From Micromonospora sp. HM5-17 (lineage in GTDB: Bacteria > Actinomycetota > Actinomycetes > Mycobacteriales > Micromonosporaceae): a stretch of 64,000 nucleotides of DNA. The stretch spans positions 372,001 through 436,000 of the forward strand of contig NZ_RJWA01000004.1 in the NCBI RefSeq assembly GCF_003762835.1. The letters run 5' to 3'. The position numbers and the translations under genes were made by a program. Within the stretch, counting starts at the first letter, position 1; each line of letters opens with the position of its first letter. The notes under the pieces are model-generated. The model was not told the origin of the DNA and searched no databases. It was given only the letters and a program-made list of their open reading frames with translations. Of this stretch, positions 1 to 64,000 are shown in pieces.

Positions 1-1
1 C

Positions 2-379
2 GAACTCGCCGACCGGTTGGGCGGGCCGGCGCGGCTCCGCGCCTCGGGCGCCTTCGCCGAGGTGTATCCGCTGCGTCACGGCGGTGTGCTGCTGCGCGCC
101 ACGGACGACCCCGCCGACTACCACGGGGACCGGGTCCGGGCGGTGTTCCGGGCGCTCGCCCCGGTGCTTCCGCCCGGCCGCCCCAGCCTGCCGCCGGCCG
201 TGCCGCCGGTCGGGTCGGCGCTGCTGTCGGCGGTCCCCGGCGTACTGGCCGGCGACTCCGGCGGGCACGACCTGAGCCGGGTCGTCCTCGCCGACCCGCG
301 GGACGCCGGCGGCGACCGGTACCTCGAGCTCGGCCCCGGCGCCGGGCAGCCGACGGTGACCGGGCCGGTCCTGAACTGA
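2..379 (+). CDS. 3' end of an unknown protein (truncated by window edge)
   Basis: An open frame enters from the left edge and ends in TGA, giving 125 residues of a C-terminal part. Its composition (Gly, Ala, Pro, Arg and Asp, with an ordinary spread of hydrophobics) looks like a real actinobacterial protein. I recognise no motif or domain. A hairpin 85 bases after the stop fits the end of a transcription unit. The start lies outside the window, so length and function cannot be judged. Confidence 0.6.
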   Translation, partial: ELADRLGGPARLRASGAFAEVYPLRHGGVLLRATDDPADYHGDRVRAVFRALAPVLPPGRPSLPPAVPPVGSALLSAVPGVLAGDSGGHDLSRVVLADPRDAGGDRYLELGPGAGQPTVTGPVLN

Positions 380-464
380 TCCCGCCCGCGCGGTCGACCG
401 TGGCACGGGTTCTGATCCCGGACGGGGTCCGATGGGCCGACGGTTCCGAGGCCCCGGACAGGGT

Positions 465-493
465 CCGGCCCCGGCCGGGCGGGCCGGGGCCGG
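465..493. terminator. GC-rich hairpin between convergent genes
   Basis: Perfect 12-bp inverted repeat (CCGGCCCCGGCC and its complement) around a 5-base loop, between the plus-strand partial gene and the minus-strand cellulase. It has no T-run, as is usual for actinomycete terminators, and probably serves both directions. Confidence 0.55.
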
Positions 494-567
494 GGGCCGG
501 GCGCACCGCCGACTGCGCCCGACGGGGGGCGCCGGCGGCCCCGGGGAGAACCGCCGGCCGTACGCGG

Positions 568-1695
568 TCAGGCGACGGTGCAGGCCGTGCCGTTCAGGGT
601 GAACGAGGTGGGCGACGCGTAGCTGCCGCTCAGCGTGCCCTGGTATCCGAACGAGGCGGTGCCGCCGGGCGCGATCGTGCCGTTCCAGCTGATGTTGCGA
701 GCGGTCACCGAGGATCCGCTCTGCGTGACCGTGGCGTTCCACGAGTTGGTGATCTGCTGCCCTGCCGGCAGCGTGTAGGTCAGCGTCCAGCCGTTGATCG
801 GGCTCGACCCGGTGTTGGTGATGGTGACCGAGGCGGTGAAGCCGGTGTCCCAGGAGTTCGCAGTGTAGGCGACGCGGCAGCTGCCGGTTCCCTGGTTCGG
901 CGGCGTGGTGGGCGGGGTCGTCGGCGGGTTGCCGCCGCCGTTCACCGACGCCGAGAACGAGTTCACCCCGAGGCCGACGCCGCCCTGCCACGGCTCGAAG
1001 CCGGCCTGGATGCTGGTCAGGTACCAGGAGTTGGTGATCGCACCCCGGTTGCGGACGTCGTTGATGAAGTCCAGCACGCTGAAGTTCCAGCTCGTGATGG
1101 GGGACGACGCCAGGTACGAGATGACGTTGTTGGAGCCGTTGCTGCCCCGCCAGACGTCCCAGGTCCGGCCTCCGACGGTGGCGGTGCCGACCGACGAACC
1201 GATCGGCTGGATCGGGCCCTGCCGGTTGAACCAGATCATGATCTCCATCTGGTTGACGCCGTCCCGCTTGGGCGTCGGGTCGAGCCAGATGTCGTACGAG
1301 GCGTTGTAGGTGGCGCCGCTGACGTAGGTGTAGCTGATGCTGCTGGTCGCGCTGCTGATCTGGCTCACCTGCATCGGCAGGTTGGTGCCGGGGGAGCAGT
1401 TGGTGTAGTGGCAGCCGATGAAGATCGACGGGTACGACACCGGTGCGCCGCTGGTGTTGCCCTGGCCATCCTGCCGGGTGATCTGGAAGCCGGTGTCGGT
1501 GACGTTGATGCACTGTTGGGCGGTGGTGCCCCAGCGGTTGTTCTGGACAACGTACCGGCCCTGGATGGTGGTCGAGCCGTACTGCTCGCAGATCTGCACG
1601 TCGGCCTGGGCGGGGCCGGCGGAGGTGAGTACGGCGATCGTACCGGCCGCGAGCAGGCCGGCGAGCGCCGCGAAGACGGGGGCGGGGCGTCTCAT
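568..1695 (-). CDS. Secreted GH12 endoglucanase with C-terminal CBM2
   Basis: This 375-residue protein is a secreted endo-1,4-beta-glucanase. Residues 1-31 are a Sec signal peptide ending AQA before Asp32. Residues 32-250 match glycoside hydrolase family 12, with Glu151 (in MEIMIWFNRQG) as likely nucleophile and Glu234 (in GFEPWQGG) as acid/base. A Pro/Thr linker (about 253-270) leads to a family 2 cellulose-binding module with the usual terminal Cys pair (Cys273 and a Cys near residue 373). The frame is open 44 codons further upstream, but the ATG chosen has a GAGGAG ribosome site and begins the signal peptide. A CebR-like palindrome lies 76 bases upstream, which implies cellobiose induction. 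Confidence 0.93.
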   Translation of the reverse strand: MRRPAPVFAALAGLLAAGTIAVLTSAGPAQADVQICEQYGSTTIQGRYVVQNNRWGTTAQQCINVTDTGFQITRQDGQGNTSGAPVSYPSIFIGCHYTNCSPGTNLPMQVSQISSATSSISYTYVSGATYNASYDIWLDPTPKRDGVNQMEIMIWFNRQGPIQPIGSSVGTATVGGRTWDVWRGSNGSNNVISYLASSPITSWNFSVLDFINDVRNRGAITNSWYLTSIQAGFEPWQGGVGLGVNSFSASVNGGGNPPTTPPTTPPNQGTGSCRVAYTANSWDTGFTASVTITNTGSSPINGWTLTYTLPAGQQITNSWNATVTQSGSSVTARNISWNGTIAPGGTASFGYQGTLSGSYASPTSFTLNGTACTVA

Positions 1696-1770
1696 GATGC
1701 TCCTCGAGGTGGTGGTGTCCGTGGCGACGGGCCGTGTCGCGTGGTGCGTGGACGTGCGGCGGCGCTGTGT

Positions 1771-1784
1771 GGGGAGCGCTCCCA
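1771..1784. promoter_or_regulatory. CebR-type operator upstream of the cellulase
   Basis: GGGGAGCGCTCCCA matches 13 of 14 bases of TGGGAGCGCTCCCA, the cellobiose-responsive CebR site known from Streptomyces and Thermobifida cellulase genes. The inner 12 bases are a perfect palindrome. Just upstream of it (1794-1813) is a second inverted repeat, GAGACA-N8-TGTCTC, of unknown role. Confidence 0.82.
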
Positions 1785-2017
1785 CGACAGCTGGAGACAC
1801 ATTTACATGTCTCGAATTGGAGTGCAACCGCCGGCTCGTACAAGGTCGGTCCGCCGGTACGGCGGCGCCATCGTCGACCGTTCGACATGCTGAACGGCGT
1901 ACCGCGGGTGGAGCGCCGGCGGGCGCCGCGCGGACGGGTCCGGCCGACCGGGCCGCGGGGTGCGGGTCGGGGAGACCGCGGACGGGCCGGGGGAGTGGCC
2001 GCGCGGGACGGCGACGG

Positions 2018-2887
2018 TCAGGCGCCGGCGAGCAGGGTGCGGGCGGCGCGGACCTGGCCGACCGCGGCGCGGAGCGCCGCGGCGATCCGTTCCTCGCTCT
2101 CCGGGCCGAGCCGGGCCGCCGGGACGGAGAGACTGATCGCGTCCACCGGGGGCGAGTGCAGTGGCACCGCCATGGCGAAGCAGATCATGCCCTCGGTGTT
2201 CTCCTCGCGGTCCACCGCGTAGCCCCGGGCCCGGGTGGCGGCCAGTTCGGCGTGCAGCGCCGCGGGGTCGGTGATGGTGTGCCGGGTCAGCGCGGGCAGC
2301 GGCCAGCTCAACAACCGGTCCACCACCTCGTCCGGTCGTTCGGCGAGCAGCGCCTTGCCGAGCGCGGTGGCGTGCGCCGGCAGCTGCCGGCCGATCGCGC
2401 TGTACAGCCGCAGCGGATGCACCGACTCCCGTTTGGCCAGGTAGACCACGTGCGCGCCGTCCAGGCGGCCGAGGTGGACGGTCTCGCCGAACTGGTTGGC
2501 CAGGTCGTCCAGGACGCTGGCCAGCAGGCCGGTCGCGTCGTCCGCCTCCAGGTAGGCGGCGCCGACCTGGAGCGCCCGTAGGCCGAGCCCGAACCGGGTG
2601 CCGGTGGCGTCCGCCTCCACCCAGCCGCGCTGGATCATCGTCCGGAGGATGCCGTGCAGGCTGCTCTTCGGGATCCCCAGGGCCCGGGCCAGCTCGACCA
2701 GGGACCGTCGTTGCCGCGTCTCGGCGAGCGCCTCCAGGACGTCGAGGGTCCGGCTCGCGGACTTCACCGGTTGGAACGCCTCGGCCCGCCGCGCCGCGGT
2801 CCTCGTCGGAGGGGCCTCCGGGGACGCGGCCGGCGCCGGAGGGGAGATCTCGGTGGTCCCTGCTCCCCTGGTCGTCCCCGTCGTCAT
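2018..2887 (-). CDS. IclR-family transcriptional regulator
   Basis: The 289-residue protein has a disordered Pro/Ala-rich N-terminus of about 40 residues. A winged helix-turn-helix follows (about 43-105, including SLVELARALGIPKSSLHG), then the IclR effector-binding domain to the end, with features such as LGKALLAERP and YAVDREENTEGM. It is divergent from KDPG aldolase and KDG kinase, so the likely effector is a 2-keto-3-deoxy sugar acid, as in KdgR proteins (inference). Transcription is probably leaderless: a TAGAGT box lies 6 bases before the ATG. A perfect 16-bp palindrome over the divergent promoter is its probable operator. Confidence 0.92.
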   Translation of the reverse strand: MTTGTTRGAGTTEISPPAPAASPEAPPTRTAARRAEAFQPVKSASRTLDVLEALAETRQRRSLVELARALGIPKSSLHGILRTMIQRGWVEADATGTRFGLGLRALQVGAAYLEADDATGLLASVLDDLANQFGETVHLGRLDGAHVVYLAKRESVHPLRLYSAIGRQLPAHATALGKALLAERPDEVVDRLLSWPLPALTRHTITDPAALHAELAATRARGYAVDREENTEGMICFAMAVPLHSPPVDAISLSVPAARLGPESEERIAAALRAAVGQVRAARTLLAGA

Positions 2888-2893
2888 GCCGCC

Positions 2894-2899
2894 ACTCTA
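2894..2899 (-). promoter_or_regulatory. -10 box of the IclR gene (leaderless)
   Basis: On the minus strand TAGAGT is followed by GGCGGC and then the ATG, so transcription should start at the initiation codon. There is no ribosome binding site. Confidence 0.55.
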
Positions 2900-2905
2900 G
2901 TCGGC

Positions 2906-2940
2906 TTGACAGCCGGGGGGACGACAGTAGGGTCACATAT
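2906..2940 (+). promoter_or_regulatory. Promoter of the KDPG aldolase-KDG kinase operon
   Basis: A -35 TTGACA (2906-2911) and a -10 TAGGGT (2928-2933), 16 bases apart, place the transcription start at about 2940-2941. That is the GTG start codon of the aldolase, so the mRNA is probably leaderless. Confidence 0.65.
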
Positions 2941-2946
2941 GTGACC
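2931..2946. promoter_or_regulatory. Perfect 16-bp palindrome, likely IclR operator
   Basis: GGTCACATATGTGACC overlaps the end of the -10 box, the predicted transcription start and the GTG start codon of the aldolase. A bound regulator would block initiation. The site lies in the divergent interval next to the IclR gene, so that protein is the obvious candidate (inference). Confidence 0.7.
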
Positions 2947-3612
2947 ACCGTTCAAGATGATGAACAGATGAGGGGTGTGCTGGAGACCATCGCCGCCACC
3001 CGGATCCTCCCGGTCGTGGTGCTCGAGGACGCCGGCGCCGCACCGGATCTCGCCGCCGCGCTCACCGCGGGCGGGCTCCGGGCCGCCGAGGTGACGTTCC
3101 GGACCGCCGCCGCCGCCGACACCATCGCGGCGATGGCCGAGCGCCCGGACTTCCTCGTCGGTGCCGGTACGGTGTTGACCCCCGCCCAGGTCGACCAGGC
3201 TGCCGACGCCGGGGCGCGGTTCGTGGTCAGCCCCGGTTTCTCCCCGGCCGTCGTCCGGCGCTGCCAGGAGCGGGGACTGCCGGTCTTCCCCGGCGCCGCC
3301 ACGGCCACCGAGATCCAGATGGCGGTGGACGCGGGCCTGGAGACGGTGAAGTTCTTCCCCGCCGAGCAGCTCGGCGGGGTCGGGATGATCAAGGCTCTCG
3401 CCGCGCCGTTCCGGTCGGTCCGGTTCATTCCCACCGGCGGGGTCAACACCGACAACCTCGCCGACTACCTCGCCCTCCCCGCCGTCCTCGCGGTCGGCGG
3501 CACCTGGATGGTCGCCCCCGCCCTGCTCGCCGCCGGGCGGTGGGACGAGGTCACCCGGCTCACCGCCGCCACCGTCGCGGCCGCCCGCTCCGACACCCGC
3601 TCCACCGTGTGA
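2941..3612 (+). CDS. eda: 2-keto-3-deoxy-6-phosphogluconate aldolase
   Basis: The 223-residue class I aldolase splits KDPG into pyruvate and glyceraldehyde 3-phosphate. The (beta/alpha)8 barrel shows Glu50 and Arg54 in EVTFRT, GAGTVLT, FVVSPGF, the Schiff-base Lys137 in VKFFPAE, and the phosphate-binding FIPTGG. The GTG start is supported by a promoter placed for leaderless transcription; an in-frame ATG at 2968 is the alternative but has no ribosome site. The kinase making its substrate follows directly, so the pair channels 2-keto-3-deoxygluconate into central metabolism under the divergent IclR protein. Confidence 0.93.
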   Translation: MTTVQDDEQMRGVLETIAATRILPVVVLEDAGAAPDLAAALTAGGLRAAEVTFRTAAAADTIAAMAERPDFLVGAGTVLTPAQVDQAADAGARFVVSPGFSPAVVRRCQERGLPVFPGAATATEIQMAVDAGLETVKFFPAEQLGGVGMIKALAAPFRSVRFIPTGGVNTDNLADYLALPAVLAVGGTWMVAPALLAAGRWDEVTRLTAATVAAARSDTRSTV

Positions 3613-3623
3613 AAGGGATGCGC

Positions 3624-4721
3624 ATGCTGACCATCCGTCCCGCCGAGGACTGCCGTTTCGACCTGGTCTCGCTCGGTGAGGTCATGCTCCGCCTGGATCC
3701 CGGCGAGGGCCGGGTCCGGACCGCCCGGACGTTCCGGGTCTGGGAAGGGGGTGGCGAGTACAACGTCGCCCGCGGCCTGCGGCGCTGCTTCGGCATGCGT
3801 ACCGCGCTGGTCACCGCCTTCGCCGACAACGAGGTGGGGCGGCTGCTGGAGGACCTGATCCTCACGGGCGGCGTGGACACCAGCTTCGTGAGGTGGGTGC
3901 CCTACGACGGGATCGGCCGCCGCGTCCGCAACGGACTCAACTTCACCGAGCGTGGGTTCGGGGTCCGCGGTGCCGTCGGCACCTCCGACCGCGGCCACAC
4001 CGCGGCCAGCCAGCTCCGCCCGGACGACGTGGACTGGGACCACCTCTTCGGCACCCTCGGCGTCCGGTGGCTGCACACCGGCGGGATCTACGCCGCCCTC
4101 TCCGAGACCACACCGGAGACGATCGAAGCGGCCATGTCCGCGGCGCGCCGGCACGGCACGGTCATCTCGTACGACCTGAACTACCGGCCCAGCCTCTGGA
4201 AGGCGGTCGGCGGACAGGCCCGGGCACAGGAGGTCAACCGGCGTCTCGCCCGGTACGTCGACGTCATGATCGGCAACGAGGAGGACTTCACCGCCGCGCT
4301 CGGCTTCGAGGTGCCCGACACCGACGAGTCCCTCACCGAGCTGGAGGTCGCCAACTTCCAGCGGATGATCGAGGCGGTCACCAAGGAGTACGACAACTTC
4401 CGCGTCGTGGCCACGACGCTACGGACGGTCCGGACCGCGACCATCAACGACTGGGGGGCGATCGCCTGGTCCGCGTCGAGCGGCTTCGTCCAGGCGACGC
4501 ACCGGCCCAACCTGGAGATCCTGGACCGGGTCGGCGGCGGCGACAGCTTCGCCTCCGGGCTGATCTACCAGTTGCTGATCGGCGGTGACCTGGCGACCGC
4601 GGTGGAGTACGGCGCGGCACACGGCGCGCTGGCCATGACGACCCCCGGCGACACCTCGATGGTCAGTCTGAAGGAGGTCGAGGCGCTCGTCCGCGGCGCC
4701 GGCGCCCGCGTACAGCGGTGA
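3624..4721 (+). CDS. kdgK: 2-keto-3-deoxygluconate kinase, PfkB family
   Basis: A 365-residue ribokinase/PfkB-type sugar kinase, expected to phosphorylate 2-keto-3-deoxygluconate for the aldolase upstream. The N-terminal half has the family's GGGEYNVARGL glycine-rich motif (about 42-52). Near residue 302 is DRVGGGDSFASG, with the catalytic Asp in the GxGD motif. The ATG at 3624 has GAAAGGG six bases upstream; an ATG at 3618 is possible but too close to that site. At 365 residues it is somewhat longer than typical KDG kinases. Substrate assignment rests on the operon partner and is inferred. Confidence 0.88.
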   Translation: MLTIRPAEDCRFDLVSLGEVMLRLDPGEGRVRTARTFRVWEGGGEYNVARGLRRCFGMRTALVTAFADNEVGRLLEDLILTGGVDTSFVRWVPYDGIGRRVRNGLNFTERGFGVRGAVGTSDRGHTAASQLRPDDVDWDHLFGTLGVRWLHTGGIYAALSETTPETIEAAMSAARRHGTVISYDLNYRPSLWKAVGGQARAQEVNRRLARYVDVMIGNEEDFTAALGFEVPDTDESLTELEVANFQRMIEAVTKEYDNFRVVATTLRTVRTATINDWGAIAWSASSGFVQATHRPNLEILDRVGGGDSFASGLIYQLLIGGDLATAVEYGAAHGALAMTTPGDTSMVSLKEVEALVRGAGARVQR

Positions 4722-4846
4722 GCGTGGGCCGGGCGGCCGGGGCCGGGTCCGCCGCGCCGGCTGCCGGTTGCCCGGTCGCTTCGGCTGCCGGCCGCGCGAC
4801 CGGTTCGGCACCGGCCCGCCCGGCCGCTCCGATGTCACCGTCCGCC

Positions 4847-4874
4847 TCCTGGCGTATGTCTCCTGGCGTATGTC
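4847..4874. repeat. 14-bp tandem duplication
   Basis: TCCTGGCGTATGTC occurs twice head to tail. A third, diverged copy (TCCTGGCGAATG) lies ten bases downstream at 4885. Confidence 0.85.
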
Positions 4875-5002
4875 ACTTCCCGCCTCCTGGCGAATGCCCC
4901 GGAACCGGCCGTGAGCTGGGCGGACACCTTCTGGTACCGGTGGGCGGATCGTTCGGCGGCACGACCGGCGGCCGGTCGGCCCGGCCTCAGTGTGCCCGGC
5001 GG

Positions 5003-5062
5003 CCGGCTCGGAGAGCCAGCCGTGCCGGCCGCCCGGCTCGGAGAGCCAGCCGTGCCGGCCGC
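5003..5062. repeat. 30-bp tandem duplication
   Basis: Two adjacent identical 30-base copies beginning CCGGCTCGGAGAGCC. Shortly after, GCCCGACGGGGGCGTGCC occurs twice (5083-5100 and 5127-5144), 44 bases apart. No coding sense was found. Confidence 0.85.
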
Positions 5063-5322
5063 CCCCAATGGCCGCGCCGGGCGCCCGACGGGGGCGTGCC
5101 AACCGCCGGGAGTGGGCGTGCCGCCCGCCCGACGGGGGCGTGCCGGCAGACCCGTCTGCCGGACGTCACGTACGCCGTCGTCGCCGGCAACGGCCGACAC
5201 GAGCGGGTCAGGCCATACCCGACGCGGGACCCACTGCTGGCGGGGACTATTCTGCCTCCGAGGTACGGCCCGCAGATCAACAGCGCGTGCCGAGTGGGAC
5301 TAACGAGAACCGGAGGCCACTC

Positions 5323-7083
5323 GTGACCACCGTCGCACCCAAGCCGATCGTGACTCGGCCCTGGCCGGTCCACAAGCCGGTCAAGGGCTCGGCACTCGCG
5401 CGGCTGCTGCGTACGACGGACGCGAAGCAGATCGGGATCATGTACATGGTCACGGCGTTCGCGTTCTTCCTGATCGGTGGCCTGATGGCCGTGCTGATGC
5501 GCATAGAGCTGGCCCGGCCGGGACAGCAGTTCCTGTCACCGGAGCAGTTCAACCAGCTCTTCACCATGCACGGCACGATCATGCTGCTGTTCTTCGCGAC
5601 GCCGATCGTCTTCGCGTTCGCGAACTACGTCGTGCCGCTCCAGATCGGCGCGCCGGACGTGTCGTTCCCCCGGCTGAACAGCTTCGCCTACTGGCTCTAC
5701 GTGTTCGGCGGGACGATGACGCTGGGCGGCTTCCTCACGCCGGGTGGCGCGGCCGACTTCGGCTGGTTCGCGTACACCCCGCTGAGCGACATCGAACACT
5801 CGCCGGGCGTCGGTGCGAACCTGTGGATCATGGGCCTGACCATCTCGGGTCTGGGCACGATCCTCGGTGCCGTCAACATGATCACCACGATCCTGACCCT
5901 GCGGGCCCCCGGCATGACGATGTTCCGGATGCCGATCTTCACCTGGAACATCCTGGTCACCAGCCTTCTGGTGATCATGGTCTTCCCGCTGCTCGCGGCG
6001 GCGCTCTTCGCCCTGGCCGCGGACCGGCTCCTCGGCGCGCACGTCTTCGCCCCGGAGACCGGCGGTCCGCTGCTGTGGCAGCACCTCTTCTGGTTCTTCG
6101 GCCACCCCGAGGTCTACATCATCGCCCTGCCGTTCTTCGGCATCATCAGCGAGGTCATCCCGGTCTTCTCCCGGAAGCCGATCTTCGGTTACAAGGGCCT
6201 CGTCGGCGCGACCATCACCATCGCCGCGCTGTCGATGAGCGTCTGGGCGCACCACATGTTCGCCACCGGCCAGGTGCTGCTGCCGTTCTTCTCCTTCTTG
6301 AGCTTCCTGATCGCCGTGCCGACCGGCATGAAGTTCTTCAACTGGATCGGCACCATGTGGCGGGGCCAGATCAGCTTCGAGTCCCCGATGCTCTGGTCGA
6401 TCGGCTTCCTGGTCACCTTCCTCCTCGGCGGCCTGACCGGTGTGCTGCTCGCCAGCCCGCCGCTCGACTTCCACGTCTCCGACTCGTACTTCGTGGTGGC
6501 GCACTTCCACTACGTGCTCTTCGGCACCATCGTCTTCGCGGTCTACGCCGGGATCTACTTCTGGTTCCCGAAGATGTTCGGTCGGATGCTCGACGAGCGG
6601 CTGAGCCGGGTGCACTTCTGGCTGACCTTCATCGGCTTCCACACCACGTTCCTGGTGCAGCACTGGCTGGGCACCGAGGGCATGCCCCGGCGGTACGCGG
6701 ACTACCTGCCGACCGACGGCTTCACCACGCTGAACTCGATCTCCACCATCGGTTCGATCATCACCGGTCTCTCGACCCTGCCGTTCCTCTACAACGTCTG
6801 GAAGTCGTACAAGACCGGCCCGGTGGTCGAGGTCGACGACCCGTGGGGCCACGGCAACTCGCTGGAGTGGGCCACCAGCTGTCCGCCGCCGCTGCGGAAC
6901 TTCGACCGGATGCCGCGAATCCGCTCCGAGCGGCCCGCCTTCGACGCCAAGTTCCCCGAGCTGGCCGCCGGTGGGCAGTCGCTGGCCGGTCCGCCCGAGG
7001 GCGGCGCCAAGCCGCTGACCAGCGAGTCCGACCACGGCGCCAGCTACACCGAAGACACCGCCAGCAACATCGACCAGCGGTAA
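5323..7083 (+). CDS. ctaD: Cytochrome c oxidase subunit I (aa3 type)
   Basis: The 586-residue membrane protein is the heme-copper catalytic subunit of terminal oxidase; it reduces O2 and pumps protons. It has about twelve membrane helices. Haem and copper ligands are visible: FTMHGT (low-spin haem His), [10 protein letters not shown] (CuB His with the cross-linked Tyr), the WAHHMF His pair and VAHFHYV near the other haem ligands. The hydrophilic C-terminal tail is typical of actinobacteria. The GTG start has GGAGG six bases upstream; the frame is open further 5' but not protein-like. Subunits II and III are not in the window. Confidence 0.96.
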
Positions 7084-7094
7084 CCCTGGTCACC

Positions 7095-7129
7095 CGCGTG
7101 GCCGGTCCCGATCCGGGACCGGCCACGCG
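7095..7129 (+). terminator. Strong hairpin terminator of ctaD
   Basis: A perfect 16-bp stem (CGCGTGGCCGGTCCCG and its complement) with a 3-base loop begins 11 bases after the ctaD stop. It also faces the end of the minus-strand operon and may act both ways. Confidence 0.88.
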
Positions 7130-7239
7130 TCGGTTTCCGCCTCGTCCGCCGCACCGGACCCCGCAGGGACCGTCGACCCGGCGGGCCACCGACCGGCTCC
7201 AACCCCTGCCGCTGGCGGCCTGCGGGCCGACCATCCCGG

Positions 7240-9243
7240 TTACGCGAGCGACAGGTCGTCGCCCCACGACGCCCGGACCAGGGCCCGCTCGGTCGCCGCC
7301 AGGTGGGTCGCGGTCGCCACCCAGGCCCAGGCGTACCGGTCGGGCGCCGGATCGGTGAGCCGGCCGAAGGCGTCCCGACCCCGCCGCCCCGACTCGGCGA
7401 CGAGCGCGGCACCGAGGTCGGCGGCCGTCCGGAAACCGGCCTGGCGGAGCGGGACGCCCAACCCGGAGTCGCCGCCCTGGACCGAGTCGGCGATGGCGCG
7501 CCGCCCGCCGGCGACGGCCAGCTCGACGAGCCGGCGGACGCGCCAGAGCGGCGCGGTGGCGACCGGGTCGGGTCCGGGCTCGCCGGCCGGCGGCTCGGCC
7601 CCGTCGGGCGGCGGGAGATGAGCGCCCTGGAGCAGGTCGTACCCGAGGTCCGCGTGCCCCTGCCAGTCGTCCGGGAGGCGCAGCGTCCGCTCGGCTCCTG
7701 GAACCGGACCGACCGCGAGCGGGTACAGGGTGGTCGCCCGCTCGGGATCGAGCCGGGCCACCACCCGGATCCGCAGCCCCGGCCGGGTCGCCAGGCGGCG
7801 CAGGTTGGTCAGGTGCGCCAGGCTGGGGTGGACGTTGGCCGGCGCCAGCCGGATCAGCGGCCCCGTGGTCGTCGCCAGCTCGCGGGCGAGCAGGTGGGTG
7901 CCGGCGGCGCCGACGACCACGAGATCGGCGCCGACGAGCGCAGCCGGGGCGGTGCTCGGGTCCGCCTGCCCGGGGTCGTCCGCCGCCAGCTGGGCGCGCA
8001 CCGCCTCGGCGAGAGGCCGGGCGAAGAGCCGGGCCAGGGGTTCTGCCGACCAGTCGGGGCTGCTGAACGGGTTGGCCCGGACGCCTCGACCGGAGCCGAG
8101 CCGGCCGTCGGGCGAGACGGTCGTACCGGTGATGACCAGGCCGGCACGGGCCAGCCGGGCATGGGTGAGCCCGGCGGCACCCAGGTCGACGAGCTCCGCG
8201 GCGACCGCGGTCGCCCGCGCCGGCGCGCCCGGCTGGACGTCGGCGACAGAGAACCAGCTGTCCTCGTCGCCCAGGAGGTGGGTCACCACGCCGGCATAGC
8301 CGGTGGCGCTGATCACCGGCTCGCGGCAGACCCCGTACACCCGCAGGTTGCCGCCAGCCCGGTAGCTGCGTCGGGCGACCCCGACCAGCGCCGGGTCGGC
8401 GTCCCCGGCGGCGATCCGGCCAGCGGTGAGCAGCAGTTCGCGCAGCGCGTGGACCAGGTCGGCCAGCCGGTGGTTGTCGTCCCGGGCCCGGGCGGCCCTC
8501 AGGCCGCGGACCACCCGCAGGGCGGCGTTCTCCGCGCGGGGCAGCCCGGCGAGTCGGGCGCTGTGCGTGGCCCGGAGCAGCTCCGCCTGGAGTACGGCGC
8601 CGGCGCCCGGCACCCCGGCGGCCAGCACCGCCGCCGCGGCGTTCCACAGTCCCTCGGCGGCGGCGCGCTGGGCGGCGGAGGGCCCGCGGCTCCGGTGGGC
8701 CCGGCCCGGCTGCCCGCCCCGGGGGGCGGCGCCGGTGGAGTCCGGGACGGCGGAAGCAGCCGATGGTGGCCCGTCACCGGCGTCGCCGGGATCGGTCGCG
8801 GCGTCGTCGGAGGTGGGCGGCGCCGGGAGCAGGTCCGGGTCCGCCACCGGGCAACTGCTCAGGACGGCGACCCGGTGCAGGCAGCGGGGGGCCAGCAGAC
8901 ATCCACACCGCACCTGGTCAGCGTCGGTGAGGACACCGGAGGGTCCGGTGACCAGGGTGACCGGCGCCTCGGGGCCACAGTCGACCCGGACCCCGCCGGC
9001 GATCGCGGCTCGCGGCGCGGTGCGGAGCCGCTCGATCGCCGCGTCGAGCCGCTGGCGCAGCCGGGGAGCCAGCTCCGCCGTGGCGACGGCGAGCAGCCTC
9101 GGCGCCACCGGCGGCAGCGCGACCGGCCGCGTGGTCACTGGCTGTGTGGTCACCGGCCGTGGCGTGGCTCCGGCGCTCTCCGGCCGGGCGTCGTCCCCGT
9201 GCTGAGCAGGGCGGGCCTCGGCCGACACCGATTGCCTCGTCAT
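7240..9243 (-). CDS. SWIM zinc-finger protein, last gene of the MoxR/VWA operon
   Basis: A 667-residue cytoplasmic protein. A SWIM zinc finger (CxCx5CxH) is formed by Cys113, Cys115, Cys121 and His123 in VRCGCLLAPRCLHR. The rest is alpha/beta with many Ala and Leu and no motif I recognise; an Ala/Pro linker lies at about 135-185. It occupies the place of YehQ in the E. coli yehLMPQ locus. Its ATG overlaps the stop of the VWA gene (ATGA), so translation is coupled. SWIM domains usually bind nucleic acid or protein; what this one binds is unknown. Confidence 0.82.
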   Translation of the reverse strand: MTRQSVSAEARPAQHGDDARPESAGATPRPVTTQPVTTRPVALPPVAPRLLAVATAELAPRLRQRLDAAIERLRTAPRAAIAGGVRVDCGPEAPVTLVTGPSGVLTDADQVRCGCLLAPRCLHRVAVLSSCPVADPDLLPAPPTSDDAATDPGDAGDGPPSAASAVPDSTGAAPRGGQPGRAHRSRGPSAAQRAAAEGLWNAAAAVLAAGVPGAGAVLQAELLRATHSARLAGLPRAENAALRVVRGLRAARARDDNHRLADLVHALRELLLTAGRIAAGDADPALVGVARRSYRAGGNLRVYGVCREPVISATGYAGVVTHLLGDEDSWFSVADVQPGAPARATAVAAELVDLGAAGLTHARLARAGLVITGTTVSPDGRLGSGRGVRANPFSSPDWSAEPLARLFARPLAEAVRAQLAADDPGQADPSTAPAALVGADLVVVGAAGTHLLARELATTTGPLIRLAPANVHPSLAHLTNLRRLATRPGLRIRVVARLDPERATTLYPLAVGPVPGAERTLRLPDDWQGHADLGYDLLQGAHLPPPDGAEPPAGEPGPDPVATAPLWRVRRLVELAVAGGRRAIADSVQGGDSGLGVPLRQAGFRTAADLGAALVAESGRRGRDAFGRLTDPAPDRYAWAWVATATHLAATERALVRASWGDDLSLA

Positions 9244-12200
9244 CGTGATCCTCCGCGGAGCCGGTCGCCCACCCAGCGGGCGAGTTCGAGCGGACTGAGT
9301 GCGGCGACCGGCATGCCGGCCGCGACGAGCTGTTGGGCGATCGGTACCGAGTAGCGCGGCACGCCCTTGTCGTCCAGGGCGGCACAGCCGAGCAGGTGTA
9401 CGCCGGAGGTGGCCAACGCCCGGACCTCGCCGAGCAGTCCGGCCAGCGGGTACCCTTCCTCGAAGTCGCTGACGACCACGACGAGCGTCCGACTCGGCAC
9501 CGTCACCAGCGAGCGGGCGTGGGCCAACCCGGCGGCGATGTGTGTCCCGCCTCCGACCCGTACCTCGAGCAGCAGGGAGAGCGGATCGCTGACCCGCTCG
9601 GTCAGGTCGATCACCTCGGTCGAGAAGGCGAGGAAGTGGGTCGACAGCGTCGGGACCCCGCCGAGTACGGCGGCGGTCAGCGCCGACCAGACCACCGACG
9701 CCTCCATCGACCCGGAGACGTCGACCACGAGCACCAGGCGCCAGTCCGCCTCGCGTCGGACGAGGGTGTGGAAGACCGGTCGTTCCGGGATCACCACCAA
9801 CCGGCCGTCGTCGAGCCGTCGGGTGTGCGCCAGGTTGGCCCGCAGGGTGCGGTCGAGGTTGAGCCGACCGCCGGGGCGGCGGGTCGGCCGGGGCGTGCTC
9901 AACCCGGTCAGGGCGGGCTGGAGCCGGGTGGCGAGCTGCCGGGTGAGTTCGTCGACGAGGCGCCGGACGAGGGGCCGCAACCGGGCGAGCTGCGCTTCGG
10001 GCAGGCCGCCGGCAAGCGAGAGCACCGAGGCCAGCAGCGCCACCGAGGGGCGTACGGCGGCGGGGTCGAGCTTGGCGAGCACATCGGCGCGTCCGGTCTC
10101 GGCAGCCTGGGCCAGGACCTCCTCCCGGACACCCGGACCGAAGAGTGCCGTCAGCTCGTCCGCCCACTCCCGGGCGGTCGGGAAGGAGGACTCCTGGCCA
10201 CCGCCGGAGCCGCCCCGCCCGATCTCGGCGGCACCCTCGCCGCGTCCCGTGCCGTACAGCTCGTCCAGTGCGTGCGCGTGCCGCCGCGCCTCGGCGGGAA
10301 GTCGCTCGGGCTGTCGGCCGAGCAGCAGCCGCCACCGGTCGGCCGGGCTGAACCGTCGTCCGGCGGATGCGGAGACGGCGTGGCGGAGGCCGACGGCGGC
10401 GGTGGGGGCGGGGAGCGCCGCCACGGCGGTACGCGCTTCCGGGGTGACGCCGCCCGTCCCGGATCGGAGGTCGGGCGTGTCGGCCGTCCCGGAACGGAGG
10501 GCCGCCGCGCCGCCCGGCCCGGATTGGAGGGTGGCCGCGTCGGCTGTACCGGAACGGCGGTCGGGCGCGGTGGATCCGGGCTGACCGGCCGGGATCCCCG
10601 GCAGCGGCATCGGAAGGCGCAGCGCGGAGAGCGCCGCCCCGCCCGCCGCGTCGGCCGCCGCCCAGCGGGCCAGCAGATCCGGTGGCGCCGAGAGAGCCAG
10701 GTCGAGCCGGTCCCCCAGCCGATCGGTGACCGTCTGCAGCAGTCGGTCCCGGGCGGCGGGGGAGAGGATGTCGAAACCGCCCCGCAACGCCGGCAGCCGG
10801 TCGAGGAAGTCCTGGTCGGTCAGGTGTTCGATCCGGTCCAGCAGGGGGCCGAGCGCGGCCGGGGTCGACTGCAGCAACGGGCCGGCGGCGCTGAGCAGCC
10901 CGCGTAGCAGGCGGTGCAGCCGGCGCCGCCCGTCCGCGTGGGTGCCGGCGTCGACCCAGCCCGCGGCGCGGGCACCGAGAACGTCGGGGGGGTCCAGGTC
11001 GAGCAGGACCCGGGCGGCGAGCGCGGCGCCCTGGATGAGCGGGGAGCCGGTACGGCAGAGTCGATCGAGGGCCTCGTCGAGCAGCAGGCCGGTGCGGTGC
11101 TCGCCGGCGCGGACGGCGAGCGCGACCAGTGCGGCGGCATCCGCCACGTCGTCGCTGCCGGCGAGCCCGGGCAGCCCGCGGAGCGCGGCGTCCAGCAGGA
11201 CGACGGCGAGACTGCCTGCCCGCTCCCGGCTGGCGGCCGTGGTGCCGGGCAGATGCTGTCGGCGCATCGTCTCCAGCAGGTCGAGGGCGGCGACCAACTC
11301 GGCGAGGGTGCCGGCCGCCGGCAGGACCGTGGCGGCCAGGTCGAGCCGCTCGGCCACCAGATCGGGCAGGTCGCACCGGGCCGCGTCGGTCAGGCCGGCG
11401 AGGAGCTGGGCACAGGTCGGTCCCCCGTCGGCGGCCTCCCGCCGGAACCGGTCCCGCAGGGTGCCGGCGGCGGCGAGGGCGGCCGTCACCCCGCGTACGC
11501 CGGCCAGGTCCAGCATGGCCGCGACGGCCGGCTTCCAGGAAACCTGCCACCGGGTGCTGAGCGCCGTGCCGTCACCGACGCCGGAGACCTCGATCGGCTG
11601 GCCGTAGTCGATGCCGCAGATCAGGAGCCGGCGCAGCAGGATCTCCCGGCGTCCGTCGAGTTCCGAGCGGAGCGGATCGAGGCGGAGTTCCCGGGGAGCG
11701 GGATCGTCCGGGTTGGGCAGCCGCAGCGCGGCGAGTTCGGCCTCCACCGCTGGCCCCAGCCCGGAGCGGGGCGTTCCCGGGGCGACCCGGCCCCGGTCGG
11801 CGCCGACCATGACACTCTCCAGGGCCCGGGCCAGCGCGCGACCGCGACCGAGCGGCTCCCCCTGGCCGAGCACCGTGGTCACCGCCTCCAGCAGCTCACC
11901 CCGGCCCGGCGCGGGCAGCGCGCGGAGCCGGGCCAGGTCCTCGGCCACCCGCAGGGTCTCGCCGGCCTCGCCCGTCCCGGCGGTGTGTCCGGCCGCCCGC
12001 AGCGCCCGGCACAGCTCGGTGATGGTCCGGGCGGCGGCCTCGTGGATCCGCTCCGGGTCGCCACCGGCAAGGAAGACGGCCTGCTGCCAGCGGGGGTCGC
12101 GGATGCCCGCCGCGTAGCCGGAGCGGGAGTCGAGCAGGTCGAACGTGTATGGCACCAGCGAGGTCGCGACCCCTCCGCTCGCCGCGACGACGTGCCGGGC

Positions 12201-13073
12201 GTCCGCGGTGTCGACGGCGCGCTCCACGACACCGGACGGGTCGCCCGGAGCGTCGACCGGCTCCGGGGCGGCGGCGTCGGCGGGCTCGGTGAGGGCATCG
12301 GAGAGGTCGGTGAGGGCGGCGGCGTGGAAGGCGCCCACCACGGCGGCGACCCGCCGACCCGCCGCGACTCCCCGCGCGACGATCCGCCGCATGTGCGCCT
12401 CGCGGGCCAGATCCCGGGCCGGTACGCCGGCCCCGGCCACGGCATCCTGGCGCATCGCCCAGCCGACCGCGAGGGCCGCGCGGCGTACCGCCTCGGGCGG
12501 ACAACCCGGAGCGCGTACCTCCACCGCCCGGTCCCACAGGTCGTCGCCGTCCCGGCCGGTTCCGCCAGCGGCGAGGACGGCGGCGAAGCCCGGACGGGGC
12601 ACCGGCGTGTCCGGGGTGCCGTCGGTCCCGCCCCGGGCGGTCGCCGGCTCGCCGGGCGGAGTGGAGTCGTCGGCCGGCCCCGGCGCGGCCGGGACCGGGT
12701 CGGCCCCGGACCAGCCCGGGTCGGCCAGCGGCAGGTCGCAGCAGACCACCTCGACCCCGTGGTCCCGGGCCCACCGGATCGCGGCCAGTTCCGGGGAGAA
12801 GTCGGCGAACGGGTAGAAGCCCAGCCGCCCGTCGTCGTGCGTCCCGGCCAGCGCCACCGGCGCGCGGGTGGCCGGATCGGCCAGGTACGGCAGCCACCGC
12901 TGGAAGTCGGTCGGCAGCTCGACGCAGACCAGGTTGGGCGCGGCGGCGTCCAGCAGCGCCGGAACGACAGCGGCCACCGCCGGACTGTGGTGGCGTACCC
13001 CGATCAGGTATGGCTCGACCGAATCGGCGAGGCGGTCGAGCACCGCCCGCGGATCGGTCGACACGGCGGTCAT
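9240..13073 (-). CDS. DUF5682-VWA fusion protein
   Basis: A 1277-residue protein in two parts. The N-terminal part (about 1-820) starts with YLIGVRHHSPA and VCVELPTDF, a pattern I associate with DUF5682 (YehM-like). Then comes a low-complexity linker (about 833-875) built of imperfect RSGTAD-like repeats. The C-terminal part ends in a von Willebrand factor A domain (about 1110-1277) with an intact MIDAS, DVSGSM, the threonine region GGGTHIAAGL and VVSDFEE. In E. coli the two parts are separate genes, yehM and yehP. MoxR ATPases typically act with VWA partners, and the moxR gene ends one base into this start (TGATG). Function is unknown. Confidence 0.82.
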   Translation of the reverse strand: MTAVSTDPRAVLDRLADSVEPYLIGVRHHSPAVAAVVPALLDAAAPNLVCVELPTDFQRWLPYLADPATRAPVALAGTHDDGRLGFYPFADFSPELAAIRWARDHGVEVVCCDLPLADPGWSGADPVPAAPGPADDSTPPGEPATARGGTDGTPDTPVPRPGFAAVLAAGGTGRDGDDLWDRAVEVRAPGCPPEAVRRAALAVGWAMRQDAVAGAGVPARDLAREAHMRRIVARGVAAGRRVAAVVGAFHAAALTDLSDALTEPADAAAPEPVDAPGDPSGVVERAVDTADARHVVAASGGVATSLVPYTFDLLDSRSGYAAGIRDPRWQQAVFLAGGDPERIHEAAARTITELCRALRAAGHTAGTGEAGETLRVAEDLARLRALPAPGRGELLEAVTTVLGQGEPLGRGRALARALESVMVGADRGRVAPGTPRSGLGPAVEAELAALRLPNPDDPAPRELRLDPLRSELDGRREILLRRLLICGIDYGQPIEVSGVGDGTALSTRWQVSWKPAVAAMLDLAGVRGVTAALAAAGTLRDRFRREAADGGPTCAQLLAGLTDAARCDLPDLVAERLDLAATVLPAAGTLAELVAALDLLETMRRQHLPGTTAASRERAGSLAVVLLDAALRGLPGLAGSDDVADAAALVALAVRAGEHRTGLLLDEALDRLCRTGSPLIQGAALAARVLLDLDPPDVLGARAAGWVDAGTHADGRRRLHRLLRGLLSAAGPLLQSTPAALGPLLDRIEHLTDQDFLDRLPALRGGFDILSPAARDRLLQTVTDRLGDRLDLALSAPPDLLARWAAADAAGGAALSALRLPMPLPGIPAGQPGSTAPDRRSGTADAATLQSGPGGAAALRSGTADTPDLRSGTGGVTPEARTAVAALPAPTAAVGLRHAVSASAGRRFSPADRWRLLLGRQPERLPAEARRHAHALDELYGTGRGEGAAEIGRGGSGGGQESSFPTAREWADELTALFGPGVREEVLAQAAETGRADVLAKLDPAAVRPSVALLASVLSLAGGLPEAQLARLRPLVRRLVDELTRQLATRLQPALTGLSTPRPTRRPGGRLNLDRTLRANLAHTRRLDDGRLVVIPERPVFHTLVRREADWRLVLVVDVSGSMEASVVWSALTAAVLGGVPTLSTHFLAFSTEVIDLTERVSDPLSLLLEVRVGGGTHIAAGLAHARSLVTVPSRTLVVVVSDFEEGYPLAGLLGEVRALATSGVHLLGCAALDDKGVPRYSVPIAQQLVAAGMPVAALSPLELARWVGDRLRGGSR

Positions 13074-14281
13074 CACCGGAGCGTCTCCCGCAGGTCCCAG
13101 AGCCGCCGCCACAGCGGTGACCCGTCCTCGGCGCGGCGCCGTACCGGCCCGTCCCAGTAGCCGATCAGCCGGCCGTGGTCGGCCTCGTCGTCCTTGCGGA
13201 CCACGCCGAGCAGGTGCCCGGGGAGCAGGTCGAGCGCGTCCGCCGGGGACAGGTACGCCGTGGCCAGCCCGAGCGACGTCGCGACCTGCACCGCCTCGGC
13301 GGTGGACATCACCGTCCCCGGCCGTTCCACGTCCCAGCCCTCGGCACAGCGGCCGCTCCGCAGGTCCCGGAAGACCGTGACCAGGGCATCCAGCACGGCG
13401 TCGTCCACCGTGTACGCCGCGCCGGCCCGCTCGACCGCGGCGGTAGCCTGTCGGCGGACCAGCGCCATCTCGGTCGCGGCGTCGGCGATCGGGTGGATCG
13501 TCTCGAAGTTGAACCGGCGCTTGAGCGCGGCCGACATCTCCGACACGCCCCGGTCGCGCAGGTTGGCGGTGGCGATCACGGTGAAGCCGGGCGCCGCCGG
13601 GATCACCCCACCGGGGGTGTCGGCGAGCTCGGGCACGGTGATCCGCCGGTCGGAGAGGATCGACACCAGCGCGTCCTGCACCTCCGGTAGGCAGCGGGTG
13701 ATCTCCTCGACCCGGGCCACCCGGCCGGTACGCATCGCGGTCAGCACCGGGGACTCGACCAGCGCCTGCCGGGTCGGCCCCTGAGCGAGCAGCATGGCGT
13801 AGTTCCAGCCGTACCGGAAGGCGTCCTCGGTGGTGCCGGCGGTGCCCTGCACGGTCAGCGCGCTGGTGCCGCAGACCGCGGCGGCCAGCAGCTCCGAGAG
13901 CATCGACTTCGCCGTGCCGGGCTCGCCGACCAGCAGCAGGCCCCGCTCGCCGGCCAGGGTGACCACACAGCGCTCGACGAGGGCGCGTTCGCCGACGAAC
14001 TTTGCGGAGATGACCAGGCTGGCCGGCAGTTTGGTGCCGTCGGGGGCGGTACGCCGCCCCGCCGGCAGGCGGAGCTCCTCCCCGTCGCTGCCCCGGACGA
14101 AGGTGACCACGGCCCGCGGGGTCAGCGCCCAACCCGGCGGCCGGGGTCCGTCGTCGTACGCCGCAAGGAAGGCCAGCTCGGTGGCGTACCGCCGTTCGGC
14201 GGGAAGGATCTGCCAGGCGGAGTCGCCCGTCGCCGGGTTGGCGGGGGTCAAATCGGTGCTGGTCTCGTGTGTCGTGCTCAC
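13073..14281 (-). CDS. MoxR-family AAA+ ATPase (YehL-like)
   Basis: The 402-residue ATPase has an N-terminal extension of about 100 residues before the AAA+ core. The core contains Walker A GEPGTAKS (119-126), a Walker B region RVEEITRCLPEVQDAL with acidic residues, sensor 1 in VIATANLRDRG, and the arginine-finger segment LKRRFNF. MoxR ATPases act as chaperone-like remodellers with VWA proteins. The extension, the SWIM and DUF4132 partners and the gene order point to the YehL subfamily. The ATG directly follows an AT-poor, repeat-rich gap, so the gene may have its own promoter. Confidence 0.9.
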   Translation of the reverse strand: MSTTHETSTDLTPANPATGDSAWQILPAERRYATELAFLAAYDDGPRPPGWALTPRAVVTFVRGSDGEELRLPAGRRTAPDGTKLPASLVISAKFVGERALVERCVVTLAGERGLLLVGEPGTAKSMLSELLAAAVCGTSALTVQGTAGTTEDAFRYGWNYAMLLAQGPTRQALVESPVLTAMRTGRVARVEEITRCLPEVQDALVSILSDRRITVPELADTPGGVIPAAPGFTVIATANLRDRGVSEMSAALKRRFNFETIHPIADAATEMALVRRQATAAVERAGAAYTVDDAVLDALVTVFRDLRSGRCAEGWDVERPGTVMSTAEAVQVATSLGLATAYLSPADALDLLPGHLLGVVRKDDEADHGRLIGYWDGPVRRRAEDGSPLWRRLWDLRETLR

Positions 14282-14595
14282 CGGAGGTCCCTGATCTCTT
14301 CTCTGTCGTGGCTCTGCCGAGCCGGTACGGGTGTGGGGTGTCTGTCGAACCCCGGTCTGCGGGAGGCGGACCCGGCGGTGTCGGTCGCGGACCCGGCGGT
14401 GTCGGTCGGGTCTGCGTCAGGCCTGCGTCGGGCCTGCGTCGGGTCTGCCTGCCCGCCGCGCCGCTGTGGCGCCGCGACGTCGGGTCGCCGACCGGGGGGC
14501 GGCGCGGCCCGGAGGTCGGGCCGCCCACCAGGAGCGGGTGCGGCTGATACCGGTTCCGGCGGCGGTCCGGGACCGGCGCGGTGGGCGCGGACGGG
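14282..14595. other. Repeat-rich gap upstream of moxR
   Basis: About 310 bases between the 1626-residue gene and moxR, within an otherwise tightly packed operon. No credible ORF was seen. It contains a 21-bp tandem duplication and three CTGCGTC motifs 11 bases apart (14412, 14423, 14434). It could hold an internal promoter or a processing site; no clear -10 box was identified. Confidence 0.55.
14366..14407. repeat. 21-bp tandem duplication
   Basis: Two adjacent identical 21-base copies beginning GCGGACCCGGCGG, followed by the CTGCGTC series. It lies upstream of the moxR start on the minus strand. Confidence 0.85.
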
Positions 14596-17500
14596 TCAGC
14601 GGCGGCCCCGGGTCGGCGTCCGGAGTTCCTCGAGCCGAGGAACGTCGCCGTCGCGGATCCGTTGCCAGGCCCGCCGGTAGAGGTCCGGCACCGGCTCCAG
14701 CGGAAGGTCCGTGCTGAACGGCGGCACCGGCTGCCCCGGGATGGTGAACAGCGGGGTCTTCCACTGCTCCGAGGGGAGCCGCGGCGCCGGGTGCTCCTGC
14801 CAGGCACCGGGCAGGAAGAGCGAGCGTCCGGCCCGGCTCCGGGTGGCCGACACGACCAGCTCCGTGCTGGCGAGTTCGGCGCGGGCGGCCTTGAGCCGGG
14901 CCGGCTTCCACCCGGTCCAGCGGGCCACGTTGCGGTCCGTCGGGTCGGGCATGGCCAGCAGCATCAGGTACAGCGCGGCGGCGTCCGCGCCGAGCCCGTG
15001 CACGGCGGCGACCTCGGCGACCAGCTCCGGCACCGAGCGGCCCGGATCCTGCGGCCACCAGGTGCCGTCGCGGTCCCGCTCGCCGGCGACGGGGTCACCC
15101 GGATCGGCCAGCAGTGCGGCGAAGCCCGGATCGCGGGCCAGCCGCAGCGCCACCTCGACCGGGTACATCTGCTGGGACTCGTCGCGTAGCGCCGGCAGGA
15201 ACGGGTCGCTGCCGGTCTCGTCGAGCAGCGCCACCCGGATGCCCGGATCCGGCTGGTGGTCATGGGTGGCCAGCACGACGGCGCCGTACCGTTCCCAGCC
15301 GTCCCCAATCTCGGTCGGGGCGCCGGCGATCCGGCGGAAGGCGCTGAGCGAGACGTACCGGCCCAGGCCGAGCAGCAGCTCGGGGTTGGCGAGCCGGTCC
15401 CGCAGGGCGGCGAGGCCGGCGGGCAGCGCGGCCCGGACCGGGTCGCCCGCCGGGGTGTGGTGGGCCACCCAGGCGGCGGTGGCGATCACGCCGACCAGGG
15501 TCTCGGCGTCGAAGCCGCGGCCGCTGCCGTCCACCGGGGCGACCCGGTCGCCCCGCACGGTCCAGACGAGGTCGGTGCTCAGCTCCGGCGTGCCGTCCGG
15601 GTCGAGCAGTGCCGGCAGCGCCATGTCGGGTCCCCAGCCGACCCGCACCTCCTTGACCGCGTCCGCGAGGAGCTGTTCGGGGACGGCCGGACGCCGGCCC
15701 ACCGCCGCGTTCCACACCTTCGCTGCGGCGGCCACGTCCGGCCCATCGGTCCAGAGCCGGGCCGGTTCGGCGGGGAGCAGCGCCGCGAGGATGGCCCGGC
15801 GGACCTCGTCCTTGACCCGACCGAGCTGCCGGTGGGCGTACGCGACCTCAATCGACTTCACCCCGAGCAGCGTGCGGGTGTCGGCGGGGAGTGCGGTCCC
15901 GGTGTCGACGTGGGGCATGCCGGCCAGCACCAGCTTGGCCGTCGTCGGGGTGACCCCGGTGAGGTCCGAGAAGCGCTCGGCGGCCTCGGCACGCCACGGC
16001 AGCGGGCCGCGGGCGTCCCACTCGGCGAGGAAGGACGCGAGCCAGCCGGCGGGCCGCTCGGCGCCGAGCGGCTCCGAGGAGCGCGCGACGTACGGGGCTG
16101 GTATGGCGAAGGTGCCCGTGGGGTCGTGGTAGAGCGCGAAGAAGGTGGAGCCGGACGGCGTCGCCGGCTGGCAGTCGTAGACGGCGATGAAGGCGCCCCC
16201 GCCCAGCAGCAGGATGCCCCGCCGGTGGCCGAACCGGCGGGTGCCGTCCGGCAGCGTCAGGTGGCTGTCGTCGAGGTGCAGGGTGAACCACCGCCAGCGG
16301 GGCGGCTCACCCGCCGTGGCCAGGCCCAGCCCGTCCAGTCGCGCGAGCAGGACGCGGAGCGCCGCGCGGGCCGGCTCCGGTGTGGGCGCGGCAACCGCCC
16401 GGTAGGCGATCGCCGCGGGCTGGGCGAGCCGCTCCGGCGTGATCATCTCGGACCACGGCAGCTCCGGGCCGTCGAGGTGCAGGCGCGGACGCGGGTCCGG
16501 TGCCGGCGCGGCGACGGCCCGGCTGAGCAGCCGTAGCTGACGGAGCGTCGCCTGAGGATCGGATGCCGAGAGGCGCCGCATGCCCCCGAGCCCGTCCAGC
16601 GCGCTGAGCAAACCCGCGTCGGTCGGCCCGCTGATCGGCTCCTCCGGCGGCGTCGCGGCCGGCTCCCGACGGAGCCGTTCCGCCAGCCGGTCCAGCACGG
16701 CCTGCCGGTCCACGGCGAAGCGCAGCACGCCGACCACCCCGGCCACCAGCGCGTCGTGACCGAGCTGCGGGATCGCGGCGCGGACCAGGGCGGCCAGCTC
16801 CGCCGTCCGGTCGGCGTCGGTCTGGACCCCGTTGGCCGCCCTGGCCCGGTGCGTGGCCTGCTGCGCCAACGCGGCCTTGAGCAGGGCGGCGACGGTCTCC
16901 CGGTCGATTCGGCGGAGCGCGGCGGAACCCTCCGGGTCGCGGGCCCGTAGCTGGGTCCAGTACGGCCGGGGTGGCAGCGGCACCGCCACGGGGTCGTACT
17001 CCCGGCCGTCCGGCCCGAGCACCGCCGTGACGAGACCGTCCGGGCCGACCAGGCTGCCGTCGTCGAGCACCGCCCGGGGGCGGTCGTCGCCGGGCAGGGT
17101 CAGCGCGCCGACCGGGGTCCGGCCGTCGGCCACGGTGACGGTACGACCGGCCAGGTCCTCGCCACGCGCCGACCCGTCCGGCAGCCGTACCACCCGCCAG
17201 CCGAGCAGCCCGCCGACCGGTACGCCGAGCGGGGTGACCCGGTCCGTCGGGGCGGGCAACACCCAACTGGCGGGCTCGTCGAGGGTGCTGCCGGCCGGAG
17301 CGCCGGCCAGCGCCTTGGCGAGGAAGGCGGGCAGCCCCCGCCGGCCGTAATCCCCGCCGGTCGGGTCGTACTCGTACCACCCGAGGCCCTGGTCGCCCTG
17401 GCGGTACACCCAGTACGACCTCCCGTCGCTGATGATCCGCCGCTCCTTGGGCACCACCGTGTCCCCGACGTGCAGCACGCCGGCCCCCGTGGTACGGCCG

Positions 17501-19476
17501 CCACCGGCCAGTGGCAGCGTCGGGGTGCCGCCGTCCCGGGAGGTGCGGCCCGCGATCGGCTGCGGTTCGCCCGCCGAGGAGTGCCAGTAGCCCACCACGG
17601 TGTAGTCGTGGGCGAGTGAGGACCAGCACACCAGCAGCGTCCCGTCGACGTAGTGGAAGCTGGGTGGGCGCCAGGGGGAGTCGCCCGGGGGGATCCGCAG
17701 GTCGTGGCGGAGCACGATGCCGTCCGCGTCGATCACCCGCGCCCGGGTCGGCCCGGCGACCACCAGGTACGGCCAGGCGTCCGCGACGATCCGCCGCTTG
17801 TACGGGTCGGCGCCGACCACCTCGGCGAGCGCCTCCTCCCAGGCCGGCCAGCCCAGCTCGGCGACGATCCCGCCCCGGAGGGTACGGGCGACCGTCTCGG
17901 CCAGATCGGTGCGGCTCGCGGCGGAGACCTCGTCCGGAGCCAGCGCCAGCGCCTCGCGAGGCAGTGCGGCCAGGCGTTCGGTGGCGTCGTACAGCCCCGG
18001 CAGCGCCGCCGTGTCGCACTCCCGAGCCCACGCGCGGACCTGCTCGGCGAGCACGGTACGCCCGCCGGCGAGCCGGGCCAGCAGCCGGATCACCGAGTCG
18101 CCGGCGTCGCGCGGGTCGGCGATCGTCCGGCGCAGCGCCGCCCGGTACCGGGGGTCGGCGGCGATCCCCGACAGGTCGCGCTGCCCGTCGCCGCTGGCCC
18201 AGACGTCCAGGTGGAGCGGCCGGTCACCCGGATCGTCCACGGGCAGGCCCAGCGAGAGCAGCAGGTCGACCAGATCGAGATCGGGGACGAACTCGATCGT
18301 GTCGCCCGTCTCGGCGAGTTCCCGCCGGAGTTGGTCGGCCATCCGGCTGACGAGCGCGTACAGCTCGGGCAGCCGGGGCGGTCGCCGGCGGCCCCGGTGC
18401 CGGGAGTCGAGAAGGCGCCGCAGCCAGCCCACCGACCCGTCGGCCGGGCGCTCCGCGGCGGGGAGCGTGCCGTCGACCAGCCCCTCGACGGCGCCGGTGC
18501 GGGTCAGCACCTCCAGCCACTGTGGCAGCACCGTGCCGTCGTGGTCGTCTCGGGGCATCAGGTCCAGCAGGACGCCCCGGACCGTGCGATCCGCCGCGGC
18601 CAACCCGACCAGCTCCGGCAGGTGCGCCCGCCACCAGGCCATGGCGTTGGTCGTCGCCGGCAGGCGGATCAGCTCCGCCAGGTACGCGCGCTCGCGTGCC
18701 TCCGCCCCGGCCGGGTCGCCGGCCTTCTTCGCGGCCCGGACCAGCCGGCGTACCGCGGTCGCGGTCTGCGCCGACGGCACCAGCCCGGCCGCGACGCTGC
18801 GGACGCCGAGCCGGCAGAACCGGTCCAGCGCCTCGGCGGCGGGGAGCCGGGCGGCCAGGTCCTTGGCGTATCCGGCGAGCGTGGCCGCCGAGAGCGCCCC
18901 GGCCAGGGCGAACTCCAGGTAGACCGCGTCGAGGCGGTCCGGATCGACGGGCAGGCCGTGTTCGGCCTCGGCCCGGCGGGCCCGGGTGAACATCTGCCCC
19001 GCGTACGCCTGCTCCTCCAGGGCGAGGAAGACCCGGCCGGCCTGCTCGTAGAAGGTCGGCAGGAAGTGCGGCACCGAGCGGGCCAGCCGCCCGGCGAGAG
19101 CGTGGTACGCCTCGACGGCGAGCCTGGCCTTGGACCGGGCCTGCTCGGCGATCCGCCGCAGCTCCGGGAGGACCGCCAGGGCGTGTCGGCCGTCCTCGGG
19201 GTGGTGCACCAGCACCCACTCGGGGAAGCCCAGCACCTGGCGCTGGCCCAGCCCGACCGGGACCGGTTCGTCGACCCGGGTCAGCCCGAGGAAGCCCGCC
19301 GTCGCGTCCTCCGCGGCGCCCAGCTCGGCGGCGACCAGCCGGACCACCGGCCGGTCGTCCAACACCGGGTGCCGATAGGTCCGGGCGGTCAGCGGTACGG
19401 CGTGCTCGGCCGCCCCGTCGGTCTCCAGCGGCAGGATCGCGCCGGCCGCCAGCAGCTCCTCGGCCTCGCTCGTCAT
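14596..19476 (-). CDS. Very large (1626-residue) protein of the MoxR/VWA operon, function unknown
   Basis: I do not recognise a catalytic domain. The first 500 residues are helical and repeat-like, rich in Leu, Ala and Arg. The middle (about 550-900) is beta-rich with aromatic strands such as DGRSYWVYRQGDQG and GTLLVCWSSLAHDY, resembling a beta-propeller or WGR-like region. The C-terminal half mixes helices with a second beta stretch (LDDSHLTLPDGTRRFGH). It lacks signal peptide and membrane segments, so it is cytoplasmic. By position it corresponds to a large partner of YehI/MolR type. ATG was chosen; a GTG three codons upstream overlaps the previous stop (GTGA) and is equally possible. Confidence 0.75.
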   Translation of the reverse strand: MTSEAEELLAAGAILPLETDGAAEHAVPLTARTYRHPVLDDRPVVRLVAAELGAAEDATAGFLGLTRVDEPVPVGLGQRQVLGFPEWVLVHHPEDGRHALAVLPELRRIAEQARSKARLAVEAYHALAGRLARSVPHFLPTFYEQAGRVFLALEEQAYAGQMFTRARRAEAEHGLPVDPDRLDAVYLEFALAGALSAATLAGYAKDLAARLPAAEALDRFCRLGVRSVAAGLVPSAQTATAVRRLVRAAKKAGDPAGAEARERAYLAELIRLPATTNAMAWWRAHLPELVGLAAADRTVRGVLLDLMPRDDHDGTVLPQWLEVLTRTGAVEGLVDGTLPAAERPADGSVGWLRRLLDSRHRGRRRPPRLPELYALVSRMADQLRRELAETGDTIEFVPDLDLVDLLLSLGLPVDDPGDRPLHLDVWASGDGQRDLSGIAADPRYRAALRRTIADPRDAGDSVIRLLARLAGGRTVLAEQVRAWARECDTAALPGLYDATERLAALPREALALAPDEVSAASRTDLAETVARTLRGGIVAELGWPAWEEALAEVVGADPYKRRIVADAWPYLVVAGPTRARVIDADGIVLRHDLRIPPGDSPWRPPSFHYVDGTLLVCWSSLAHDYTVVGYWHSSAGEPQPIAGRTSRDGGTPTLPLAGGGRTTGAGVLHVGDTVVPKERRIISDGRSYWVYRQGDQGLGWYEYDPTGGDYGRRGLPAFLAKALAGAPAGSTLDEPASWVLPAPTDRVTPLGVPVGGLLGWRVVRLPDGSARGEDLAGRTVTVADGRTPVGALTLPGDDRPRAVLDDGSLVGPDGLVTAVLGPDGREYDPVAVPLPPRPYWTQLRARDPEGSAALRRIDRETVAALLKAALAQQATHRARAANGVQTDADRTAELAALVRAAIPQLGHDALVAGVVGVLRFAVDRQAVLDRLAERLRREPAATPPEEPISGPTDAGLLSALDGLGGMRRLSASDPQATLRQLRLLSRAVAAPAPDPRPRLHLDGPELPWSEMITPERLAQPAAIAYRAVAAPTPEPARAALRVLLARLDGLGLATAGEPPRWRWFTLHLDDSHLTLPDGTRRFGHRRGILLLGGGAFIAVYDCQPATPSGSTFFALYHDPTGTFAIPAPYVARSSEPLGAERPAGWLASFLAEWDARGPLPWRAEAAERFSDLTGVTPTTAKLVLAGMPHVDTGTALPADTRTLLGVKSIEVAYAHRQLGRVKDEVRRAILAALLPAEPARLWTDGPDVAAAAKVWNAAVGRRPAVPEQLLADAVKEVRVGWGPDMALPALLDPDGTPELSTDLVWTVRGDRVAPVDGSGRGFDAETLVGVIATAAWVAHHTPAGDPVRAALPAGLAALRDRLANPELLLGLGRYVSLSAFRRIAGAPTEIGDGWERYGAVVLATHDHQPDPGIRVALLDETGSDPFLPALRDESQQMYPVEVALRLARDPGFAALLADPGDPVAGERDRDGTWWPQDPGRSVPELVAEVAAVHGLGADAAALYLMLLAMPDPTDRNVARWTGWKPARLKAARAELASTELVVSATRSRAGRSLFLPGAWQEHPAPRLPSEQWKTPLFTIPGQPVPPFSTDLPLEPVPDLYRRAWQRIRDGDVPRLEELRTPTRGRR

Positions 19477-19481
19477 CGTCC

Positions 19482-20345
19482 TCACGCGTCCTTCCCTGGC
19501 GCGTCGGGCCGGCCACCGGCCAGTGCCGCCGCCATCCGCATCCCTTCCGACCAGGCCACCGGCCCCACCTCCGCCAGCCGTAGGTGCCGGCCGTCCCGCA
19601 GCCGCCAGGAGAGAGCGCCCATCGTCCAGCGTGACCAGTAGTCGCCGTTGAGCCACGCAACCGCCTCGACGATCCGGCCAGCCTCGTGCACGCGGCAGGT
19701 GACCGTCGACCCGGAGACGCGGCAGCCCAGCGCGGTGGCCCGGGCGACGACGGCGGCGTGGTTGGCGAGCGTCGCCCCGTCGAAGTCGGTGACCTCGGTG
19801 GCGTGTTCGCTGAGCCGCGCTGGCTTCGCCCAGGTGGAGCGGTGGAGCTGTTCGACCCGCTGGGTGATGCCCAGCTCGGTGGCGAACTCCCGGAGGTCGT
19901 CCCGGGCGGGCAGCAGGACCGGGTGCGGCAGGGTCACCGTCCCGGCGGGGAGCCGGCGGGTCTCCCCGTCGAGGTCGAAGACCCGCAGCTCGCCGGTGTC
20001 GGTCACCTCGCCGAGGAACAGTGGCACGGCCGGGTCGTCGCCGACCACGACCAGGTGGCGGAGCAGGTCCCGCCAGGCCGGGTCCGGCCAGACCCGGGCG
20101 AGCAGCGTGGTGGACACCGGGAGGGACGAGACCATCCAGGCGGTGACCTGGGCCAGGCAGGCGGCGGCGTGCCGGTCGAGCCACTCGACGAGCTGACGCA
20201 GCCGGTCCACCTCGGGATGGTCCCGTACTGTCTTCGGCAGTGTCTTGAGTGGACGGCCAGACCCCCGTCGGCCGACCGACCGGGCGACCACCTTGCCGTC
20301 CATCAGAGAGACCTCGTACGCCTCACCGGCCGACAGCCAGCCCAC
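19482..20345 (-). CDS. DUF4132-like protein, first gene of the MoxR/VWA operon
   Basis: A 287-residue cytoplasmic protein. The segment after residue 40 (LPKTVRDHPEVDRLRQL, WPDPAWRDLLRHLVV, LPHPVLL, GDYWSRWTMGALSW) looks like the DUF4132 domain found at the end of E. coli MolR/YehI, here as a short stand-alone protein; this rests on memory, not a search. The GTG start has GAGAAGGG seven bases upstream. The longer open frame 5' of it is a Pro/Arg-rich shadow. The gene ends five bases before the 1626-residue gene's ATG, so the two are co-translated. Confidence 0.68.
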   Translation of the reverse strand: MGWLSAGEAYEVSLMDGKVVARSVGRRGSGRPLKTLPKTVRDHPEVDRLRQLVEWLDRHAAACLAQVTAWMVSSLPVSTTLLARVWPDPAWRDLLRHLVVVGDDPAVPLFLGEVTDTGELRVFDLDGETRRLPAGTVTLPHPVLLPARDDLREFATELGITQRVEQLHRSTWAKPARLSEHATEVTDFDGATLANHAAVVARATALGCRVSGSTVTCRVHEAGRIVEAVAWLNGDYWSRWTMGALSWRLRDGRHLRLAEVGPVAWSEGMRMAAALAGGRPDAPGKDA

Positions 20346-20734
20346 GCCTTCACCCTTCTCCGCTACCGAGGAACGCCCCGCGCCGGCCCGTCCCCGCCTG
20401 GCGCCGCGCCGCCGGCCGGGTCCGGCCCCGGGCTCAGGCTGGCGGGGCGAACGCTCCGGCACGGCGGGTCCGCCGTCCCGGATGATTCCGGGCCGTGCGG
20501 AATCTGCGGGATCGCGCGGGATCTCCGGCGCGACCGGGAACACGCGGAACGCTAACCGGCGGCACCGACAGGATTTCGCGCCCCCGCCCCGGGCAGGGTA
20601 CGAGACACCGAGGTAGCCGGTGGCGGCGAGCCCGGACACGACCGACGGTCAGCCGAGGTGCAGCGCCGCGGCCCGGGGTCGGGGCAGGGGAGCCGGCCCG
20701 GGGTCGGGCGGAAGGGCCGGGGCAGGGCTGACGG
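20346..20734. other. Leader/promoter region of the MoxR/VWA operon
   Basis: About 390 bases without a credible gene, between the operon's first gene and the end of the MFS gene. Two inverted repeats stand out: ACGGCGG-GT-CCGCCGT (20461-20476) and GATTCCG-N7-CGGAATC (20484-20504). On the minus strand these would lie in the 5' leader or operator area. A TACCCT box near 20600 (minus strand) is a weak -10 candidate. Confidence 0.45.
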
Positions 20735-21979
20735 CTATCCCGCCGTCCGGCCGCCGTCCACCCCACCGGCCGGAGCGACCTCGACCGGCTCGGGCGTCGT
20801 GGTGTCGCCGACGGCCTCCTGGTGGCCCCGCAGGGCCGGGAGCAGCGCCAGCGCGACCAGGGCGCCGGCCAGTCCGGTCGCGGCGAGACCCCAGCCGGGC
20901 CCGGTGGCGTCGATGACCGCGCCGGCCAGCGGGGACCCGAGCGCGAGCCCCGTGGTCAGCGCGGAATTGTGCAGACCCATCGCCTCACCCCGAACCGTGC
21001 TGGGGACGAGCCGGCTGACCGCGTCGACGGTGGAGGTGAGGGACGGGGCGCAGAGCAGCCCGGCCGGCACCAGGGCCAGGGCGAGCCACCACCACTGGCC
21101 GCCGCCGAGCCCCACCGGGATGGTGCAGAGGCCGAGCAGCAGCACCAGCAGGACCGGCGGCGGTGGCCGCCGCACCGCGCCGTACGCGAACCCGCCGAGC
21201 AGGGAGTAGGCGCCCCACAGGGCCACCACCAGGCCGGTCCAGGCGACCTGGTCGGCCGCGCGGAGCACCGCCACCACCGCGACGTCCGTGCCGCCGAGCA
21301 CCAGCGTGGTGGCGGCGGTGATCGCCAGCAGCCCGAACAGGTGGGGGGTCAGCCACTCCCGGCGCGCCACCGGGCGCTCCGCGGGGGTCGGTTCGTTCTC
21401 GGCCCGGACCGGCGGGTTGAGCAGGAAAAGGGCGACCCCGGAGAGAACCAGGCCGGCGCCGACGGCGAGCAGCGCGAGCCGAGGCGATCCGGAGGTGGCG
21501 AGCAGCACCGCCAGCGCCGGCCCCGCCATGTACGACAGCTCGACCGCCATCGAGTCGAGCGCGTACGCCGGCCGGCGATGCTGCTCCGGCACGAGCGCCG
21601 CCAGCGACTGCCGGACCACCCCGAACACCGGTAGGGAGACCAACCCGCCCAGCAGGGCGGTGCCGAGCAGCACCGGGTACGGCAGCGCCGGCGCGCTCGC
21701 CCAGAACAGGCCGGTGCCGACCGTGGCGAGGACGAGCACCGTCCGCAGCCCGCGCCGGTCGACGAGCCGGCCGAGCAGCGGGGCCCCGAGCGCGGACCCG
21801 ATCGTCATCACGGCGGCGGCCAGCCCGGCCGCGCCGTACCCCCGGTCGAGGCCGAGGACGACGTACAGGGTGAGTGTGATGGTGGTCATCGTGGCCGGGA
21901 TGCGGGCCACCAGGGCGACCAGCACCAGGGACCGGACTCCCGGGAGCGCCAGGGCCGCTCGGTAAGGGGCTAAGTTCAT
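20735..21979 (-). CDS. MFS transporter (probable exporter)
   Basis: The 414-residue membrane protein has about twelve predicted helices in two halves joined by a charged loop near residues 190-215. The A-motif-like sequence GRLVDRRGLRTVLV follows helix 2. The second half has the longer soluble linkers common in actinobacterial drug or amino-acid exporters. A GGAGG lies about eleven bases before the ATG. It stands alone between the MoxR operon and pncA, so the substrate cannot be inferred. Confidence 0.85.
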   Translation of the reverse strand: MNLAPYRAALALPGVRSLVLVALVARIPATMTTITLTLYVVLGLDRGYGAAGLAAAVMTIGSALGAPLLGRLVDRRGLRTVLVLATVGTGLFWASAPALPYPVLLGTALLGGLVSLPVFGVVRQSLAALVPEQHRRPAYALDSMAVELSYMAGPALAVLLATSGSPRLALLAVGAGLVLSGVALFLLNPPVRAENEPTPAERPVARREWLTPHLFGLLAITAATTLVLGGTDVAVVAVLRAADQVAWTGLVVALWGAYSLLGGFAYGAVRRPPPPVLLVLLLGLCTIPVGLGGGQWWWLALALVPAGLLCAPSLTSTVDAVSRLVPSTVRGEAMGLHNSALTTGLALGSPLAGAVIDATGPGWGLAATGLAGALVALALLPALRGHQEAVGDTTTPEPVEVAPAGGVDGGRTAG

Positions 21980-22040
21980 CAGACTGGCTTACCTCCGGCT
22001 GGTCATCCTGCCCCTCGACAAGGGCGGACTCGCAACCGGA

Positions 22041-22628
22041 TTACGCCCCTGGAGCGCCGATGACGGGCGTACCGCGCAGGGTAACCCCGGCCTCGCGCAT
22101 CGTGTCGAGGGCGACCTGGGTGGTGTCGCGGCTCACCCCGGCGGTCAGGTCGAGCAGCACGGTGGTGGCGAAGCCCTCCCGGGCCGCGTCCAGGGCGGTG
22201 GCCCGGACGCAGTGGTCGGTGGCGATGCCGACCAGCTCGACACTCGTCACCCCGTGCCGGCGCAGCCAGTCGGCGAGCTTCTCGCCCCCCTCCGCCGCCC
22301 CCTCGAAGCCCGAGTACGCGGCCCGCCACTCGCCCTTGTGAAAGACCGCCTCGATCCGGTCGGTCGGCAGGTTCGGGTGGAACTGCGCGCCTTCGGTGCC
22401 GACGACACAGTGCCGGGGCCAGGAGTCGATGAAGTCCGGCTGGTCACTGAAGTGCGTACCGGGGTCGATGTGGTGGTCCTTGGTCGCCACCACGTGGTCC
22501 CACCGCTCCGGTTCCGTGGCGAGCAGTCGGGAGATCCCGGCCGCCACCGCGGCGCCTCCGGGGACGGCGAGCGAGCCGCCCTCGCAAAAGTCGTTCTGCA
22601 CGTCAACGATGATCAGTGCCCGGCTCAC
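22041..22628 (-). CDS. pncA: Nicotinamidase
   Basis: The 195-residue isochorismatase-fold hydrolase converts nicotinamide to nicotinate in NAD salvage. The catalytic triad is Asp9 (VDVQNDF), Lys98 (FHKGEW) and Cys140 (GIATDHCV). Metal ligands are probably Asp51, His53 and a nearby His in KDHHIDPGTHF. The start is GTG with GAGGAG just upstream. It lies downstream of pncB, which uses its product, separated only by a 56-bp palindromic repeat. Confidence 0.93.
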   Translation of the reverse strand: MSRALIIVDVQNDFCEGGSLAVPGGAAVAAGISRLLATEPERWDHVVATKDHHIDPGTHFSDQPDFIDSWPRHCVVGTEGAQFHPNLPTDRIEAVFHKGEWRAAYSGFEGAAEGGEKLADWLRRHGVTSVELVGIATDHCVRATALDAAREGFATTVLLDLTAGVSRDTTQVALDTMREAGVTLRGTPVIGAPGA

Positions 22629-22640
22629 GTCTCCTCTTTT

Positions 22641-22696
22641 CTGTTAGGAAGGGGCCCTTCATCTACCAAAAGCGCTAAGAAGGGGCCCTTCCTTAC
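22641..22696. repeat. 56-bp palindromic intergenic repeat, copy 1
   Basis: CTGTTAGGAAGGGGCCCTTC, a 19-base spacer, then AAGGGGCCCTTCCTTAC. The outer arms form an imperfect hairpin (14 of 16 positions pair), and each arm contains its own AAGGG-G-CCCTT palindrome. On the minus strand it follows pncB and supplies that gene's TAA stop. An element of the same 56-base layout sits at 44159-44214. Confidence 0.9.
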
Positions 22697-23973
22697 GCTT
22701 GTACGATGACCGGGATGGTGGGGTCGCCGGCGGAGAGTTTGAGCCCCTCCCACGGGATCGAGATCAGGCACTGCCGCAGGTGCTCGCGGGACTCGGCCAA
22801 ACTCGGGAGGTCGACCGGCTCGCCGTTGCGGACGTACGGGCGCTGGAGCGGGCGGTCGTGCGGCCGGCGCTCGGGGACGCCCTGTGGGACGACGATCTCC
22901 TCGGTGGCGGTTCCGCTCGGCCTGTGCCTGCGTACCGCGGTCTTGCGCCCGCCGACCGTGGCCTTGTGCTCGGAACGCTTGACCACCGGGCGCCCCTCCA
23001 CCTCGACCAGCTTGTAGATGAGCCCGGCGGTCGGGGCGCCGGAGCCGGTCACCACCGCCGTACCGGCGCCGTACATGTCGACCGGCTCGGCGGCGAGCGC
23101 GGCGATGGCGTACTCGTCCAGGTCGCCCGAGACGATGATCTTTGTCTCGGTCGCCCCGAGCGAGTCGAGCAGCTCCCGGCAGTGCTGCGCCAGCACCGAC
23201 AGGTCGCCGGAGTCGATCCGGATCGCCCGCAGCTTGGGGCCGGCGACCGCGATGGCGTTCCGGATTCCCTGCGCGATGTCGTACGTGTCGACCAGCAGGG
23301 TGGTGTCCGGGCCGAGTGCGGCGACCTGGGAGGCGAAGGCGGCCGGCTCGTCGTCGTGCAGCAGGGTGAAGGCGTGCGCGGCGGTGCCGGCGGTCGGGAT
23401 CCCGTACCGCCGGCCGGCGGCGAGGTTGGAGGTGTAGGCGAAGCCGGCCAGGTAGGCGGCGCGGGCCGCGGCCACCGCGGCCGACTCCTGGGCCCGCCGG
23501 GAGCCCATCTCGATCAGGGTACGGCCGCGGGCCGCGGTCACCATCCGGGCCGCCGCCGCGGCGACCGCCGAGTCGTGGTTGAGCACCGAGAGGGTCAGGG
23601 TCTCCAGGAGTACGCACTCGGCGAAGGTGCCGGAGACGGTCAGGATCGGCGAGTTGGGGAAGAACAGCTCCCCCTCGGCGTACCCGTCGATGTCGCCGGT
23701 GAAGCGGTAGTTGCGCAGCCACCGCGCGGTCGGCTCGTCGATCACACCGGTCTCGCGCAGGTACGCCACCTCCGCCTCGTCGAACCGGAAGTCGCGCAGC
23801 AGCTCGACCAGGCGGGCGGTGCCGGCGACGACGCCGTACCGCCGGCCGGCCGGCAGCCGGCGGGTGAAGACCTCGAAGACGCACCGCCGGTCGGCGGTGC
23901 CGTCCCGGAGGGCGGCGCTGACCATGGTCAGCTCGTAGTGATCGGTCAGCAAGGCGGGGCGGAACTCGTGCAC
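22693..23973 (-). CDS. pncB: Nicotinate phosphoribosyltransferase
   Basis: The 426-residue enzyme makes nicotinate mononucleotide from nicotinate and PRPP, the step after PncA. Family features: TDHYELTM near the N-terminus, FEVFTRRLP, the catalytic-loop region IDSGDLSVLA, VSGDLDEYAI, and GAGTAVVTGSGAP before the C-terminal domain. The start is GTG, and on the minus strand TAGGCT stands six bases before it, so the transcript is probably leaderless. The TAA stop lies inside the palindromic repeat, an unusual codon for this genome. Confidence 0.94.
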   Translation of the reverse strand: MHEFRPALLTDHYELTMVSAALRDGTADRRCVFEVFTRRLPAGRRYGVVAGTARLVELLRDFRFDEAEVAYLRETGVIDEPTARWLRNYRFTGDIDGYAEGELFFPNSPILTVSGTFAECVLLETLTLSVLNHDSAVAAAAARMVTAARGRTLIEMGSRRAQESAAVAAARAAYLAGFAYTSNLAAGRRYGIPTAGTAAHAFTLLHDDEPAAFASQVAALGPDTTLLVDTYDIAQGIRNAIAVAGPKLRAIRIDSGDLSVLAQHCRELLDSLGATETKIIVSGDLDEYAIAALAAEPVDMYGAGTAVVTGSGAPTAGLIYKLVEVEGRPVVKRSEHKATVGGRKTAVRRHRPSGTATEEIVVPQGVPERRPHDRPLQRPYVRNGEPVDLPSLAESREHLRQCLISIPWEGLKLSAGDPTIPVIVQA

Positions 23974-23979
23974 GAGATC

Positions 23980-23985
23980 AGCCTA
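23980..23985 (-). promoter_or_regulatory. -10 box of pncB (leaderless)
   Basis: Minus-strand TAGGCT, then GATCTC, then the GTG start codon. The geometry matches the other leaderless genes in the window. Confidence 0.55.
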
Positions 23986-24110
23986 AGCCCGTTGGCTCCC
24001 GGGCTGGACGGCCCGCACTCCCGGGGCCCGGGTGACGGTTACCCGTCGGCGCGGACCCGCTCGCCCCGGTGGGGCGGGGCGGCGTCCACCGTTCGGCTCG
24101 GACCGGGCGC

Positions 24111-24128
24111 ACCCGGGGTGCCCCGGGT
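24111..24128. terminator. Possible terminator of the LuxR gene
   Basis: ACCCGGGG-TG-CCCCGGGT, an 8-bp perfect inverted repeat about 50 bases past the LuxR stop on the minus strand. The loop is very tight, so the call is weak. Confidence 0.3.
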
Positions 24129-24177
24129 GACGGTCACGTCCGGCTTCGCGGAGCCGGGCGACGCGGGGGCGTCGTGC

Positions 24178-25590
24178 TCACCCCTCGGGCTCGGCCTCCG
24201 GGTCGGACATGGCGCGCAGTGCCGGCCACAGCTCGCTGCGGTCGGCGACCCCGAGCTTGTTGTAGACCCGTTGCAGGTGGTTCTCCACGGTCCGGGTCGA
24301 GATGTAGAGCTGTTCGGCGATGTTGCGGCTGGCCAGGCCGCGGGCGGCCAGCCGGGCGATCTGCCGTTCCCGGTCGGTCAGCGCCGGCTGCCGGATGGTC
24401 AGCGCGGGGGTCCGCAGCACGTCGCAGCGGCGAAGCAGCGCGGCGAGCCGGAGATTCGCCTCGTGTGACCGGGACGACCGGGCCGCGCGCAGCCGGGAGA
24501 TGGCCCGGCTCGTCGCCTCGGCGGCGAAGACGGTGAGCTCCAGCTCGGCGAAGTCGTTCGCGACGGCGAGCAACTGGTCGCCGGAGTGGGCGTACTCGGC
24601 CCGGGCGTGGCGGGCCATCAGCGCCGGCAGTGGACCGTCGACGCTCTCGCCCAGCTCGCTCAGTCGCTGGGCGACGCTCTGCCGCGGGTGCGCCAGGCGG
24701 ACGTCGGAGCGGCGGTCGTGGGTGACGACCCGGATCAGCCCGCGCTCCTCGGCGACCTCCACCGCGGTGGTGTCGGTGGCCCGGTTGAGCAGGGTCAGCC
24801 CGATCGGCTCGCCCATCGCCACCAGCTCGACCACCGCCCGTACCCCCTGGTCGAGCTGGCCGATTCGGGCGTCCACCAGGTCGTCGAGGCTGGGCGGCAG
24901 GTGACCGCGCCCGGTCCAGCGCCACACCCCGTACGCCTGGCTCAGCTCGTTGCTGGCATGCGCGGCGATGACCAGCTCCCGCAGCAGCAGCGCGTTGTCG
25001 GCCGAGAGCCGGTGCAACCGATCGGCCGACGGCGCGTCGACCGGGCCGCCGAGCATCGCGGTCAGCAGTTCGCCGGTCTCCGCCGGGGTCATCGGGCCGA
25101 GTTCGGCGTGGTCGACCAGGTCGTCGGCCCAGAGCGCCCGGATCGGCAGCGGCACCGGCTCGCCGCTGCGCAGTGTGCCGAGCACGGTGGTGTTCTCCGA
25201 ACGGGCGAGCAGGTAGACCAGTGCGGCCGAGGAGGGGTCGAGCAGGTGGGCGTCGTCGATGCCGATGACGATCCGCCGCCCCGCCGCCTGCTGGTGCAGC
25301 GCCTCGACGGCCCAGCGCATGATCCCGGCTGGGGTCAGCCCGGCCGGCTGGTCGGCCGGGAGCACCTGCGCCAGCCCGCCGAAGGGAATGCCGGCAGTGG
25401 CGATGTTGGCCGAGGCAGACCAGACCGCGCAGTCCAGCGCGGGGAGCTGCGCCAGACTCTGGGCGAGCAGTCGGCTCTTGCCGACCCCGGCGGTGCCGCT
25501 GAGAAAGAGCCCGCGGCCGTCCGGGCTGGTGGCGGCGTTCACCAGCCGGCTGAGCTCATCCGTCCTGCCCACGAACTTCCACCGCCCCAT
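24178..25590 (-). CDS. LuxR-family regulator with AAA ATPase domain
   Basis: This 470-residue regulator is a short LAL-type protein. The N-terminal ATPase has Walker A GTAGVGKS (32-39) and Walker B VIGIDDAHLLD. The central part is helical. The C-terminal LuxR helix-turn-helix (about 405-465) includes LTDRERQIARLAARGL and STRTVENHLQRVYNKLG. Such proteins usually integrate a ligand or nucleotide signal and activate promoters. I chose the ATG of MGRWKFVGR, because minus-strand TATGCT lies exactly six bases before it (leaderless). An ATG nine codons upstream is also open. The divergent neighbour is a degenerate GTPase-like gene. Confidence 0.88.
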   Translation of the reverse strand: MGRWKFVGRTDELSRLVNAATSPDGRGLFLSGTAGVGKSRLLAQSLAQLPALDCAVWSASANIATAGIPFGGLAQVLPADQPAGLTPAGIMRWAVEALHQQAAGRRIVIGIDDAHLLDPSSAALVYLLARSENTTVLGTLRSGEPVPLPIRALWADDLVDHAELGPMTPAETGELLTAMLGGPVDAPSADRLHRLSADNALLLRELVIAAHASNELSQAYGVWRWTGRGHLPPSLDDLVDARIGQLDQGVRAVVELVAMGEPIGLTLLNRATDTTAVEVAEERGLIRVVTHDRRSDVRLAHPRQSVAQRLSELGESVDGPLPALMARHARAEYAHSGDQLLAVANDFAELELTVFAAEATSRAISRLRAARSSRSHEANLRLAALLRRCDVLRTPALTIRQPALTDRERQIARLAARGLASRNIAEQLYISTRTVENHLQRVYNKLGVADRSELWPALRAMSDPEAEPEG

Positions 25591-25786
25591 CGGGGCAGCA
25601 TATAGACCGAATGCCATTCATGCCTGTGTCGTGGCCGAGGGAAGTTGAGTAGTTGCTCGACCGCGCATGAGTAACGCCGCTCCTCGCCACCCGCGGACAT
25701 CGACACATAGCGTTCCGGCAACCGATGGAAGTTGCGCCGTCCGTCCGGCCCCGGTCGGTACGGGCGTTCGGGAGGTGAGGGCGCCG

Positions 25787-27262
25787 ATGGAGCCGCTGCC
25801 CGCCGTCGACCTGGGGCGATTCGCCGGAGTGCCGGGAGCGTTGCGTGCACGACCCGCCGGTCGGGCGGCGCTGCGGGGGTACCCGGCCGCCCACCCGGCC
25901 TCCGACGAGCCGCTCGCGGTGGTCGTCGCCGGCCCGTCCGGTACCGACCGTCGGGCGCTGCTCGCCGGTCTGCTCGGGGTGGCCCCGGCGTACCTGCGGG
26001 TGCCGCCGGAGAGCTTCCTGGTGCTCCGGCCCGCCGCAACCGCCGGCGTTGCCGTCCACGTGCCCGGACGTACCGGGGGCGCGGCGGCCCGAGCCGGCGT
26101 CGCGGCCCGACCACCCGACCGGACCGGGACGTTCCGGCCGCCCCGGCGGGTCGAGCTGAGCGGACCCGAGCCGCTGCTGCGCCACTTCCTTCTCGTCGAC
26201 ACGCCCGACACCGGCACCCTCGGGGTCGCCGGGGTCCGGGTGGTCCGGGACGCCGTGCGGCGCGGCGGGGCACGGGTCTTCGTCCTCCCCGCCGACCGTC
26301 CGGTCACCGCCGCCGAGGTCACGCTTCTGGCCGAGTTGGCGGGCGAGGCCGCGGTCTTCCTGGTCGGTGTACCCGGCGCGGACGGCACCTGGCCGCCTGC
26401 GGCCGAGGCCCGGCGGGGCGCGCTGGTCGATCAGGTACCGGCGCTCGCCGGGCTGCCCTGGCTCGACCTGGACCCGGCCGCCGCCGACACCGCCTACCTG
26501 CGGCGGGCCCTGATCGACTGGGCCAGTACGGAAGGACTGCGCCGGGCGAGTCGCACCCCGCCGGTCGTCCCGGGGTTCGGCGGTACCGTCCCGGTGGCGC
26601 CGGCGGCGGCCACCAGCGGCTGGGCGGAGCGGCTGGACCGTCAGGTCCGCGACTGCGCCCACCAGCTCCGGCGGGAGATCGCCCTGGAGACGGCGGCCAT
26701 CCACCTGCGCGGCGTGCAGGAGATCGTCTCGGGCGCCGGCAGTCGTGGGCTGCCGAGCTTCCTGGACCGCGAGGCCGAGGCGCTGTCGCTGGACGTGACG
26801 GCCGCCTGCGACGCCGAGCTGGACCGGATCCTCGACGAGTCGCTCGGCCTGGTCTTCGGCGAGGCGCCGGACGACGGCGTACGGCTGCGGGTCGCCGCCG
26901 CGGTCGCCGCCGCCGGTCACCCCGGCGCCGGTCCGCTCCACCGGGCGCTGCTGCTACGCCGGACCGGCGAGGTCGTCCCGCTCGACGGGCCGGCGGCGGT
27001 CGCCTCCCTCCCGAGCTATCCCTGGGCCACCGCCACCACGATCCTGCCGCCGCTCGGGGTCGCGCTGGACGCCGGGTGCTTCGCCCACTGGCGGTCGCCG
27101 GAGCACGCCGATCCCGGATCGGCCCGCTCCTGGCTCCAGCGGGCCCTGCGGGAGATCGAGCTGGAGCTCTCCCGCGAGGTGTCACGGCGCATGGCGGCGG
27201 TCGGACGCGCGCTGAGCAGCGTGCTCGCCGACGCGATCCAGCACGGTCGGCTCCGCGGTTGA
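25787..27262 (+). CDS. Degenerate dynamin/GTPase-like protein of unknown function
   Basis: A 491-residue soluble protein. Residues about 40-65 (VVVAGPSGTDRRALLAGLLG) sit where a P-loop would be, but the GK[ST] of the motif is replaced by DRR. LLVDTPDTGTLG resembles the G3 DxPG motif with Asp for Gly, and VFVLPADRPVTAAEVTLL looks like the following strand of bacterial dynamin-like GTPases. The C-terminal half is helical (ALREIELELSREVSRRMAAVG). It may be a catalytically dead GTPase fold; this is inference. The ATG has GAGG six bases upstream. It is divergent from the LuxR gene. Confidence 0.72.
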   Translation: MEPLPAVDLGRFAGVPGALRARPAGRAALRGYPAAHPASDEPLAVVVAGPSGTDRRALLAGLLGVAPAYLRVPPESFLVLRPAATAGVAVHVPGRTGGAAARAGVAARPPDRTGTFRPPRRVELSGPEPLLRHFLLVDTPDTGTLGVAGVRVVRDAVRRGGARVFVLPADRPVTAAEVTLLAELAGEAAVFLVGVPGADGTWPPAAEARRGALVDQVPALAGLPWLDLDPAAADTAYLRRALIDWASTEGLRRASRTPPVVPGFGGTVPVAPAAATSGWAERLDRQVRDCAHQLRREIALETAAIHLRGVQEIVSGAGSRGLPSFLDREAEALSLDVTAACDAELDRILDESLGLVFGEAPDDGVRLRVAAAVAAAGHPGAGPLHRALLLRRTGEVVPLDGPAAVASLPSYPWATATTILPPLGVALDAGCFAHWRSPEHADPGSARSWLQRALREIELELSREVSRRMAAVGRALSSVLADAIQHGRLRG

Positions 27263-27361
27263 GCGGGTGACCGGGGCGGTACGCCCGCCGCCGCGCCCAC
27301 GCGTCCCGTCCGGCCGGCCGGCGATTCTCCGGTTCCGCCCGGATGGTGGCACGATGGGGGC

Positions 27362-27652
27362 ATGGCGGCTCCACAGGTTGCACCGGTTGAGACACCGGAC
27401 ACCGACGAGGTGCCGGTCGCGGACGGGGCATGGGTGACGATCGTCTGGGACGACCCCGTCAATCTGATGTCATACGTGACCTGGGTGTTCCAGAAGCTCT
27501 TCGGTTACAGCCACGAGAAGGCCGAGAAGCTGATGCTCGATGTGCACCACAAGGGCAAGGCGGTGGTCTCCAGCGGCGCCCGGGAGCGGATGGAGCACGA
27601 CGCGTCCCGGCTGCACGCGTACGGCCTCTGGGCGACGGTGGACCGGGCGTGA
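27362..27652 (+). CDS. clpS: ClpS adaptor of the ClpAP/ClpCP protease
   Basis: The 96-residue adaptor delivers N-degron substrates to the Clp ATPase. An acidic, flexible N-terminus (1-23) precedes the conserved core: [19 protein letters not shown] (the DDPVN specificity motif), [20 protein letters not shown] and [11 protein letters not shown]. The ATG follows CACGAT-GGGGGC, which could be a leaderless promoter or a weak ribosome site. The next gene overlaps by four bases, an arrangement conserved in actinobacteria. Confidence 0.95.
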
Positions 27653-28158
27653 GTACGTTTCGGCGGCAGGGCGAGCACTGCGTCGCCACCTTCGCGGCGG
27701 ACGAGGTACGGGTGCTCCGCAAGGTCGCGTCTGAGGTGGTGGGGCTCCTCACCGACGGCTTCGACCACTCCGATCCCGTGGTCGCGCGGCTCTTCCCGGA
27801 CACCTATCCGGAGAGCCCGGAGGACTCGGCCGAGTTCCGCCGCTACACCGAGGGTGACCTGAAGACCAGCAAGATCGACCAGGCGGGCGCCGTGCTGGCG
27901 GCGCTCCCGCCGGCCAGCGGCGGGGAGGTGCGGCTCGACAGCGAGGCGGCCGAGGCGTGGCTGCGGGCGATCAACGACGCCCGGCTGGCGATGGGCGTAC
28001 GCCTGAACATCTCCGCCGACACCGACCTCGGTGCCGAACTCGACGACGCGGTGCTGCACGACCCGACCTCGCCCCGGGTCTTCCAGCTCTCCGTCTACGC
28101 CTACCTCGGCTATCTCCAGGAGTCCCTGCTCCGTGCGCTGATCGGGGACGCGCACTGA
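27649..28158 (+). CDS. DUF2017 family protein
   Basis: A 169-residue actinobacterial protein, mostly helical and acidic, with [16 protein letters not shown] near the start and [18 protein letters not shown] at the end; this matches DUF2017. Its GTG overlaps the clpS stop (GTGA), so translation is coupled, and the two genes are regular neighbours in actinobacteria. The function is not known; a link to Clp proteolysis is only suggested by position. Confidence 0.9.
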
Positions 28159-28169
28159 CCCCGGCCCGA

Positions 28170-28204
28170 CCGGCCCTTCCCCGACGGTCGGTGGGAAGGG
28201 CCGG
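28170..28204. terminator. Bidirectional terminator between DUF2017 and the aldo-keto reductase
   Basis: A 12-bp perfect stem, CCGGCCCTTCCC with its complement. The 11-base loop region itself contains the inverted repeat CGAC/GTCG. It lies between two convergent genes, 12 bases past the DUF2017 stop. Confidence 0.8.
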
Positions 28205-28224
28205 CCGGCCGCGGTGTCCCGCGG

Positions 28225-29091
28225 TCAGGCGCCGGTCTGGTCCAGCCGGGCCAGCTCGGCCTCGGTCAGGGTCAGGTCGACGGCGGCCACCGAGTCGCGG
28301 ATGGTCTCCGGCCGGCTCGACCCGGGGATGGGGATCACCACCGGAGACTTGGCCAGCATCCAGGCCAGGCAGACCTGCTGCGGGCTGACGCCCCGGGCGG
28401 CGGCGACCTCGGCGAACGGGGCGAAGCGGCTGCCCAACTCGCCGGCCCGGCCGATGCCGCCCAACGGCGACCAGGGCAGGAAGGCCAGTCCCAGTTCGTC
28501 GCAGAGCGCCAGCTCCGGCTCGGAGGAGCGGAACGCGGGGGAGAACTGGTTCTGCACCGAGACCAGCCGGTCACCGAGGATCTCCCGGGCCTCGCGGATC
28601 TGGTCCGGGTTGGCGTTGGAGATCCCGGCCATCCGTACCTTGCCGGCGTCGACCAGGTCCCGGATCGCGCCGATCGAGTCGGCGTACGGCACCGTCGGGT
28701 CGGGCCGGTGGTGCTGGTACAGCCCGATCGCCTCCACCCCGAGCCGCTTCAGCGACGCCTCGCAGGCGGCCTTGATGTGCTCCGGTGAGCCGTTGATCGT
28801 CCAGCTTCCGTCGCCCGGACGCAGGTGCCCGCCCTTGGTGGCGACCAGCACCGCCGAGGTGTCCCCGCCGTAGCTGGCCAGGGCCCGGGCGATCAGCGAC
28901 TCGTTGTGTCCCACCTCGTCCGCGTACAGGTGGTAGGCGTCCGCGGTGTCGATCAGGGTGACCCCGGCGTCGAGCGCCGCGTGGATGGTGCGGATCGATC
29001 GCTCCTCGTCCGGCCGTCCCTCGATCGACATCGGCATCGCGCCGAGCCCGATCGCGCTCACCTCCGTGGTACCGATGCGGCGTTGTCTCAT
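28225..29091 (-). CDS. Aldo/keto reductase
   Basis: The 288-residue NADPH-dependent reductase is a TIM barrel with the AKR tetrad: Asp48 and Tyr53 (LIDTADAYHLY), Lys86 (LVATKGGH) and a His in GLYQHHRPD. The C-terminal cofactor site shows IPIPGSSRPETIRDS. The ATG has GGAGG about eight bases upstream. The physiological substrate is unknown, and no neighbouring pathway suggests one. Confidence 0.9.
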   Translation of the reverse strand: MRQRRIGTTEVSAIGLGAMPMSIEGRPDEERSIRTIHAALDAGVTLIDTADAYHLYADEVGHNESLIARALASYGGDTSAVLVATKGGHLRPGDGSWTINGSPEHIKAACEASLKRLGVEAIGLYQHHRPDPTVPYADSIGAIRDLVDAGKVRMAGISNANPDQIREAREILGDRLVSVQNQFSPAFRSSEPELALCDELGLAFLPWSPLGGIGRAGELGSRFAPFAEVAAARGVSPQQVCLAWMLAKSPVVIPIPGSSRPETIRDSVAAVDLTLTEAELARLDQTGA

Positions 29092-29302
29092 CGCGTAGCC
29101 TCCTTCGCCTCGGGCCTGACCGCCTCGGGCTCCCTCGCCCCGGCGTCGGCACCCCGGCCGCGACACGGGGCCGGCGGTCGGGGTCCGGACGCCACTGTTC
29201 CCCTTTCTGCCACAGCCGGGCACGGTTCGCCGGGAGGCGTCGGGTGAGGTCGGCCACTCCCGGGAGCCGAGACGGGCCGGTCACGGGGGCACCGACAGAC
29301 GG

Positions 29303-29308
29303 TAGGCT
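29303..29308 (+). promoter_or_regulatory. -10 box of the mec-cysO-cysM operon (leaderless)
   Basis: TAGGCT, then GGGTCAC, then the GTG of mec; no ribosome site is present. Confidence 0.55.
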
Positions 29309-29315
29309 GGGTCAC

Positions 29316-29804
29316 GTGCTGAGCATCGACCGGTCGATCATCGACGCGATCGTCGCGCACGCCCGCCGGGACCACCCGGACGAGGCGTGCGGCGTGGTCG
29401 CCGGTCCGGTGGGCTCCGACACCCCGACCCGGCACATTCCGATGACCAACGCCGCGCGGTCGATGACGTTCTACGAGTTCGACTCGATGGAGCAGCTGCG
29501 GGTGTGGCGGGAGATGGACGATCGCGGCGAGGAGCCGGTGGTCATCTACCACTCCCACACCGCGACCGAGGCGTACCCCTCGCGCACCGACATCTCCTTC
29601 GCGGGTGAGCCGGGGGCTCACTACCTGCTCGTCTCCACGCGCGATCCGGAGACCGAGGAGATCCGGTCGTTCCGGATCGTGGACGGGGTGGTGACCGAGG
29701 AGCCGGTCCGGGTCGTCGATGCCACGGTGGACCCGAACGCGGTCCAGTCGTACATGTTCGGGCAGAGCCCGACGACGGTCGACTACGAGTGTTCCGGCCG
29801 CTGA
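29316..29804 (+). CDS. mec: Mec+ JAMM metallopeptidase (CysO-cysteine hydrolase)
   Basis: The 162-residue zinc peptidase has a complete JAMM motif: Glu23, then His79 and His81, Ser89 and Asp92 in HSHTATEAYPSRTD. In M. tuberculosis Mec (Rv1334) releases cysteine from the CysO-cysteine adduct made by CysM. The same three genes are adjacent here. The GTG start follows a -10 box at leaderless spacing. Because this CysO has a C-terminal tail, the protein may also have to trim it (inference). Confidence 0.92.
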   Translation: MLSIDRSIIDAIVAHARRDHPDEACGVVAGPVGSDTPTRHIPMTNAARSMTFYEFDSMEQLRVWREMDDRGEEPVVIYHSHTATEAYPSRTDISFAGEPGAHYLLVSTRDPETEEIRSFRIVDGVVTEEPVRVVDATVDPNAVQSYMFGQSPTTVDYECSGR

Positions 29805-29889
29805 CTCCTCCGAGCCTGCCGCGTCCGTAGTCCGTCTTTCCCGACCTCCGTCGTCACCAGACTCCGTTCGTCACAAGGAGCACGCCATC

Positions 29890-31210
<1,321 letters not shown>

Positions 31211-31228
31211 CCGGGGTAGATCGTCCCT

Positions 31229-31256
31229 GACCGGCCCGGCTCCGGCCGGGCCGGTC
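31229..31256 (+). terminator. Terminator of the mec-cysO-cysM operon
   Basis: Perfect 11-bp stem (GACCGGCCCGG and its complement) around a 6-base loop, shortly after the cysM stop and well before the next promoter. Confidence 0.75.
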
Positions 31257-31424
31257 CGATCGGAGCCGGCCGGCGGCGGCCGGGACCGCGACGAAGGTGA
31301 CGGAACGTAACGGTCGGGCGCTGATGATGGCGACCCGGTCGGTACCGGACGGGGTGGACTTCGGCCCGGTGTCACGTTGGCGACAAAGCTGACCAGATCG
31401 TTCTTGTGGCCTGGTGTCGCGGCG

Positions 31425-31430
31425 TAGGCT
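31425..31430 (+). promoter_or_regulatory. -10 box upstream of the leaderless short ORF and MBL gene
   Basis: TAGGCT with TTCTTG 18 bases upstream as a possible -35. A GTG lies seven bases downstream and opens a 29-codon ORF running into the next gene. Confidence 0.5.
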
Positions 31431-31437
31431 GCGCACC

Positions 31438-31527
31438 GTGGCAGACGTTTCGGCAATGATCGCCCGCGCCGTGGCCGAGACGCTGTCCGTGACCTTATGT
31501 GACGACAAGGCGACCGGATGCGACTGA
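31438..31527 (+). CDS. Possible leaderless 29-codon upstream ORF with a TTA codon
   Basis: The GTG is spaced like the other leaderless starts in the window. The predicted peptide (MADVSAMIARAVAETLSVTL, then nine more residues including two Cys) ends at a TGA ten bases inside the following gene, so translation could be coupled. It carries one TTA leucine codon, very rare in such GC-rich genomes and dependent on the bldA-type tRNA in Streptomyces. It may be a regulatory upstream ORF or chance; no homologue is known to me. Confidence 0.4.
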   Translation: MADVSAMIARAVAETLSVTLCDDKATGCD

Positions 31528-32264
31528 CCATTCTCGGGTGCGCTGGCAGTTTCCCCGGTCCTGAGGCGGCCTGTTCGGCGTATCTCGTCGAGGCGGAGGG
31601 GTTTCGACTCCTGCTCGACTTCGGCTCCGGGTCGCTCTCCGCGCTACAGCGCTACGTCGGGCTCAACGTCGTCGACGCGATCCTCCTGACCCACCTGCAC
31701 GGCGACCACATCCTCGACGCGGTGCCGTACATCGTGGTCCGCCGCTATGCCCCCGACGGTCCGTACCCGCCGCTCCCGGTCTACGCCCCGAGCGGCGCGC
31801 CGGACCGGCTCGCCAGCGCGTACAGCCTCGACGAGGGGATGCTCGACGACGTCTACACGTTCTACGGCCTCCAGCCCGGCACCTTCCCGATCGGGCCGAT
31901 GCGCGTCACCGTGGACCGGGTCAACCACCCGATCGAGACCTACGGCGTCCGCATCGAGCACGACGGGCGGACACTCTGCTACTCGTCGGACACCGCACCC
32001 TGCGAGGCGTTGCTCCGGCTGGCGCACCGCGCCGACGTCTTCCTCTGCGAGGCGAGCTACCTCGACGGCGTGGACAACCCGCCCGACCTGCACCTCACCG
32101 GCCGCGAGGCGGGGGAGATCGCGACCAAGGCCGAGGTGGGCCGGTTGTTGCTGACCCACCTGGTCGCCGCCTGGGGCAGCGAGGCCATCACCCACGACGC
32201 GGCCCTCTCCGCGTTCGCCGGTCCGGTCGAGGTGGTCCGCCCCGGCTGCCGGTACGACATCTGA
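31518..32264 (+). CDS. Metallo-beta-lactamase-fold hydrolase (Rv1339-like)
   Basis: A 248-residue metallohydrolase with the HxHxDH motif at His59, His61, Asp63 and His64 (THLHGDH). Further conserved sites are SDTAPCEAL and the final HLVAAWGSEAITHDA. It sits before rph and rdgB as Rv1339 does in M. tuberculosis; that protein has been reported as an atypical cyclic-nucleotide phosphodiesterase, so cAMP hydrolysis is plausible here (family inference). The ATG has AAGG seven bases upstream, within the short upstream ORF. Confidence 0.88.
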   Translation: MRLTILGCAGSFPGPEAACSAYLVEAEGFRLLLDFGSGSLSALQRYVGLNVVDAILLTHLHGDHILDAVPYIVVRRYAPDGPYPPLPVYAPSGAPDRLASAYSLDEGMLDDVYTFYGLQPGTFPIGPMRVTVDRVNHPIETYGVRIEHDGRTLCYSSDTAPCEALLRLAHRADVFLCEASYLDGVDNPPDLHLTGREAGEIATKAEVGRLLLTHLVAAWGSEAITHDAALSAFAGPVEVVRPGCRYDI

Positions 32265-32322
32265 TCCGGCCACCGCGCCCCGGGGGCGGGAGACCCGCGG
32301 TCGGGACCATGTCGGCACGACA

Positions 32323-32328
32323 TAGGCT
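32323..32328 (+). promoter_or_regulatory. -10 box of rph (leaderless)
   Basis: TAGGCT, then GCGGGG, then the ATG of rph. Confidence 0.5.
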
Positions 32329-32334
32329 GCGGGG

Positions 32335-33063
32335 ATGGCACGACCTGACGGGCGGAGGCCCGACCAACTTCGACCGGTGACCCTGACCCGGGGCTGGAGC
32401 AGACACGCGGAGGGTTCGGTCCTCGTCGAGTTCGGCGACACCCGGGTGCTCTGCACCGCCAGCGTCGCCGAGGGGGTGCCCCGCTGGCGCAAGGGCTCCG
32501 GATTGGGCTGGGTCACCGCCGAGTACTCGATGCTGCCCCGATCGACCACCACCCGCTCGGAGCGGGAGAGCGTCCGAGGCAAGATCGGCGGTCGTACCCA
32601 CGAGATCTCCCGCCTGATCGGGCGGAGCCTCCGGGCCTGCATCGACCTGAAGGCGCTCGGTGAGAATTCGATCGTGCTCGACTGCGACGTCCTCCAGGCC
32701 GACGGCGGCACCCGGACCGCCGCGATCACCGGGGCGTACGTGGCGCTGTACGACGCCGTCTCCTGGCTCGCCGCCCGGAAGGCGCTGGCCGGTACGCCGG
32801 AGACGGTGATGCACCGGTCGGTCGCGGCGATCAGCGTCGGGATCGTCGCCGGGGAGCCGCGGCTCGACCTGAACTACGACGAGGACGTGGCGGCCGAGGT
32901 GGACATGAACGTGGTCTGCACCGGCACGGGGGAGTTCGTCGAGGTGCAGGGGACGGGCGAGGCCGGCGTCTTCGCCCGGGAGCAGCTCGACGCGCTGCTC
33001 GACCTCGGCGTACTAGGCTGCGCCGAGCTGACCGAGGCCCAGCGGAAGGCGCTGGCCGGATGA
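32335..33063 (+). CDS. rph: Ribonuclease PH
   Basis: The 242-residue phosphorolytic exoribonuclease trims tRNA 3' ends. Conserved features: [29 protein letters not shown], the [20 protein letters not shown]-like arginine-rich RNA-binding block, [19 protein letters not shown] and [13 protein letters not shown] with the phosphate and metal sites. It is probably leaderless. Its stop is 19 bases before rdgB; a 23-bp duplication separates the two genes. Confidence 0.95.
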
Positions 33064-33088
33064 CGTGGAGGGCACTGGCCGGATGACG
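33052..33088. repeat. Small duplication at the rph-rdgB junction
   Basis: CTGGCCGGATGACG occurs at 33052-33065 and again at 33075-33088, 23 bases apart. The first copy contains the rph stop (ATGA), the second the rdgB start in the same context. Confidence 0.85.
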
Positions 33089-33721
33089 AAGGTGCTGCTG
33101 GCGACCCGCAACGCCAAGAAGCTGACCGAGTTGCAACGGATCCTCGACGCCGCCCTCGGGGCGCAGCGGGTCCAGCTCGTCGGGCTGGCCGACGTGGCGC
33201 AGTACCAGGAGGTTCCGGAGACGGGGCTGACATTCGGGGAGAACGCGCTGCTGAAGGCGCGCGAGGGCGTGAAGTGGACCGGCCTGCCGACGATCGCCGA
33301 CGATTCCGGGCTGGTCGTCGACGCGTTGAACGGCATGCCCGGGGTGTTCAGCGCCCGCTGGGCGGGCCGGCACGGCGACGACCGGGCCAACCTGGAGCTG
33401 GTGCTGGCGCAGCTCGCGGACGTACCGGACGCCCACCGGGGCGCGGCCTTCGTCTGCGCGGCGGCCCTGGTACTGCCGGGCGGCAAGGAGCACCTGGTCG
33501 AGGGCCGGCAGACCGGTCGGCTGCTGCGCGCGCCGCGGGGCGAGGGCGGCTTCGGGTACGACCCGATCTTTCTCGCCGACGGGCAGGACCGGACCAACGC
33601 CGAGCTGTCGCCGGAGGAGAAGGACGCGATCAGCCACCGGGGCAAGGCGCTGCGCGCCCTCGTCAAGGTGATCGCCAAGACGCTTCCGGTGGGCGAGGGC
33701 GGTGGCTGGGCCACCCGGTGA
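33083..33721 (+). CDS. rdgB: XTP/dITP diphosphatase
   Basis: A 212-residue Ham1/RdgB house-cleaning pyrophosphatase that removes XTP and ITP. Visible motifs are LATRNAKKLTEL at the start, TFGENALLKAREG, IADDSGLVVDAL, GFGYDPIF and ISHRGKALRAL. The ATG has TGGAGGG about ten bases upstream; a GTG six codons earlier is open but poorer. It follows rph, as in other actinobacteria. Confidence 0.95.
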   Translation: MTKVLLATRNAKKLTELQRILDAALGAQRVQLVGLADVAQYQEVPETGLTFGENALLKAREGVKWTGLPTIADDSGLVVDALNGMPGVFSARWAGRHGDDRANLELVLAQLADVPDAHRGAAFVCAAALVLPGGKEHLVEGRQTGRLLRAPRGEGGFGYDPIFLADGQDRTNAELSPEEKDAISHRGKALRALVKVIAKTLPVGEGGGWATR

Positions 33722-33753
33722 GGTCGTCGTTCGCGAGCCGGCTCGGGACGACC
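33722..33753. terminator. Possible terminator of rdgB
   Basis: GGTCGTC and GACGACC enclose an inner palindrome CGAGCCGGCTCG, directly after the rdgB stop. A second hairpin, ACCGAG-CCC-CTCGGT (33768-33782), touches the stop of the convergent TetR gene. Confidence 0.5.
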
Positions 33754-33781
33754 GTGGTCGCCCGGTCACCGAGCCCCTCGG

Positions 33782-34384
33782 TCACACTCCGGCCATGGTG
33801 TGCAGCGCGACCGTGAGCGCGGCGGCGCGGCGGGCCTGCTCGTCCTCGGGCCGGTCGGGCAGCAGGTCGCCCAGGTGCAGGCTGAGCAGGGCGGTGATCC
33901 GGCGTAGCCGGATCGCCGGGGGATCGTCGGCACCGGCGAGCAGGACGAGGACCCGCCGCATCCGGTCGCGCAGCCGCTGACCGGCCGGGAGGAGATCGAG
34001 AACGAGCGGGTTGCGGGCGAGGAACCGGACGATCTCCGCGTGCCGGTCGGTCCCGTACAGGCCGGCCTCGTACCGCCGGACGAACTCCAGGCGCATCTTC
34101 GCGGGGTCGGGTTGGCGCTCCGCCCAGTCGATCAGCGCGTCGAGCGCGGCGATCCGCTCCTCGAGGAGGCTGTTCGCGATGTCCTCCTTCGCCGGGAAGT
34201 GGTAGTAGAGCGCGGCCTTGGTCACCCCGAGCCGTTCGGCGATCTCCCGGAGCGAGGTCCGGTCGTACCCCTCCTCGACGAAGAGTCTGAGGGCGACCCG
34301 CTGGATCCGGGCGCGGGCGTCGGCCCCGGTGCCGAGGGGCCGGCTCCGGGTCCGCGTCCGCGCGGGGCGGGGGTGGGGGTCCAT
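33782..34384 (-). CDS. TetR-family regulator
   Basis: The 200-residue repressor has a basic, Pro/Arg-rich N-terminus. A TetR helix-turn-helix (about 23-70) follows, including VEEGYDRTSLREIAERLGV and KAALYYHFPAKEDI, and then a helical ligand-binding domain. It is followed on the same strand, upstream, by a second TetR gene. The target is unknown; the nearby exporter is a candidate. Confidence 0.9.
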   Translation of the reverse strand: MDPHPRPARTRTRSRPLGTGADARARIQRVALRLFVEEGYDRTSLREIAERLGVTKAALYYHFPAKEDIANSLLEERIAALDALIDWAERQPDPAKMRLEFVRRYEAGLYGTDRHAEIVRFLARNPLVLDLLPAGQRLRDRMRRVLVLLAGADDPPAIRLRRITALLSLHLGDLLPDRPEDEQARRAAALTVALHTMAGV

Positions 34385-34400
34385 GGTGGCGTGCTCCCGG

Positions 34401-35015
34401 TCAGTGCGTCGTCGCGTAGCCGAGGGCGGTGCGCACCAGGTCGGCGAGGGGCCGTTCCGGATGGTCGATCCAGTGCGAGATGGCGATGCGGACGGCGTTG
34501 AGGAAGGTTCCGGCGAGGACCTGGGCGCGCAGCGGCGTCTCCGGGTCCGACGGGAGCCGACGGGTCAGCTCGGCCGCCAGTTCCCGCTCGATGGTGCCGT
34601 AGACGGTGATCTGGTGCGCGGCCAGGCTCGGGTGGTTGCGGATCAGCCGGCGTTGGGCGACCCAGAGTGGGTCGGGTTCGTCCGTCTCCCGGACGAGCTG
34701 GTCCATGGCCCGGGTGAGCGCGGTCCAGGGGGGTACGTCGAGCGGTTGCTGGTGCACCAGCTCCAGGAGGTGGCGGATCCGCACCAGATCGGCGTGGAAG
34801 AGGGCTTCCTCCTTGTTGGCGAAGTAGTTGGAGAAGGTTCGCCGCGAGACGTCCGCGGCGTCGGCGATCGCCTCGACGGTCACCTGGTCGGGGCCCTGCT
34901 CGGCAGCGAGTCGCAGCGCCGCCTCGTGCAGCGCCTGCCGGGTCGCCGCCTTCTTGCGCTCCCGACGTCCCACCGTCGCCTCCATCGGCCCCCAGGGTAC
35001 GTCGTCGTGATCCAT
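34401..35015 (-). CDS. TetR-family regulator next to a MarR-exporter pair
   Basis: A 204-residue TetR protein with a helix-turn-helix at about 30-70 (VTVEAIADAADVSRRTFSNY). The C-terminal ligand domain is helical. A second possible start ten codons in (ATG preceded by GGGGG) would give MEATVGRRER. It is divergent from the MarR gene across a short AT-rich interval with overlapping inverted repeats, so it may control itself and the MarR-exporter pair. Confidence 0.88.
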   Translation of the reverse strand: MDHDDVPWGPMEATVGRRERKKAATRQALHEAALRLAAEQGPDQVTVEAIADAADVSRRTFSNYFANKEEALFHADLVRIRHLLELVHQQPLDVPPWTALTRAMDQLVRETDEPDPLWVAQRRLIRNHPSLAAHQITVYGTIERELAAELTRRLPSDPETPLRAQVLAGTFLNAVRIAISHWIDHPERPLADLVRTALGYATTH

Positions 35016-35096
35016 TTCTCAACGCGAAAACTTGCACACAGAGCAAGATCAGTAGATGCTTGTGTGTGGCAACCAACTGCCCGACGAAAGGCGGAC
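35016..35096. promoter_or_regulatory. AT-rich divergent operator region
   Basis: The interval between the TetR and MarR genes is much richer in A and T than its surroundings. It contains CTTGC-N7-GCAAG (35031-35047) and an overlapping CAAG-N11-CTTG, which look like operator half-sites for one or both regulators. GAAAGG just before 35097 is the MarR ribosome site. Confidence 0.55.
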
Positions 35097-35624
35097 GTGG
35101 AGACCGACGAGCGGGCCCGCGAACTCCTGCACCGGCTGCGCGAGTTCAACCGGTTGATCCGGATACTCCGGCAGCACCGGTCGGCGGAGCAACCGGCCGT
35201 ACCGTTCGGCATGGTCGGCCTCCTGATGCGGATCGAGGAGCTGACCGACCAGGTCGGCTGCCACGCCGGGGGCGTCGCCGGCTGCCACGCCAAGGAACTC
35301 GCTGAGCGGGCCGGGCTCGACCCGTCGACCGTCAGCCGGCTGGTCGCCGCGCTGGTGGCCCAGGGCCTGCTCGTCCGGCGTACCGACCCGGCCGACCGAC
35401 GGGCGAGCTTCCTCGTGCTGACCGACGCCGGACGGGCCGCGCTCGCCCGGGCTCGGGACTGGTACGTCGACCTGCTCGCCCGCGCGCTCGCCGACTGGCA
35501 CCCGACGGAGGTCACGGCGTTCGCCTCGGCGCTCGGGCGGTTTGTCACCGACATCCAGCGCAGCCTCGACGGCGCGGCTGCCGAGCAGGACAACCCACAC
35601 GACACGCGGGAGGCCGCGCGATGA
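35097..35624 (+). CDS. MarR-family regulator of the DHA2 exporter
   Basis: A 175-residue MarR protein. The winged helix shows ELAERAGLDPSTVSRLVAAL and GLLVRRTDPADRRASF. Just before the DNA-binding helices it has two GCHA motifs (Cys55/His56 and Cys63/His64) encoded by a 24-bp tandem duplication, so Cys-based sensing is conceivable. The GTG start has GAAAGG upstream. Its TGA overlaps the exporter's ATG (ATGA), so the pair is translationally coupled. It probably represses this operon. Confidence 0.9.
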   Translation: METDERARELLHRLREFNRLIRILRQHRSAEQPAVPFGMVGLLMRIEELTDQVGCHAGGVAGCHAKELAERAGLDPSTVSRLVAALVAQGLLVRRTDPADRRASFLVLTDAGRAALARARDWYVDLLARALADWHPTEVTAFASALGRFVTDIQRSLDGAAAEQDNPHDTREAAR

Positions 35625-37282
35625 GCGCACCCACCACGACGACCACCGTGCCCGACGCGGAGCCGATGAGTCATCGGCAGACCCTGGAGGCGCTCAGCGG
35701 GCTGCTCCTGGTGCTCTTCGTCGCGATGCTCAGCGGCACGGTCGTCTCGACCGCGCTGCCGAAGATCATCGGAGCGCTGAACGGCTCGCAGACCCAGTAC
35801 ACCTGGGTGGTCACCGCCACCCTGCTCACCGCGACCGCGGCCACCCCGATCTGGGGGAAGCTCGCCGACCTGTTCAACAAGAAGATCCTCGTCCAGACCG
35901 CGATCGTGATCTTCGTGCTGGGCTCGATCGTGAGTGGCCTGAGCCAGAACGCCGGCCAGCTGATCGCCGCCCGGGCCTTCCAGGGCATCGGCGTCGGCGG
36001 CCTCCAGGCGCTGGTCCAGGTGGTGATCGCGGCGATGATCCCGCCGCGGGAGCGCGGCCGGTACAACGGCTATCTCGGCGGGGTGATGGCGCTCGCCACG
36101 GTCGGCGGACCGCTGCTGGGCGGGGTCATCGTCGACACCTCGTGGCTCGGCTGGCGCTGGTGCTTCTTCGTCGGAGTGCCGGTGGCGATCATCGCGCTGA
36201 TCGTGCTCCAGGCGACCCTGCACCTGCCCACCGTCCGGCGGGAGGACGTCAGGATCGACTACCTGGGTGCCACGCTGATCACGGCCGGAGTGAGCGTGCT
36301 GCTGATCTGGATCTCCTTCGTCGACGACTCGTTCGCCTGGATCTCCTGGCAGACCGGCGCGATGGTCGGCGCCTCGATCGTGCTGCTCGCCCTCGCGGTC
36401 CTGGTGGAGTCCCGGGCCGCCGAGCCGATCGTCCCGCTGACGATCGTCCGGGAGCGCACCACCGCGCTCGCCATCGTCGCCAGCCTGGCGGTCGGGATGG
36501 CGATGTTCGGCGGCGCCGTCTTCCTCGGGCAGTACTTCCAGATCGGCCGGGGCTACAGCCCGACCGAGGCGGGCCTGCTGACCATCCCGATGATGGTCGG
36601 GGTGCTCGGCTCCTCGATCGTGGTCGGCCAGATGATCACCCGGAGCGGCCGTATCAAGCCGTACGTCATCGTCGGCGCGCTGATCCTGGTCGGTGGCTTC
36701 CTGATGCTCGGCACCATCGACCACGAGACCTCGCTGACCGTCGTCGGCGCGGGGATGTTCCTGGTCGGCGTCGGTGTCGGCATGACCATGCAGAACCTGG
36801 TCCTCGCGGTGCAGAACACGGTCGCGCTGCGGGACGTCGGCGCGGCCAGCTCCAGCGTCGCCTTCTTCCGGTCTCTCGGCGGCACCATCGGGGTCTCGGT
36901 GCTCGGTGCGGTGCTGGCCCGCCGGGTCACCGACCAGATCACCCACGACCTGGCTGCCGCCGGCATCCCGGTCTCGGGTTCGGGGAAGGCCGGCGGCAGC
37001 CTCCTCAATCTGGATGTCCTGTCCCCGGCCGTGGTGCAGATCGTGCGCAGCGCGTACGGCGACGCCACCGGGCACATCTTCCTGATCTCCGCGGCGATCG
37101 CGGTGGTCGGGGTGATCGCCGTCGTGCTGCTCCGGCCGGTGACGCTGCGGACCAGCCTCGACCTGCCCGAGAAGGCGCCGACCGCGGCCGGCGCGGCGGG
37201 AGTCGTCGACGGGGCCCCGGCGGTGCTGGACGAGCGGGCCGACGGGGCACGCCCGGACCGGACGGTGTCCCGGCACCGCTGA
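35621..37282 (+). CDS. DHA2-family (EmrB/QacA-like) multidrug exporter
   Basis: The 553-residue proton antiporter has about fourteen membrane helices. Motif A-like sequence WGKLADLFNKKIL follows helix 2; motif C-like GGVMALATVGGPLLGG lies in helix 5. Residues TALPKIIGALNGSQTQYTWV match the DHA2 N-terminus. It is coupled to the MarR gene by a four-base overlap. The substrate is unknown; such pairs usually export hydrophobic drugs or natural products. Confidence 0.93.
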   Translation: MSAPTTTTTVPDAEPMSHRQTLEALSGLLLVLFVAMLSGTVVSTALPKIIGALNGSQTQYTWVVTATLLTATAATPIWGKLADLFNKKILVQTAIVIFVLGSIVSGLSQNAGQLIAARAFQGIGVGGLQALVQVVIAAMIPPRERGRYNGYLGGVMALATVGGPLLGGVIVDTSWLGWRWCFFVGVPVAIIALIVLQATLHLPTVRREDVRIDYLGATLITAGVSVLLIWISFVDDSFAWISWQTGAMVGASIVLLALAVLVESRAAEPIVPLTIVRERTTALAIVASLAVGMAMFGGAVFLGQYFQIGRGYSPTEAGLLTIPMMVGVLGSSIVVGQMITRSGRIKPYVIVGALILVGGFLMLGTIDHETSLTVVGAGMFLVGVGVGMTMQNLVLAVQNTVALRDVGAASSSVAFFRSLGGTIGVSVLGAVLARRVTDQITHDLAAAGIPVSGSGKAGGSLLNLDVLSPAVVQIVRSAYGDATGHIFLISAAIAVVGVIAVVLLRPVTLRTSLDLPEKAPTAAGAAGVVDGAPAVLDERADGARPDRTVSRHR

Positions 37283-37300
37283 GGCCGGAGGCTCCCGGAC

Positions 37301-37888
37301 CTACCGCGCGGCGGCCCAGCCGGGGTCGCGGCCGGTGATGCCGAGCACCCGGTCCAGGGCCGGCGCGGTGTCGGGCACCGGCACCACCGGCCCGAAGACA
37401 CCGAGCTGCCGGCCCTGCTCGGCGAACGTCCCGACCCTGTCGAGCAGGTACCCGACCACCTCGTCGTCCCAGCTCCGCTCCTGGCCGGTCGCCCGGGCCA
37501 GGTCCCAGCCGTGGACCACCAGCTCGGTCACGATCATCGCGCCGACCAGGGCCGCCGGCATCTCGGTCGGGCCGCCCATGTGGGTGCTGCCCTCCCAGGC
37601 CGCGGGCTGGCCCCAGGCTGCGGCGATCCGCTCCACCTGGGCCAGCAGCGCCGCCGACCAGTCACCGCCGGTCAGGTCCATCTCCGTCTCGGCGGCGGCC
37701 GGCGGCGGCACGGTCTCCTTCCGGGCCGCGCCCTCCAGCGAGGGCCCCCAGAACAGCAGATGGTTGATCAGTTTGCGGACGTCGTACTCGCCGCACGGGG
37801 TCGGGTCGCCGAGCCGGTCGGGCTTGATGTCGCGGACGATCTCCGCCAGGCCGTCGGCGGCCTTCGCCATCAGTCGCACGTCTGTCAT
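37301..37888 (-). CDS. TIGR03086-type DinB/maleylpyruvate isomerase-like protein
   Basis: A 195-residue four-helix protein. GDPTPCGEYDVRKLINHLLF (about 28-47) and TELVVHGWDLARATG fit the metal-binding, mycothiol-dependent transferase-like family of actinobacteria, with His residues in NHLL and VHGWD as metal ligands. The ATG is not preceded by a good ribosome site; an in-frame TTG four codons upstream has GAGG nearby. The reaction is unknown. It is convergent with the exporter. Confidence 0.85.
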   Translation of the reverse strand: MTDVRLMAKAADGLAEIVRDIKPDRLGDPTPCGEYDVRKLINHLLFWGPSLEGAARKETVPPPAAAETEMDLTGGDWSAALLAQVERIAAAWGQPAAWEGSTHMGGPTEMPAALVGAMIVTELVVHGWDLARATGQERSWDDEVVGYLLDRVGTFAEQGRQLGVFGPVVPVPDTAPALDRVLGITGRDPGWAAAR

Positions 37889-37952
37889 GGCGACCAGCAA
37901 AGCACCTCGCCTCGGCGGCCGTCTTGAACGAACGCGACATAGCCTGGGGCCC

Positions 37953-38696
37953 GTGGCCAGGGACGTTCGGGAGTTGGCGGGGGCGTGGCGGCGGTTCCAG
38001 CGCCACGCCGTCGCCGCCCCGTCCCCGGAGCTGGCGCCGTTCGTCGAGCGCTACTGGATGGTCTCCTGGGAGTACGACGAGCCGTACCGGCAACTCGTCG
38101 TGCCGTACCCGAACGTGCACCTGACCTTTCTCGGCGGCACCGCCACGGTGCGGGGTGTCAGCAGCGGCCACCAGTACCGGGTGCTGGCGGGCCGCGGCTC
38201 GGTCTTCGGGGTGGCGTTCCGCCCCGGCGGCTTCCGGCCGTTCCTCGGCGTACCGGTCTCGACCCTCACCGATCGCGCGGTGCCGGCGCGCGAGATCCTT
38301 CCCGGCGAGCCGCCGTCCCGACCGGACGTGGCGGCGGTCGAGCGCTACCTGCGGAGCCGGCTGCCCGAGCCGGACCCGAGGGCGGAGGAGGCAGCCAGGA
38401 TCGTCGCCGTCGTCGCCGCGCGACCGACCGTGCTCCGGGTCGACGCGTTGGCCCGGGAGGTCGGGCTGACCGTGCGCGGCGTGCAGCGGCTCTTCGCCGA
38501 GTACGTCGGTGTCGGCCCGAAGTGGGTGATCCGCCGCTACCGCTTGCGCGAGGTGACCGAGCGCCTGGCCTCAGGCGACGCGGTCGACTGGGCCGCGCTG
38601 GCGGCCGAGCTCGGCTACGCCGACCAGGCGCACCTCACCCGGGACTTCACCGCGATGTTCGGCGAGCCGCCGACCTGGTACGCCGCGCGCTACTGA
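37953..38696 (+). CDS. AraC-family regulator
   Basis: The 247-residue protein has an N-terminal sensor domain of the DUF6597-like type (ELAPFVERYWMVSW, VFGVAFRPGGF). The C-terminal AraC helix-turn-helix pair (about 155-245) includes LAREVGLTVRGVQRLFAEYV and ELGYADQAHLTRDFTAMFG. The start is GTG with TAGCCT seven bases upstream, so the gene is probably leaderless. No target is obvious; the divergent DinB-like gene is a candidate. Confidence 0.88.
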   Translation: MARDVRELAGAWRRFQRHAVAAPSPELAPFVERYWMVSWEYDEPYRQLVVPYPNVHLTFLGGTATVRGVSSGHQYRVLAGRGSVFGVAFRPGGFRPFLGVPVSTLTDRAVPAREILPGEPPSRPDVAAVERYLRSRLPEPDPRAEEAARIVAVVAARPTVLRVDALAREVGLTVRGVQRLFAEYVGVGPKWVIRRYRLREVTERLASGDAVDWAALAAELGYADQAHLTRDFTAMFGEPPTWYAARY

Positions 38697-38702
38697 GGGC
38701 GG

Positions 38703-40256
38703 TCAGCCGAGGGGCCCGACCTCGGCCTCGATGACGGCCCGCAGCTCGGGACCGGAGATCACCGCCCGGGCCGCCTCCAGCACCGGGGCGAGGAAGATGT
38801 CCGGCCCGGGCTCACCGGCGAAGCCCCGGACCGCCGCCAGCGCGGCGCGACCGGCGGGGGAGGGGGTGAGCGGAGCCCGCAGTTGCAGCCCGCGTACCCC
38901 GGCGACCAGCTCCACCGCGAGCAGGCTGGTGAGGTTGTCCAGCACGCTGCGCAGCTTCCGGGCCGCCGCCCAGCCCATCGAGACGTGGTCCTCCTGCATG
39001 CCGCTGGTGGGCAGCGAGTCCACCGAGGCCGGGGCGGCGAGCCGCCGGTTCTCCGCGACGATCCCGGCGGCGGTGTACTGGGCGATCATCAGCCCGGAGT
39101 TGACCCCGGCGTCGGGGGAGAGGAACGCGGGCAGGTCCCGGGACCGGGCGACGTCCAGCAGCCGGTCCACCCGGCGTTCGGCGATCGCCCCGACCTCGGC
39201 GGCGGCGATCGCCAGGAAGTCGGCGGCGAAGCCGAGCGGGGCGCCGTGGAAGTTGCCGGTCGACTCGACCCGGCCGTCCGGCAGCACCACCGGGTTGTCC
39301 ACCACCGATGCCAGCTCGCGGCCGGCCACCTCGGCGGCGAACGCGAGGGTGTCCCGGGCCGCCCCGGCGACCTGCGGCGCGCAGCGCATCGAGTACGCGT
39401 CCTGCACCGCGTGCGACAGGTCGTCCCGGTGCGAGTCCATGATCTCGGAGCGTTGCAGCAGCCGGTGGATGTTCGCCGCCGAGACCGCCTGCCCGGGATG
39501 CGGGCGGATCGCGTGCAGCTCCGGCAGGAACGGGCGGTCCGAGCCGAGCATCGCCTCGATCGCCAGCGCCGCCGTCACGTCCGCCATGGTCAGGAGGTGC
39601 CGGGCGTCGGCGATCGCCAGCAGCAGCATCGCGAGCATCCCGTCGGTGCCGTTGACCAGCGCCAACCCCTCCTTGGCGGCGAGCGTCACCGGGGCCAGCC
39701 CGGCCGCGCGCAGCGCCTCGCCCGCCTCCCGCCGGCTGCCGTCCGGACCGAGCACCCAGCCCTCGCCGAGCAGCACGAGCGCGCAGTGCGCCAGCGGCGC
39801 CAGGTCGCCGGAGGCGCCGAGCGAACCGTGCTCCGGCACCCACGGGGTGAGGTCGGCGTTCAGGAGGTCGACCATGGCCTGGGCGAGCTCGGGGCGTACC
39901 CCGGAATGGCCCAGCGCCAGGGAACGGACCCGCAGCAGCATCATCGCCCGGACCACCTCCCGGGGCATCGGGGCGCCGATCCCGGCGGCGTGCGAGCGGA
40001 TCAGCGCGTGCTGCAACTCGGCCCGCCGCTGTGGGGCGACGAAGGTGGTGGCGAGCGCGCCGAACCCGGTCGAGACGCCGTACACCGGGCGGCCGGTCTC
40101 CTCGATCCGGTCCACGATCGCCCGGCTCGCCGACATCGCCTCGACGGCGGCCGGGTCGAGGACCACGGTGGCGGTGCCCCGGGCCACCGCGAGGACGTCC
40201 TCGGGGGTCACCCCGGTGGGGGTCACGGTGACGACGGGTCGGGTCACGGTTGACAT
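38703..40256 (-). CDS. hutH: Histidine ammonia-lyase
   Basis: The 517-residue enzyme converts L-histidine to urocanate and ammonia. Ala148-Ser149-Gly150 in [14 protein letters not shown] form the MIO cofactor. Other family sites are [23 protein letters not shown] and [13 protein letters not shown]. It is the last gene of the six-gene hut operon, and its start overlaps hutI by 13 bases. In some actinomycetes hutH lies apart from the other hut genes; here all are together. Confidence 0.96.
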
Positions 40257-41419
40257 TGCGGTACTCCGTTGTGCAGGACCTGGCTGATCAGTGGAACCCC
40301 CGGCCGGTAGGCCAGGTGCAGATGGGAGGGGGCGGCGAGGATGCTCAGGTCGGCCGGGGCTCCGGGTCGGAGCACCCCGAGGTCGTCGCGGCGTAGTGCC
40401 CGGGCGCCGCCGGCGGTCGCCGCCCAGACCGCCTCCGCCGGGGTCATCCCCAGTTCCCGGACCGCCAGCGCGATGCAGAACGGCATCGACGACGTGTACG
40501 ACGACCCGGGGTTGCAGTCCGTCGCGAGCGCCACCGTCACCCCCGCGTCCAGCAGCCGCCGCGCGTCGGGGTACGGCGACCGGGTGGAGAACTCGGCCCC
40601 GGGCAGCAGCGTCGCCACCGTCTCCGACATCGCCAGCGCCTCGACGTCGAGGTCGTCCAGGTGGGTGCAGTGGTCGACGCTCGCCGCGCCGAGTTCCACG
40701 CCGAGCTGCACCCCCGGCCCGGGGCCGAGCTGGTTGGCGTGCACCCGGACGCCGAGGCCGGCGGCCTGCCCGACGGTGAGGATCGCCCGGGCGTGGTCGG
40801 CGTCGAAGGCGCCCCGTTCGCAGAAGACGTCGATCCACCTCGCGTACGGCAGCGCCGCGCGCAGCATCGGCCCGCAGACCAGCCCGACGTAGTCGTCCGG
40901 CCGGTCGGCGTACTCCGGGGGGACCACATGGGCGCCGAGGAACGTCGTCTCGGTGGTGAACTCGGCGGCGATCCGCAGCGACCGGGCCTCGTCGGCGACG
41001 CTGAGCCCGTACCCGCTCTTGATCTCGATCGTGGTGGTTCCCTGCCGCATCGCCTCGGCGCGCAGCCGCGCGACGGTGCCGCGCAGGGTCTCGTCGTCGG
41101 CCGCCCGGGTGGCCGCGACCGTGGTCCGGATCCCACCGCCGGTGTACCGCTGCCCGGCCATCCGGGCGGCGAACTCGGCCGCCCGGTCCCCCGCGAAGAC
41201 CAGGTGCGCGTGGCTGTCCACGAACCCGGGAAGGACGGCGGCGCCGTCGACGTCGATCCGCCGGTCGGCGGCCGGTGCGTAGCGGGCCGGGCCGATCCAG
41301 GCGACCCGGCCCTCCTCGATGAGCAGTGCCGCCCTGCGGCGGATGCCGAGCGGGCCGCCCTCGCCGCTGCCGGCCACGTTGGTGACCAGCTCGCCGATGT
41401 TGTCGATCAGCAGTTGCAC
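40244..41419 (-). CDS. hutI: Imidazolonepropionase
   Basis: The 391-residue amidohydrolase opens the imidazolone ring to formiminoglutamate. Metal ligands His70 and His72 lie in [14 protein letters not shown]; further sites are [27 protein letters not shown] and [14 protein letters not shown]. The start is GTG; the gene begins five bases after hutF and overlaps hutH. Confidence 0.96.
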
Positions 41420-41423
41420 CGCG

Positions 41424-42803
41424 TCACCGCCCTGGTCCCGAGCCCGTCACCGCCGTGATCGCCGCCGCCAGCGCGGCCGGTACGTCGATCGTCACGTGCC
41501 GGCCCTCCCGGACCACCACCCGTCCGTCCACGAGCACGTCGGTCACGTCGGCGGCGGTCGCCGCGAAGAGGACGCCGACCGGCGGCACGCCGGCCGTCTG
41601 CGGGCTGTCCCGCCGGACGGTGACCAGGTCCGCCCGGGCGCCGATCGCGATCGTGCCGGCGTCCGACCAGCCCAACGCGGCATGCCCGGCCACCGTCGCG
41701 GCGTCGCGCAACTCGGCCGGGGTGAAGTGCCCCCGAATCCGCGTCGCCAGCCGCTCGTCCAGCTCCATTGCGCGGGCCTCCTCGAAGAGGTCGATCACGG
41801 CGTGGCTGTCGCTGCCGAGGCTGACCGGGCAGCCGACGTCGGCCAGGGCCCGGCCCGGGCCGATCCCGTCGGCCAGGTCGCGCTCGGTCGTCGGGCAGAG
41901 GCAGACCCCGGTCCGGGCGCCACCGAGCAGCGCCCGGTCCGCGTCGGTCAGGTGGGTGGCGTGCACCGCCGTCGTCCGCGGCCCGAGCGCGCCCGCGTCG
42001 GCCAGCACCTCGGTGGGGGTCTTCCCGTGGTACGCCCGGCACGCCTCGTTCTCGGCCGGCTGCTCCGACAGGTGCACGTGCAGGGGTTCGCCGCGCGCGT
42101 CCGCCCACGCCGCGACGATCGGGATCTGGTCGGCGGGGACCGCCCGGACCGAGTGGACCGCCGCCCCGACCCGGACGTGTCGGCCCACCGTGACCGGGAA
42201 CGACGCCGACGCGGTGTCGTTCGGGGCGATGGCGCCGGCCCGCTCCGCCCAGCGGGTCGCGTCTCCGTCGCCGAACCGGCGCTGCGGCCCGGCGAGCGGC
42301 TGCCCGTCCACGCTGGCGGTCAGGTAGCAGGTGTCGAGCAGGGTGAGCCGGATCCCGGCCTGGGCGGCGGCCTCGATCAGCGCCGCCCCCATCGCGTTCG
42401 GGTCGTGGTAGCGCCCTCCGTCGGGGCGGTGGTGCAGGTAGTGGAACTCGCCGACGCAGGTGATCCCGGCCAGCGCCATCTCGGCGTACGTCGCCCGGGC
42501 CAGGGCCAGGTAGCTGTCCGGGTCGAGCCGGCTGGCGACCGCGTACATCCGCTCGCGCCAGCTCCAGAAGTCGCCACGCCCGCCCTGGGTGTGCCCGCGC
42601 AGCGCCCGGTGGAAGGCGTGCGAGTGGGCGTTGGCCAGCCCGGGCAGGGTCACCCCGGGCAGCCGCTGGGCGTCCGGCGGGGCGGGGTGGCCCGGGACGA
42701 CCCGGGTGAAGCGCCCGTCGGCGATCTCGATCAGCACGTCGGCGTCCGGCTCCGGTCGGTCCGGCAGCCAGGCGTACTCGGCGTGGTAACGGCGCGCTGT
42801 CAT
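41424..42803 (-). CDS. hutF: Formimidoylglutamate deiminase
   Basis: The 459-residue zinc amidohydrolase converts N-formimino-glutamate to N-formyl-glutamate. His60 and His62 in [44 protein letters not shown] and [15 protein letters not shown] are typical for HutF. Its presence means that the pathway goes through formylglutamate, and the M20 enzyme just upstream is then the probable last step. Confidence 0.94.
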
Positions 42804-42840
42804 CGGCCACCCCGTCGGCCCGTCGCCCGACTCGTTGGTC

Positions 42841-42952
42841 GGTTCATCGTCCGGCTCGTTGGCCGGCCCATTGGCAGGTTCACCGGTCGGTTCATCGTCC
42901 GGCTCGTTGGCCGGCCCATTGGCAGGTTCACCGGTCGGCTCATCGTCCGGCC
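42841..42952. repeat. 48-bp tandem repeat between the amidase and hutF
   Basis: Two identical 48-base units beginning GGTTCATCGTCCGG (42841-42888 and 42889-42936), then a 16-base partial copy that contains the amidase stop codon. The repeat therefore looks like a duplication of the amidase 3' end. It fills most of the gap before the hutF start. Confidence 0.9.
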
Positions 42953-44151
42953 AGGTCGTCGAGGAGGGCGGCGAGATGCCGGACGCCCGCGGCGCAGTCC
43001 TCGTCGGTCGCCGACTCGGCCGGCGAGTGCGACACCCCGGTCGGGTTGCGCACGAAGAGCATCGCGGTCGGCAGGTGCGCGGCGAGGATCCCCGCGTCGT
43101 GCCCGGCGGCCGTCGGCAGCACCGGTACGCCGTCGGCGTGCAGCCGCCGGGCCGCCGCGATCAGCCCGCCGTCGAACGTGACCGACGGCGTCAGCGACTC
43201 GCGGGTGACCGCGACGGTGGTGCCGTCCCGGGCGGCCCGCTCAGCGGCCTTGGCCCGAACCGCCTCGACCAGGGCGTCCAGCGTCTCGACGTCGGCCGCC
43301 CGGGCGTCGAGCCAGCCCCGGACCCGGGCCGGGACGGCGTTGGTGGCATTCGGCTCCACCTCGACCCGGCCGATCGTGGCGTGCGCGCCGCGCTGCCGGG
43401 CCTCCTTGTTCGCCGCCAGCACCGTGAAGGCGTACGTCAGTATCGGGTCGCGCCGGTCCGCCATCCGGGTCGTGCCGGCGTGGTTCGCCTCACCGGTGAA
43501 GTCCAGCCGCCAGCGGCCGTGTGGCCAGATCCCGCTCGCCACCCCGACCGGCGCGCCCAGGTCGACCAGGGCCCGACCCTGCTCCACGTGGAGTTCGACG
43601 AAGACGCCGATCCGGGCCAGCAGGTCGGGGCGGGCCCCGGCCGGCGTGCCGCCGAGCGCCTCGGCGAGGGTCATCCCGGCCCGGTCGGTCAGCGCCGCCG
43701 CCTGTTGCGGGTCGAGCGCGCCGGTGAGCAGCCGCGACCCGAGGCAGGGTACGCCGAACCGGGAGCCCTCCTCCTCGGCGAAGGCCACCACCCCGACGGG
43801 GCGACGGAACGTCCGGCCCGCCCGGCGCAGGGCGCGGACCGCGAGCAGCGCGCTGACGACGCCGAGCGGACCGTCGTAGCCGCCGCCGTACGGCACCGAA
43901 TCGAGGTGGCTGCCGAGCAGTACGGCGTCGCCGGCCCGCTCCGCCGGCCCCGGCCGCGGGCCGTACCAGGCGATCAGGTTGCCGTTGCCGTCCGGCTCGA
44001 CGGTGTGCGCCCCGTCGCCGGTGGCGGTGGCGGCGAACCACTCCTCCAAGCGGCGGACGGGCTCCGTGTAGCCGTACCGGAGGTAGCCGCCGGTGCCGGG
44101 ATCGCGGCCGATCGGCGCGATCTCGTCCCAGAGCCGGCGGAACTCGGCCAC
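42940..44151 (-). CDS. M20 amidase in the hut operon (allantoate amidohydrolase family)
   Basis: A 403-residue binuclear zinc amidase. The family pattern is clear: LGSHLDSVPYGGGYDGPLGV, FAEEEGSRFG, HVEQGRALVDLGAPVGV, FTGEANHAGTTRM and GHDAGILA. The sequence resembles allantoate or N-carbamoyl amino-acid hydrolases, but its place between hutU and hutF suggests that it removes the formyl group from N-formylglutamate (inference). The start is uncertain: the GTG at 44151 is directly preceded by GGGAG, too close for a normal site, and just upstream lies the palindromic repeat. Confidence 0.85.
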   Translation of the reverse strand: MAEFRRLWDEIAPIGRDPGTGGYLRYGYTEPVRRLEEWFAATATGDGAHTVEPDGNGNLIAWYGPRPGPAERAGDAVLLGSHLDSVPYGGGYDGPLGVVSALLAVRALRRAGRTFRRPVGVVAFAEEEGSRFGVPCLGSRLLTGALDPQQAAALTDRAGMTLAEALGGTPAGARPDLLARIGVFVELHVEQGRALVDLGAPVGVASGIWPHGRWRLDFTGEANHAGTTRMADRRDPILTYAFTVLAANKEARQRGAHATIGRVEVEPNATNAVPARVRGWLDARAADVETLDALVEAVRAKAAERAARDGTTVAVTRESLTPSVTFDGGLIAAARRLHADGVPVLPTAAGHDAGILAAHLPTAMLFVRNPTGVSHSPAESATDEDCAAGVRHLAALLDDLAGR

Positions 44152-44158
44152 CTCCCGA

Positions 44159-44210
44159 CTGTTAGGAAGGGGCCCTTCTACAACCGAATCCGATAACAAG
44201 GGGCCCTTCC

Positions 44211-44214
<4 letters not shown>
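44159..44214. repeat. 56-bp palindromic intergenic repeat, copy 2
   Basis: Same layout as 22641-22696: CTGTTAGGAAGGGGCCCTTC, a different 19-base spacer, then AAGGGGCCCTTCCTTAC. On the minus strand it follows hutU and supplies its TAA stop, and it ends eight bases before the amidase start. Confidence 0.9.
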
Positions 44215-45890
<1,676 letters not shown>

Positions 45891-45941
45891 GGGAACTCCG
45901 TTCTCCTGGATTCCGGCGCGGGTCGGGGCCGGCGTCGGGCG

Positions 45942-46805
45942 CTAGCCGACGAAGAGCTGCCGGCGGGCGGCGGACCGTTCGAACTCCTCCAGCCGACGTT
46001 GGACGTCGGCGGGTGCGGCGTCGCAAACCGCCTGCAACAGGACCATCGCCATCGCCATCGGTGCGGTGTGCAGGTCGAAGACGAGTTGGGAACCGACCGC
46101 CGCCGGCAGCACGAGGTCGGCGTGCTCGGCGGCCGGGCTGACCGCGGAGTCGGTGATCACCACGACCGACATCCCGGCCGCCCGCGCCTCGGCGAGGGCT
46201 TCCAACGCCTCCCGGGGATAGCGGGGGAGCACGATCGCCAGCATGGCGGAGGCGCCGGCCGTACGGGCCTGTTCCAGCCGGTCGGTGAGCAGGCTGCCGC
46301 CGGAGTCCAGGACCCGGACGTCCGGGTGGACCTTGGCGGCGAAGTAGGCGAAGTAGCCGGCGAGCGGCGCGGCGGCCCGCAGCCCGAGGACGACGAGCGG
46401 CCGGCTGCCGGCGAGCAGGGTCCCGGCGGCGGTCACCGTCTCCCGGTCGGCGAGCTGCGCGGCGAGGCGGTGCAGGTTGTCGGCCTCGGCCCGGATCGCC
46501 CGCTGCATCTCGTTGTCGACCGGCGCGGCGTCCGACCCGGCGTACCCGGCGGTGATGATCTCCCGGAGCCGGCGGCGCAGCGCCGGGTAGCCGTCGTAGC
46601 CGAGTGCCATCGCGAACCGGGTCACCGAGGGCTGGCTGACCTTGGCCAGCTCGGCGACCTCGGCCGCGGAGAGGAAGGCGGCGGAGGCGGCGTGCTGGAC
46701 CAGGCTGTGCGCGATCCGCCGCTGGGTCGGGGTCAGCCGGACGCCCTGGAACAGGTCGAGTACGCGGTCCGTCGGCGGCGCCGCGACGACAGCGCTGTCA
46801 TTCAC
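45942..46805 (-). CDS. RpiR/MurR-family regulator of the hut operon
   Basis: The 287-residue protein has an N-terminal RpiR helix-turn-helix (about 20-95, FLSAAEVAELAKVSQPSVTR). The C-terminal SIS domain (about 120-265) includes RPLVVLGLRAAAPLAGYFAYF and GMSVVVITDSAVSPAAEHAD. SIS domains bind phosphosugars or related ligands; here the effector may be urocanate or another hut intermediate (inference). The GTG start follows TACCCT by six bases, fitting a leaderless mRNA; an ATG ten codons earlier lacks a ribosome site. It heads the hut operon. Confidence 0.88.
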   Translation of the reverse strand: MNDSAVVAAPPTDRVLDLFQGVRLTPTQRRIAHSLVQHAASAAFLSAAEVAELAKVSQPSVTRFAMALGYDGYPALRRRLREIITAGYAGSDAAPVDNEMQRAIRAEADNLHRLAAQLADRETVTAAGTLLAGSRPLVVLGLRAAAPLAGYFAYFAAKVHPDVRVLDSGGSLLTDRLEQARTAGASAMLAIVLPRYPREALEALAEARAAGMSVVVITDSAVSPAAEHADLVLPAAVGSQLVFDLHTAPMAMAMVLLQAVCDAAPADVQRRLEEFERSAARRQLFVG

Positions 46806-46850
46806 AAGACGAGGGTATGCATAGAACATTTCAGGAGGCAACGAGACGCC
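46806..46850 (-). promoter_or_regulatory. Promoter/operator of the hut operon
   Basis: On the minus strand: -35 TTGCCT, 18-base spacer, -10 TACCCT, then six bases to the GTG of the RpiR gene. The 8-bp palindrome TATGCATA lies just before the -10 box and may be part of the regulator's site. Confidence 0.5.
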
Positions 46851-46944
46851 GGGACCTGAGAAGACGCGCACGGGGTGCGGCCGGCGCCGGGGCCCCGCCA
46901 AATATGTGCTGCTGCTCGCCGCCGCGCTGTGGCACGGTGGCGAC

Positions 46945-47784
46945 ATGCGATTGGCGGCCATCCAGACGTACCCGATCAAGGGTTGCTACCGGCTCGACCT
47001 CGACGACGCACGGGTCGAGCCGTGGGGACTGGCCGGCGACCGGCGCTGGATGGTCGTCGACGACGAGGGCGTCGGCGTCACCCAGCGCCAGGAGCCGGCA
47101 CTGGTCACGGTGCGCCCCGAGCCGCGCCCGGGCGGACTGCTGCTCCGGGCCGCCGGCCGGGCCGCACTCGAGGTCGCCGAGCCGGTCGACGGCGAGCCGG
47201 CCGAGGTGCGGGTCTTCGCCCACCAGCCGGGGGTGCCGGCCCGGGTCGCCGACCCCGCGGCGAACGACTGGCTCTCCCAGACCCTCGATCGGAAGGTACG
47301 GCTGGTCTGGCTGGGCGATCCGGCCGCCCGGCCGATTCCCGACGTCCACGGCGTCGGGCCCGACGACCGGGTCAGCTTCGCCGACGGCTATCCGCTGCTG
47401 CTGGCCAACCGGGCCTCGCTCGACGCGCTGAACGAATGGCTGGCGGCGGCGGGCAGCCCCGAGGGTCCGCTGCCGATGACCCGCTTCCGTCCCAACCTGG
47501 TGGTGGGCGGCGCCGCGCCGTGGGCCGAGGACGACTGGCTCGGCCGCCGGCTGCGGATCGGCCCGGTGGTCTTTCGGGTGGCCAAGCCCTGCGGCCGCTG
47601 CGTGGTCACCACCACGGACCAGGAGACCGGGGTACGTGGCCACGAACCGCTGCGAACCCTGGCGCGACACCGCAACCGCGACCGGCAGCTGTTGTTCGGG
47701 CAGAACCTCGTGCCGCTGCTCGGCCCGGCCGGCACCGGCACCACGGTGCGGGTGGGGGACCCCGTCGACCTGCTTCCCGACTAG
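46945..47784 (+). CDS. MOSC-domain protein (YcbX-like)
   Basis: A 279-residue protein with an N-terminal MOSC beta-barrel domain (IQTYPIKGCYRLDLDDA, GLAGDRRWMVVDDEG) and a C-terminal MOSC domain. It carries RFRPNLVVGG and the conserved Cys in CGRCVVTTTDQETG that ligates molybdenum in molybdenum-cofactor sulfurases and YcbX/mARC-type reductases. A role in Moco-dependent reduction of N-hydroxylated compounds is likely. The ATG of MRLAAIQTYP has GGTGG upstream; an in-frame GTG thirteen codons earlier is possible. Confidence 0.87.
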   Translation: MRLAAIQTYPIKGCYRLDLDDARVEPWGLAGDRRWMVVDDEGVGVTQRQEPALVTVRPEPRPGGLLLRAAGRAALEVAEPVDGEPAEVRVFAHQPGVPARVADPAANDWLSQTLDRKVRLVWLGDPAARPIPDVHGVGPDDRVSFADGYPLLLANRASLDALNEWLAAAGSPEGPLPMTRFRPNLVVGGAAPWAEDDWLGRRLRIGPVVFRVAKPCGRCVVTTTDQETGVRGHEPLRTLARHRNRDRQLLFGQNLVPLLGPAGTGTTVRVGDPVDLLPD

Positions 47785-47890
47785 GTCAGGCCCGGCACGG
47801 CAGTTCGGTGATCTGTCCTCAATCGACCTGATCCGGGCTGGTGCGCCCAGATCTTGCGTCGGTCGTGGCCCGTCCGGCACCATGCCCGGG

Positions 47891-49015
47891 ATGACCGACA
47901 ACCCGGAGATCCCTGACGACGCCGACGAGCCCGTCGACGGCCGGCCAGAGCCCGGTTCGGACGGCCGGTCAGAGTCCGGTTCGGACGGCCGGTCAGAGTC
48001 CGGTTCGGACGGCCGGCCAGCGTGGAGGCGCCGGCTGTCGAGACCGTGGCTGGCGGGCGGCGGCGCCGCGGTGCTCGCCGCCGTGCTCGGGGTCGTGCTG
48101 GTCTGGGTCTCCGGAGAGTCGTCGGCCTGCGCCGCCGCCCTCGCCCCCGCCACCCGGCTGCCGGCGCCGACCGAGCGGGTGGCCGCCGTCGCCGCCCCGG
48201 CGCCGGTCGACGGTCAGGCGCCCGGCGTCGCCGTGCCCGCGGTCGTCCGCGCCGCGCCGCCGGACAGCGGGAAGGTCTACAAGGGAAAGGCCTCGTACTA
48301 CGACGGCGGGAACTCCGGCGGCAACTGCTCCTTCCCCGGGCCCCCGGCCAACCGCCTCTACGTGGCGCTCGGCCCCGCGCAGTACGCCGGCGGAGCGGCC
48401 TGCGGCAGTTTCCTGGAGGTGACCGGGCCGAAGGGCAAGGTCCGGGTGATGGTGCTGGACCGCTGCGCCGGCTGTAGGGGCAACAAGATCGACCTGTCGA
48501 AGCAGGCATTCGCGAAGATCGCCGACCTGTCGGCGGGAATCGTGTCGATCCGGTACCGGTTCGTGGTCAACCCGCCGGTCACCGGCCCGCTCACCTTCCG
48601 GATCAAGGGCGGCGCGTCGAAGTGGTGGTTCGCGGTGCAGGTGGGCAACCACGGCAACCCGCTGAAGTCGGTGGCGGTGCGTCGGGCGGGCGGCGAGTGG
48701 CGACGCGCGAAGCGGCAGCCCGACAATTACTGGGTGGTCGAGGGCGGGCTCGGCATGGGGCCGTACGAGATCCGGGTCACCGACATCCACGGCAACGAGG
48801 CGGTCGCCACCGGCATCCAGCTGAAGCCCCGGAAGGTGCAACGCAGCCGCGTCCGGCTGTACGGCACCGCCACGGAGTCGCCCCGCCCCTCGGCGCCCAC
48901 CGCCAGCCCTGCCCCGCCGAGCGGCCCCGTCGAAACGCCGTCCGCCGGCCCGACGTCCGCCCCGCCCGCTGCTCCGCCGACCGCCCCGGCAACCCGGGCG
49001 GCGGCCTGCGGCTGA
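47891..49015 (+). CDS. Membrane-anchored expansin-like protein
   Basis: A 374-residue protein. The cytoplasmic N-terminus (about 1-50) is acidic and contains GSDGRSES repeats. A membrane anchor follows (about 54-75). The expansin-like double-psi beta-barrel (about 125-225) includes GKASYYDGGNSGGNCSFP and VMVLDRCAGCRGNKIDLS. A CBM63-like domain (about 230-325) has KWWFAVQVGNHGNPLKS, and the C-terminal tail is Pro/Ser/Thr-rich. Expansins loosen cellulose or wall polysaccharides without hydrolysis. The usual cleavable signal peptide seems replaced by an internal anchor. ATG 47882 is an alternative start; neither has a good ribosome site. Confidence 0.85.
   Translation: MTDNPEIPDDADEPVDGRPEPGSDGRSESGSDGRSESGSDGRPAWRRRLSRPWLAGGGAAVLAAVLGVVLVWVSGESSACAAALAPATRLPAPTERVAAVAAPAPVDGQAPGVAVPAVVRAAPPDSGKVYKGKASYYDGGNSGGNCSFPGPPANRLYVALGPAQYAGGAACGSFLEVTGPKGKVRVMVLDRCAGCRGNKIDLSKQAFAKIADLSAGIVSIRYRFVVNPPVTGPLTFRIKGGASKWWFAVQVGNHGNPLKSVAVRRAGGEWRRAKRQPDNYWVVEGGLGMGPYEIRVTDIHGNEAVATGIQLKPRKVQRSRVRLYGTATESPRPSAPTASPAPPSGPVETPSAGPTSAPPAAPPTAPATRAAACG
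47950..48015 (+). repeat. 24-bp tandem repeat inside the expansin gene
   Basis: Two copies and a partial third of a 24-base unit (CCGGTTCGGACGGCCGGTCA and four more bases). They encode the repeated Ser/Gly/Asp/Arg segment of the cytoplasmic tail. Confidence 0.85.
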
Positions 49016-49191
49016 TCGGCACCCACGCCCCGGCTCCCGCCGTGCCGGGGGTCGTGCCCGCGGCGGGTCCTGGCTGTGACCCACCCGTGCCGGCGGTCCC
49101 GTTCCCGCGACCGGGCGGTCGCGTCCCGGTGGGTCCCTCCCGAGGGCCGGGCGGTCCCGTCCCGGCGGTCGGGTCGCCGCGGCCGGCCCCC

Positions 49192-49236
49192 GGTCGCGCG
49201 GTGTCCGGTCGCGCGGTGTCCGGTCGCCCGGTGTCC
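49192..49236. repeat. 15-bp tandem repeat, three copies
   Basis: GGTCGCGCGGTGTCC twice, then a third copy with one change (GGTCGCCCGGTGTCC). It lies in the 230-bp gap between the convergent expansin and GNAT genes. The same gap has a weak hairpin GCGACC-GGGC-GGTCGC (49107-49122), a possible terminator. Confidence 0.85.
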
Positions 49237-49247
49237 GGGTGGGACGC

Positions 49248-49778
49248 TCACTCGGTGAGCGGCAGCCACATCAGGATCTCGTCGCGGTCGTCGCCCGGCG
49301 CGACCCGGAGCGCACCCGGAAGCCGCCCGACCTCCCGGTAGCCGAGCTGCCGGTAGAACTCCTCGACGCCGTTGCCGGCCCGAACCGTCAGGTGCACCGC
49401 CACCCAGCCCAGCTCCCGTGCGACCTGGGCGGCGTGCCGCATCAGGGCCAGACCGTAGCCGTACCCCTGCCGGTCGGGGTGGACCATGACCCGCTTGAGC
49501 ATGCCCCAGTGCGCCTTGAGCTGGAAGCGGTTGTCGGTGAGGAAGAGCAGCGCGACCGGCCGCTCCTCCTCGTACCCGACCAGCAACCGGTCAGGGCCGT
49601 CGGCCACCTCCGCGAAGGTGGCCAGCGCGAGCGGGCGTACCTCCGCCTCGGTGACCGGCCCGACGAACCCGACGGCGCCGCCGGCGTTGGTCACCGCGGT
49701 CCAGAGCGTCACGATCTGGTCGCGCAGCTCGGCGGTCAGTGGGGGATCGAGCACGAAGCGGATGGCCACGTCGGCCAT
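49248..49778 (-). CDS. GNAT-family acetyltransferase
   Basis: A 176-residue GNAT protein. The acetyl-CoA pyrophosphate loop appears as MVHPDRQGYGYGLALMRHAA; FYRQLGYREVGRLPGAL is the usual end of the fold. The substrate is unknown. The ATG chosen is preceded immediately by GAGG; a GTG four codons in (spacing nine) is equally possible. A tRNA-Leu gene lies just upstream on the same strand. Confidence 0.87.
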   Translation of the reverse strand: MADVAIRFVLDPPLTAELRDQIVTLWTAVTNAGGAVGFVGPVTEAEVRPLALATFAEVADGPDRLLVGYEEERPVALLFLTDNRFQLKAHWGMLKRVMVHPDRQGYGYGLALMRHAAQVARELGWVAVHLTVRAGNGVEEFYRQLGYREVGRLPGALRVAPGDDRDEILMWLPLTE

Positions 49779-49878
49779 CCTCGTCCGCCGGTCGCCGGGG
49801 GCCGGCGGCGCGGGCGTGGCTCGTGACCGCGCTAACAATCCACGCTGGTCGACCGGTGGCCGGCGACAGCGTCTCCGG

Positions 49879-49959
49879 TGCGGGAGAGGGGAGTCGAACC
49901 CCTACGCCCGAAGGCACAGGAACCTAAATCCTGCGTGGCTGCCATTACACCACTCCCGC
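49879..49959 (-). tRNA. tRNA-Leu (anticodon TAG)
   Basis: The 81-base minus-strand tRNA has acceptor stem GCGGGAG/CTCCCGC, anticodon stem CAGGA/TCCTG around loop TTTAGGT (anticodon at 49924-49926), a long class II variable arm with a TTCG loop, and T-arm GGGGTTCGACTCCCC. CCA is not encoded. It reads CUA leucine codons. Confidence 0.95.
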
Positions 49960-50063
49960 GCGATCCTGAGTCTAGACCGCCGGACCGGTGGACCGCTGGC
50001 GCCGGTGGGCCGGTCCGGTCCGGCGTCCCGGCCGGGCGGCCCGCCGCCACCCGGCCGGGACGT

Positions 50064-50540
50064 TCAGTCCAGTCCGAGGTCGCGGCGGAGCTTGGCGACG
50101 TGGCCGGTCGCCTTGACGTTGTAGAGCGCCCGCTCGATCCGACCCTCCTCGTCGATGACGAACGTGGACCGGATCACACCGGTGACGGTGCGGCCGTACG
50201 ACTGCTTCTCGCCGTACGCGCCGTAGGCGGTGAGCACCGACCGGTCGGTGTCCGCGACCAGCGGGAAGGTGATCGCGTCGCGCTCCCGGAACGCCGCCAG
50301 CTTCTCCGGTGGGTCGGGCGAGATGCCGACCACCTCGTAGCCGGCGGCCTGGAGCGAGGCGAGCGAGTCGCGGAAGTCACACGCCTGCTTGGTGCAGCCC
50401 GGCGTCATCGCGGCCGGGTAGGCGTAGAGGATCACTTTGCGGCCACGCAGTTCCTTCAGGCTGAGTGTGCCGCCGGTGTCGGTGGGGAGCGTGAAGTCGG
50501 GCGCGGTCTCCCCGGGCGCGAGCCGGATGGGTGAGGTCAT
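50064..50540 (-). CDS. bcp: Bcp-type thioredoxin-dependent peroxiredoxin
   Basis: A 158-residue 2-Cys peroxiredoxin that reduces hydroperoxides. Peroxidatic Cys49 lies in MTPGCTKQACDFRD and the probable resolving Cys54 five residues on, as in the BCP/PrxQ group. RSTFVIDEEGRI is also typical. The usual PxxxTxxC pattern is kept, though the preceding residues are YPAAM. On the minus strand TAGGGT stands seven bases before the ATG (leaderless). Confidence 0.94.
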   Translation of the reverse strand: MTSPIRLAPGETAPDFTLPTDTGGTLSLKELRGRKVILYAYPAAMTPGCTKQACDFRDSLASLQAAGYEVVGISPDPPEKLAAFRERDAITFPLVADTDRSVLTAYGAYGEKQSYGRTVTGVIRSTFVIDEEGRIERALYNVKATGHVAKLRRDLGLD

Positions 50541-50592
50541 GGCCCCGACCCTAGCGCCAGGTGTACCCGAGGTTGCGGTTGACGTACGCCTC

Positions 50593-50609
50593 TTGCAAAG
50601 GCATGGCAA
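50593..50609. promoter_or_regulatory. Nur (nickel)-like operator upstream of the ECF transporter
   Basis: TTGCAA-AGGCA-TGGCAA fits the Nur box recalled from Streptomyces (tTGCaa-N5-ttGCAA). It lies 68 bases before the GTG of the first transporter gene. No cobalamin riboswitch was seen in the interval, which also favours nickel. Confidence 0.6.
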
Positions 50610-50676
50610 CAACGTCAGCATGGCCATAGGCCGGGCCGGCCGACGGGCGGCTCCCCCTCGGCCTACAGGAGGTCGC

Positions 50677-51399
50677 GTGGATACCCTGGCGATGCACATC
50701 TCGAACGGGATCATCAACGGTCCCGTGGCGGCGGTCTTCGCGGCGTTCGCCCTCGCGGCGCTCGCGCTCTGCGTGGTGCGCGGCCGGCAGGACCTGGACG
50801 ACCGGCTGGCCCCGATGGCCGGTCTGGTGGCCGCCTTCATCTTCGCGGTGCAGATGCTCAACTTTCCGATCTTCACCGGCGCGGTCAGCGGGCACCTCCT
50901 CGGCGGTGCCCTTGCCGCGATCCTGGTCGGCCCCTGGGTGGGGGCGCTCTGCGTCGCCGTGGTGCTGATCGTCCAGGCTCTCGTCTTCGGCGACGGCGGA
51001 GTGGCCATGCTCGGCCTCAACATCACCAACATGGCGGTGCTCGGCACGGCGGTGGCGTACCTGCTGGTCGCGCTGCTGCTGCGCCTCCTGCCGCGGACCG
51101 TCAGCGGGCTCGCGGTCACCGCCTTCGTCGCCTCGGTGGTCAGCGTGCTGGCCGCCTCCCAGGGCTTCGTCGTGCAGTACTGGCTCGGTGGCACCACCGA
51201 CCTCGGCAGCGGCCTCGCCGGCCTGGCCGGCACGATGGCCGGGGTGCACCTGCTGATCGGCGTGGGTGAGGGCCTGATCACCGCGACCACGGTGGTGACC
51301 GTGGCGAAGATCCGGCCCGATCTGGTACACGCGCTGCGCGGCCGGACTGTCGCCAGCCCGGGTACGCCGCCGGTGCCGGCCGCCGGAGGTGCCCGGTGA
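50677..51399 (+). CDS. CbiM/NikM-type S component of a Ni/Co ECF transporter
   Basis: A 240-residue membrane protein with about seven helices. The N-terminus, MHISNGI after a five-residue lead, supplies the metal-binding His of CbiM/NikM proteins; other family stretches are FPIFTGAVSGHLLGGALA and GVHLLIGVGEGLITA. The GTG start has AGGAGG four bases upstream, better than the ATG five codons later. It opens a four-gene operon with overlapping stops and starts. Confidence 0.93.
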   Translation: MDTLAMHISNGIINGPVAAVFAAFALAALALCVVRGRQDLDDRLAPMAGLVAAFIFAVQMLNFPIFTGAVSGHLLGGALAAILVGPWVGALCVAVVLIVQALVFGDGGVAMLGLNITNMAVLGTAVAYLLVALLLRLLPRTVSGLAVTAFVASVVSVLAASQGFVVQYWLGGTTDLGSGLAGLAGTMAGVHLLIGVGEGLITATTVVTVAKIRPDLVHALRGRTVASPGTPPVPAAGGAR

Positions 51400-51869
51400 G
51401 CGGCGGAGGAGGACGGGTGACGAAGCGTTCGGGTCTCTTCATCCTCGGCGGGCTGCTGGTGGCTCTGCTGCTCGCCGGTGTGGTGAGCAACTTCGCCTCC
51501 GCCCATCCCGACGGGCTCGACTCCACGCTGCGCAAGGGGTGCGTCTTCGACGCCGACGACACCATCGTGGGCGGAAGCTGTCCCGCGCAGCAGGCCAGGG
51601 AGCACGAGCTGGCCGACTCGCCGCTGGCCGACTACGGGGTACGGGGGGTGGACAACACGTACCTCTCCACCGGGCTCGCCGGGGCGCTCGGTGTCCTGCT
51701 CACCTTCGCCGTCGGGGGCGGCCTGTTCTGGCTGACCCGCCGTCGTCCGACCGCCGGCCCGGCGGGGTCCGCCGCGTCCGGGGATGCCGCCGGCCCGGCC
51801 GGTTCCGCCACCCCTGCGCCGGGGCAGCGGAGCGACGACATGTCGGCAACGGCCGACGGCCGGCCGTAG
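51396..51869 (+). CDS. PDGLE-domain (CbiN-like) ECF transporter protein
   Basis: A 157-residue protein with two membrane helices flanking an extracytoplasmic stretch that contains HPDGLDSTL, the PDGLE signature (here PDGLD). Such proteins replace CbiN/NikN as accessory to the S component. The C-terminus is a low-complexity Gly/Ala/Pro tail. Its GTG overlaps the stop of the preceding gene (GTGA). Confidence 0.87.
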   Translation: MSGGGGRVTKRSGLFILGGLLVALLLAGVVSNFASAHPDGLDSTLRKGCVFDADDTIVGGSCPAQQAREHELADSPLADYGVRGVDNTYLSTGLAGALGVLLTFAVGGGLFWLTRRRPTAGPAGSAASGDAAGPAGSATPAPGQRSDDMSATADGRP

Positions 51870-51882
51870 CGGGGTCGGGTCG

Positions 51883-52653
51883 ATGGGGGCCGGGCACGCG
51901 CACGTCCTCTACCGGGACCGGATGTCGCCGGTGCACCGGCTGCCGCCCGAGGTCAAGATCATGGCGATGGTGGTCTTCACCATCGCCGTGGTCGCCACCC
52001 CCCGGGAGGCGTTCTGGGCCTTCGGCGGGTACGCCCTCCTGATCCTGCTGGTGGCGGCGTTGGCCCGGATCGGACCGGGCTGGCTGGCCACCCGGGCACT
52101 GATCGAACTGCCGTTCGTCGTCTTCGCGTTCGCACTGCCCTTCCTCGGCCGCGGCGAACGGGTCCACTGGCTCGGGCTGGACCTGTCGGTCGACGGCCTC
52201 TACGGCTGCTGGAACATCCTGGCCAAGGGAACCCTCGGGGTCCTCGCCTCGCTGCTGCTGGCCGCCACGACGACGATGCGCGACCTGCTGCTCGGCCTGG
52301 ACCGGCTGCGCTGCCCACAGATCGTGACCCAGATCGCCACCTTCATGCTGCGTTACCTCGACGTCCTGGTCGGCGAGGCCCGGCGGATGCGGATCGCCCG
52401 GATCTCCCGGGGCGACGACCCCCGCTTCCTGTGGCAGCTGCGCGGCTTCGCCGCCGGGGTCGGCGCGCTCTTCCTCCGGGCATTCGAACGCGGGGAGCGG
52501 GTGTACCTGGCCATGGTTGCCCGGGGCTACCAGGGCCGGATGCCGGACGCCTGGGGCGGCAGCGGCGCGGCCACCGCCCGGCACTGGCTGGTCGCGGCCA
52601 CGGTGCCGCTCACCGCGACCGGCATGGCCGCCGCCGCGGTGGTGCTGGGATGA
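51883..52653 (+). CDS. CbiQ-type T component of the ECF transporter
   Basis: A 256-residue transmembrane coupling protein with about five helices. It contains RLPPEVKIMAMVVF near the start and two cytoplasmic EcfT-type Ala-Arg-Gly motifs, EARRMRIARISRG and MVARGYQGRMP, which contact the ATPase. It lies 13 bases after the PDGLE gene and overlaps cbiO by four bases (ATGA). Confidence 0.92.
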   Translation: MGAGHAHVLYRDRMSPVHRLPPEVKIMAMVVFTIAVVATPREAFWAFGGYALLILLVAALARIGPGWLATRALIELPFVVFAFALPFLGRGERVHWLGLDLSVDGLYGCWNILAKGTLGVLASLLLAATTTMRDLLLGLDRLRCPQIVTQIATFMLRYLDVLVGEARRMRIARISRGDDPRFLWQLRGFAAGVGALFLRAFERGERVYLAMVARGYQGRMPDAWGGSGAATARHWLVAATVPLTATGMAAAAVVLG

Positions 52654-53465
52654 TCGGGTACGTGGACAGCGTCTCGGCCGCCGAGGTCACCGCCTCCGAC
52701 GTCCCGTCTCTCGAGGTCCGCGACGTGCACTACCGCTACCCCGGCGGGCACGTCGCGTTGCGCGGGGTCGACCTGACCGTGCCCCGGGGTGGCCGGGTCG
52801 CGCTGCTCGGCCCGAACGGCGCCGGCAAGACCACCCTGGTGCTGCACCTGAACGGGATCCTCTCCGGCGGCGGGGGGACGGTCACCGTCGGCGGGCTGAC
52901 CGTGGACCGGGACCGGGCGACCCTGGCCGAGATCCGCCGCCGGGTCGGCATCGTCTTCCAGGACCCCGACGACCAGCTCTTCCTGCCCACGGTCGCCGAG
53001 GACGTGGCGTTCGGGCCGGCGAACCTCGGCCTGCGCGGCGCCGAACTGGCGGCCCGGGTCACCGAGGCGCTGGACGCGGTGGGAATGACCGCGCACCGGG
53101 ACCGCGCGCCGCAGCACCTGTCGTTCGGGCAGCGCCGTCGGGTCGCGGTGGCGACCGTCCTCGCGATGCGCCCGGAGATCCTGGTCCTCGACGAACCTTC
53201 CTCCAACCTCGACCCGGCCGCCCGCCGCGAGCTGGCCACGATCCTGCGTCGGCTGCCGGTGACCATGCTGATGGTCACCCACGACCTGCCGTACGCGCTG
53301 GAACTCTGCGACCGGGCGGTGATCCTCGACGCCGGCCGGATCGTCGCCGACGGGCCGACCGCGGAACTGCTCGCCGACGCCGAGCTGCTGGCCCGGCACC
53401 GGCTGGAGCTGCCGTACGGCTTCGACCCGACGCTGGCCGCCCGTCAGCTCGCCGCCCGGTCCTGA
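52650..53465 (+). CDS. CbiO-type ATPase of the ECF transporter
   Basis: A 271-residue ABC ATPase. Walker A GPNGAGKT (54-61), Q-loop FQDPDDQLF, signature LSFGQRRRVAVA, Walker B ILVLDEPSSNLDP and the switch His in MVTHDLPYA are all intact. It powers the metal uptake complex. Its last 22 bases overlap the convergent membrane protein gene, and a 15-bp repeat array begins in its 3' end. Confidence 0.95.
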   Translation: MIGYVDSVSAAEVTASDVPSLEVRDVHYRYPGGHVALRGVDLTVPRGGRVALLGPNGAGKTTLVLHLNGILSGGGGTVTVGGLTVDRDRATLAEIRRRVGIVFQDPDDQLFLPTVAEDVAFGPANLGLRGAELAARVTEALDAVGMTAHRDRAPQHLSFGQRRRVAVATVLAMRPEILVLDEPSSNLDPAARRELATILRRLPVTMLMVTHDLPYALELCDRAVILDAGRIVADGPTAELLADAELLARHRLELPYGFDPTLAARQLAARS

Positions 53466-54685
53466 AACGCCCGGTCCTGCCGCGTCTGGTCCTGAAGCGT
53501 CTGGTCCTGCCGTGCCTGGTCCTGTGGCGTCCGTTCCCGCAGCGGTCGGTCCGTAGCGGCGGGTAACGCGACCGACCAACGGCGGAGCCCGGCGGCCGGG
53601 CCGGACCGGGTGGCGCGGCCGGCGGAGCGGCCCGCGGCGTGCAGCCGCAGGACTCCGGCGCCGGCCAGCCCGCCCCCGACCCCGAGCGCGACCGCGACCA
53701 TCACCCGGGCCCACGGGGCCGGCCAGGGCGCCGGCACCACCGAGTGGAGGAAGACCGCCGCGTTCGTCACGCCGGTGAAGAGCGCCAGACAGGTCCCGGC
53801 CAGCGCCAACGCGAAGTCGGCGGCCGGGCGTCGGGTCAGCGCGTACGCCGCCGCGGCGAGCGCCGCCACCCCGGTCAGTGCCGGCCAGAGCTGGCTGGTG
53901 ACCAGCCCGAGCAGCATGCCCGAAAGACCGGCGTCGGCGCCCCGGCCCAGCGCGTGACCCAGCGCGGCGACGCCGCCGACCGCGGCCAGCGCGGCCAACG
54001 CGACCGTGGCGCGGCGCCCGGGCCGGGAGTCCCGGGGGAGCAGCCCGAGCGCGCCCACGACGAGGACACCGAGCACGCTCGCGCTCCACCAGCGCAGCGG
54101 ATCCGGCGGCGGAACCCAGTCGAGGGTCCCCCGCAGTTCCCGCGGGACGGTGCCGTCCCGGAGCGGGACCACCCAGTCCCGGACCCGCTGTGGCCGGTCC
54201 GGTGCGGCGGCGACCTGCGGCGGCGGCCCGTCCTCCCGCCACTGGGCCCGCTGGTCGTGCCACCGGACCACCGGCTCGGTGCTGATCCGGCGCCACGACG
54301 GCGGCGCGGTCGGGTCGGCGCCCGGCGGCGGTGTGGTGCCGCCGTCCAGGGTCCGGTTGAGGTACGTCGCCGGGGAGGCGACGTTCTCGTAGACGCCGTC
54401 CGGCCGGATCTCCAGGTACGGCTCGCCGGCGTAGCCGAGTACCTCGATCGGGCGGCCGGTCCGGTTCTCCAGCTCCAGCCGGGCGCCCCCCTCCACCACC
54501 CGGATCCGCAGGCCGGGCAGGGCCGGGGTGACCCCGGTGACCACGGCGCGGTAGTTGCTGCCGGCCGGGGCGTCGGCGGCGTGCGCGGCGGCCGGTGCGG
54601 CGGTCGCCAGCGCCCCGAGCAGGCCCGCGGCGACCGCCAGCAGGACCCGGGACGCCCTCCCCGCCGTCGGCTGGCTCCGGCTCAC
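53444..54685 (-). CDS. Extracytoplasmic/membrane protein of the copper cluster, function unknown
   Basis: A 413-residue protein with an N-terminal signal sequence (about 8-32). An extracytoplasmic domain follows with ENRTGRPIEVLGYAGEPYLE and DGVYENVASPATYLNRT, then about six membrane helices. The hydrophilic tail repeats Q-D-Q-T/R-x. I do not recognise the family; it sits beside thiol-redox and copper proteins and may serve the same extracytoplasmic process. The start is GTG, overlapping the DsbA stop (GTGA). The tail is encoded by a 15-bp repeat array and runs into cbiO. Confidence 0.8.
   Translation of the reverse strand: MSRSQPTAGRASRVLLAVAAGLLGALATAAPAAAHAADAPAGSNYRAVVTGVTPALPGLRIRVVEGGARLELENRTGRPIEVLGYAGEPYLEIRPDGVYENVASPATYLNRTLDGGTTPPPGADPTAPPSWRRISTEPVVRWHDQRAQWREDGPPPQVAAAPDRPQRVRDWVVPLRDGTVPRELRGTLDWVPPPDPLRWWSASVLGVLVVGALGLLPRDSRPGRRATVALAALAAVGGVAALGHALGRGADAGLSGMLLGLVTSQLWPALTGVAALAAAAYALTRRPAADFALALAGTCLALFTGVTNAAVFLHSVVPAPWPAPWARVMVAVALGVGGGLAGAGVLRLHAAGRSAGRATRSGPAAGLRRWSVALPAATDRPLRERTPQDQARQDQTLQDQTRQDRAFQDRAAS
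53458..53532. repeat. 15-bp repeat array at the cbiO 3' junction
   Basis: GGTCCTG recurs five times with a strict 15-base period (53458, 53473, 53488, 53503, 53518), with variable bases between. The first unit contains the cbiO stop; the rest encode the Gln/Asp-rich tail of the convergent gene. Confidence 0.88.
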
Positions 54686-55488
54686 CCGCCGGCCGCCGTC
54701 ACCGCCGCGGTGATCGCCTCGGCGCTCGCCTGCACCTGCTTCCCGTTGACCAGGACGGTGGGGGTCCCGGTGATACCCGCCCGACTCGCCTCCTCGGTCA
54801 CGTGGTCGGTCCATTTCTTGAACGTATTCTCGCGGACGCAGTTGCGGAAACTGTCCCCGGACAGCCCCACTCCAACGGCGATCTCGACCAGCTCGTCGTC
54901 GCTGAGCCCGGCACCGCCCTCCGGCGGCTGCCGGTCGAAGAGCGCGCGGGCGTACTCCCGGAACTTGCCGCTCTGTGCGGCGCAGCCGGAGGCGGCGGAG
55001 GACCGGGTCGAGTAGTCGGTGCTGGAGAAGCGGTTGAGGAACGCGACCGGATGGTACGTCACCCGGACCCTGCCCTGGGCGATGAGCTGGTCGAGCGTCC
55101 CGCTGGCCTGCTGCTCGAACTGTTTGCAGAAGGGGCAGAGGAAGTCCTCGTAGATGTCGATGGTGACCGGGCCGGAGCCGACCACGATGCCGGTGCCCTC
55201 CGGGTTGGCGCCGTCCGGCGGGGTGAAGTCGCCGGCGTTCCGGGCGGCCGTGACCCCCCAGCCGATCAGCCCGGCGGCGACCAGCACGACCACCGCGCCG
55301 ATCGACGTCCAGAGGGCGCGGCGGCGACGCCGTTCCCGGGCCCGCTGCTCCCGGATCACCCGGGCCGCGCGGCTGTCCGCCCGCCCGGCGCGGGACTCGC
55401 CCGGCCGCCCGCCCCGGGACTCGCCCGCGCGGCCGGGGCGGGACTCGCCCGGCCTGGTGGGCCGGCGGCGGCTCTTCCTGTCGGTCAT
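54682..55488 (-). CDS. DsbA-like thioredoxin-fold membrane protein
   Basis: A 268-residue protein. The cytoplasmic N-terminus (about 1-58) is Arg-rich with GESR repeats. One membrane anchor (60-80) precedes an extracytoplasmic thioredoxin fold of the DsbA/DSBA_4 type with active site CPFC (118-121) and the cis-Pro loop GTPTVLVNG. It likely forms or shuffles disulfides in exported proteins. It overlaps the MauE-like gene by four bases and feeds into the 413-residue gene, so all three are one operon. Confidence 0.9.
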   Translation of the reverse strand: MTDRKSRRRPTRPGESRPGRAGESRGGRPGESRAGRADSRAARVIREQRARERRRRRALWTSIGAVVVLVAAGLIGWGVTAARNAGDFTPPDGANPEGTGIVVGSGPVTIDIYEDFLCPFCKQFEQQASGTLDQLIAQGRVRVTYHPVAFLNRFSSTDYSTRSSAASGCAAQSGKFREYARALFDRQPPEGGAGLSDDELVEIAVGVGLSGDSFRNCVRENTFKKWTDHVTEEASRAGITGTPTVLVNGKQVQASAEAITAAVTAAGG

Positions 55489-56048
55489 CGTGGCTGTGCC
55501 TCCTCCAGCGCCGGCGGTTCGTCGTCGTCGAGGCCGCGCCCGAGCGCGGCGTCCACCGAGTAGGGCGTACGGGGCCAGACGAGGAGGAAGCCGGCGAGCA
55601 CCAGGAAACCGAGATCCCGGAGGATCTCGGTTCCGTACGTCGGATCCTGACCGGCGGCGAGGTCACCGCCGGTGCCGAAGCAGCCGCAGTCGATGGAGAG
55701 CCCGCGCGCCCAGGCCGAGGAGATGCCGGCGATGAAGATCACCAACAGCGCCGTCGAGATCCCGGCGGCGAGCCGGGTGGCGAGGCCGAGCACCAGGATC
55801 ATCCCGAGGGCGATCTCCACGAACGGCAGCGCCGCGCCGATCACCACCGCCACGTCGTACGGGAAGATCTGGTAGGCGTTGACCGCTCGGCCCGAGGCGT
55901 CGAGGTCACCGATCTTGGAACCGCCGGCCACCAGCCACACCGCGGCGAGACCCAGCCGGGCCGCCGTGCCGAGCCAGGGGCGGGCGGCCGGCCAGGGGCC
56001 GCCTTCCGGGACCCGGCTGTCTTCTACGGTCCGCTCCGTCACGGTCAT
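55485..56048 (-). CDS. MauE/DoxX-like membrane protein
   Basis: A 187-residue protein with four or five helices. LGLAAVWLVAGGSKIGDLDAS and LPFVEIALGMILVLGL match the MauE/DoxX superfamily, and the loop IDCGCFGTGG carries the conserved Cys-x-Cys pair. In the methylamine system MauE acts with a thioredoxin-like partner in disulfide formation; here its partner is the overlapping DsbA-like protein. The ATG of MTVTERTVED was chosen; the longer 5' frame runs into the divergent promoter region. Confidence 0.87.
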   Translation of the reverse strand: MTVTERTVEDSRVPEGGPWPAARPWLGTAARLGLAAVWLVAGGSKIGDLDASGRAVNAYQIFPYDVAVVIGAALPFVEIALGMILVLGLATRLAAGISTALLVIFIAGISSAWARGLSIDCGCFGTGGDLAAGQDPTYGTEILRDLGFLVLAGFLLVWPRTPYSVDAALGRGLDDDEPPALEEAQPR

Positions 56049-56352
56049 TTTGTCGTCTTGATCAACGAGGTGGTTCCCGGTGTGGTGGGGGCCATCCATG
56101 GCATTGCTCCGCGTGGTGTCACGCTCACCTACGGTACGCGGACAATTGCGCCGGTACCGGGCCAATCCCGGGCCCGGCGACGGTCACGGGGCCGGGACGT
56201 GGGCATCGTCACGCGCGGATCGATCCGGCCGGTGTCCGGGGAACTTTTCCGCCGCAGATACCGACTATCGGTACGTGGCAGCGCGGGAGCGACCGGACGG
56301 GAGGTGGGGCCGGGTGACCGGAGGTCGCGCCGGACGGCTCGGGTCGGCAACC
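56049..56352. other. Divergent promoter region of the copper cluster
   Basis: About 300 bases between the MauE-like and CopC-CopD genes, without a credible gene. It is somewhat richer in A and T near both ends. TACGGT (near 56133) is a weak plus-strand -10 candidate. I saw no CsoR-type operator. Confidence 0.45.
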
Positions 56353-58356
56353 ATGTCCGGCATGACTGCTGCGAATCGCCCTCGGGTCGCCGCGCACCGT
56401 GACCGTGCCCCGGCCGCCACGCGCCGCCGGAGGCCGGTGGTCCGGATCGGCGCCAGCCTCGGACTCCTGCTGGCCTCCCTCGCCCTCCTGCTCGGTCCGG
56501 CCGCCCCGGCCAGCGCACACGCCGTCCTGGTGAGCAGTAGCCCGGTGGCGGATTCGGTGCTGACCACCGCCCCGACCGAGGTGGTCCTCACGTTCAGCGA
56601 GACGGTCCGCGAGGTGCCGGACAAGATCCGCGTGATCGGGCCGGACGGCGCCCGGGTCGACCGGGGGGACCCGGTCTTCAACGGCGCCGTCGTCACGGTC
56701 CCGGTCGATCCGGGCGGGCCGCGCGGGACGTATCTGGTGAGCTATCGGGTGGTCTCGGCGGACAGTCATCCGGTTTCCGGGGCGTACACCTATTCCGTCG
56801 GGGCGCCCTCGACGCCGCCGACGGACGCCGGGGCCGACCAGGTCCACCCCGCGGTCGGGGTCGCGGTCCGGGTCGCCAAGTTCCTCGGGTACGCCGGCCT
56901 GCTCCTGGTGTTCGGTCCGGTGCTGGTGCTCACCCTGCTCTGGCCCCGCCGACTGAGTCGGGTCGGTCCGGGCCGGCTGATCTCGACCGGGATCGGCCTG
57001 GTCGCCCTGTCGACGGTCGGCGCGCTCTGGCTTCAGGCCCCCTACACCTCCGGGGGTGGGCTCTTCTCGGTCGACGGCGCCGCGCTCGGCGACGTCCTCG
57101 GCAGCACGTTCGGGACGGTGCTGCTGGTCCGGCTGGGGATACTGGCCGCGGTGGCGATCCTGGTCCGGCCGGTGGTCACCGGCCAGGCCGGTCGGGCCGA
57201 CCAGATCCTGCTCGTCGTCCTGGGCGCGGCCGGCCTCGCCACCTGGCCGCTCGCCGGCCACGCCGCCGCCTCGCCGGTGCCGGCGGTCTCGGTGGTGGTC
57301 GACGCCGTGCACCTGGCCGGGATGGCGGTCTGGCTCGGTGGACTGGTGATGCTCGGGGGCTTCCTGCTCCGGCGGGCGACCGAGCGGGAACTCGACGCCA
57401 TCCTGCCGGTCTGGTCCCGGTGGGCCACCCTCGCCGTCTCCGCGCTGCTGCTCGCCGGGGTGGTGCAGGCGCTGATCGAGGTCGGTACGCCGGAGGCCCT
57501 GGTCTCGACGACGTACGGCCGGCTGCTCATCGCCAAGTTGGTGCTCTTCGCGCTGGTCATCGCGGTGGCCGCGTACTCGCGGCAGGCGGTCCGGCGGCGG
57601 CTGCTCGCCGAGGAGTGGGCGGACTCGGCGGCGGAGGAGGCCCCGGCCGAGCCGGTGGGGGAGGCCGCCCCGGTCGCGCCGGTCGAGGTGGGGGCGTCGG
57701 TCGGCCGCGACGGCGCCTCCGGGTCCGGGCGGCCGGCCAGCCCCGACCCTGACCTGCAGCGTGACCCGTCCGCCGAGGCGGACGGAGATCACCGGGCCGA
57801 GGCAGGTGCCGGAGCGCGGACCGGGGCTGCTCCCGAGCCGCGGGCCGGCGGCGATCCGGAACCGCCGGCCGAGCCCGGGCGGAGCGGAGGCGGGCCGACC
57901 CAGGGCACGCGGCGGCTCCGCCGCGCCGTCTGGGTGGAATTCGCGATCACGGCGGTGGTGGTGGCGCTCGCCGCCGTCCTGGTGCAGACCCCGCCGGCCC
58001 GCACCGCCCAGGAGTACGCCGACGGTGGCGGCCCGGGCTACTACAGCGCCACGCTGACCAGTTCGCTCTACTCGCTCCAGGTCGAGGTGGACCCGGCAAC
58101 AACCGGGAGCAACTCGATCCACCTGTACGCGTACACGCCGGACAACAAGCCGATGCCGGTGGTCGAGTGGCGGGCCACCGCCGCCCTGCCCGACCAGGGG
58201 ATCGAGCCGATCCAGATCCCGCTGTTGCCGCTGACCGACAACCACGCGACCGGCGAGATCAGCCTGCCGAGGCCGGGTGACTGGCAGTTCAGCTTCACGC
58301 TCCGGACCTCGGACATCGACCAGGCCACGGTGACCAGCACCGTGCCGATCACCTAG
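56353..58356 (+). CDS. CopC-CopD fusion copper-handling protein
   Basis: A 667-residue protein. A signal peptide (about 30-55) ends just before HAVLVSSSPVADSVL; the mature N-terminal His is the copper ligand of CopC domains. The CopC domain (about 56-155) ends with VSADSHPVSGAYTYSVG, carrying the second His. A CopD-type domain of about eight helices follows, then a charged low-complexity loop, another helix and an extracytoplasmic beta domain at the C-terminus (YSATLTSSLYSLQVEVDP). It probably binds and imports copper. ATG 56362 is an alternative start. It overlaps no gene; YcnI follows 11 bases later. Confidence 0.92.
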   Translation: MSGMTAANRPRVAAHRDRAPAATRRRRPVVRIGASLGLLLASLALLLGPAAPASAHAVLVSSSPVADSVLTTAPTEVVLTFSETVREVPDKIRVIGPDGARVDRGDPVFNGAVVTVPVDPGGPRGTYLVSYRVVSADSHPVSGAYTYSVGAPSTPPTDAGADQVHPAVGVAVRVAKFLGYAGLLLVFGPVLVLTLLWPRRLSRVGPGRLISTGIGLVALSTVGALWLQAPYTSGGGLFSVDGAALGDVLGSTFGTVLLVRLGILAAVAILVRPVVTGQAGRADQILLVVLGAAGLATWPLAGHAAASPVPAVSVVVDAVHLAGMAVWLGGLVMLGGFLLRRATERELDAILPVWSRWATLAVSALLLAGVVQALIEVGTPEALVSTTYGRLLIAKLVLFALVIAVAAYSRQAVRRRLLAEEWADSAAEEAPAEPVGEAAPVAPVEVGASVGRDGASGSGRPASPDPDLQRDPSAEADGDHRAEAGAGARTGAAPEPRAGGDPEPPAEPGRSGGGPTQGTRRLRRAVWVEFAITAVVVALAAVLVQTPPARTAQEYADGGGPGYYSATLTSSLYSLQVEVDPATTGSNSIHLYAYTPDNKPMPVVEWRATAALPDQGIEPIQIPLLPLTDNHATGEISLPRPGDWQFSFTLRTSDIDQATVTSTVPIT

Positions 58357-58367
58357 AGAGGGAGTTC

Positions 58368-59117
58368 ATGATTCGTCATCGTCGGGCCGCGCTCTCCGCC
58401 GCCCTCGTTCTCGGCGCCGCCGCAGTCGGCGTGTTCGGGCTGATCGCCCCGGCGTCCGCGCACGTCACCGTGAACCCGCGGGAGGCGACCCAGGGCGGCT
58501 ACGCCCGGGTGGCGTTCCGGGTGCCGACCGAGAGCGACACCGCCTCCACGGTGAAGCTGGAGGTGACGATGCCGGACGACGCACCGGTGGCGTCGGTCTC
58601 CACGATGCCGGTGCCCGGCTGGACGGTGGCGATCGAGCGGCGGACGGTCAACCCGCCGGTTGAGGTGCACGGCAGCCAGGTGTCGCAGGTCGTGTCCAAG
58701 ATCACTTGGACCGCCTCGCGTGACGCCGGCATCAAGCCCGGGGAGTTCCAGGAGTTCCCGGTCTCGATGGGGCCGCTGCCGACGAAGGACCGGATGGTCT
58801 TCCGCGTCCTCCAGCACTACTCGGACGGGAACGTGGCGCGCTGGATCGAGGCGCCGGCCGCCGACGGGACCGAGGCCGAGAACGACCCGGCGCCGGTCCT
58901 GAAGCTGCTTCCGGCGGCCGCGTCCGAGGCCCCCGGGGCCGCCACGACGCCGACCGCGTCGGCGGTGGCCCAGCCCGCCGGGGACTCGGCGGACGACGGC
59001 GATCCGACCGCGCGCGGACTCGGCATCGCGGGGCTCGTCGCCGGGTTGGCCGGGCTGGTCCTGGGGGCCCTGGCGTTCGTCCGCAGTCGGCGTCCGGCCA
59101 CCCCACCCACCGCCTGA
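58368..59117 (+). CDS. YcnI-family (DUF1775) copper-binding protein
   Basis: A 249-residue protein with a signal peptide (1-31). The mature chain starts HVTVNPREATQGGY, with the N-terminal His used for copper binding in YcnI. FRVPTES, VPGWTVAIERR and ITWTASRDAGIKPGEFQEF are conserved. A flexible Ala/Pro stretch leads to a C-terminal membrane anchor (GIAGLVAGLAGLVLGALAFV) and a basic stop-transfer tail. GGGAG precedes the ATG. With CopC-CopD it forms a common actinobacterial copper pair. Confidence 0.94.
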   Translation: MIRHRRAALSAALVLGAAAVGVFGLIAPASAHVTVNPREATQGGYARVAFRVPTESDTASTVKLEVTMPDDAPVASVSTMPVPGWTVAIERRTVNPPVEVHGSQVSQVVSKITWTASRDAGIKPGEFQEFPVSMGPLPTKDRMVFRVLQHYSDGNVARWIEAPAADGTEAENDPAPVLKLLPAAASEAPGAATTPTASAVAQPAGDSADDGDPTARGLGIAGLVAGLAGLVLGALAFVRSRRPATPPTA

Positions 59118-59129
59118 TCCTGCGCCACG

Positions 59130-59171
59130 CCGCTGGCCCGTCGGCTACTGCCGACGGGCCAGCGGTGTTTT
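59130..59171 (+). terminator. Classical intrinsic terminator after YcnI
   Basis: A perfect 16-bp stem (CCGCTGGCCCGTCGGC and its complement) with a TACT loop is followed by TGTTTT. It is the one hairpin noted in the window with a clear T-run. Confidence 0.93.
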
Positions 59172-59272
59172 CGGGCAATAATCCGTGTTCAAGCGATTTC
59201 TCTCGGTATGGTCGGCGGGTACTCCGACCTGTGGGGTCGGTGGGTGCCGCGACCCACGAGGGAGAGACACGA

Positions 59273-60979
59273 ATGCGGTTCGTACGGCTCGCCGCCGGGA
59301 TACTCCTGCTCGCCATCGGGTTGCCGGTGCTTCTCGCCGGGGCCACACTGTGGACCGTCGCGCAGCAGCGCAGCCCGAACGGCGGATTCGGCGGCCCGTT
59401 GGAGCGGGTCGAGACGCAGGGGCACGCCGTCGTCGTACCGGATCTGCGTGCCCTGCTTCGCCGGGACGCGCCCTTCGTCCAGGCCGGCCGGAGCGGGATG
59501 CGGATCATCGCGCGCATCGGATCCGATCCCGCGTTCATCGGACTGGCCCCCGCCGCCGAGGTGGCGACCTACCTCTCCGAGACGTCGTACGCCCGAATCG
59601 ACCGGGTGAGCGTGACCCGGGGCGTGCTGCCGGTGGAGGTGACCCCGACCGAGGGGAGAGCCGCCTCCGCCCACGTCGCCAACCCGGAGCGGGAACGCGA
59701 GCCGGGCGGGTCCGCGGGACCCGGCCCGGAACGGCTGCCGGCCGCTGCCCGGGTGGGTCTGCCGGGCGCGCAGAGCCTCTGGGTGCGGTACGGCGTCGGC
59801 GTGCTCGACCTGACCGCTGACGACGTACGCGGACACCGGCTGAGTCTGGTCGTGATGCGACCCGACGCCCGTCCCGGCATCGTCGCCGACCTGCGGGCCG
59901 AGATTCGTCCTGGCTGGCTGGAGCCGGTCGCCTGGGTGCTGGTGGCCGTGGGCGGCCTGTTCGCGCTGCTCGGAATCGTGCTGCTGGCCCGGCCGATCCG
60001 GCCGCGGGAGGTGGTCTTCGTGGTCGAGCCCGACCAGGTCCCGGCGTTCGCCGCCCGCCTCGGCATCGCCGCACTGAACGATCTCGGCCGGACGGCAGCC
60101 CGGACCAACCAGACCCCGTCGCCGGCGGGTACGGCGCCGCCAGGCCGGCCGGAGCCGGTCGGGGCCGATGTCACCCAGCCCGAGCCGGCCGTACGGTCGA
60201 TCCGACCGGTGCCGGGCGGCGCTGCGGCGGTGCAGCGCGCGGCCGCGTCACCGGTCCGGCCTGCGGCCCTGACGGACCCGAGCCGGCCGCCGGTCACCGA
60301 CCCCGCGGTCGGCGCTGCCAATCGTGCCCCGGCGCCGACTCCCGCCCCGGCCCCGATGCCCGCGCCACCGCCCGCGCCGGTGCCCCCACCGTCCCCGACG
60401 CCGCCCCTGCCCTCCCCGGCACCGCCGGTGCCGACGCCACCCCGACCCGCGCCGGTACCGGCGGCCCCGGCTGGTCCGGCGTTCACGCCGGTGGCGGTAC
60501 CCAAGACCACGGCGGCAGCGCCGGGCGGCGCGGCCCCGGCGTCCGCCGCCGCGGGGGCGGACGCCGGCACACCGCTGCCCGTCCTCGGGGCGGTGCCCGC
60601 GGGGAAGCCGGGCGCCGGGGCACCAGACCGTGCCGCTCCGACGCCGGTCCGGTTCCGACCCGCCCTCCGTCCGGCGACCCCCGGAGCCGCCCGCTACGAC
60701 CTGAACCAGCCGCGACCGGGCCGGCCGATGGTCAACCGGGCCAAGGGCTACGACGCGCCCTCCCGCCGCCCGACCGCCCCGGCCCCGTCGACGGCTACGA
60801 GCGCATCCACCGCCGGGAGCCCGTCCACCACTCCCGACCCGGCGCGGGTCCCGAACCCGTCGACCAGGTCGGATCCGGCCTCCGGGCCACGGGCCGCGGC
60901 AGCCGGTGCCGACCGAAAGGCCGGGGATGACGGACGGCCGCGCGACGAGGCGGGCCGGCACCCGGCGCCGACCCGTTGA
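59273..60979 (+). CDS. Membrane protein with proline-rich C-terminal tail, function unknown
   Basis: A 568-residue protein. A signal/anchor helix (about 4-28) is followed by an extracytoplasmic domain of about 180 residues, a second helix (about 222-245) and a basic segment. Beyond about residue 280 is a long Ala/Pro/Thr-rich tail. The tail should be cytoplasmic and is disordered. No domain was recognised. GGGAGAG lies seven bases before the ATG, and TATGGT (59207) is a possible -10 box. It stands alone between two terminators. Confidence 0.8.
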   Translation: MRFVRLAAGILLLAIGLPVLLAGATLWTVAQQRSPNGGFGGPLERVETQGHAVVVPDLRALLRRDAPFVQAGRSGMRIIARIGSDPAFIGLAPAAEVATYLSETSYARIDRVSVTRGVLPVEVTPTEGRAASAHVANPEREREPGGSAGPGPERLPAAARVGLPGAQSLWVRYGVGVLDLTADDVRGHRLSLVVMRPDARPGIVADLRAEIRPGWLEPVAWVLVAVGGLFALLGIVLLARPIRPREVVFVVEPDQVPAFAARLGIAALNDLGRTAARTNQTPSPAGTAPPGRPEPVGADVTQPEPAVRSIRPVPGGAAAVQRAAASPVRPAALTDPSRPPVTDPAVGAANRAPAPTPAPAPMPAPPPAPVPPPSPTPPLPSPAPPVPTPPRPAPVPAAPAGPAFTPVAVPKTTAAAPGGAAPASAAAGADAGTPLPVLGAVPAGKPGAGAPDRAAPTPVRFRPALRPATPGAARYDLNQPRPGRPMVNRAKGYDAPSRRPTAPAPSTATSASTAGSPSTTPDPARVPNPSTRSDPASGPRAAAAGADRKAGDDGRPRDEAGRHPAPTR

Positions 60980-61313
60980 CCGCCGGACATCGCCACACCG
61001 CCGGACATCGCCACGCCGGCACGGGCCGCCGCCGGTATCCCGAGCGACCCACCCGGCGGCGTCGCTGCCGGGCCCGGTGACGACGGTGACGCGTCCGGCG
61101 GGTTGGCGATCCGGCGGGCGGAAAACGGCGATCCGGCGGGTGGGAGACGGTGGGGAAGGGGCCGGGACGGCGAGCGGCCCCCCGCGCTGCCGACACGGGG
61201 GGCCGCTCTCACCGGGGGATCGGTGTACCGAAGGGACGTTTCAGATGTTGTCCCCAGATTAGCTGCCTGAGACCAGACTAGATAGATCTGTCCATTTGGC
61301 GCAAGTTCTGTTA
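60980..61313. other. Intergenic gap with tandem repeat, hairpin and AT-rich island
   Basis: About 330 bases between convergent genes. It begins with an 18-bp tandem duplication (CGCCGGACATCGCCAC at 60981 and 60999). In the middle is a perfect 13-bp hairpin, and it ends in about 80 bases of unusually AT-rich sequence (61237-61316). No credible ORF was seen. Confidence 0.6.
61172..61208. terminator. Hairpin between convergent genes
   Basis: GAGCGGCCCCCCG and its exact complement form a 13-bp stem with an 11-base loop. It probably ends transcription from the proline-rich membrane protein gene and blocks read-through from the opposite side. Confidence 0.7.
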
Positions 61314-62606
61314 CTAACCGATGCGTGGCTCGCGTTTCGGCGCGACGACGTCGGTACGCGGCCTTCCCGAGCCGTTCCGCGTCGGCAGCACGACGAGGAG
61401 GAGCAGCGCGAAGAGCACGTAGAGGTTCCGGAGCAGGAACTCGCCGGGCGTGTCGGTCCGGGCGAATGCCTTCCCCCAGTCGTAGAACGAGACCACCCCG
61501 TACACCATCGCGACGGCGAGCAGCACGGCGAGGACCAGCAGGGCGACCCGGCGTCGCCGCCCACCGCCGCCGCACTCCGTACCGGGCGGGCGGAGGAGAG
61601 TGTCGACCAGCACCACCAGGGCCGGAACGAACCAGTACGCGTGGTGGGTCCAGGTGATCGGGCTCACAAGGGTCCCGACCAGCCCGGTCAGGGTCAGCCC
61701 CGCCAGGTCGTCGCCGGCCCGCGCCGCCTGGGCCGCCCGCCACAGCCCGTACCCGGCGATGACGAGGACCAGGAGCAGCCAGAGCAGCTGATTCGGCTTC
61801 CCGGGGGTGGTGAAGCGGCTGAGCAGGCCGAACAGTGACTGGTTGCCGGTGTAGTCGGTACGCCCCACCCGTTCGGTCAGCCACAGTTCGTGCGTCCAGA
61901 ACCGCCACGAGTCGCGCGGCGCGATCGCCGCGGCGAGCAGGGTCGCCCCGGCTGCCGTCGCGCTGGCGGTCAGCGCCGCCCGCCAGCGCCGGGCGGCGAG
62001 CAGGTAGACGATGAAGATTCCCGGATAGAGCTTGAGCGCCGTCGCCAGCCCGACTCCCACGCCCGACCAGCGCGACCGACGGGGTACGGCGAAGAGCAGG
62101 TCGGCCAGGGTCAGCGTGACGAGCAGCATGTTGATCTGCCCGAACGCCAGGGTCTCCCGGGTGCTCTCCAGGGCGAGGACGAGTGGGACGGCGACGCCCA
62201 GCGCGAACCAGCGCGGCAACCGGTGCCGCTCGGCGAGCGGCTTGACCAGCCACCAGGTGGTGACCAGCAGGGCGAGCAGGCTGAGCACCGTGAAGATCGT
62301 GACCGTGAGCCCGAGGCGCAGCTCGGCGAACGGTCGGAGCAGCAGCGCGGTGAACGGGGGGTAGGTGAAGTACAGCTCGCCCTGCACGACGTCGGCCTGC
62401 GCGTAGTCGTACAGCGGGTGCCCCTCCGCCCACCAGCGCATCGCGCTCATGTAGATCTTCAGATCGAAGAAGTCGTGCGGCGTGTCGAAGAGGTACAGGA
62501 CAGGTAGCAGGCCGATGACCAGTGCCACGCCGACGATCTGGCGCGCGGTCCGACCGCCGGGATCGTCCTCGACAACGGCGGGCGGGGTGGGGGGCTCGGC
62601 GGGCAC
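61314..62606 (-). CDS. GT87/DUF2029 polyprenyl-phosphate mannosyltransferase-like membrane protein
   Basis: The 430-residue membrane protein has about ten helices. DTPHDFFDLKIYMSAMRWW (early loop with the catalytic-type Asp), YFTYPPFTALLL and FGQINMLLVTLTLADLL are hallmarks of the GT87 family, whose members add mannose to lipids such as phosphatidylinositol mannosides or arabinan precursors. The exact acceptor is unknown. The start is GTG, with minus-strand TAGGGT six bases upstream (leaderless). It is divergent from orn. Confidence 0.9.
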   Translation of the reverse strand: MPAEPPTPPAVVEDDPGGRTARQIVGVALVIGLLPVLYLFDTPHDFFDLKIYMSAMRWWAEGHPLYDYAQADVVQGELYFTYPPFTALLLRPFAELRLGLTVTIFTVLSLLALLVTTWWLVKPLAERHRLPRWFALGVAVPLVLALESTRETLAFGQINMLLVTLTLADLLFAVPRRSRWSGVGVGLATALKLYPGIFIVYLLAARRWRAALTASATAAGATLLAAAIAPRDSWRFWTHELWLTERVGRTDYTGNQSLFGLLSRFTTPGKPNQLLWLLLVLVIAGYGLWRAAQAARAGDDLAGLTLTGLVGTLVSPITWTHHAYWFVPALVVLVDTLLRPPGTECGGGGRRRRVALLVLAVLLAVAMVYGVVSFYDWGKAFARTDTPGEFLLRNLYVLFALLLLVVLPTRNGSGRPRTDVVAPKREPRIG

Positions 62607-62611
62607 GGGAA

Positions 62612-62618
62612 AACCCTA
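62612..62618 (-). promoter_or_regulatory. -10 box of the GT87 gene (leaderless)
   Basis: Minus-strand TAGGGT, then TTTCCC and the GTG start codon. Confidence 0.5.
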
Positions 62619-62667
62619 GCGGGCCGTTCTGTCCGCAGCGCTGAGGCGCGGGTTGCTGGGCGGCGCG

Positions 62668-62673
62668 TAGTCT
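62668..62673 (+). promoter_or_regulatory. -10 box of orn (leaderless)
   Basis: TAGTCT, then GGGCGGC and the GTG start codon of orn. Confidence 0.5.
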
Positions 62674-62680
62674 GGGCGGC

Positions 62681-63274
62681 GTGGCTGATCTTCTCGTCTG
62701 GGTCGACTGTGAGATGACTGGGCTTGACCTCGGCAAGGACAAGTTGCTCGAGGTCGCCGCGCTGGTGACGGACCGGGACCTGAACGTCCTCGGCGACGGC
62801 GTGGACGTCGTGATCCACGCCGACGAGGCCGCACTGGGCGGCATGCCGGAGATCGTCCGGGCGATGCACGAGAAGTCGGGTCTGACCGAAGAGGTGCGCC
62901 GCTCGACGGTCAGTCTGCGCGAGGCCGAGGACATGGTCCTGGAGTACGTCACGACGTACGTGAAGGATCCCCGGACGGCGCCGCTCTGCGGCAACTCGAT
63001 CGCCACCGACCGTGGTTTCCTCAGCCGGGACATGCCCCGGTTCGACGCCCACCTGCACTACCGCATGATCGACGTTTCCTCGATCAAGGAGCTGTGTCGT
63101 CGCTGGTACCCCCGGGTCTACTTCGGGCAGCCGGCCAAGGGGCTGGCCCATCGGGCGCTCGCCGACATCCGGGAGAGCATTCGGGAGCTGGAGTACTACC
63201 GGCGGACGATCTTCGTGCCGCTGCCCGGGCCGGACGTCGACGCCGCCAAGGCCATCGCCGCCGAGCTGTTGTAG
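62681..63274 (+). CDS. orn: Oligoribonuclease
   Basis: The 197-residue DEDDh exonuclease degrades two- to five-base RNAs and pGpG. Asp9 and Glu11 lie in [11 protein letters not shown]; further sites are [13 protein letters not shown] with the second Asp, [18 protein letters not shown], and [12 protein letters not shown], which carries the catalytic His and last Asp. The start is GTG, leaderless. Length and sequence are those of the canonical family. Confidence 0.96.
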
Positions 63275-63380
63275 CCGAGCTGTCGTATCCGGGGTCGGTG
63301 GACGTGGGCGTCCCGGCCGGTGGCCGCCGACCCGGGCCGGCTCGGGCCAACCCGGTCGACGGCGGGGGGCGGGGTGTGGC

Positions 63381-63386
63381 TATCAT
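63381..63386 (+). promoter_or_regulatory. Possible -10 box of tRNA-His
   Basis: TATCAT in a GC-rich context, about 80 bases before the tRNA. ATTCAACTGA occurs twice in the presumed leader, 18 bases apart (63436 and 63454). Confidence 0.35.
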
Positions 63387-63466
63387 TGGTCGTCGCCCCG
63401 GCCGAGTTCTGGGGCTGGGCGCGATGTTTGCGCGGATTCAACTGATCTGCGCATTCAACTGAACAT

Positions 63467-63540
63467 GGTGGCTGTAGCTCAGTTGGCAGAGCACCGGGTT
63501 GTGGTCCCGGGTGTCGTGGGTTCAAATCCCATCAGTCACC
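63467..63540 (+). tRNA. tRNA-His (anticodon GTG)
   Basis: The extra G-1 typical of tRNA-His is at 63467, opposite C73. The acceptor stem is GTGGCTG/CAGTCAC (one G-U). The anticodon stem CCGGG/CCCGG encloses TTGTGGT with anticodon GTG at 63501-63503, and the T-arm contains GGGTTCAAATCCC. CCA is not encoded. Confidence 0.95.
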
Positions 63541-63564
63541 CTGATCACGGGCCGTCCGGCCCGT

Positions 63565-63601
63565 ACGCGGAAGCCCCCTCCCTCGGAGGGGGCTTCCGCG
63601 T
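63565..63601 (+). terminator. Terminator after tRNA-His
   Basis: A perfect 17-bp stem (ACGCGGAAGCCCCCTCC and its complement) with a CTC loop, 24 bases past the tRNA end. Confidence 0.88.
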
Positions 63602-63670
63602 GTGAGAGGCCGATCACCCGGCTGCGGCCGCTCGGCCGTGGTGTCGCCGGGTCCACACCGCTGACGGAAC

Positions 63671-63705
63671 GGGCCGGGCCGGGGATACGTACCCCGGCCC
63701 GGCCC
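63671..63705. terminator. Hairpin, probably the terminator of the L,D-transpeptidase gene
   Basis: A perfect 14-bp GC stem (GGGCCGGGCCGGGG and its complement) around ATACGTA. On the minus strand it lies about 150 bases past the transpeptidase stop. Confidence 0.6.
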
Positions 63706-63859
63706 CGAAGGCGTCCACGTGGGCGGCCCGCGTCGGGCGGTCGTCCGCGGCCCGGTTACCGGCAGCTCGGCCGGCTGCTGCTGGAGAGCGAGTTCGGCGG
63801 CTCCATACCGAGCGGCGCCCGTATCACCCCGCCGCCGGGCCCCGTCGCCGCTCGCGCGG

Positions 63860-64000
63860 TCAGGCGTTCGGCGTCTCCGCCGGCTCGTACGGGAGCGCGC
63901 TGCCCTTGACGTACTCCTCCCAGCTCATGTTCCAGTCGGTCCAGCCGTTGCCGTTCTGGAGCTTGCGCTCGGTGCCCTTGATCACCACCGGGTCGCCGAC
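63860..64000 (-). CDS. C-terminal end of an L,D-transpeptidase (partial)
   Basis: The last 46 codons of a gene that continues beyond the window. VGDPVVIKGTERKLQNGNG, WTDWNMSWEEYVKGSALP and the short acidic tail resemble the C-terminal end of actinobacterial Ig-like L,D-transpeptidases (LdtMt2/LppS type), which make 3-3 cross-links in peptidoglycan. The catalytic Cys lies upstream, outside the window, so activity cannot be judged. Confidence 0.75.
   Translation of the reverse strand, partial: VGDPVVIKGTERKLQNGNGWTDWNMSWEEYVKGSALPYEPAETPNA

Follow-up and report, generated by a model that had tools for sequence, protein, structure and literature searches.

The window, the 64,000-nt stretch of DNA from a soil actinobacterium analysed here, carries on its reverse strand a conserved, movable set of five genes centred on a MoxR ATPase and a DUF5682-VWA protein. 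We consider it most plausible, at a probability of roughly 40%, that the set encodes an ATP-driven MoxR-VWA machine, designated type C of a wider MoxR-DUF5682-VWA family, that acts on or through a Tiki-like domain. A description of this five-gene set was not found in the literature searched, in keeping with its initial annotation as a candidate undescribed system.

The five open reading frames, g1 to g5, lie between 7240 and 20345 exactly where they had been placed, so that the claimed 13-kb set was borne out in its frames, its strand and the tightness of three of its four junctions. Its features are as follows.

20345-19482, reverse strand: g1, 287 aa, GTG start; free-standing DUF4132 domain at residues 30-199
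19476-14596, reverse strand: g2, 1626 aa, ATG start; outside known families, with helical parts either side of a central predicted beta-propeller and a predicted helical/winged end
17017-17790, reverse strand: predicted beta-propeller of g2 at residues 563-820 (from the DSSP strand assignment of the model and from Foldseek)
14815-15045, reverse strand: g2 residues 1478-1554, predicted helices then a two-stranded hairpin, winged-helix-like (secondary structure of the model)
14282-14595, reverse strand: g2/g3 gap, 314 nt, the sole long gap in the operon
14281-13073, reverse strand: g3, 402 aa, GTG start; YehL-type MoxR AAA+ ATPase
13904-13927, reverse strand: g3 Walker A motif GEPGTAKS at residues 119-126, present throughout the 80 type C rows (the window plus 79 loci)
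13703-13708, reverse strand: g3 Walker B, E192-E193, Glu-Glu replacing Asp-Glu
13073-9240, reverse strand: g4, 1277 aa, ATG start; DUF5682-VWA fusion
12294-13031, reverse strand: g4 residues 15-260, putative Tiki/TraB-like alpha/beta domain
10620-11483, reverse strand: g4 residues ~531-818, predicted helical solenoid (HEAT/ARM-like), mapped onto the window by alignment from the model of the homologue at locus L084
9270-9935, reverse strand: g4 residues 1047-1268, VWA domain (Pfam), MIDAS DxSxS at D1118
9243-7240, reverse strand: g5, 667 aa, ATG start; SWIM-type zinc-finger protein
8875-8907, reverse strand: g5 SWIM motif C113-x-C115-x5-C121-x-H123, near-invariant columns
7084-20734, no strand: stretch absent from the site in same-genus genomes G004 and G006, between the end of ctaD (7083) and an MFS gene (20735)

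Genes g1 and g2 are separated by 5 nt, g3 and g4 overlap by 1 nt (TGATG) and g4 and g5 by 4 nt (ATGA); the GTG starts of g1 and g3 are uncertain calls. Across the 80 loci compared the g2/g3 gap has a median of 108.5 nt and exceeds 300 nt in 12, counts that depend on start choices, some automatic starts having given absurdly short models that were filtered out. SOS control of the operon was considered and dropped, as no LexA-like GAAC-N4-GTTC site was found near it (the single copy in the window is at 52105); a second palindrome pattern that we searched was too loose to carry any meaning.

Of 567 confirmed stretches the 80 best were compared, a choice that makes the set lean towards close relatives. 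All of these best 80 carry g2, g3 and g4, while 77 carry g1 and 73 carry g5; the absences of g1 and g5 fall at contig ends, and the five genes recur in the same order wherever the contig extends. This recurrence indicates that the arrangement is not due to chance. Likewise, in all 15 genomes that carry the fusion, out of 61 searched, a g2 match adjoins it and a DUF4132 match lies beyond g2; the neighbourhood check thus upheld the expectation that the genes are conserved together. Their flanks are mostly unshared: with families of all kinds pooled, defence and other alike, the commonest occurs in 11 of 80 loci, and we therefore rejected a defence island.

The operon is missing from 2 of 7 same-genus genomes, and an empty site was seen in G004 and G006, bounded by ctaD (cytochrome-oxidase-like, a name read from its sequence) and by the MFS gene (named by Pfam). 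The five genes are gained, lost and moved as a unit. An inserted element with terminal repeats was also considered and rejected, since the two edge stretches were found to have no exact repeat, direct or inverted, of at least 10 bases in common. Phage carriage was rejected as well, a search of 50,697 phage records having returned one match, unannotated. In E. coli the core is kept in 5162 of 5426 genomes (~95% of complete genomes), a retention that argues against a plain defence island. The patchy distribution in actinobacteria, whose carriers of the operon have a mycelial growth habit, as against near-universal presence in E. coli, points to different roles.

Gene g3 encodes the ATPase of the core (AAA_5, E 1.1e-35 in Pfam). 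Its kinship with the YehL subfamily, already proposed in the initial annotation, was supported by a match to YehL at E 1.3e-101 and by a profile score of 329.1 bits to YehL versus 4.6 bits to RavA, the other E. coli MoxR. All 80 type C rows, and likewise all 30 systems compared from types A-D, have the Glu-Glu form of Walker B, whereas RavA has Asp-Glu. The same annotation had described a MoxR ATPase with a long N-terminal extension; the ATPase stands, but the extension is mostly common to E. coli YehL, with positions 12-383 of the g3-type profile aligning to YehL 7-359. By sequence, g3 matched only midasin in the PDB, an AAA protein that remodels complexes. Seven MoxR subfamilies, the YehL branch among them, are named in PMC3893208, and no function for that branch was found in the literature searched.

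Both domains of g4 were recognised by Pfam, as its description as a DUF5682-VWA fusion had implied (DUF5682, E 1.7e-206 at 37-1018; VWA_CoxE, E 1.4e-63 at 1047-1268). Its N-terminal part matches YehM at E 5.7e-33 and its C-terminal part YehP at E 4.5e-78; judging from these matches, g4 is YehM and YehP fused. The MIDAS motif is present in 28 of 28 VWA rows across types A-D, and the P-loop of g3 and the MIDAS motif of g4 are both intact; convincing PDB sequence relatives were found neither for the DUF5682 N-domain or the VWA part of g4 nor for g2 or g5. The AlphaFold2 model of the L084 homologue (mean pLDDT 73, pTM 0.44), used as a whole-protein Foldseek query, retrieved helical-repeat proteins, all at E>0.001, with the Tiki fold absent among the 50 matches listed.

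In 38 DUF5682 N-domain rows, 23-64% identical to the N-domain of the window's g4, residues H28, H29, E52, E95 and D113 are invariant and R224, E225 and H250 at least 90% conserved, and the conserved His, Glu, Arg and His motifs occur in Tiki/TraB order. The family TraB_PrgY_gumN was matched by 13 of the 38, most of any outside family (best E 0.01), though these matches are not independent, 18 of the rows being type C relatives; the window's g4 scored 11 bits against a curated cut-off of 26.8, and none of the 38 reached the curated cut-off for the Tiki/TraB superfamily. ChaN/Tiki was matched by 2 of 38, equalled by YjeF_N (2) and YAcAr (2), and one member matched CBM46 at E 0.0054, better than the best TraB match. 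TraB was present in 0 of 61 relatives' genomes, and eight other TraB sequences therefore served as the template (E. coli YbaP and seven from plasmid records, two of these nearly identical). Against them hhalign gave P 6e-4 over 28 columns of R...GxxH, in register, versus P 0.13-0.8 for five unrelated families and a weak P 0.058 for erythromycin esterases; the test is insensitive, as erythromycin esterases, aligned with TraB as a control, reached only P 0.34. Global alignment of the N-domain to TraB was unsuccessful, and a profile of the 38 N-domains found no Tiki-fold chain in the PDB. From the motifs and below-cut-off matches, the DUF5682 N-domain may resemble the Tiki/TraB superfamily, and g4 is predicted to comprise a Tiki/TraB-like putative metal-dependent hydrolase, possibly a peptidase, followed by a solenoid and a VWA domain.

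Turning to the partner proteins, g2 gave no Pfam match even at E 10. Residues 440-1626 were modelled by AlphaFold2 at a mean pLDDT of 88.5, and the model's best Foldseek match in the PDB had E 7.1e-3 among the 50 listed, none reaching E<=0.001; the listed matches are mostly proteins known to contain beta-propellers, and from this confident model g2 is predicted to carry one. The end that holds residues 1478-1554 is well conserved, and from the model we infer the name 'winged helix' for these residues. By contrast with MoxR, at a mean pairwise identity of 0.87, g2 is the fastest-evolving part (0.59). No membrane-spanning segment was seen by hydropathy (highest 19-residue mean 1.65). A diverged YehI or DUF5691 was rejected as an identity for g2, since neither profile search nor hhalign gave a match.

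The first reading of g1 as DUF4132-like holds for the domain (PF13569, E 5.9e-26, 91.9 bits versus a cut-off of 27), which g1 has in common with YehI, but g1 is a free protein of 287 aa, whereas YehI carries DUF4132 at 954-1138 of its 1210 residues; hhalign matched g1 to DUF4132 proteins of the yeh type, over their C-terminal part, at P 7e-4. The proposed kinship of g5 with YehQ was partly sustained: g5 is below the cut-off for Pfam SWIM (E 0.11), its pattern C-x-C-x(4,8)-C-x-H is present in 63 of 64 g5 rows, and the likeness to YehQ is weak (hmmsearch E 0.097) and confined to the SWIM end (hhalign against YehQ-type proteins, P 4.7e-4 over 88 columns). We also rejected the SWIM proteins of types A and B as a single family, as the motif alone aligns.

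A core made up of MoxR, DUF5682 and VWA is found in four architectures, namely A (yeh-type), B, C (the window operon) and D. In trees that took in relatives of this core only, each type forms one side of a branch for MoxR, DUF5682 and VWA alike, and type C occupies its own branch in all three (SH-aLRT 99-100). Judging from these trees, the core is inherited together and not exchanged between types. Some type labels were assigned from the core with an incomplete set of partners: of seven actinobacterial B loci, 5 yielded a SWIM gene and 2 a DUF5691 gene, L163 is labelled type C though its g5 was not seen, and the Rhizobium SWIM and DUF5691 proteins, hypothetical in the record, were assigned by place and length. 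Gene models beyond the length range were excluded from the alignments, which kept 76 of 77 rows for g1, 76 of 80 for g2, 79 of 80 for g3, 73 of 80 for g4 and 63 of 73 for g5, with the window added to each; alignment A1 consists of the window and 58 of 60 listed rows (without L036 and L088), and A3 of 38 of 39 rows (without L036). The count of 24 of 396 is possibly low, as two candidates were scored per genome.

In the favoured reading of an ATP-driven machine, the MoxR hexamer would grip the VWA domain, and ATP turnover would rotate that domain and pull the solenoid, whereby the Tiki-like domain would open or be presented to a bound target that g2, g1 and the SWIM protein g5 would bind or recognise and deliver to the machine. 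Its likely role would be in a stress response called up under certain conditions or in the quality control of proteins, rather than in constant metabolism. We infer this twisting from the example of NorQD in PMC13036017, where NorD has an N-domain and a linker ahead of its VWA domain, a layout that resembles the one predicted for g4. In types A and B, DUF5682 and VWA reside on separate proteins, and a fused linker is thus not essential. A possible hint of stress comes from Deinococcus radiodurans, in which an operon containing a DUF4132 gene was raised upon DdrO depletion (PMC8533742), should that operon belong to such a system. The initial annotation had likewise envisaged an ATP-driven remodelling machine with a nucleic-acid or protein sensor; the MoxR-VWA pair supports the machine, but the sensor is a guess.

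The machine might instead be a maturation chaperone, in which MoxR-VWA inserts a metal or cofactor or completes the assembly of an enzyme, and DUF5682 is a target-binding or metal-carrying domain rather than a hydrolase. We regard this as unlikely, though worth serious attention. It draws on the analogy with CoxD-CoxE and NorQ-NorD, on the placement of the VWA domain in a CoxE-like Pfam family, and on metal insertion driven by NorQD (PMC13036017); haem-binding ChaN belongs to the Tiki superfamily and gave the below-cut-off match in 2 of 38 N-domains, and near-core status in E. coli suits housekeeping. Yet a gene for a shared client enzyme was not found, the top flanking family being that in 11 of 80 loci. 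The adjoining oxidase subunit gene, which reads as ctaD, offers a possible client, but it also occupies this position in congeners that lack the operon there, and absence from two of seven congeners would be odd for a helper of a core enzyme. Similarly, the name molR derives from molybdate use (a title cited in PMC8533742), whereas that study saw molybdate genes unchanged.

A role in biological conflict, anti-phage or inter-strain, in a class beside the systems of Kaur et al. 2020, in which g2 senses, ATP sets the threshold and DUF5682 or g1 is the effector, strikes us as doubtful. The MoxR-vWA core, the GXXXTAKS kind of P-loop and the predicted beta-propeller partner do recall subsystem 4 in PMC7159879, and the core is not swapped between types, as is stated for those systems; the third component, g2, evolves fast, and the operon is found in mycelial actinobacteria and is gained, lost and moved as a unit. 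Nevertheless, the five genes are constant in type C, without the effector swapping that marks the published systems, and the main text of that paper names neither SWIM, YehL, DUF5682 nor DUF4132. Some plasmid relatives adjoin restriction-modification genes in Iodobacter, PDDEXK nuclease and recombinase genes in Hymenobacter, and a VapC toxin-antitoxin pair and transposases in Methylosinus, but genes of these kinds are common on plasmids in any case, and no flanking family exceeds 11 of 80 loci. The defence role suggested at the outset also found no support in PADLOC, which returned a chance-level REase_II match on g3 (E 0.041) and none for seven E. coli and Deinococcus components; in E. coli, moreover, the related locus has near-core status (5162 of 5426 genomes). 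More improbable still is a dead Tiki-like scaffold, the machine merely remodelling or unloading a nucleic-acid-protein complex recognised by g5 and the winged-helix-like end of g2: the SWIM protein and that end would be compatible with nucleic-acid binding, and midasin, the sole PDB sequence match of g3, remodels complexes, but the conservation of eight potential active-site residues, each invariant or at least 90% across the 38 N-domains, would be unexpected if the domain were dead.

An extension of the machine reading, which we hold with considerable reservation, is a widespread and so far undescribed class of ATP-gated hydrolases in which an AAA+ ring would mechanically open a Tiki-fold metalloprotease via the solenoid, exchangeable partners (a DUF4132 protein, DUF5691, or g1 and g2, each with SWIM proteins) choose the target, and type C fixes the coupling by fusion. 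Should the hydrolase prove genuine and ATP-gated, an AAA+ ring would here be driving an enzyme in a novel manner. MoxR-DUF5682-VWA moves as one unit through at least four architectures and four phyla; the putative Tiki-like DUF5682 domain, the predicted solenoid, the intact VWA domain and the model of the g2 propeller are new; and the presence of a YehL-type core in most E. coli and of a fused actinobacterial version supplies concrete residues and a tractable K-12 locus. No mention of DUF5682 or DUF5691 was found in the literature searched.

The nearest named relative is the E. coli yehI-yehK-yehL-yehM-yehP-yehQ locus (type A), with the same order of DUF4132, MoxR, DUF5682, VWA and SWIM. The relation to yeh that had been proposed therefore stands for MoxR, DUF5682 and VWA, which are true relatives of YehL, YehM and YehP, but not for g2, which has no detectable yeh counterpart and is interposed; moreover, DUF5682 and VWA are fused, DUF4132 is a free 287-aa domain, the SWIM proteins are weakly alike, and membership of the yeh type itself is contradicted by all three trees, in which the window's core falls outside the type A branch. 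Type B loci (SWIM-DUF5691-MoxR-DUF5682-VWA; Deinococcus, Hymenobacter, Methylosinus, Rhizobium and actinobacteria) have the MoxR-DUF5682 core, usually plus VWA and a SWIM protein, but differ in that DUF5691 replaces DUF4132/g2, there is no fusion, and the SWIM gene, its product not detectably like that of type C by profile, comes first or is divergent. The MoxR-vWA beta-propeller ternary systems (Kaur et al. 2020, PMC7159879) likewise have the MoxR-vWA pair and the GXXXTAKS P-loop, and their partner has a beta-propeller of the kind predicted for g2; against this, g3 scored 22.1 bits to bpMoxR (PF20030), below the cut-off of 27, the VWA domain of g4 is C-terminal (ending at 1268 of 1277) with no propeller after it, and g2 showed no membrane-spanning segment by hydropathy. 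NorQ-NorD and CoxD-CoxE combine a MoxR ring with a VWA protein of the VWA_CoxE family, whereas in the window operon the N-domain is DUF5682, three extra proteins are encoded and there is no known client. Finally, Tiki/TraB/PrgY, ChaN and erythromycin esterases resemble the putative domain of g4 in a GxxH-type motif, a Glu ~25 residues on and then R...GxxH, and differ from it in that the g4 domain is fused to a predicted solenoid and a VWA domain.

The five genes lie on the minus strand, where the initial annotation had placed them:

g1, 20345-19482, minus strand, ORF; Pfam DUF4132, E 5.9e-26
g2, 19476-14596, minus strand, ORF; no Pfam family
g3, 14281-13073, minus strand, ORF; Pfam AAA_5, E 1.1e-35
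g4, 13073-9240, minus strand, ORF; Pfam DUF5682, E 1.7e-206, and VWA_CoxE, E 1.4e-63
g5, 9243-7240, minus strand, ORF; Pfam SWIM below the cut-off, E 0.11

The DUF4132, DUF5682-VWA and MoxR ATPase assignments of that annotation all have Pfam matches (AAA_5 in the case of MoxR), and its SWIM claim for g5 found the named family, but only below the cut-off. For g2 there were no Pfam matches, even at E 10. NCBIfam returned no family above its cut-off for the operon proteins, PADLOC returned a chance-level match only, and a simple hydropathy scan found no membrane segment in any of the five. Genes g1 and g2 are 5 nt apart, g3/g4 overlap by 1 base and g4/g5 by 4 bases, while 314 nt separate g2 from g3.

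We examined a genome-collection scan with g3, keeping the best 80 of 567 loci (from Streptomyces, Nonomuraea, Micromonospora, Streptosporangium, Actinocorallia and others). Among these best 80, g2, g3 and g4 were present in all, g1 in 77 and g5 in 73, the three and seven misses falling in loci whose sequence stops close to or within it, and order and strand were the same throughout. With automatic start choices, the median gap was 108.5 nt at g2/g3 and -4 nt at each of the other three junctions; the g2/g3 gap exceeded 300 nt in 12/80, placing the window's gap in the upper tail. Flanks were mostly unconserved (commonest flanking family in 11/80), with the g1-side neighbours of one locus, L040, common to the window. 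The five genes thus form a real unit, as had been proposed. Some loci carry variations: two Streptomyces loci have an additional gene separating g2 from g3 (L073:8367-9968, no match at E 0.01; L095:8403-9974, resembling SMI1/KNR4 (SUKH-1) at E 5.1e-4, just under the cut-off), Nonomuraea jabiensis has genes for a TnpB-like transposase of IS605 type and for a resolvase on the opposite strand between g4 and g5 (L098:14785-16571), and Actinocorallia populi has almost 10 kb of g2 similarity upstream of MoxR, as though a second g2 copy were present there (L080:13-9895).

DUF5682 was present in 36 of 61 surveyed genomes, a set made up of the window's genome and 60 relatives, and in 24 of 396 genomes drawn across the phylum. 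The DUF5682-VWA fusion occurred in 15 of the 61, 11 directly and 4 by inference from a neighbouring g2 and an open frame 1201-1549 aa long. All 15 had a g2 match beside the fusion and, on the far side of g2, a DUF4132 match in an open frame of 294-407 aa in 14 and of 982 aa in genome G003. Outside fusion loci, g2 appeared only as weak fragments in one further genome, G012, and as another partial copy in G003; for g2-like frames of these two genomes (L211, G012:C4, 844 aa; L210, G003:C54, 1302 aa) no neighbouring MoxR, DUF5682 or SWIM gene was detected. The operon is present in 5/7 same-genus genomes. In the window it sits between an MFS gene and a ctaD-like gene (the names ctaD and pncB are our reading of the sequences; for the other neighbours Pfam was searched). 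G005 has g4, g2 and g1 between the same two genes, with g3 present too, and the MFS gene adjoins g1 in G002 and G003. In G004 and G006, ctaD and MFS are adjacent without the operon, with 139 and 237 bp between them; in G006 the whole five-gene set occurs at another site. The operon edges have no exact repeat of at least 10 bases in common. Three same-genus loci (L206, L207, L208) have a 368-aa frame between a PfkB gene and ctaD; the window, compared at its positions 4721-4990, is without it.

Comparison of plasmid loci and actinobacterial genomes revealed a common core with differing partners, in four architectures that we letter A to D. Type A (E. coli, Iodobacter, actinobacteria) has a large DUF4132 protein, MoxR, DUF5682, VWA and SWIM, with DUF4132 between DUF5682 and VWA in Agrobacterium. 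Type B (Deinococcus, Rhizobium, Methylosinus, Hymenobacter, actinobacteria) has SWIM, DUF5691, MoxR, DUF5682 and VWA; the first two genes are unnamed in the Rhizobium record, the incomplete gene tables of Methylosinus and Hymenobacter list no VWA gene, DUF5682 is in pieces in Hymenobacter, and SWIM or DUF5691 was detected in 6/7 actinobacterial loci, being divergent in L149. Type C is the window operon. Type D comprises a long VWA protein, MoxR and a diverged DUF5682, as in L148, a second locus of the window's genome (G000:C50:142808-144586; 799, 371 and 995 aa), where profiles detected no SWIM gene; similar sets occur in L159, L160 and L161. In trees of MoxR (30 rows), DUF5682 (29) and VWA (28), each type was set apart from the others by a branch with SH-aLRT 92-100, a test partly circular for rows whose type was assigned from the core alone. 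The core has a common ancestry, and this agreement argues that its three proteins are inherited together. The tree method was quick and the VWA tree carries a long-branch warning, so no branching order of the types is read. A DUF5682-VWA relative (67% covered, 29.8% identity) also lies in MT835988.1:9359-12608, a 14.2-kb 'Bacteriophage sp.' record without annotation, obtained from faecal samples, that may be bacterial DNA.

The MoxR protein g3 scored 329.1 bits with YehL and 4.6 with RavA, as expected of a YehL-type MoxR; its PDB sequence matches were midasin only. The P-loop is intact (GEPGTAKS in 80/80 type C rows). Walker B reads Glu-Glu in 30/30 systems and 80/80 type C rows but Asp-Glu in RavA, and in these sets Glu-Glu appears to mark the YehL branch.

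For g4, whose MIDAS motif is intact, an AlphaFold2 model of the complete homologue from L084 (59 rows; mean pLDDT 73, pTM 0.44) predicts an N-domain of alpha/beta type that is followed by a long helical solenoid and the VWA domain; Foldseek listed mostly helical-repeat proteins for the whole model, none at E<=0.001. Sequence points to the Tiki superfamily for the N-domain. Among 38 N-domains (18 of type C), 13 matched TraB_PrgY_gumN (best E 0.01), ChaN, itself a Tiki superfamily member, YjeF_N and YAcAr matched two each and other families one each, including CBM46 at a better E of 0.0054. The match of the window protein covers TraB positions 12-48 and a Rhizobium match covers 214-246; these are the first motif and the last, and their order is correct. 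With hhalign, the N-domain aligned to eight TraB proteins over 28 columns with an R...GxxH motif (P 6e-4), versus P 0.13-0.8 for five unrelated families; global alignment to TraB failed. As a control, erythromycin esterases against TraB, a pair regarded as related, gave P of only 0.34, and DUF5682 aligned the same Arg motif weakly to the esterases (P 0.058). H28, H29, P31, E52, S93, E95 and D113 are invariant in the 38 domains, and R224, E225 and H250 are kept in at least 90%.

An AlphaFold2 model of g2 residues 440-1626 (66 rows; mean pLDDT 88.5, pTM 0.74) gave 437 PDB matches at E<=10 (best 7.1e-3). The 50 listed were mostly beta-propeller proteins, among them virginiamycin B lyase, TolB, acylaminoacyl peptidase and clathrin, while a few belonged to large complexes with uninformative titles; a propeller is the likely, though not formally significant, fold class. 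The well-conserved end (1471-1626) is modelled as helices with a hairpin, an arrangement resembling a winged helix. Across 60 complete five-gene sets, window included (400 sampled pairs), mean identity was 0.59 for g2, 0.63 for g5, 0.75 for g4, 0.76 for g1 and 0.87 for g3, with a g2 minimum of 0.45 at 821-1060. Having the lowest mean, g2 behaves like a target-facing part. In g1 the DUF4132 domain stands alone; YehI carries it near its C-terminus.

In NorQD, a VWA finger is reported to enter the MoxR pore, with ATP turnover twisting the N-domain/VWA linker (PMC13036017). By analogy, the g3 ring would pull the predicted g4 solenoid and so act on its predicted Tiki-like domain, a family of potential metalloproteases according to PMC12329661, while g2, with its predicted propeller, g1 and g5 would supply recognition. 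We give this reading a probability of roughly 0.4. That the operon is instead a cofactor-insertion chaperone is somewhat less likely.

A conflict system, one of the roles initially suggested, is improbable: some plasmid relatives do adjoin restriction-modification, nuclease or toxin-antitoxin genes, but at least 80% of yehL-yehQ is kept in 5162/5426 complete E. coli genomes and partners are constant within type C. In favour of a possible stress role, depletion of DdrO in D. radiodurans is reported to induce an operon with a DUF4132 gene (PMC8533742). The window has 105 copies of RTC-N8-GAY, a loose pattern, where shuffles lead one to expect 81, probably from codon usage. One E. coli conjugative IncF plasmid (L147, NZ_CP103756.1) carries yehI and yehL-yehQ near blaCTX-M-15; in ST131, a transposon with blaCTX-M-15 is reported from the yeh region of the chromosome (PMC9334617).

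The proposed kinship with yeh holds for the MoxR protein, which is YehL-type as in that locus, but the core trees place the window operon outside the yeh type. It also differs from the published MoxR-vWA-propeller systems (Kaur et al. 2020), failing three tested features of theirs. In the literature searched, mostly without subscription papers, DUF5682 and DUF5691 are not mentioned; three papers mention DUF4132, and in the passages covered of two of them it is not treated as a system. The main text of Kaur et al. (PMC7159879) does not name these families. Within that literature the operon can be called undescribed, and we file it under the known MoxR-VWA kind, as a new variation on it.
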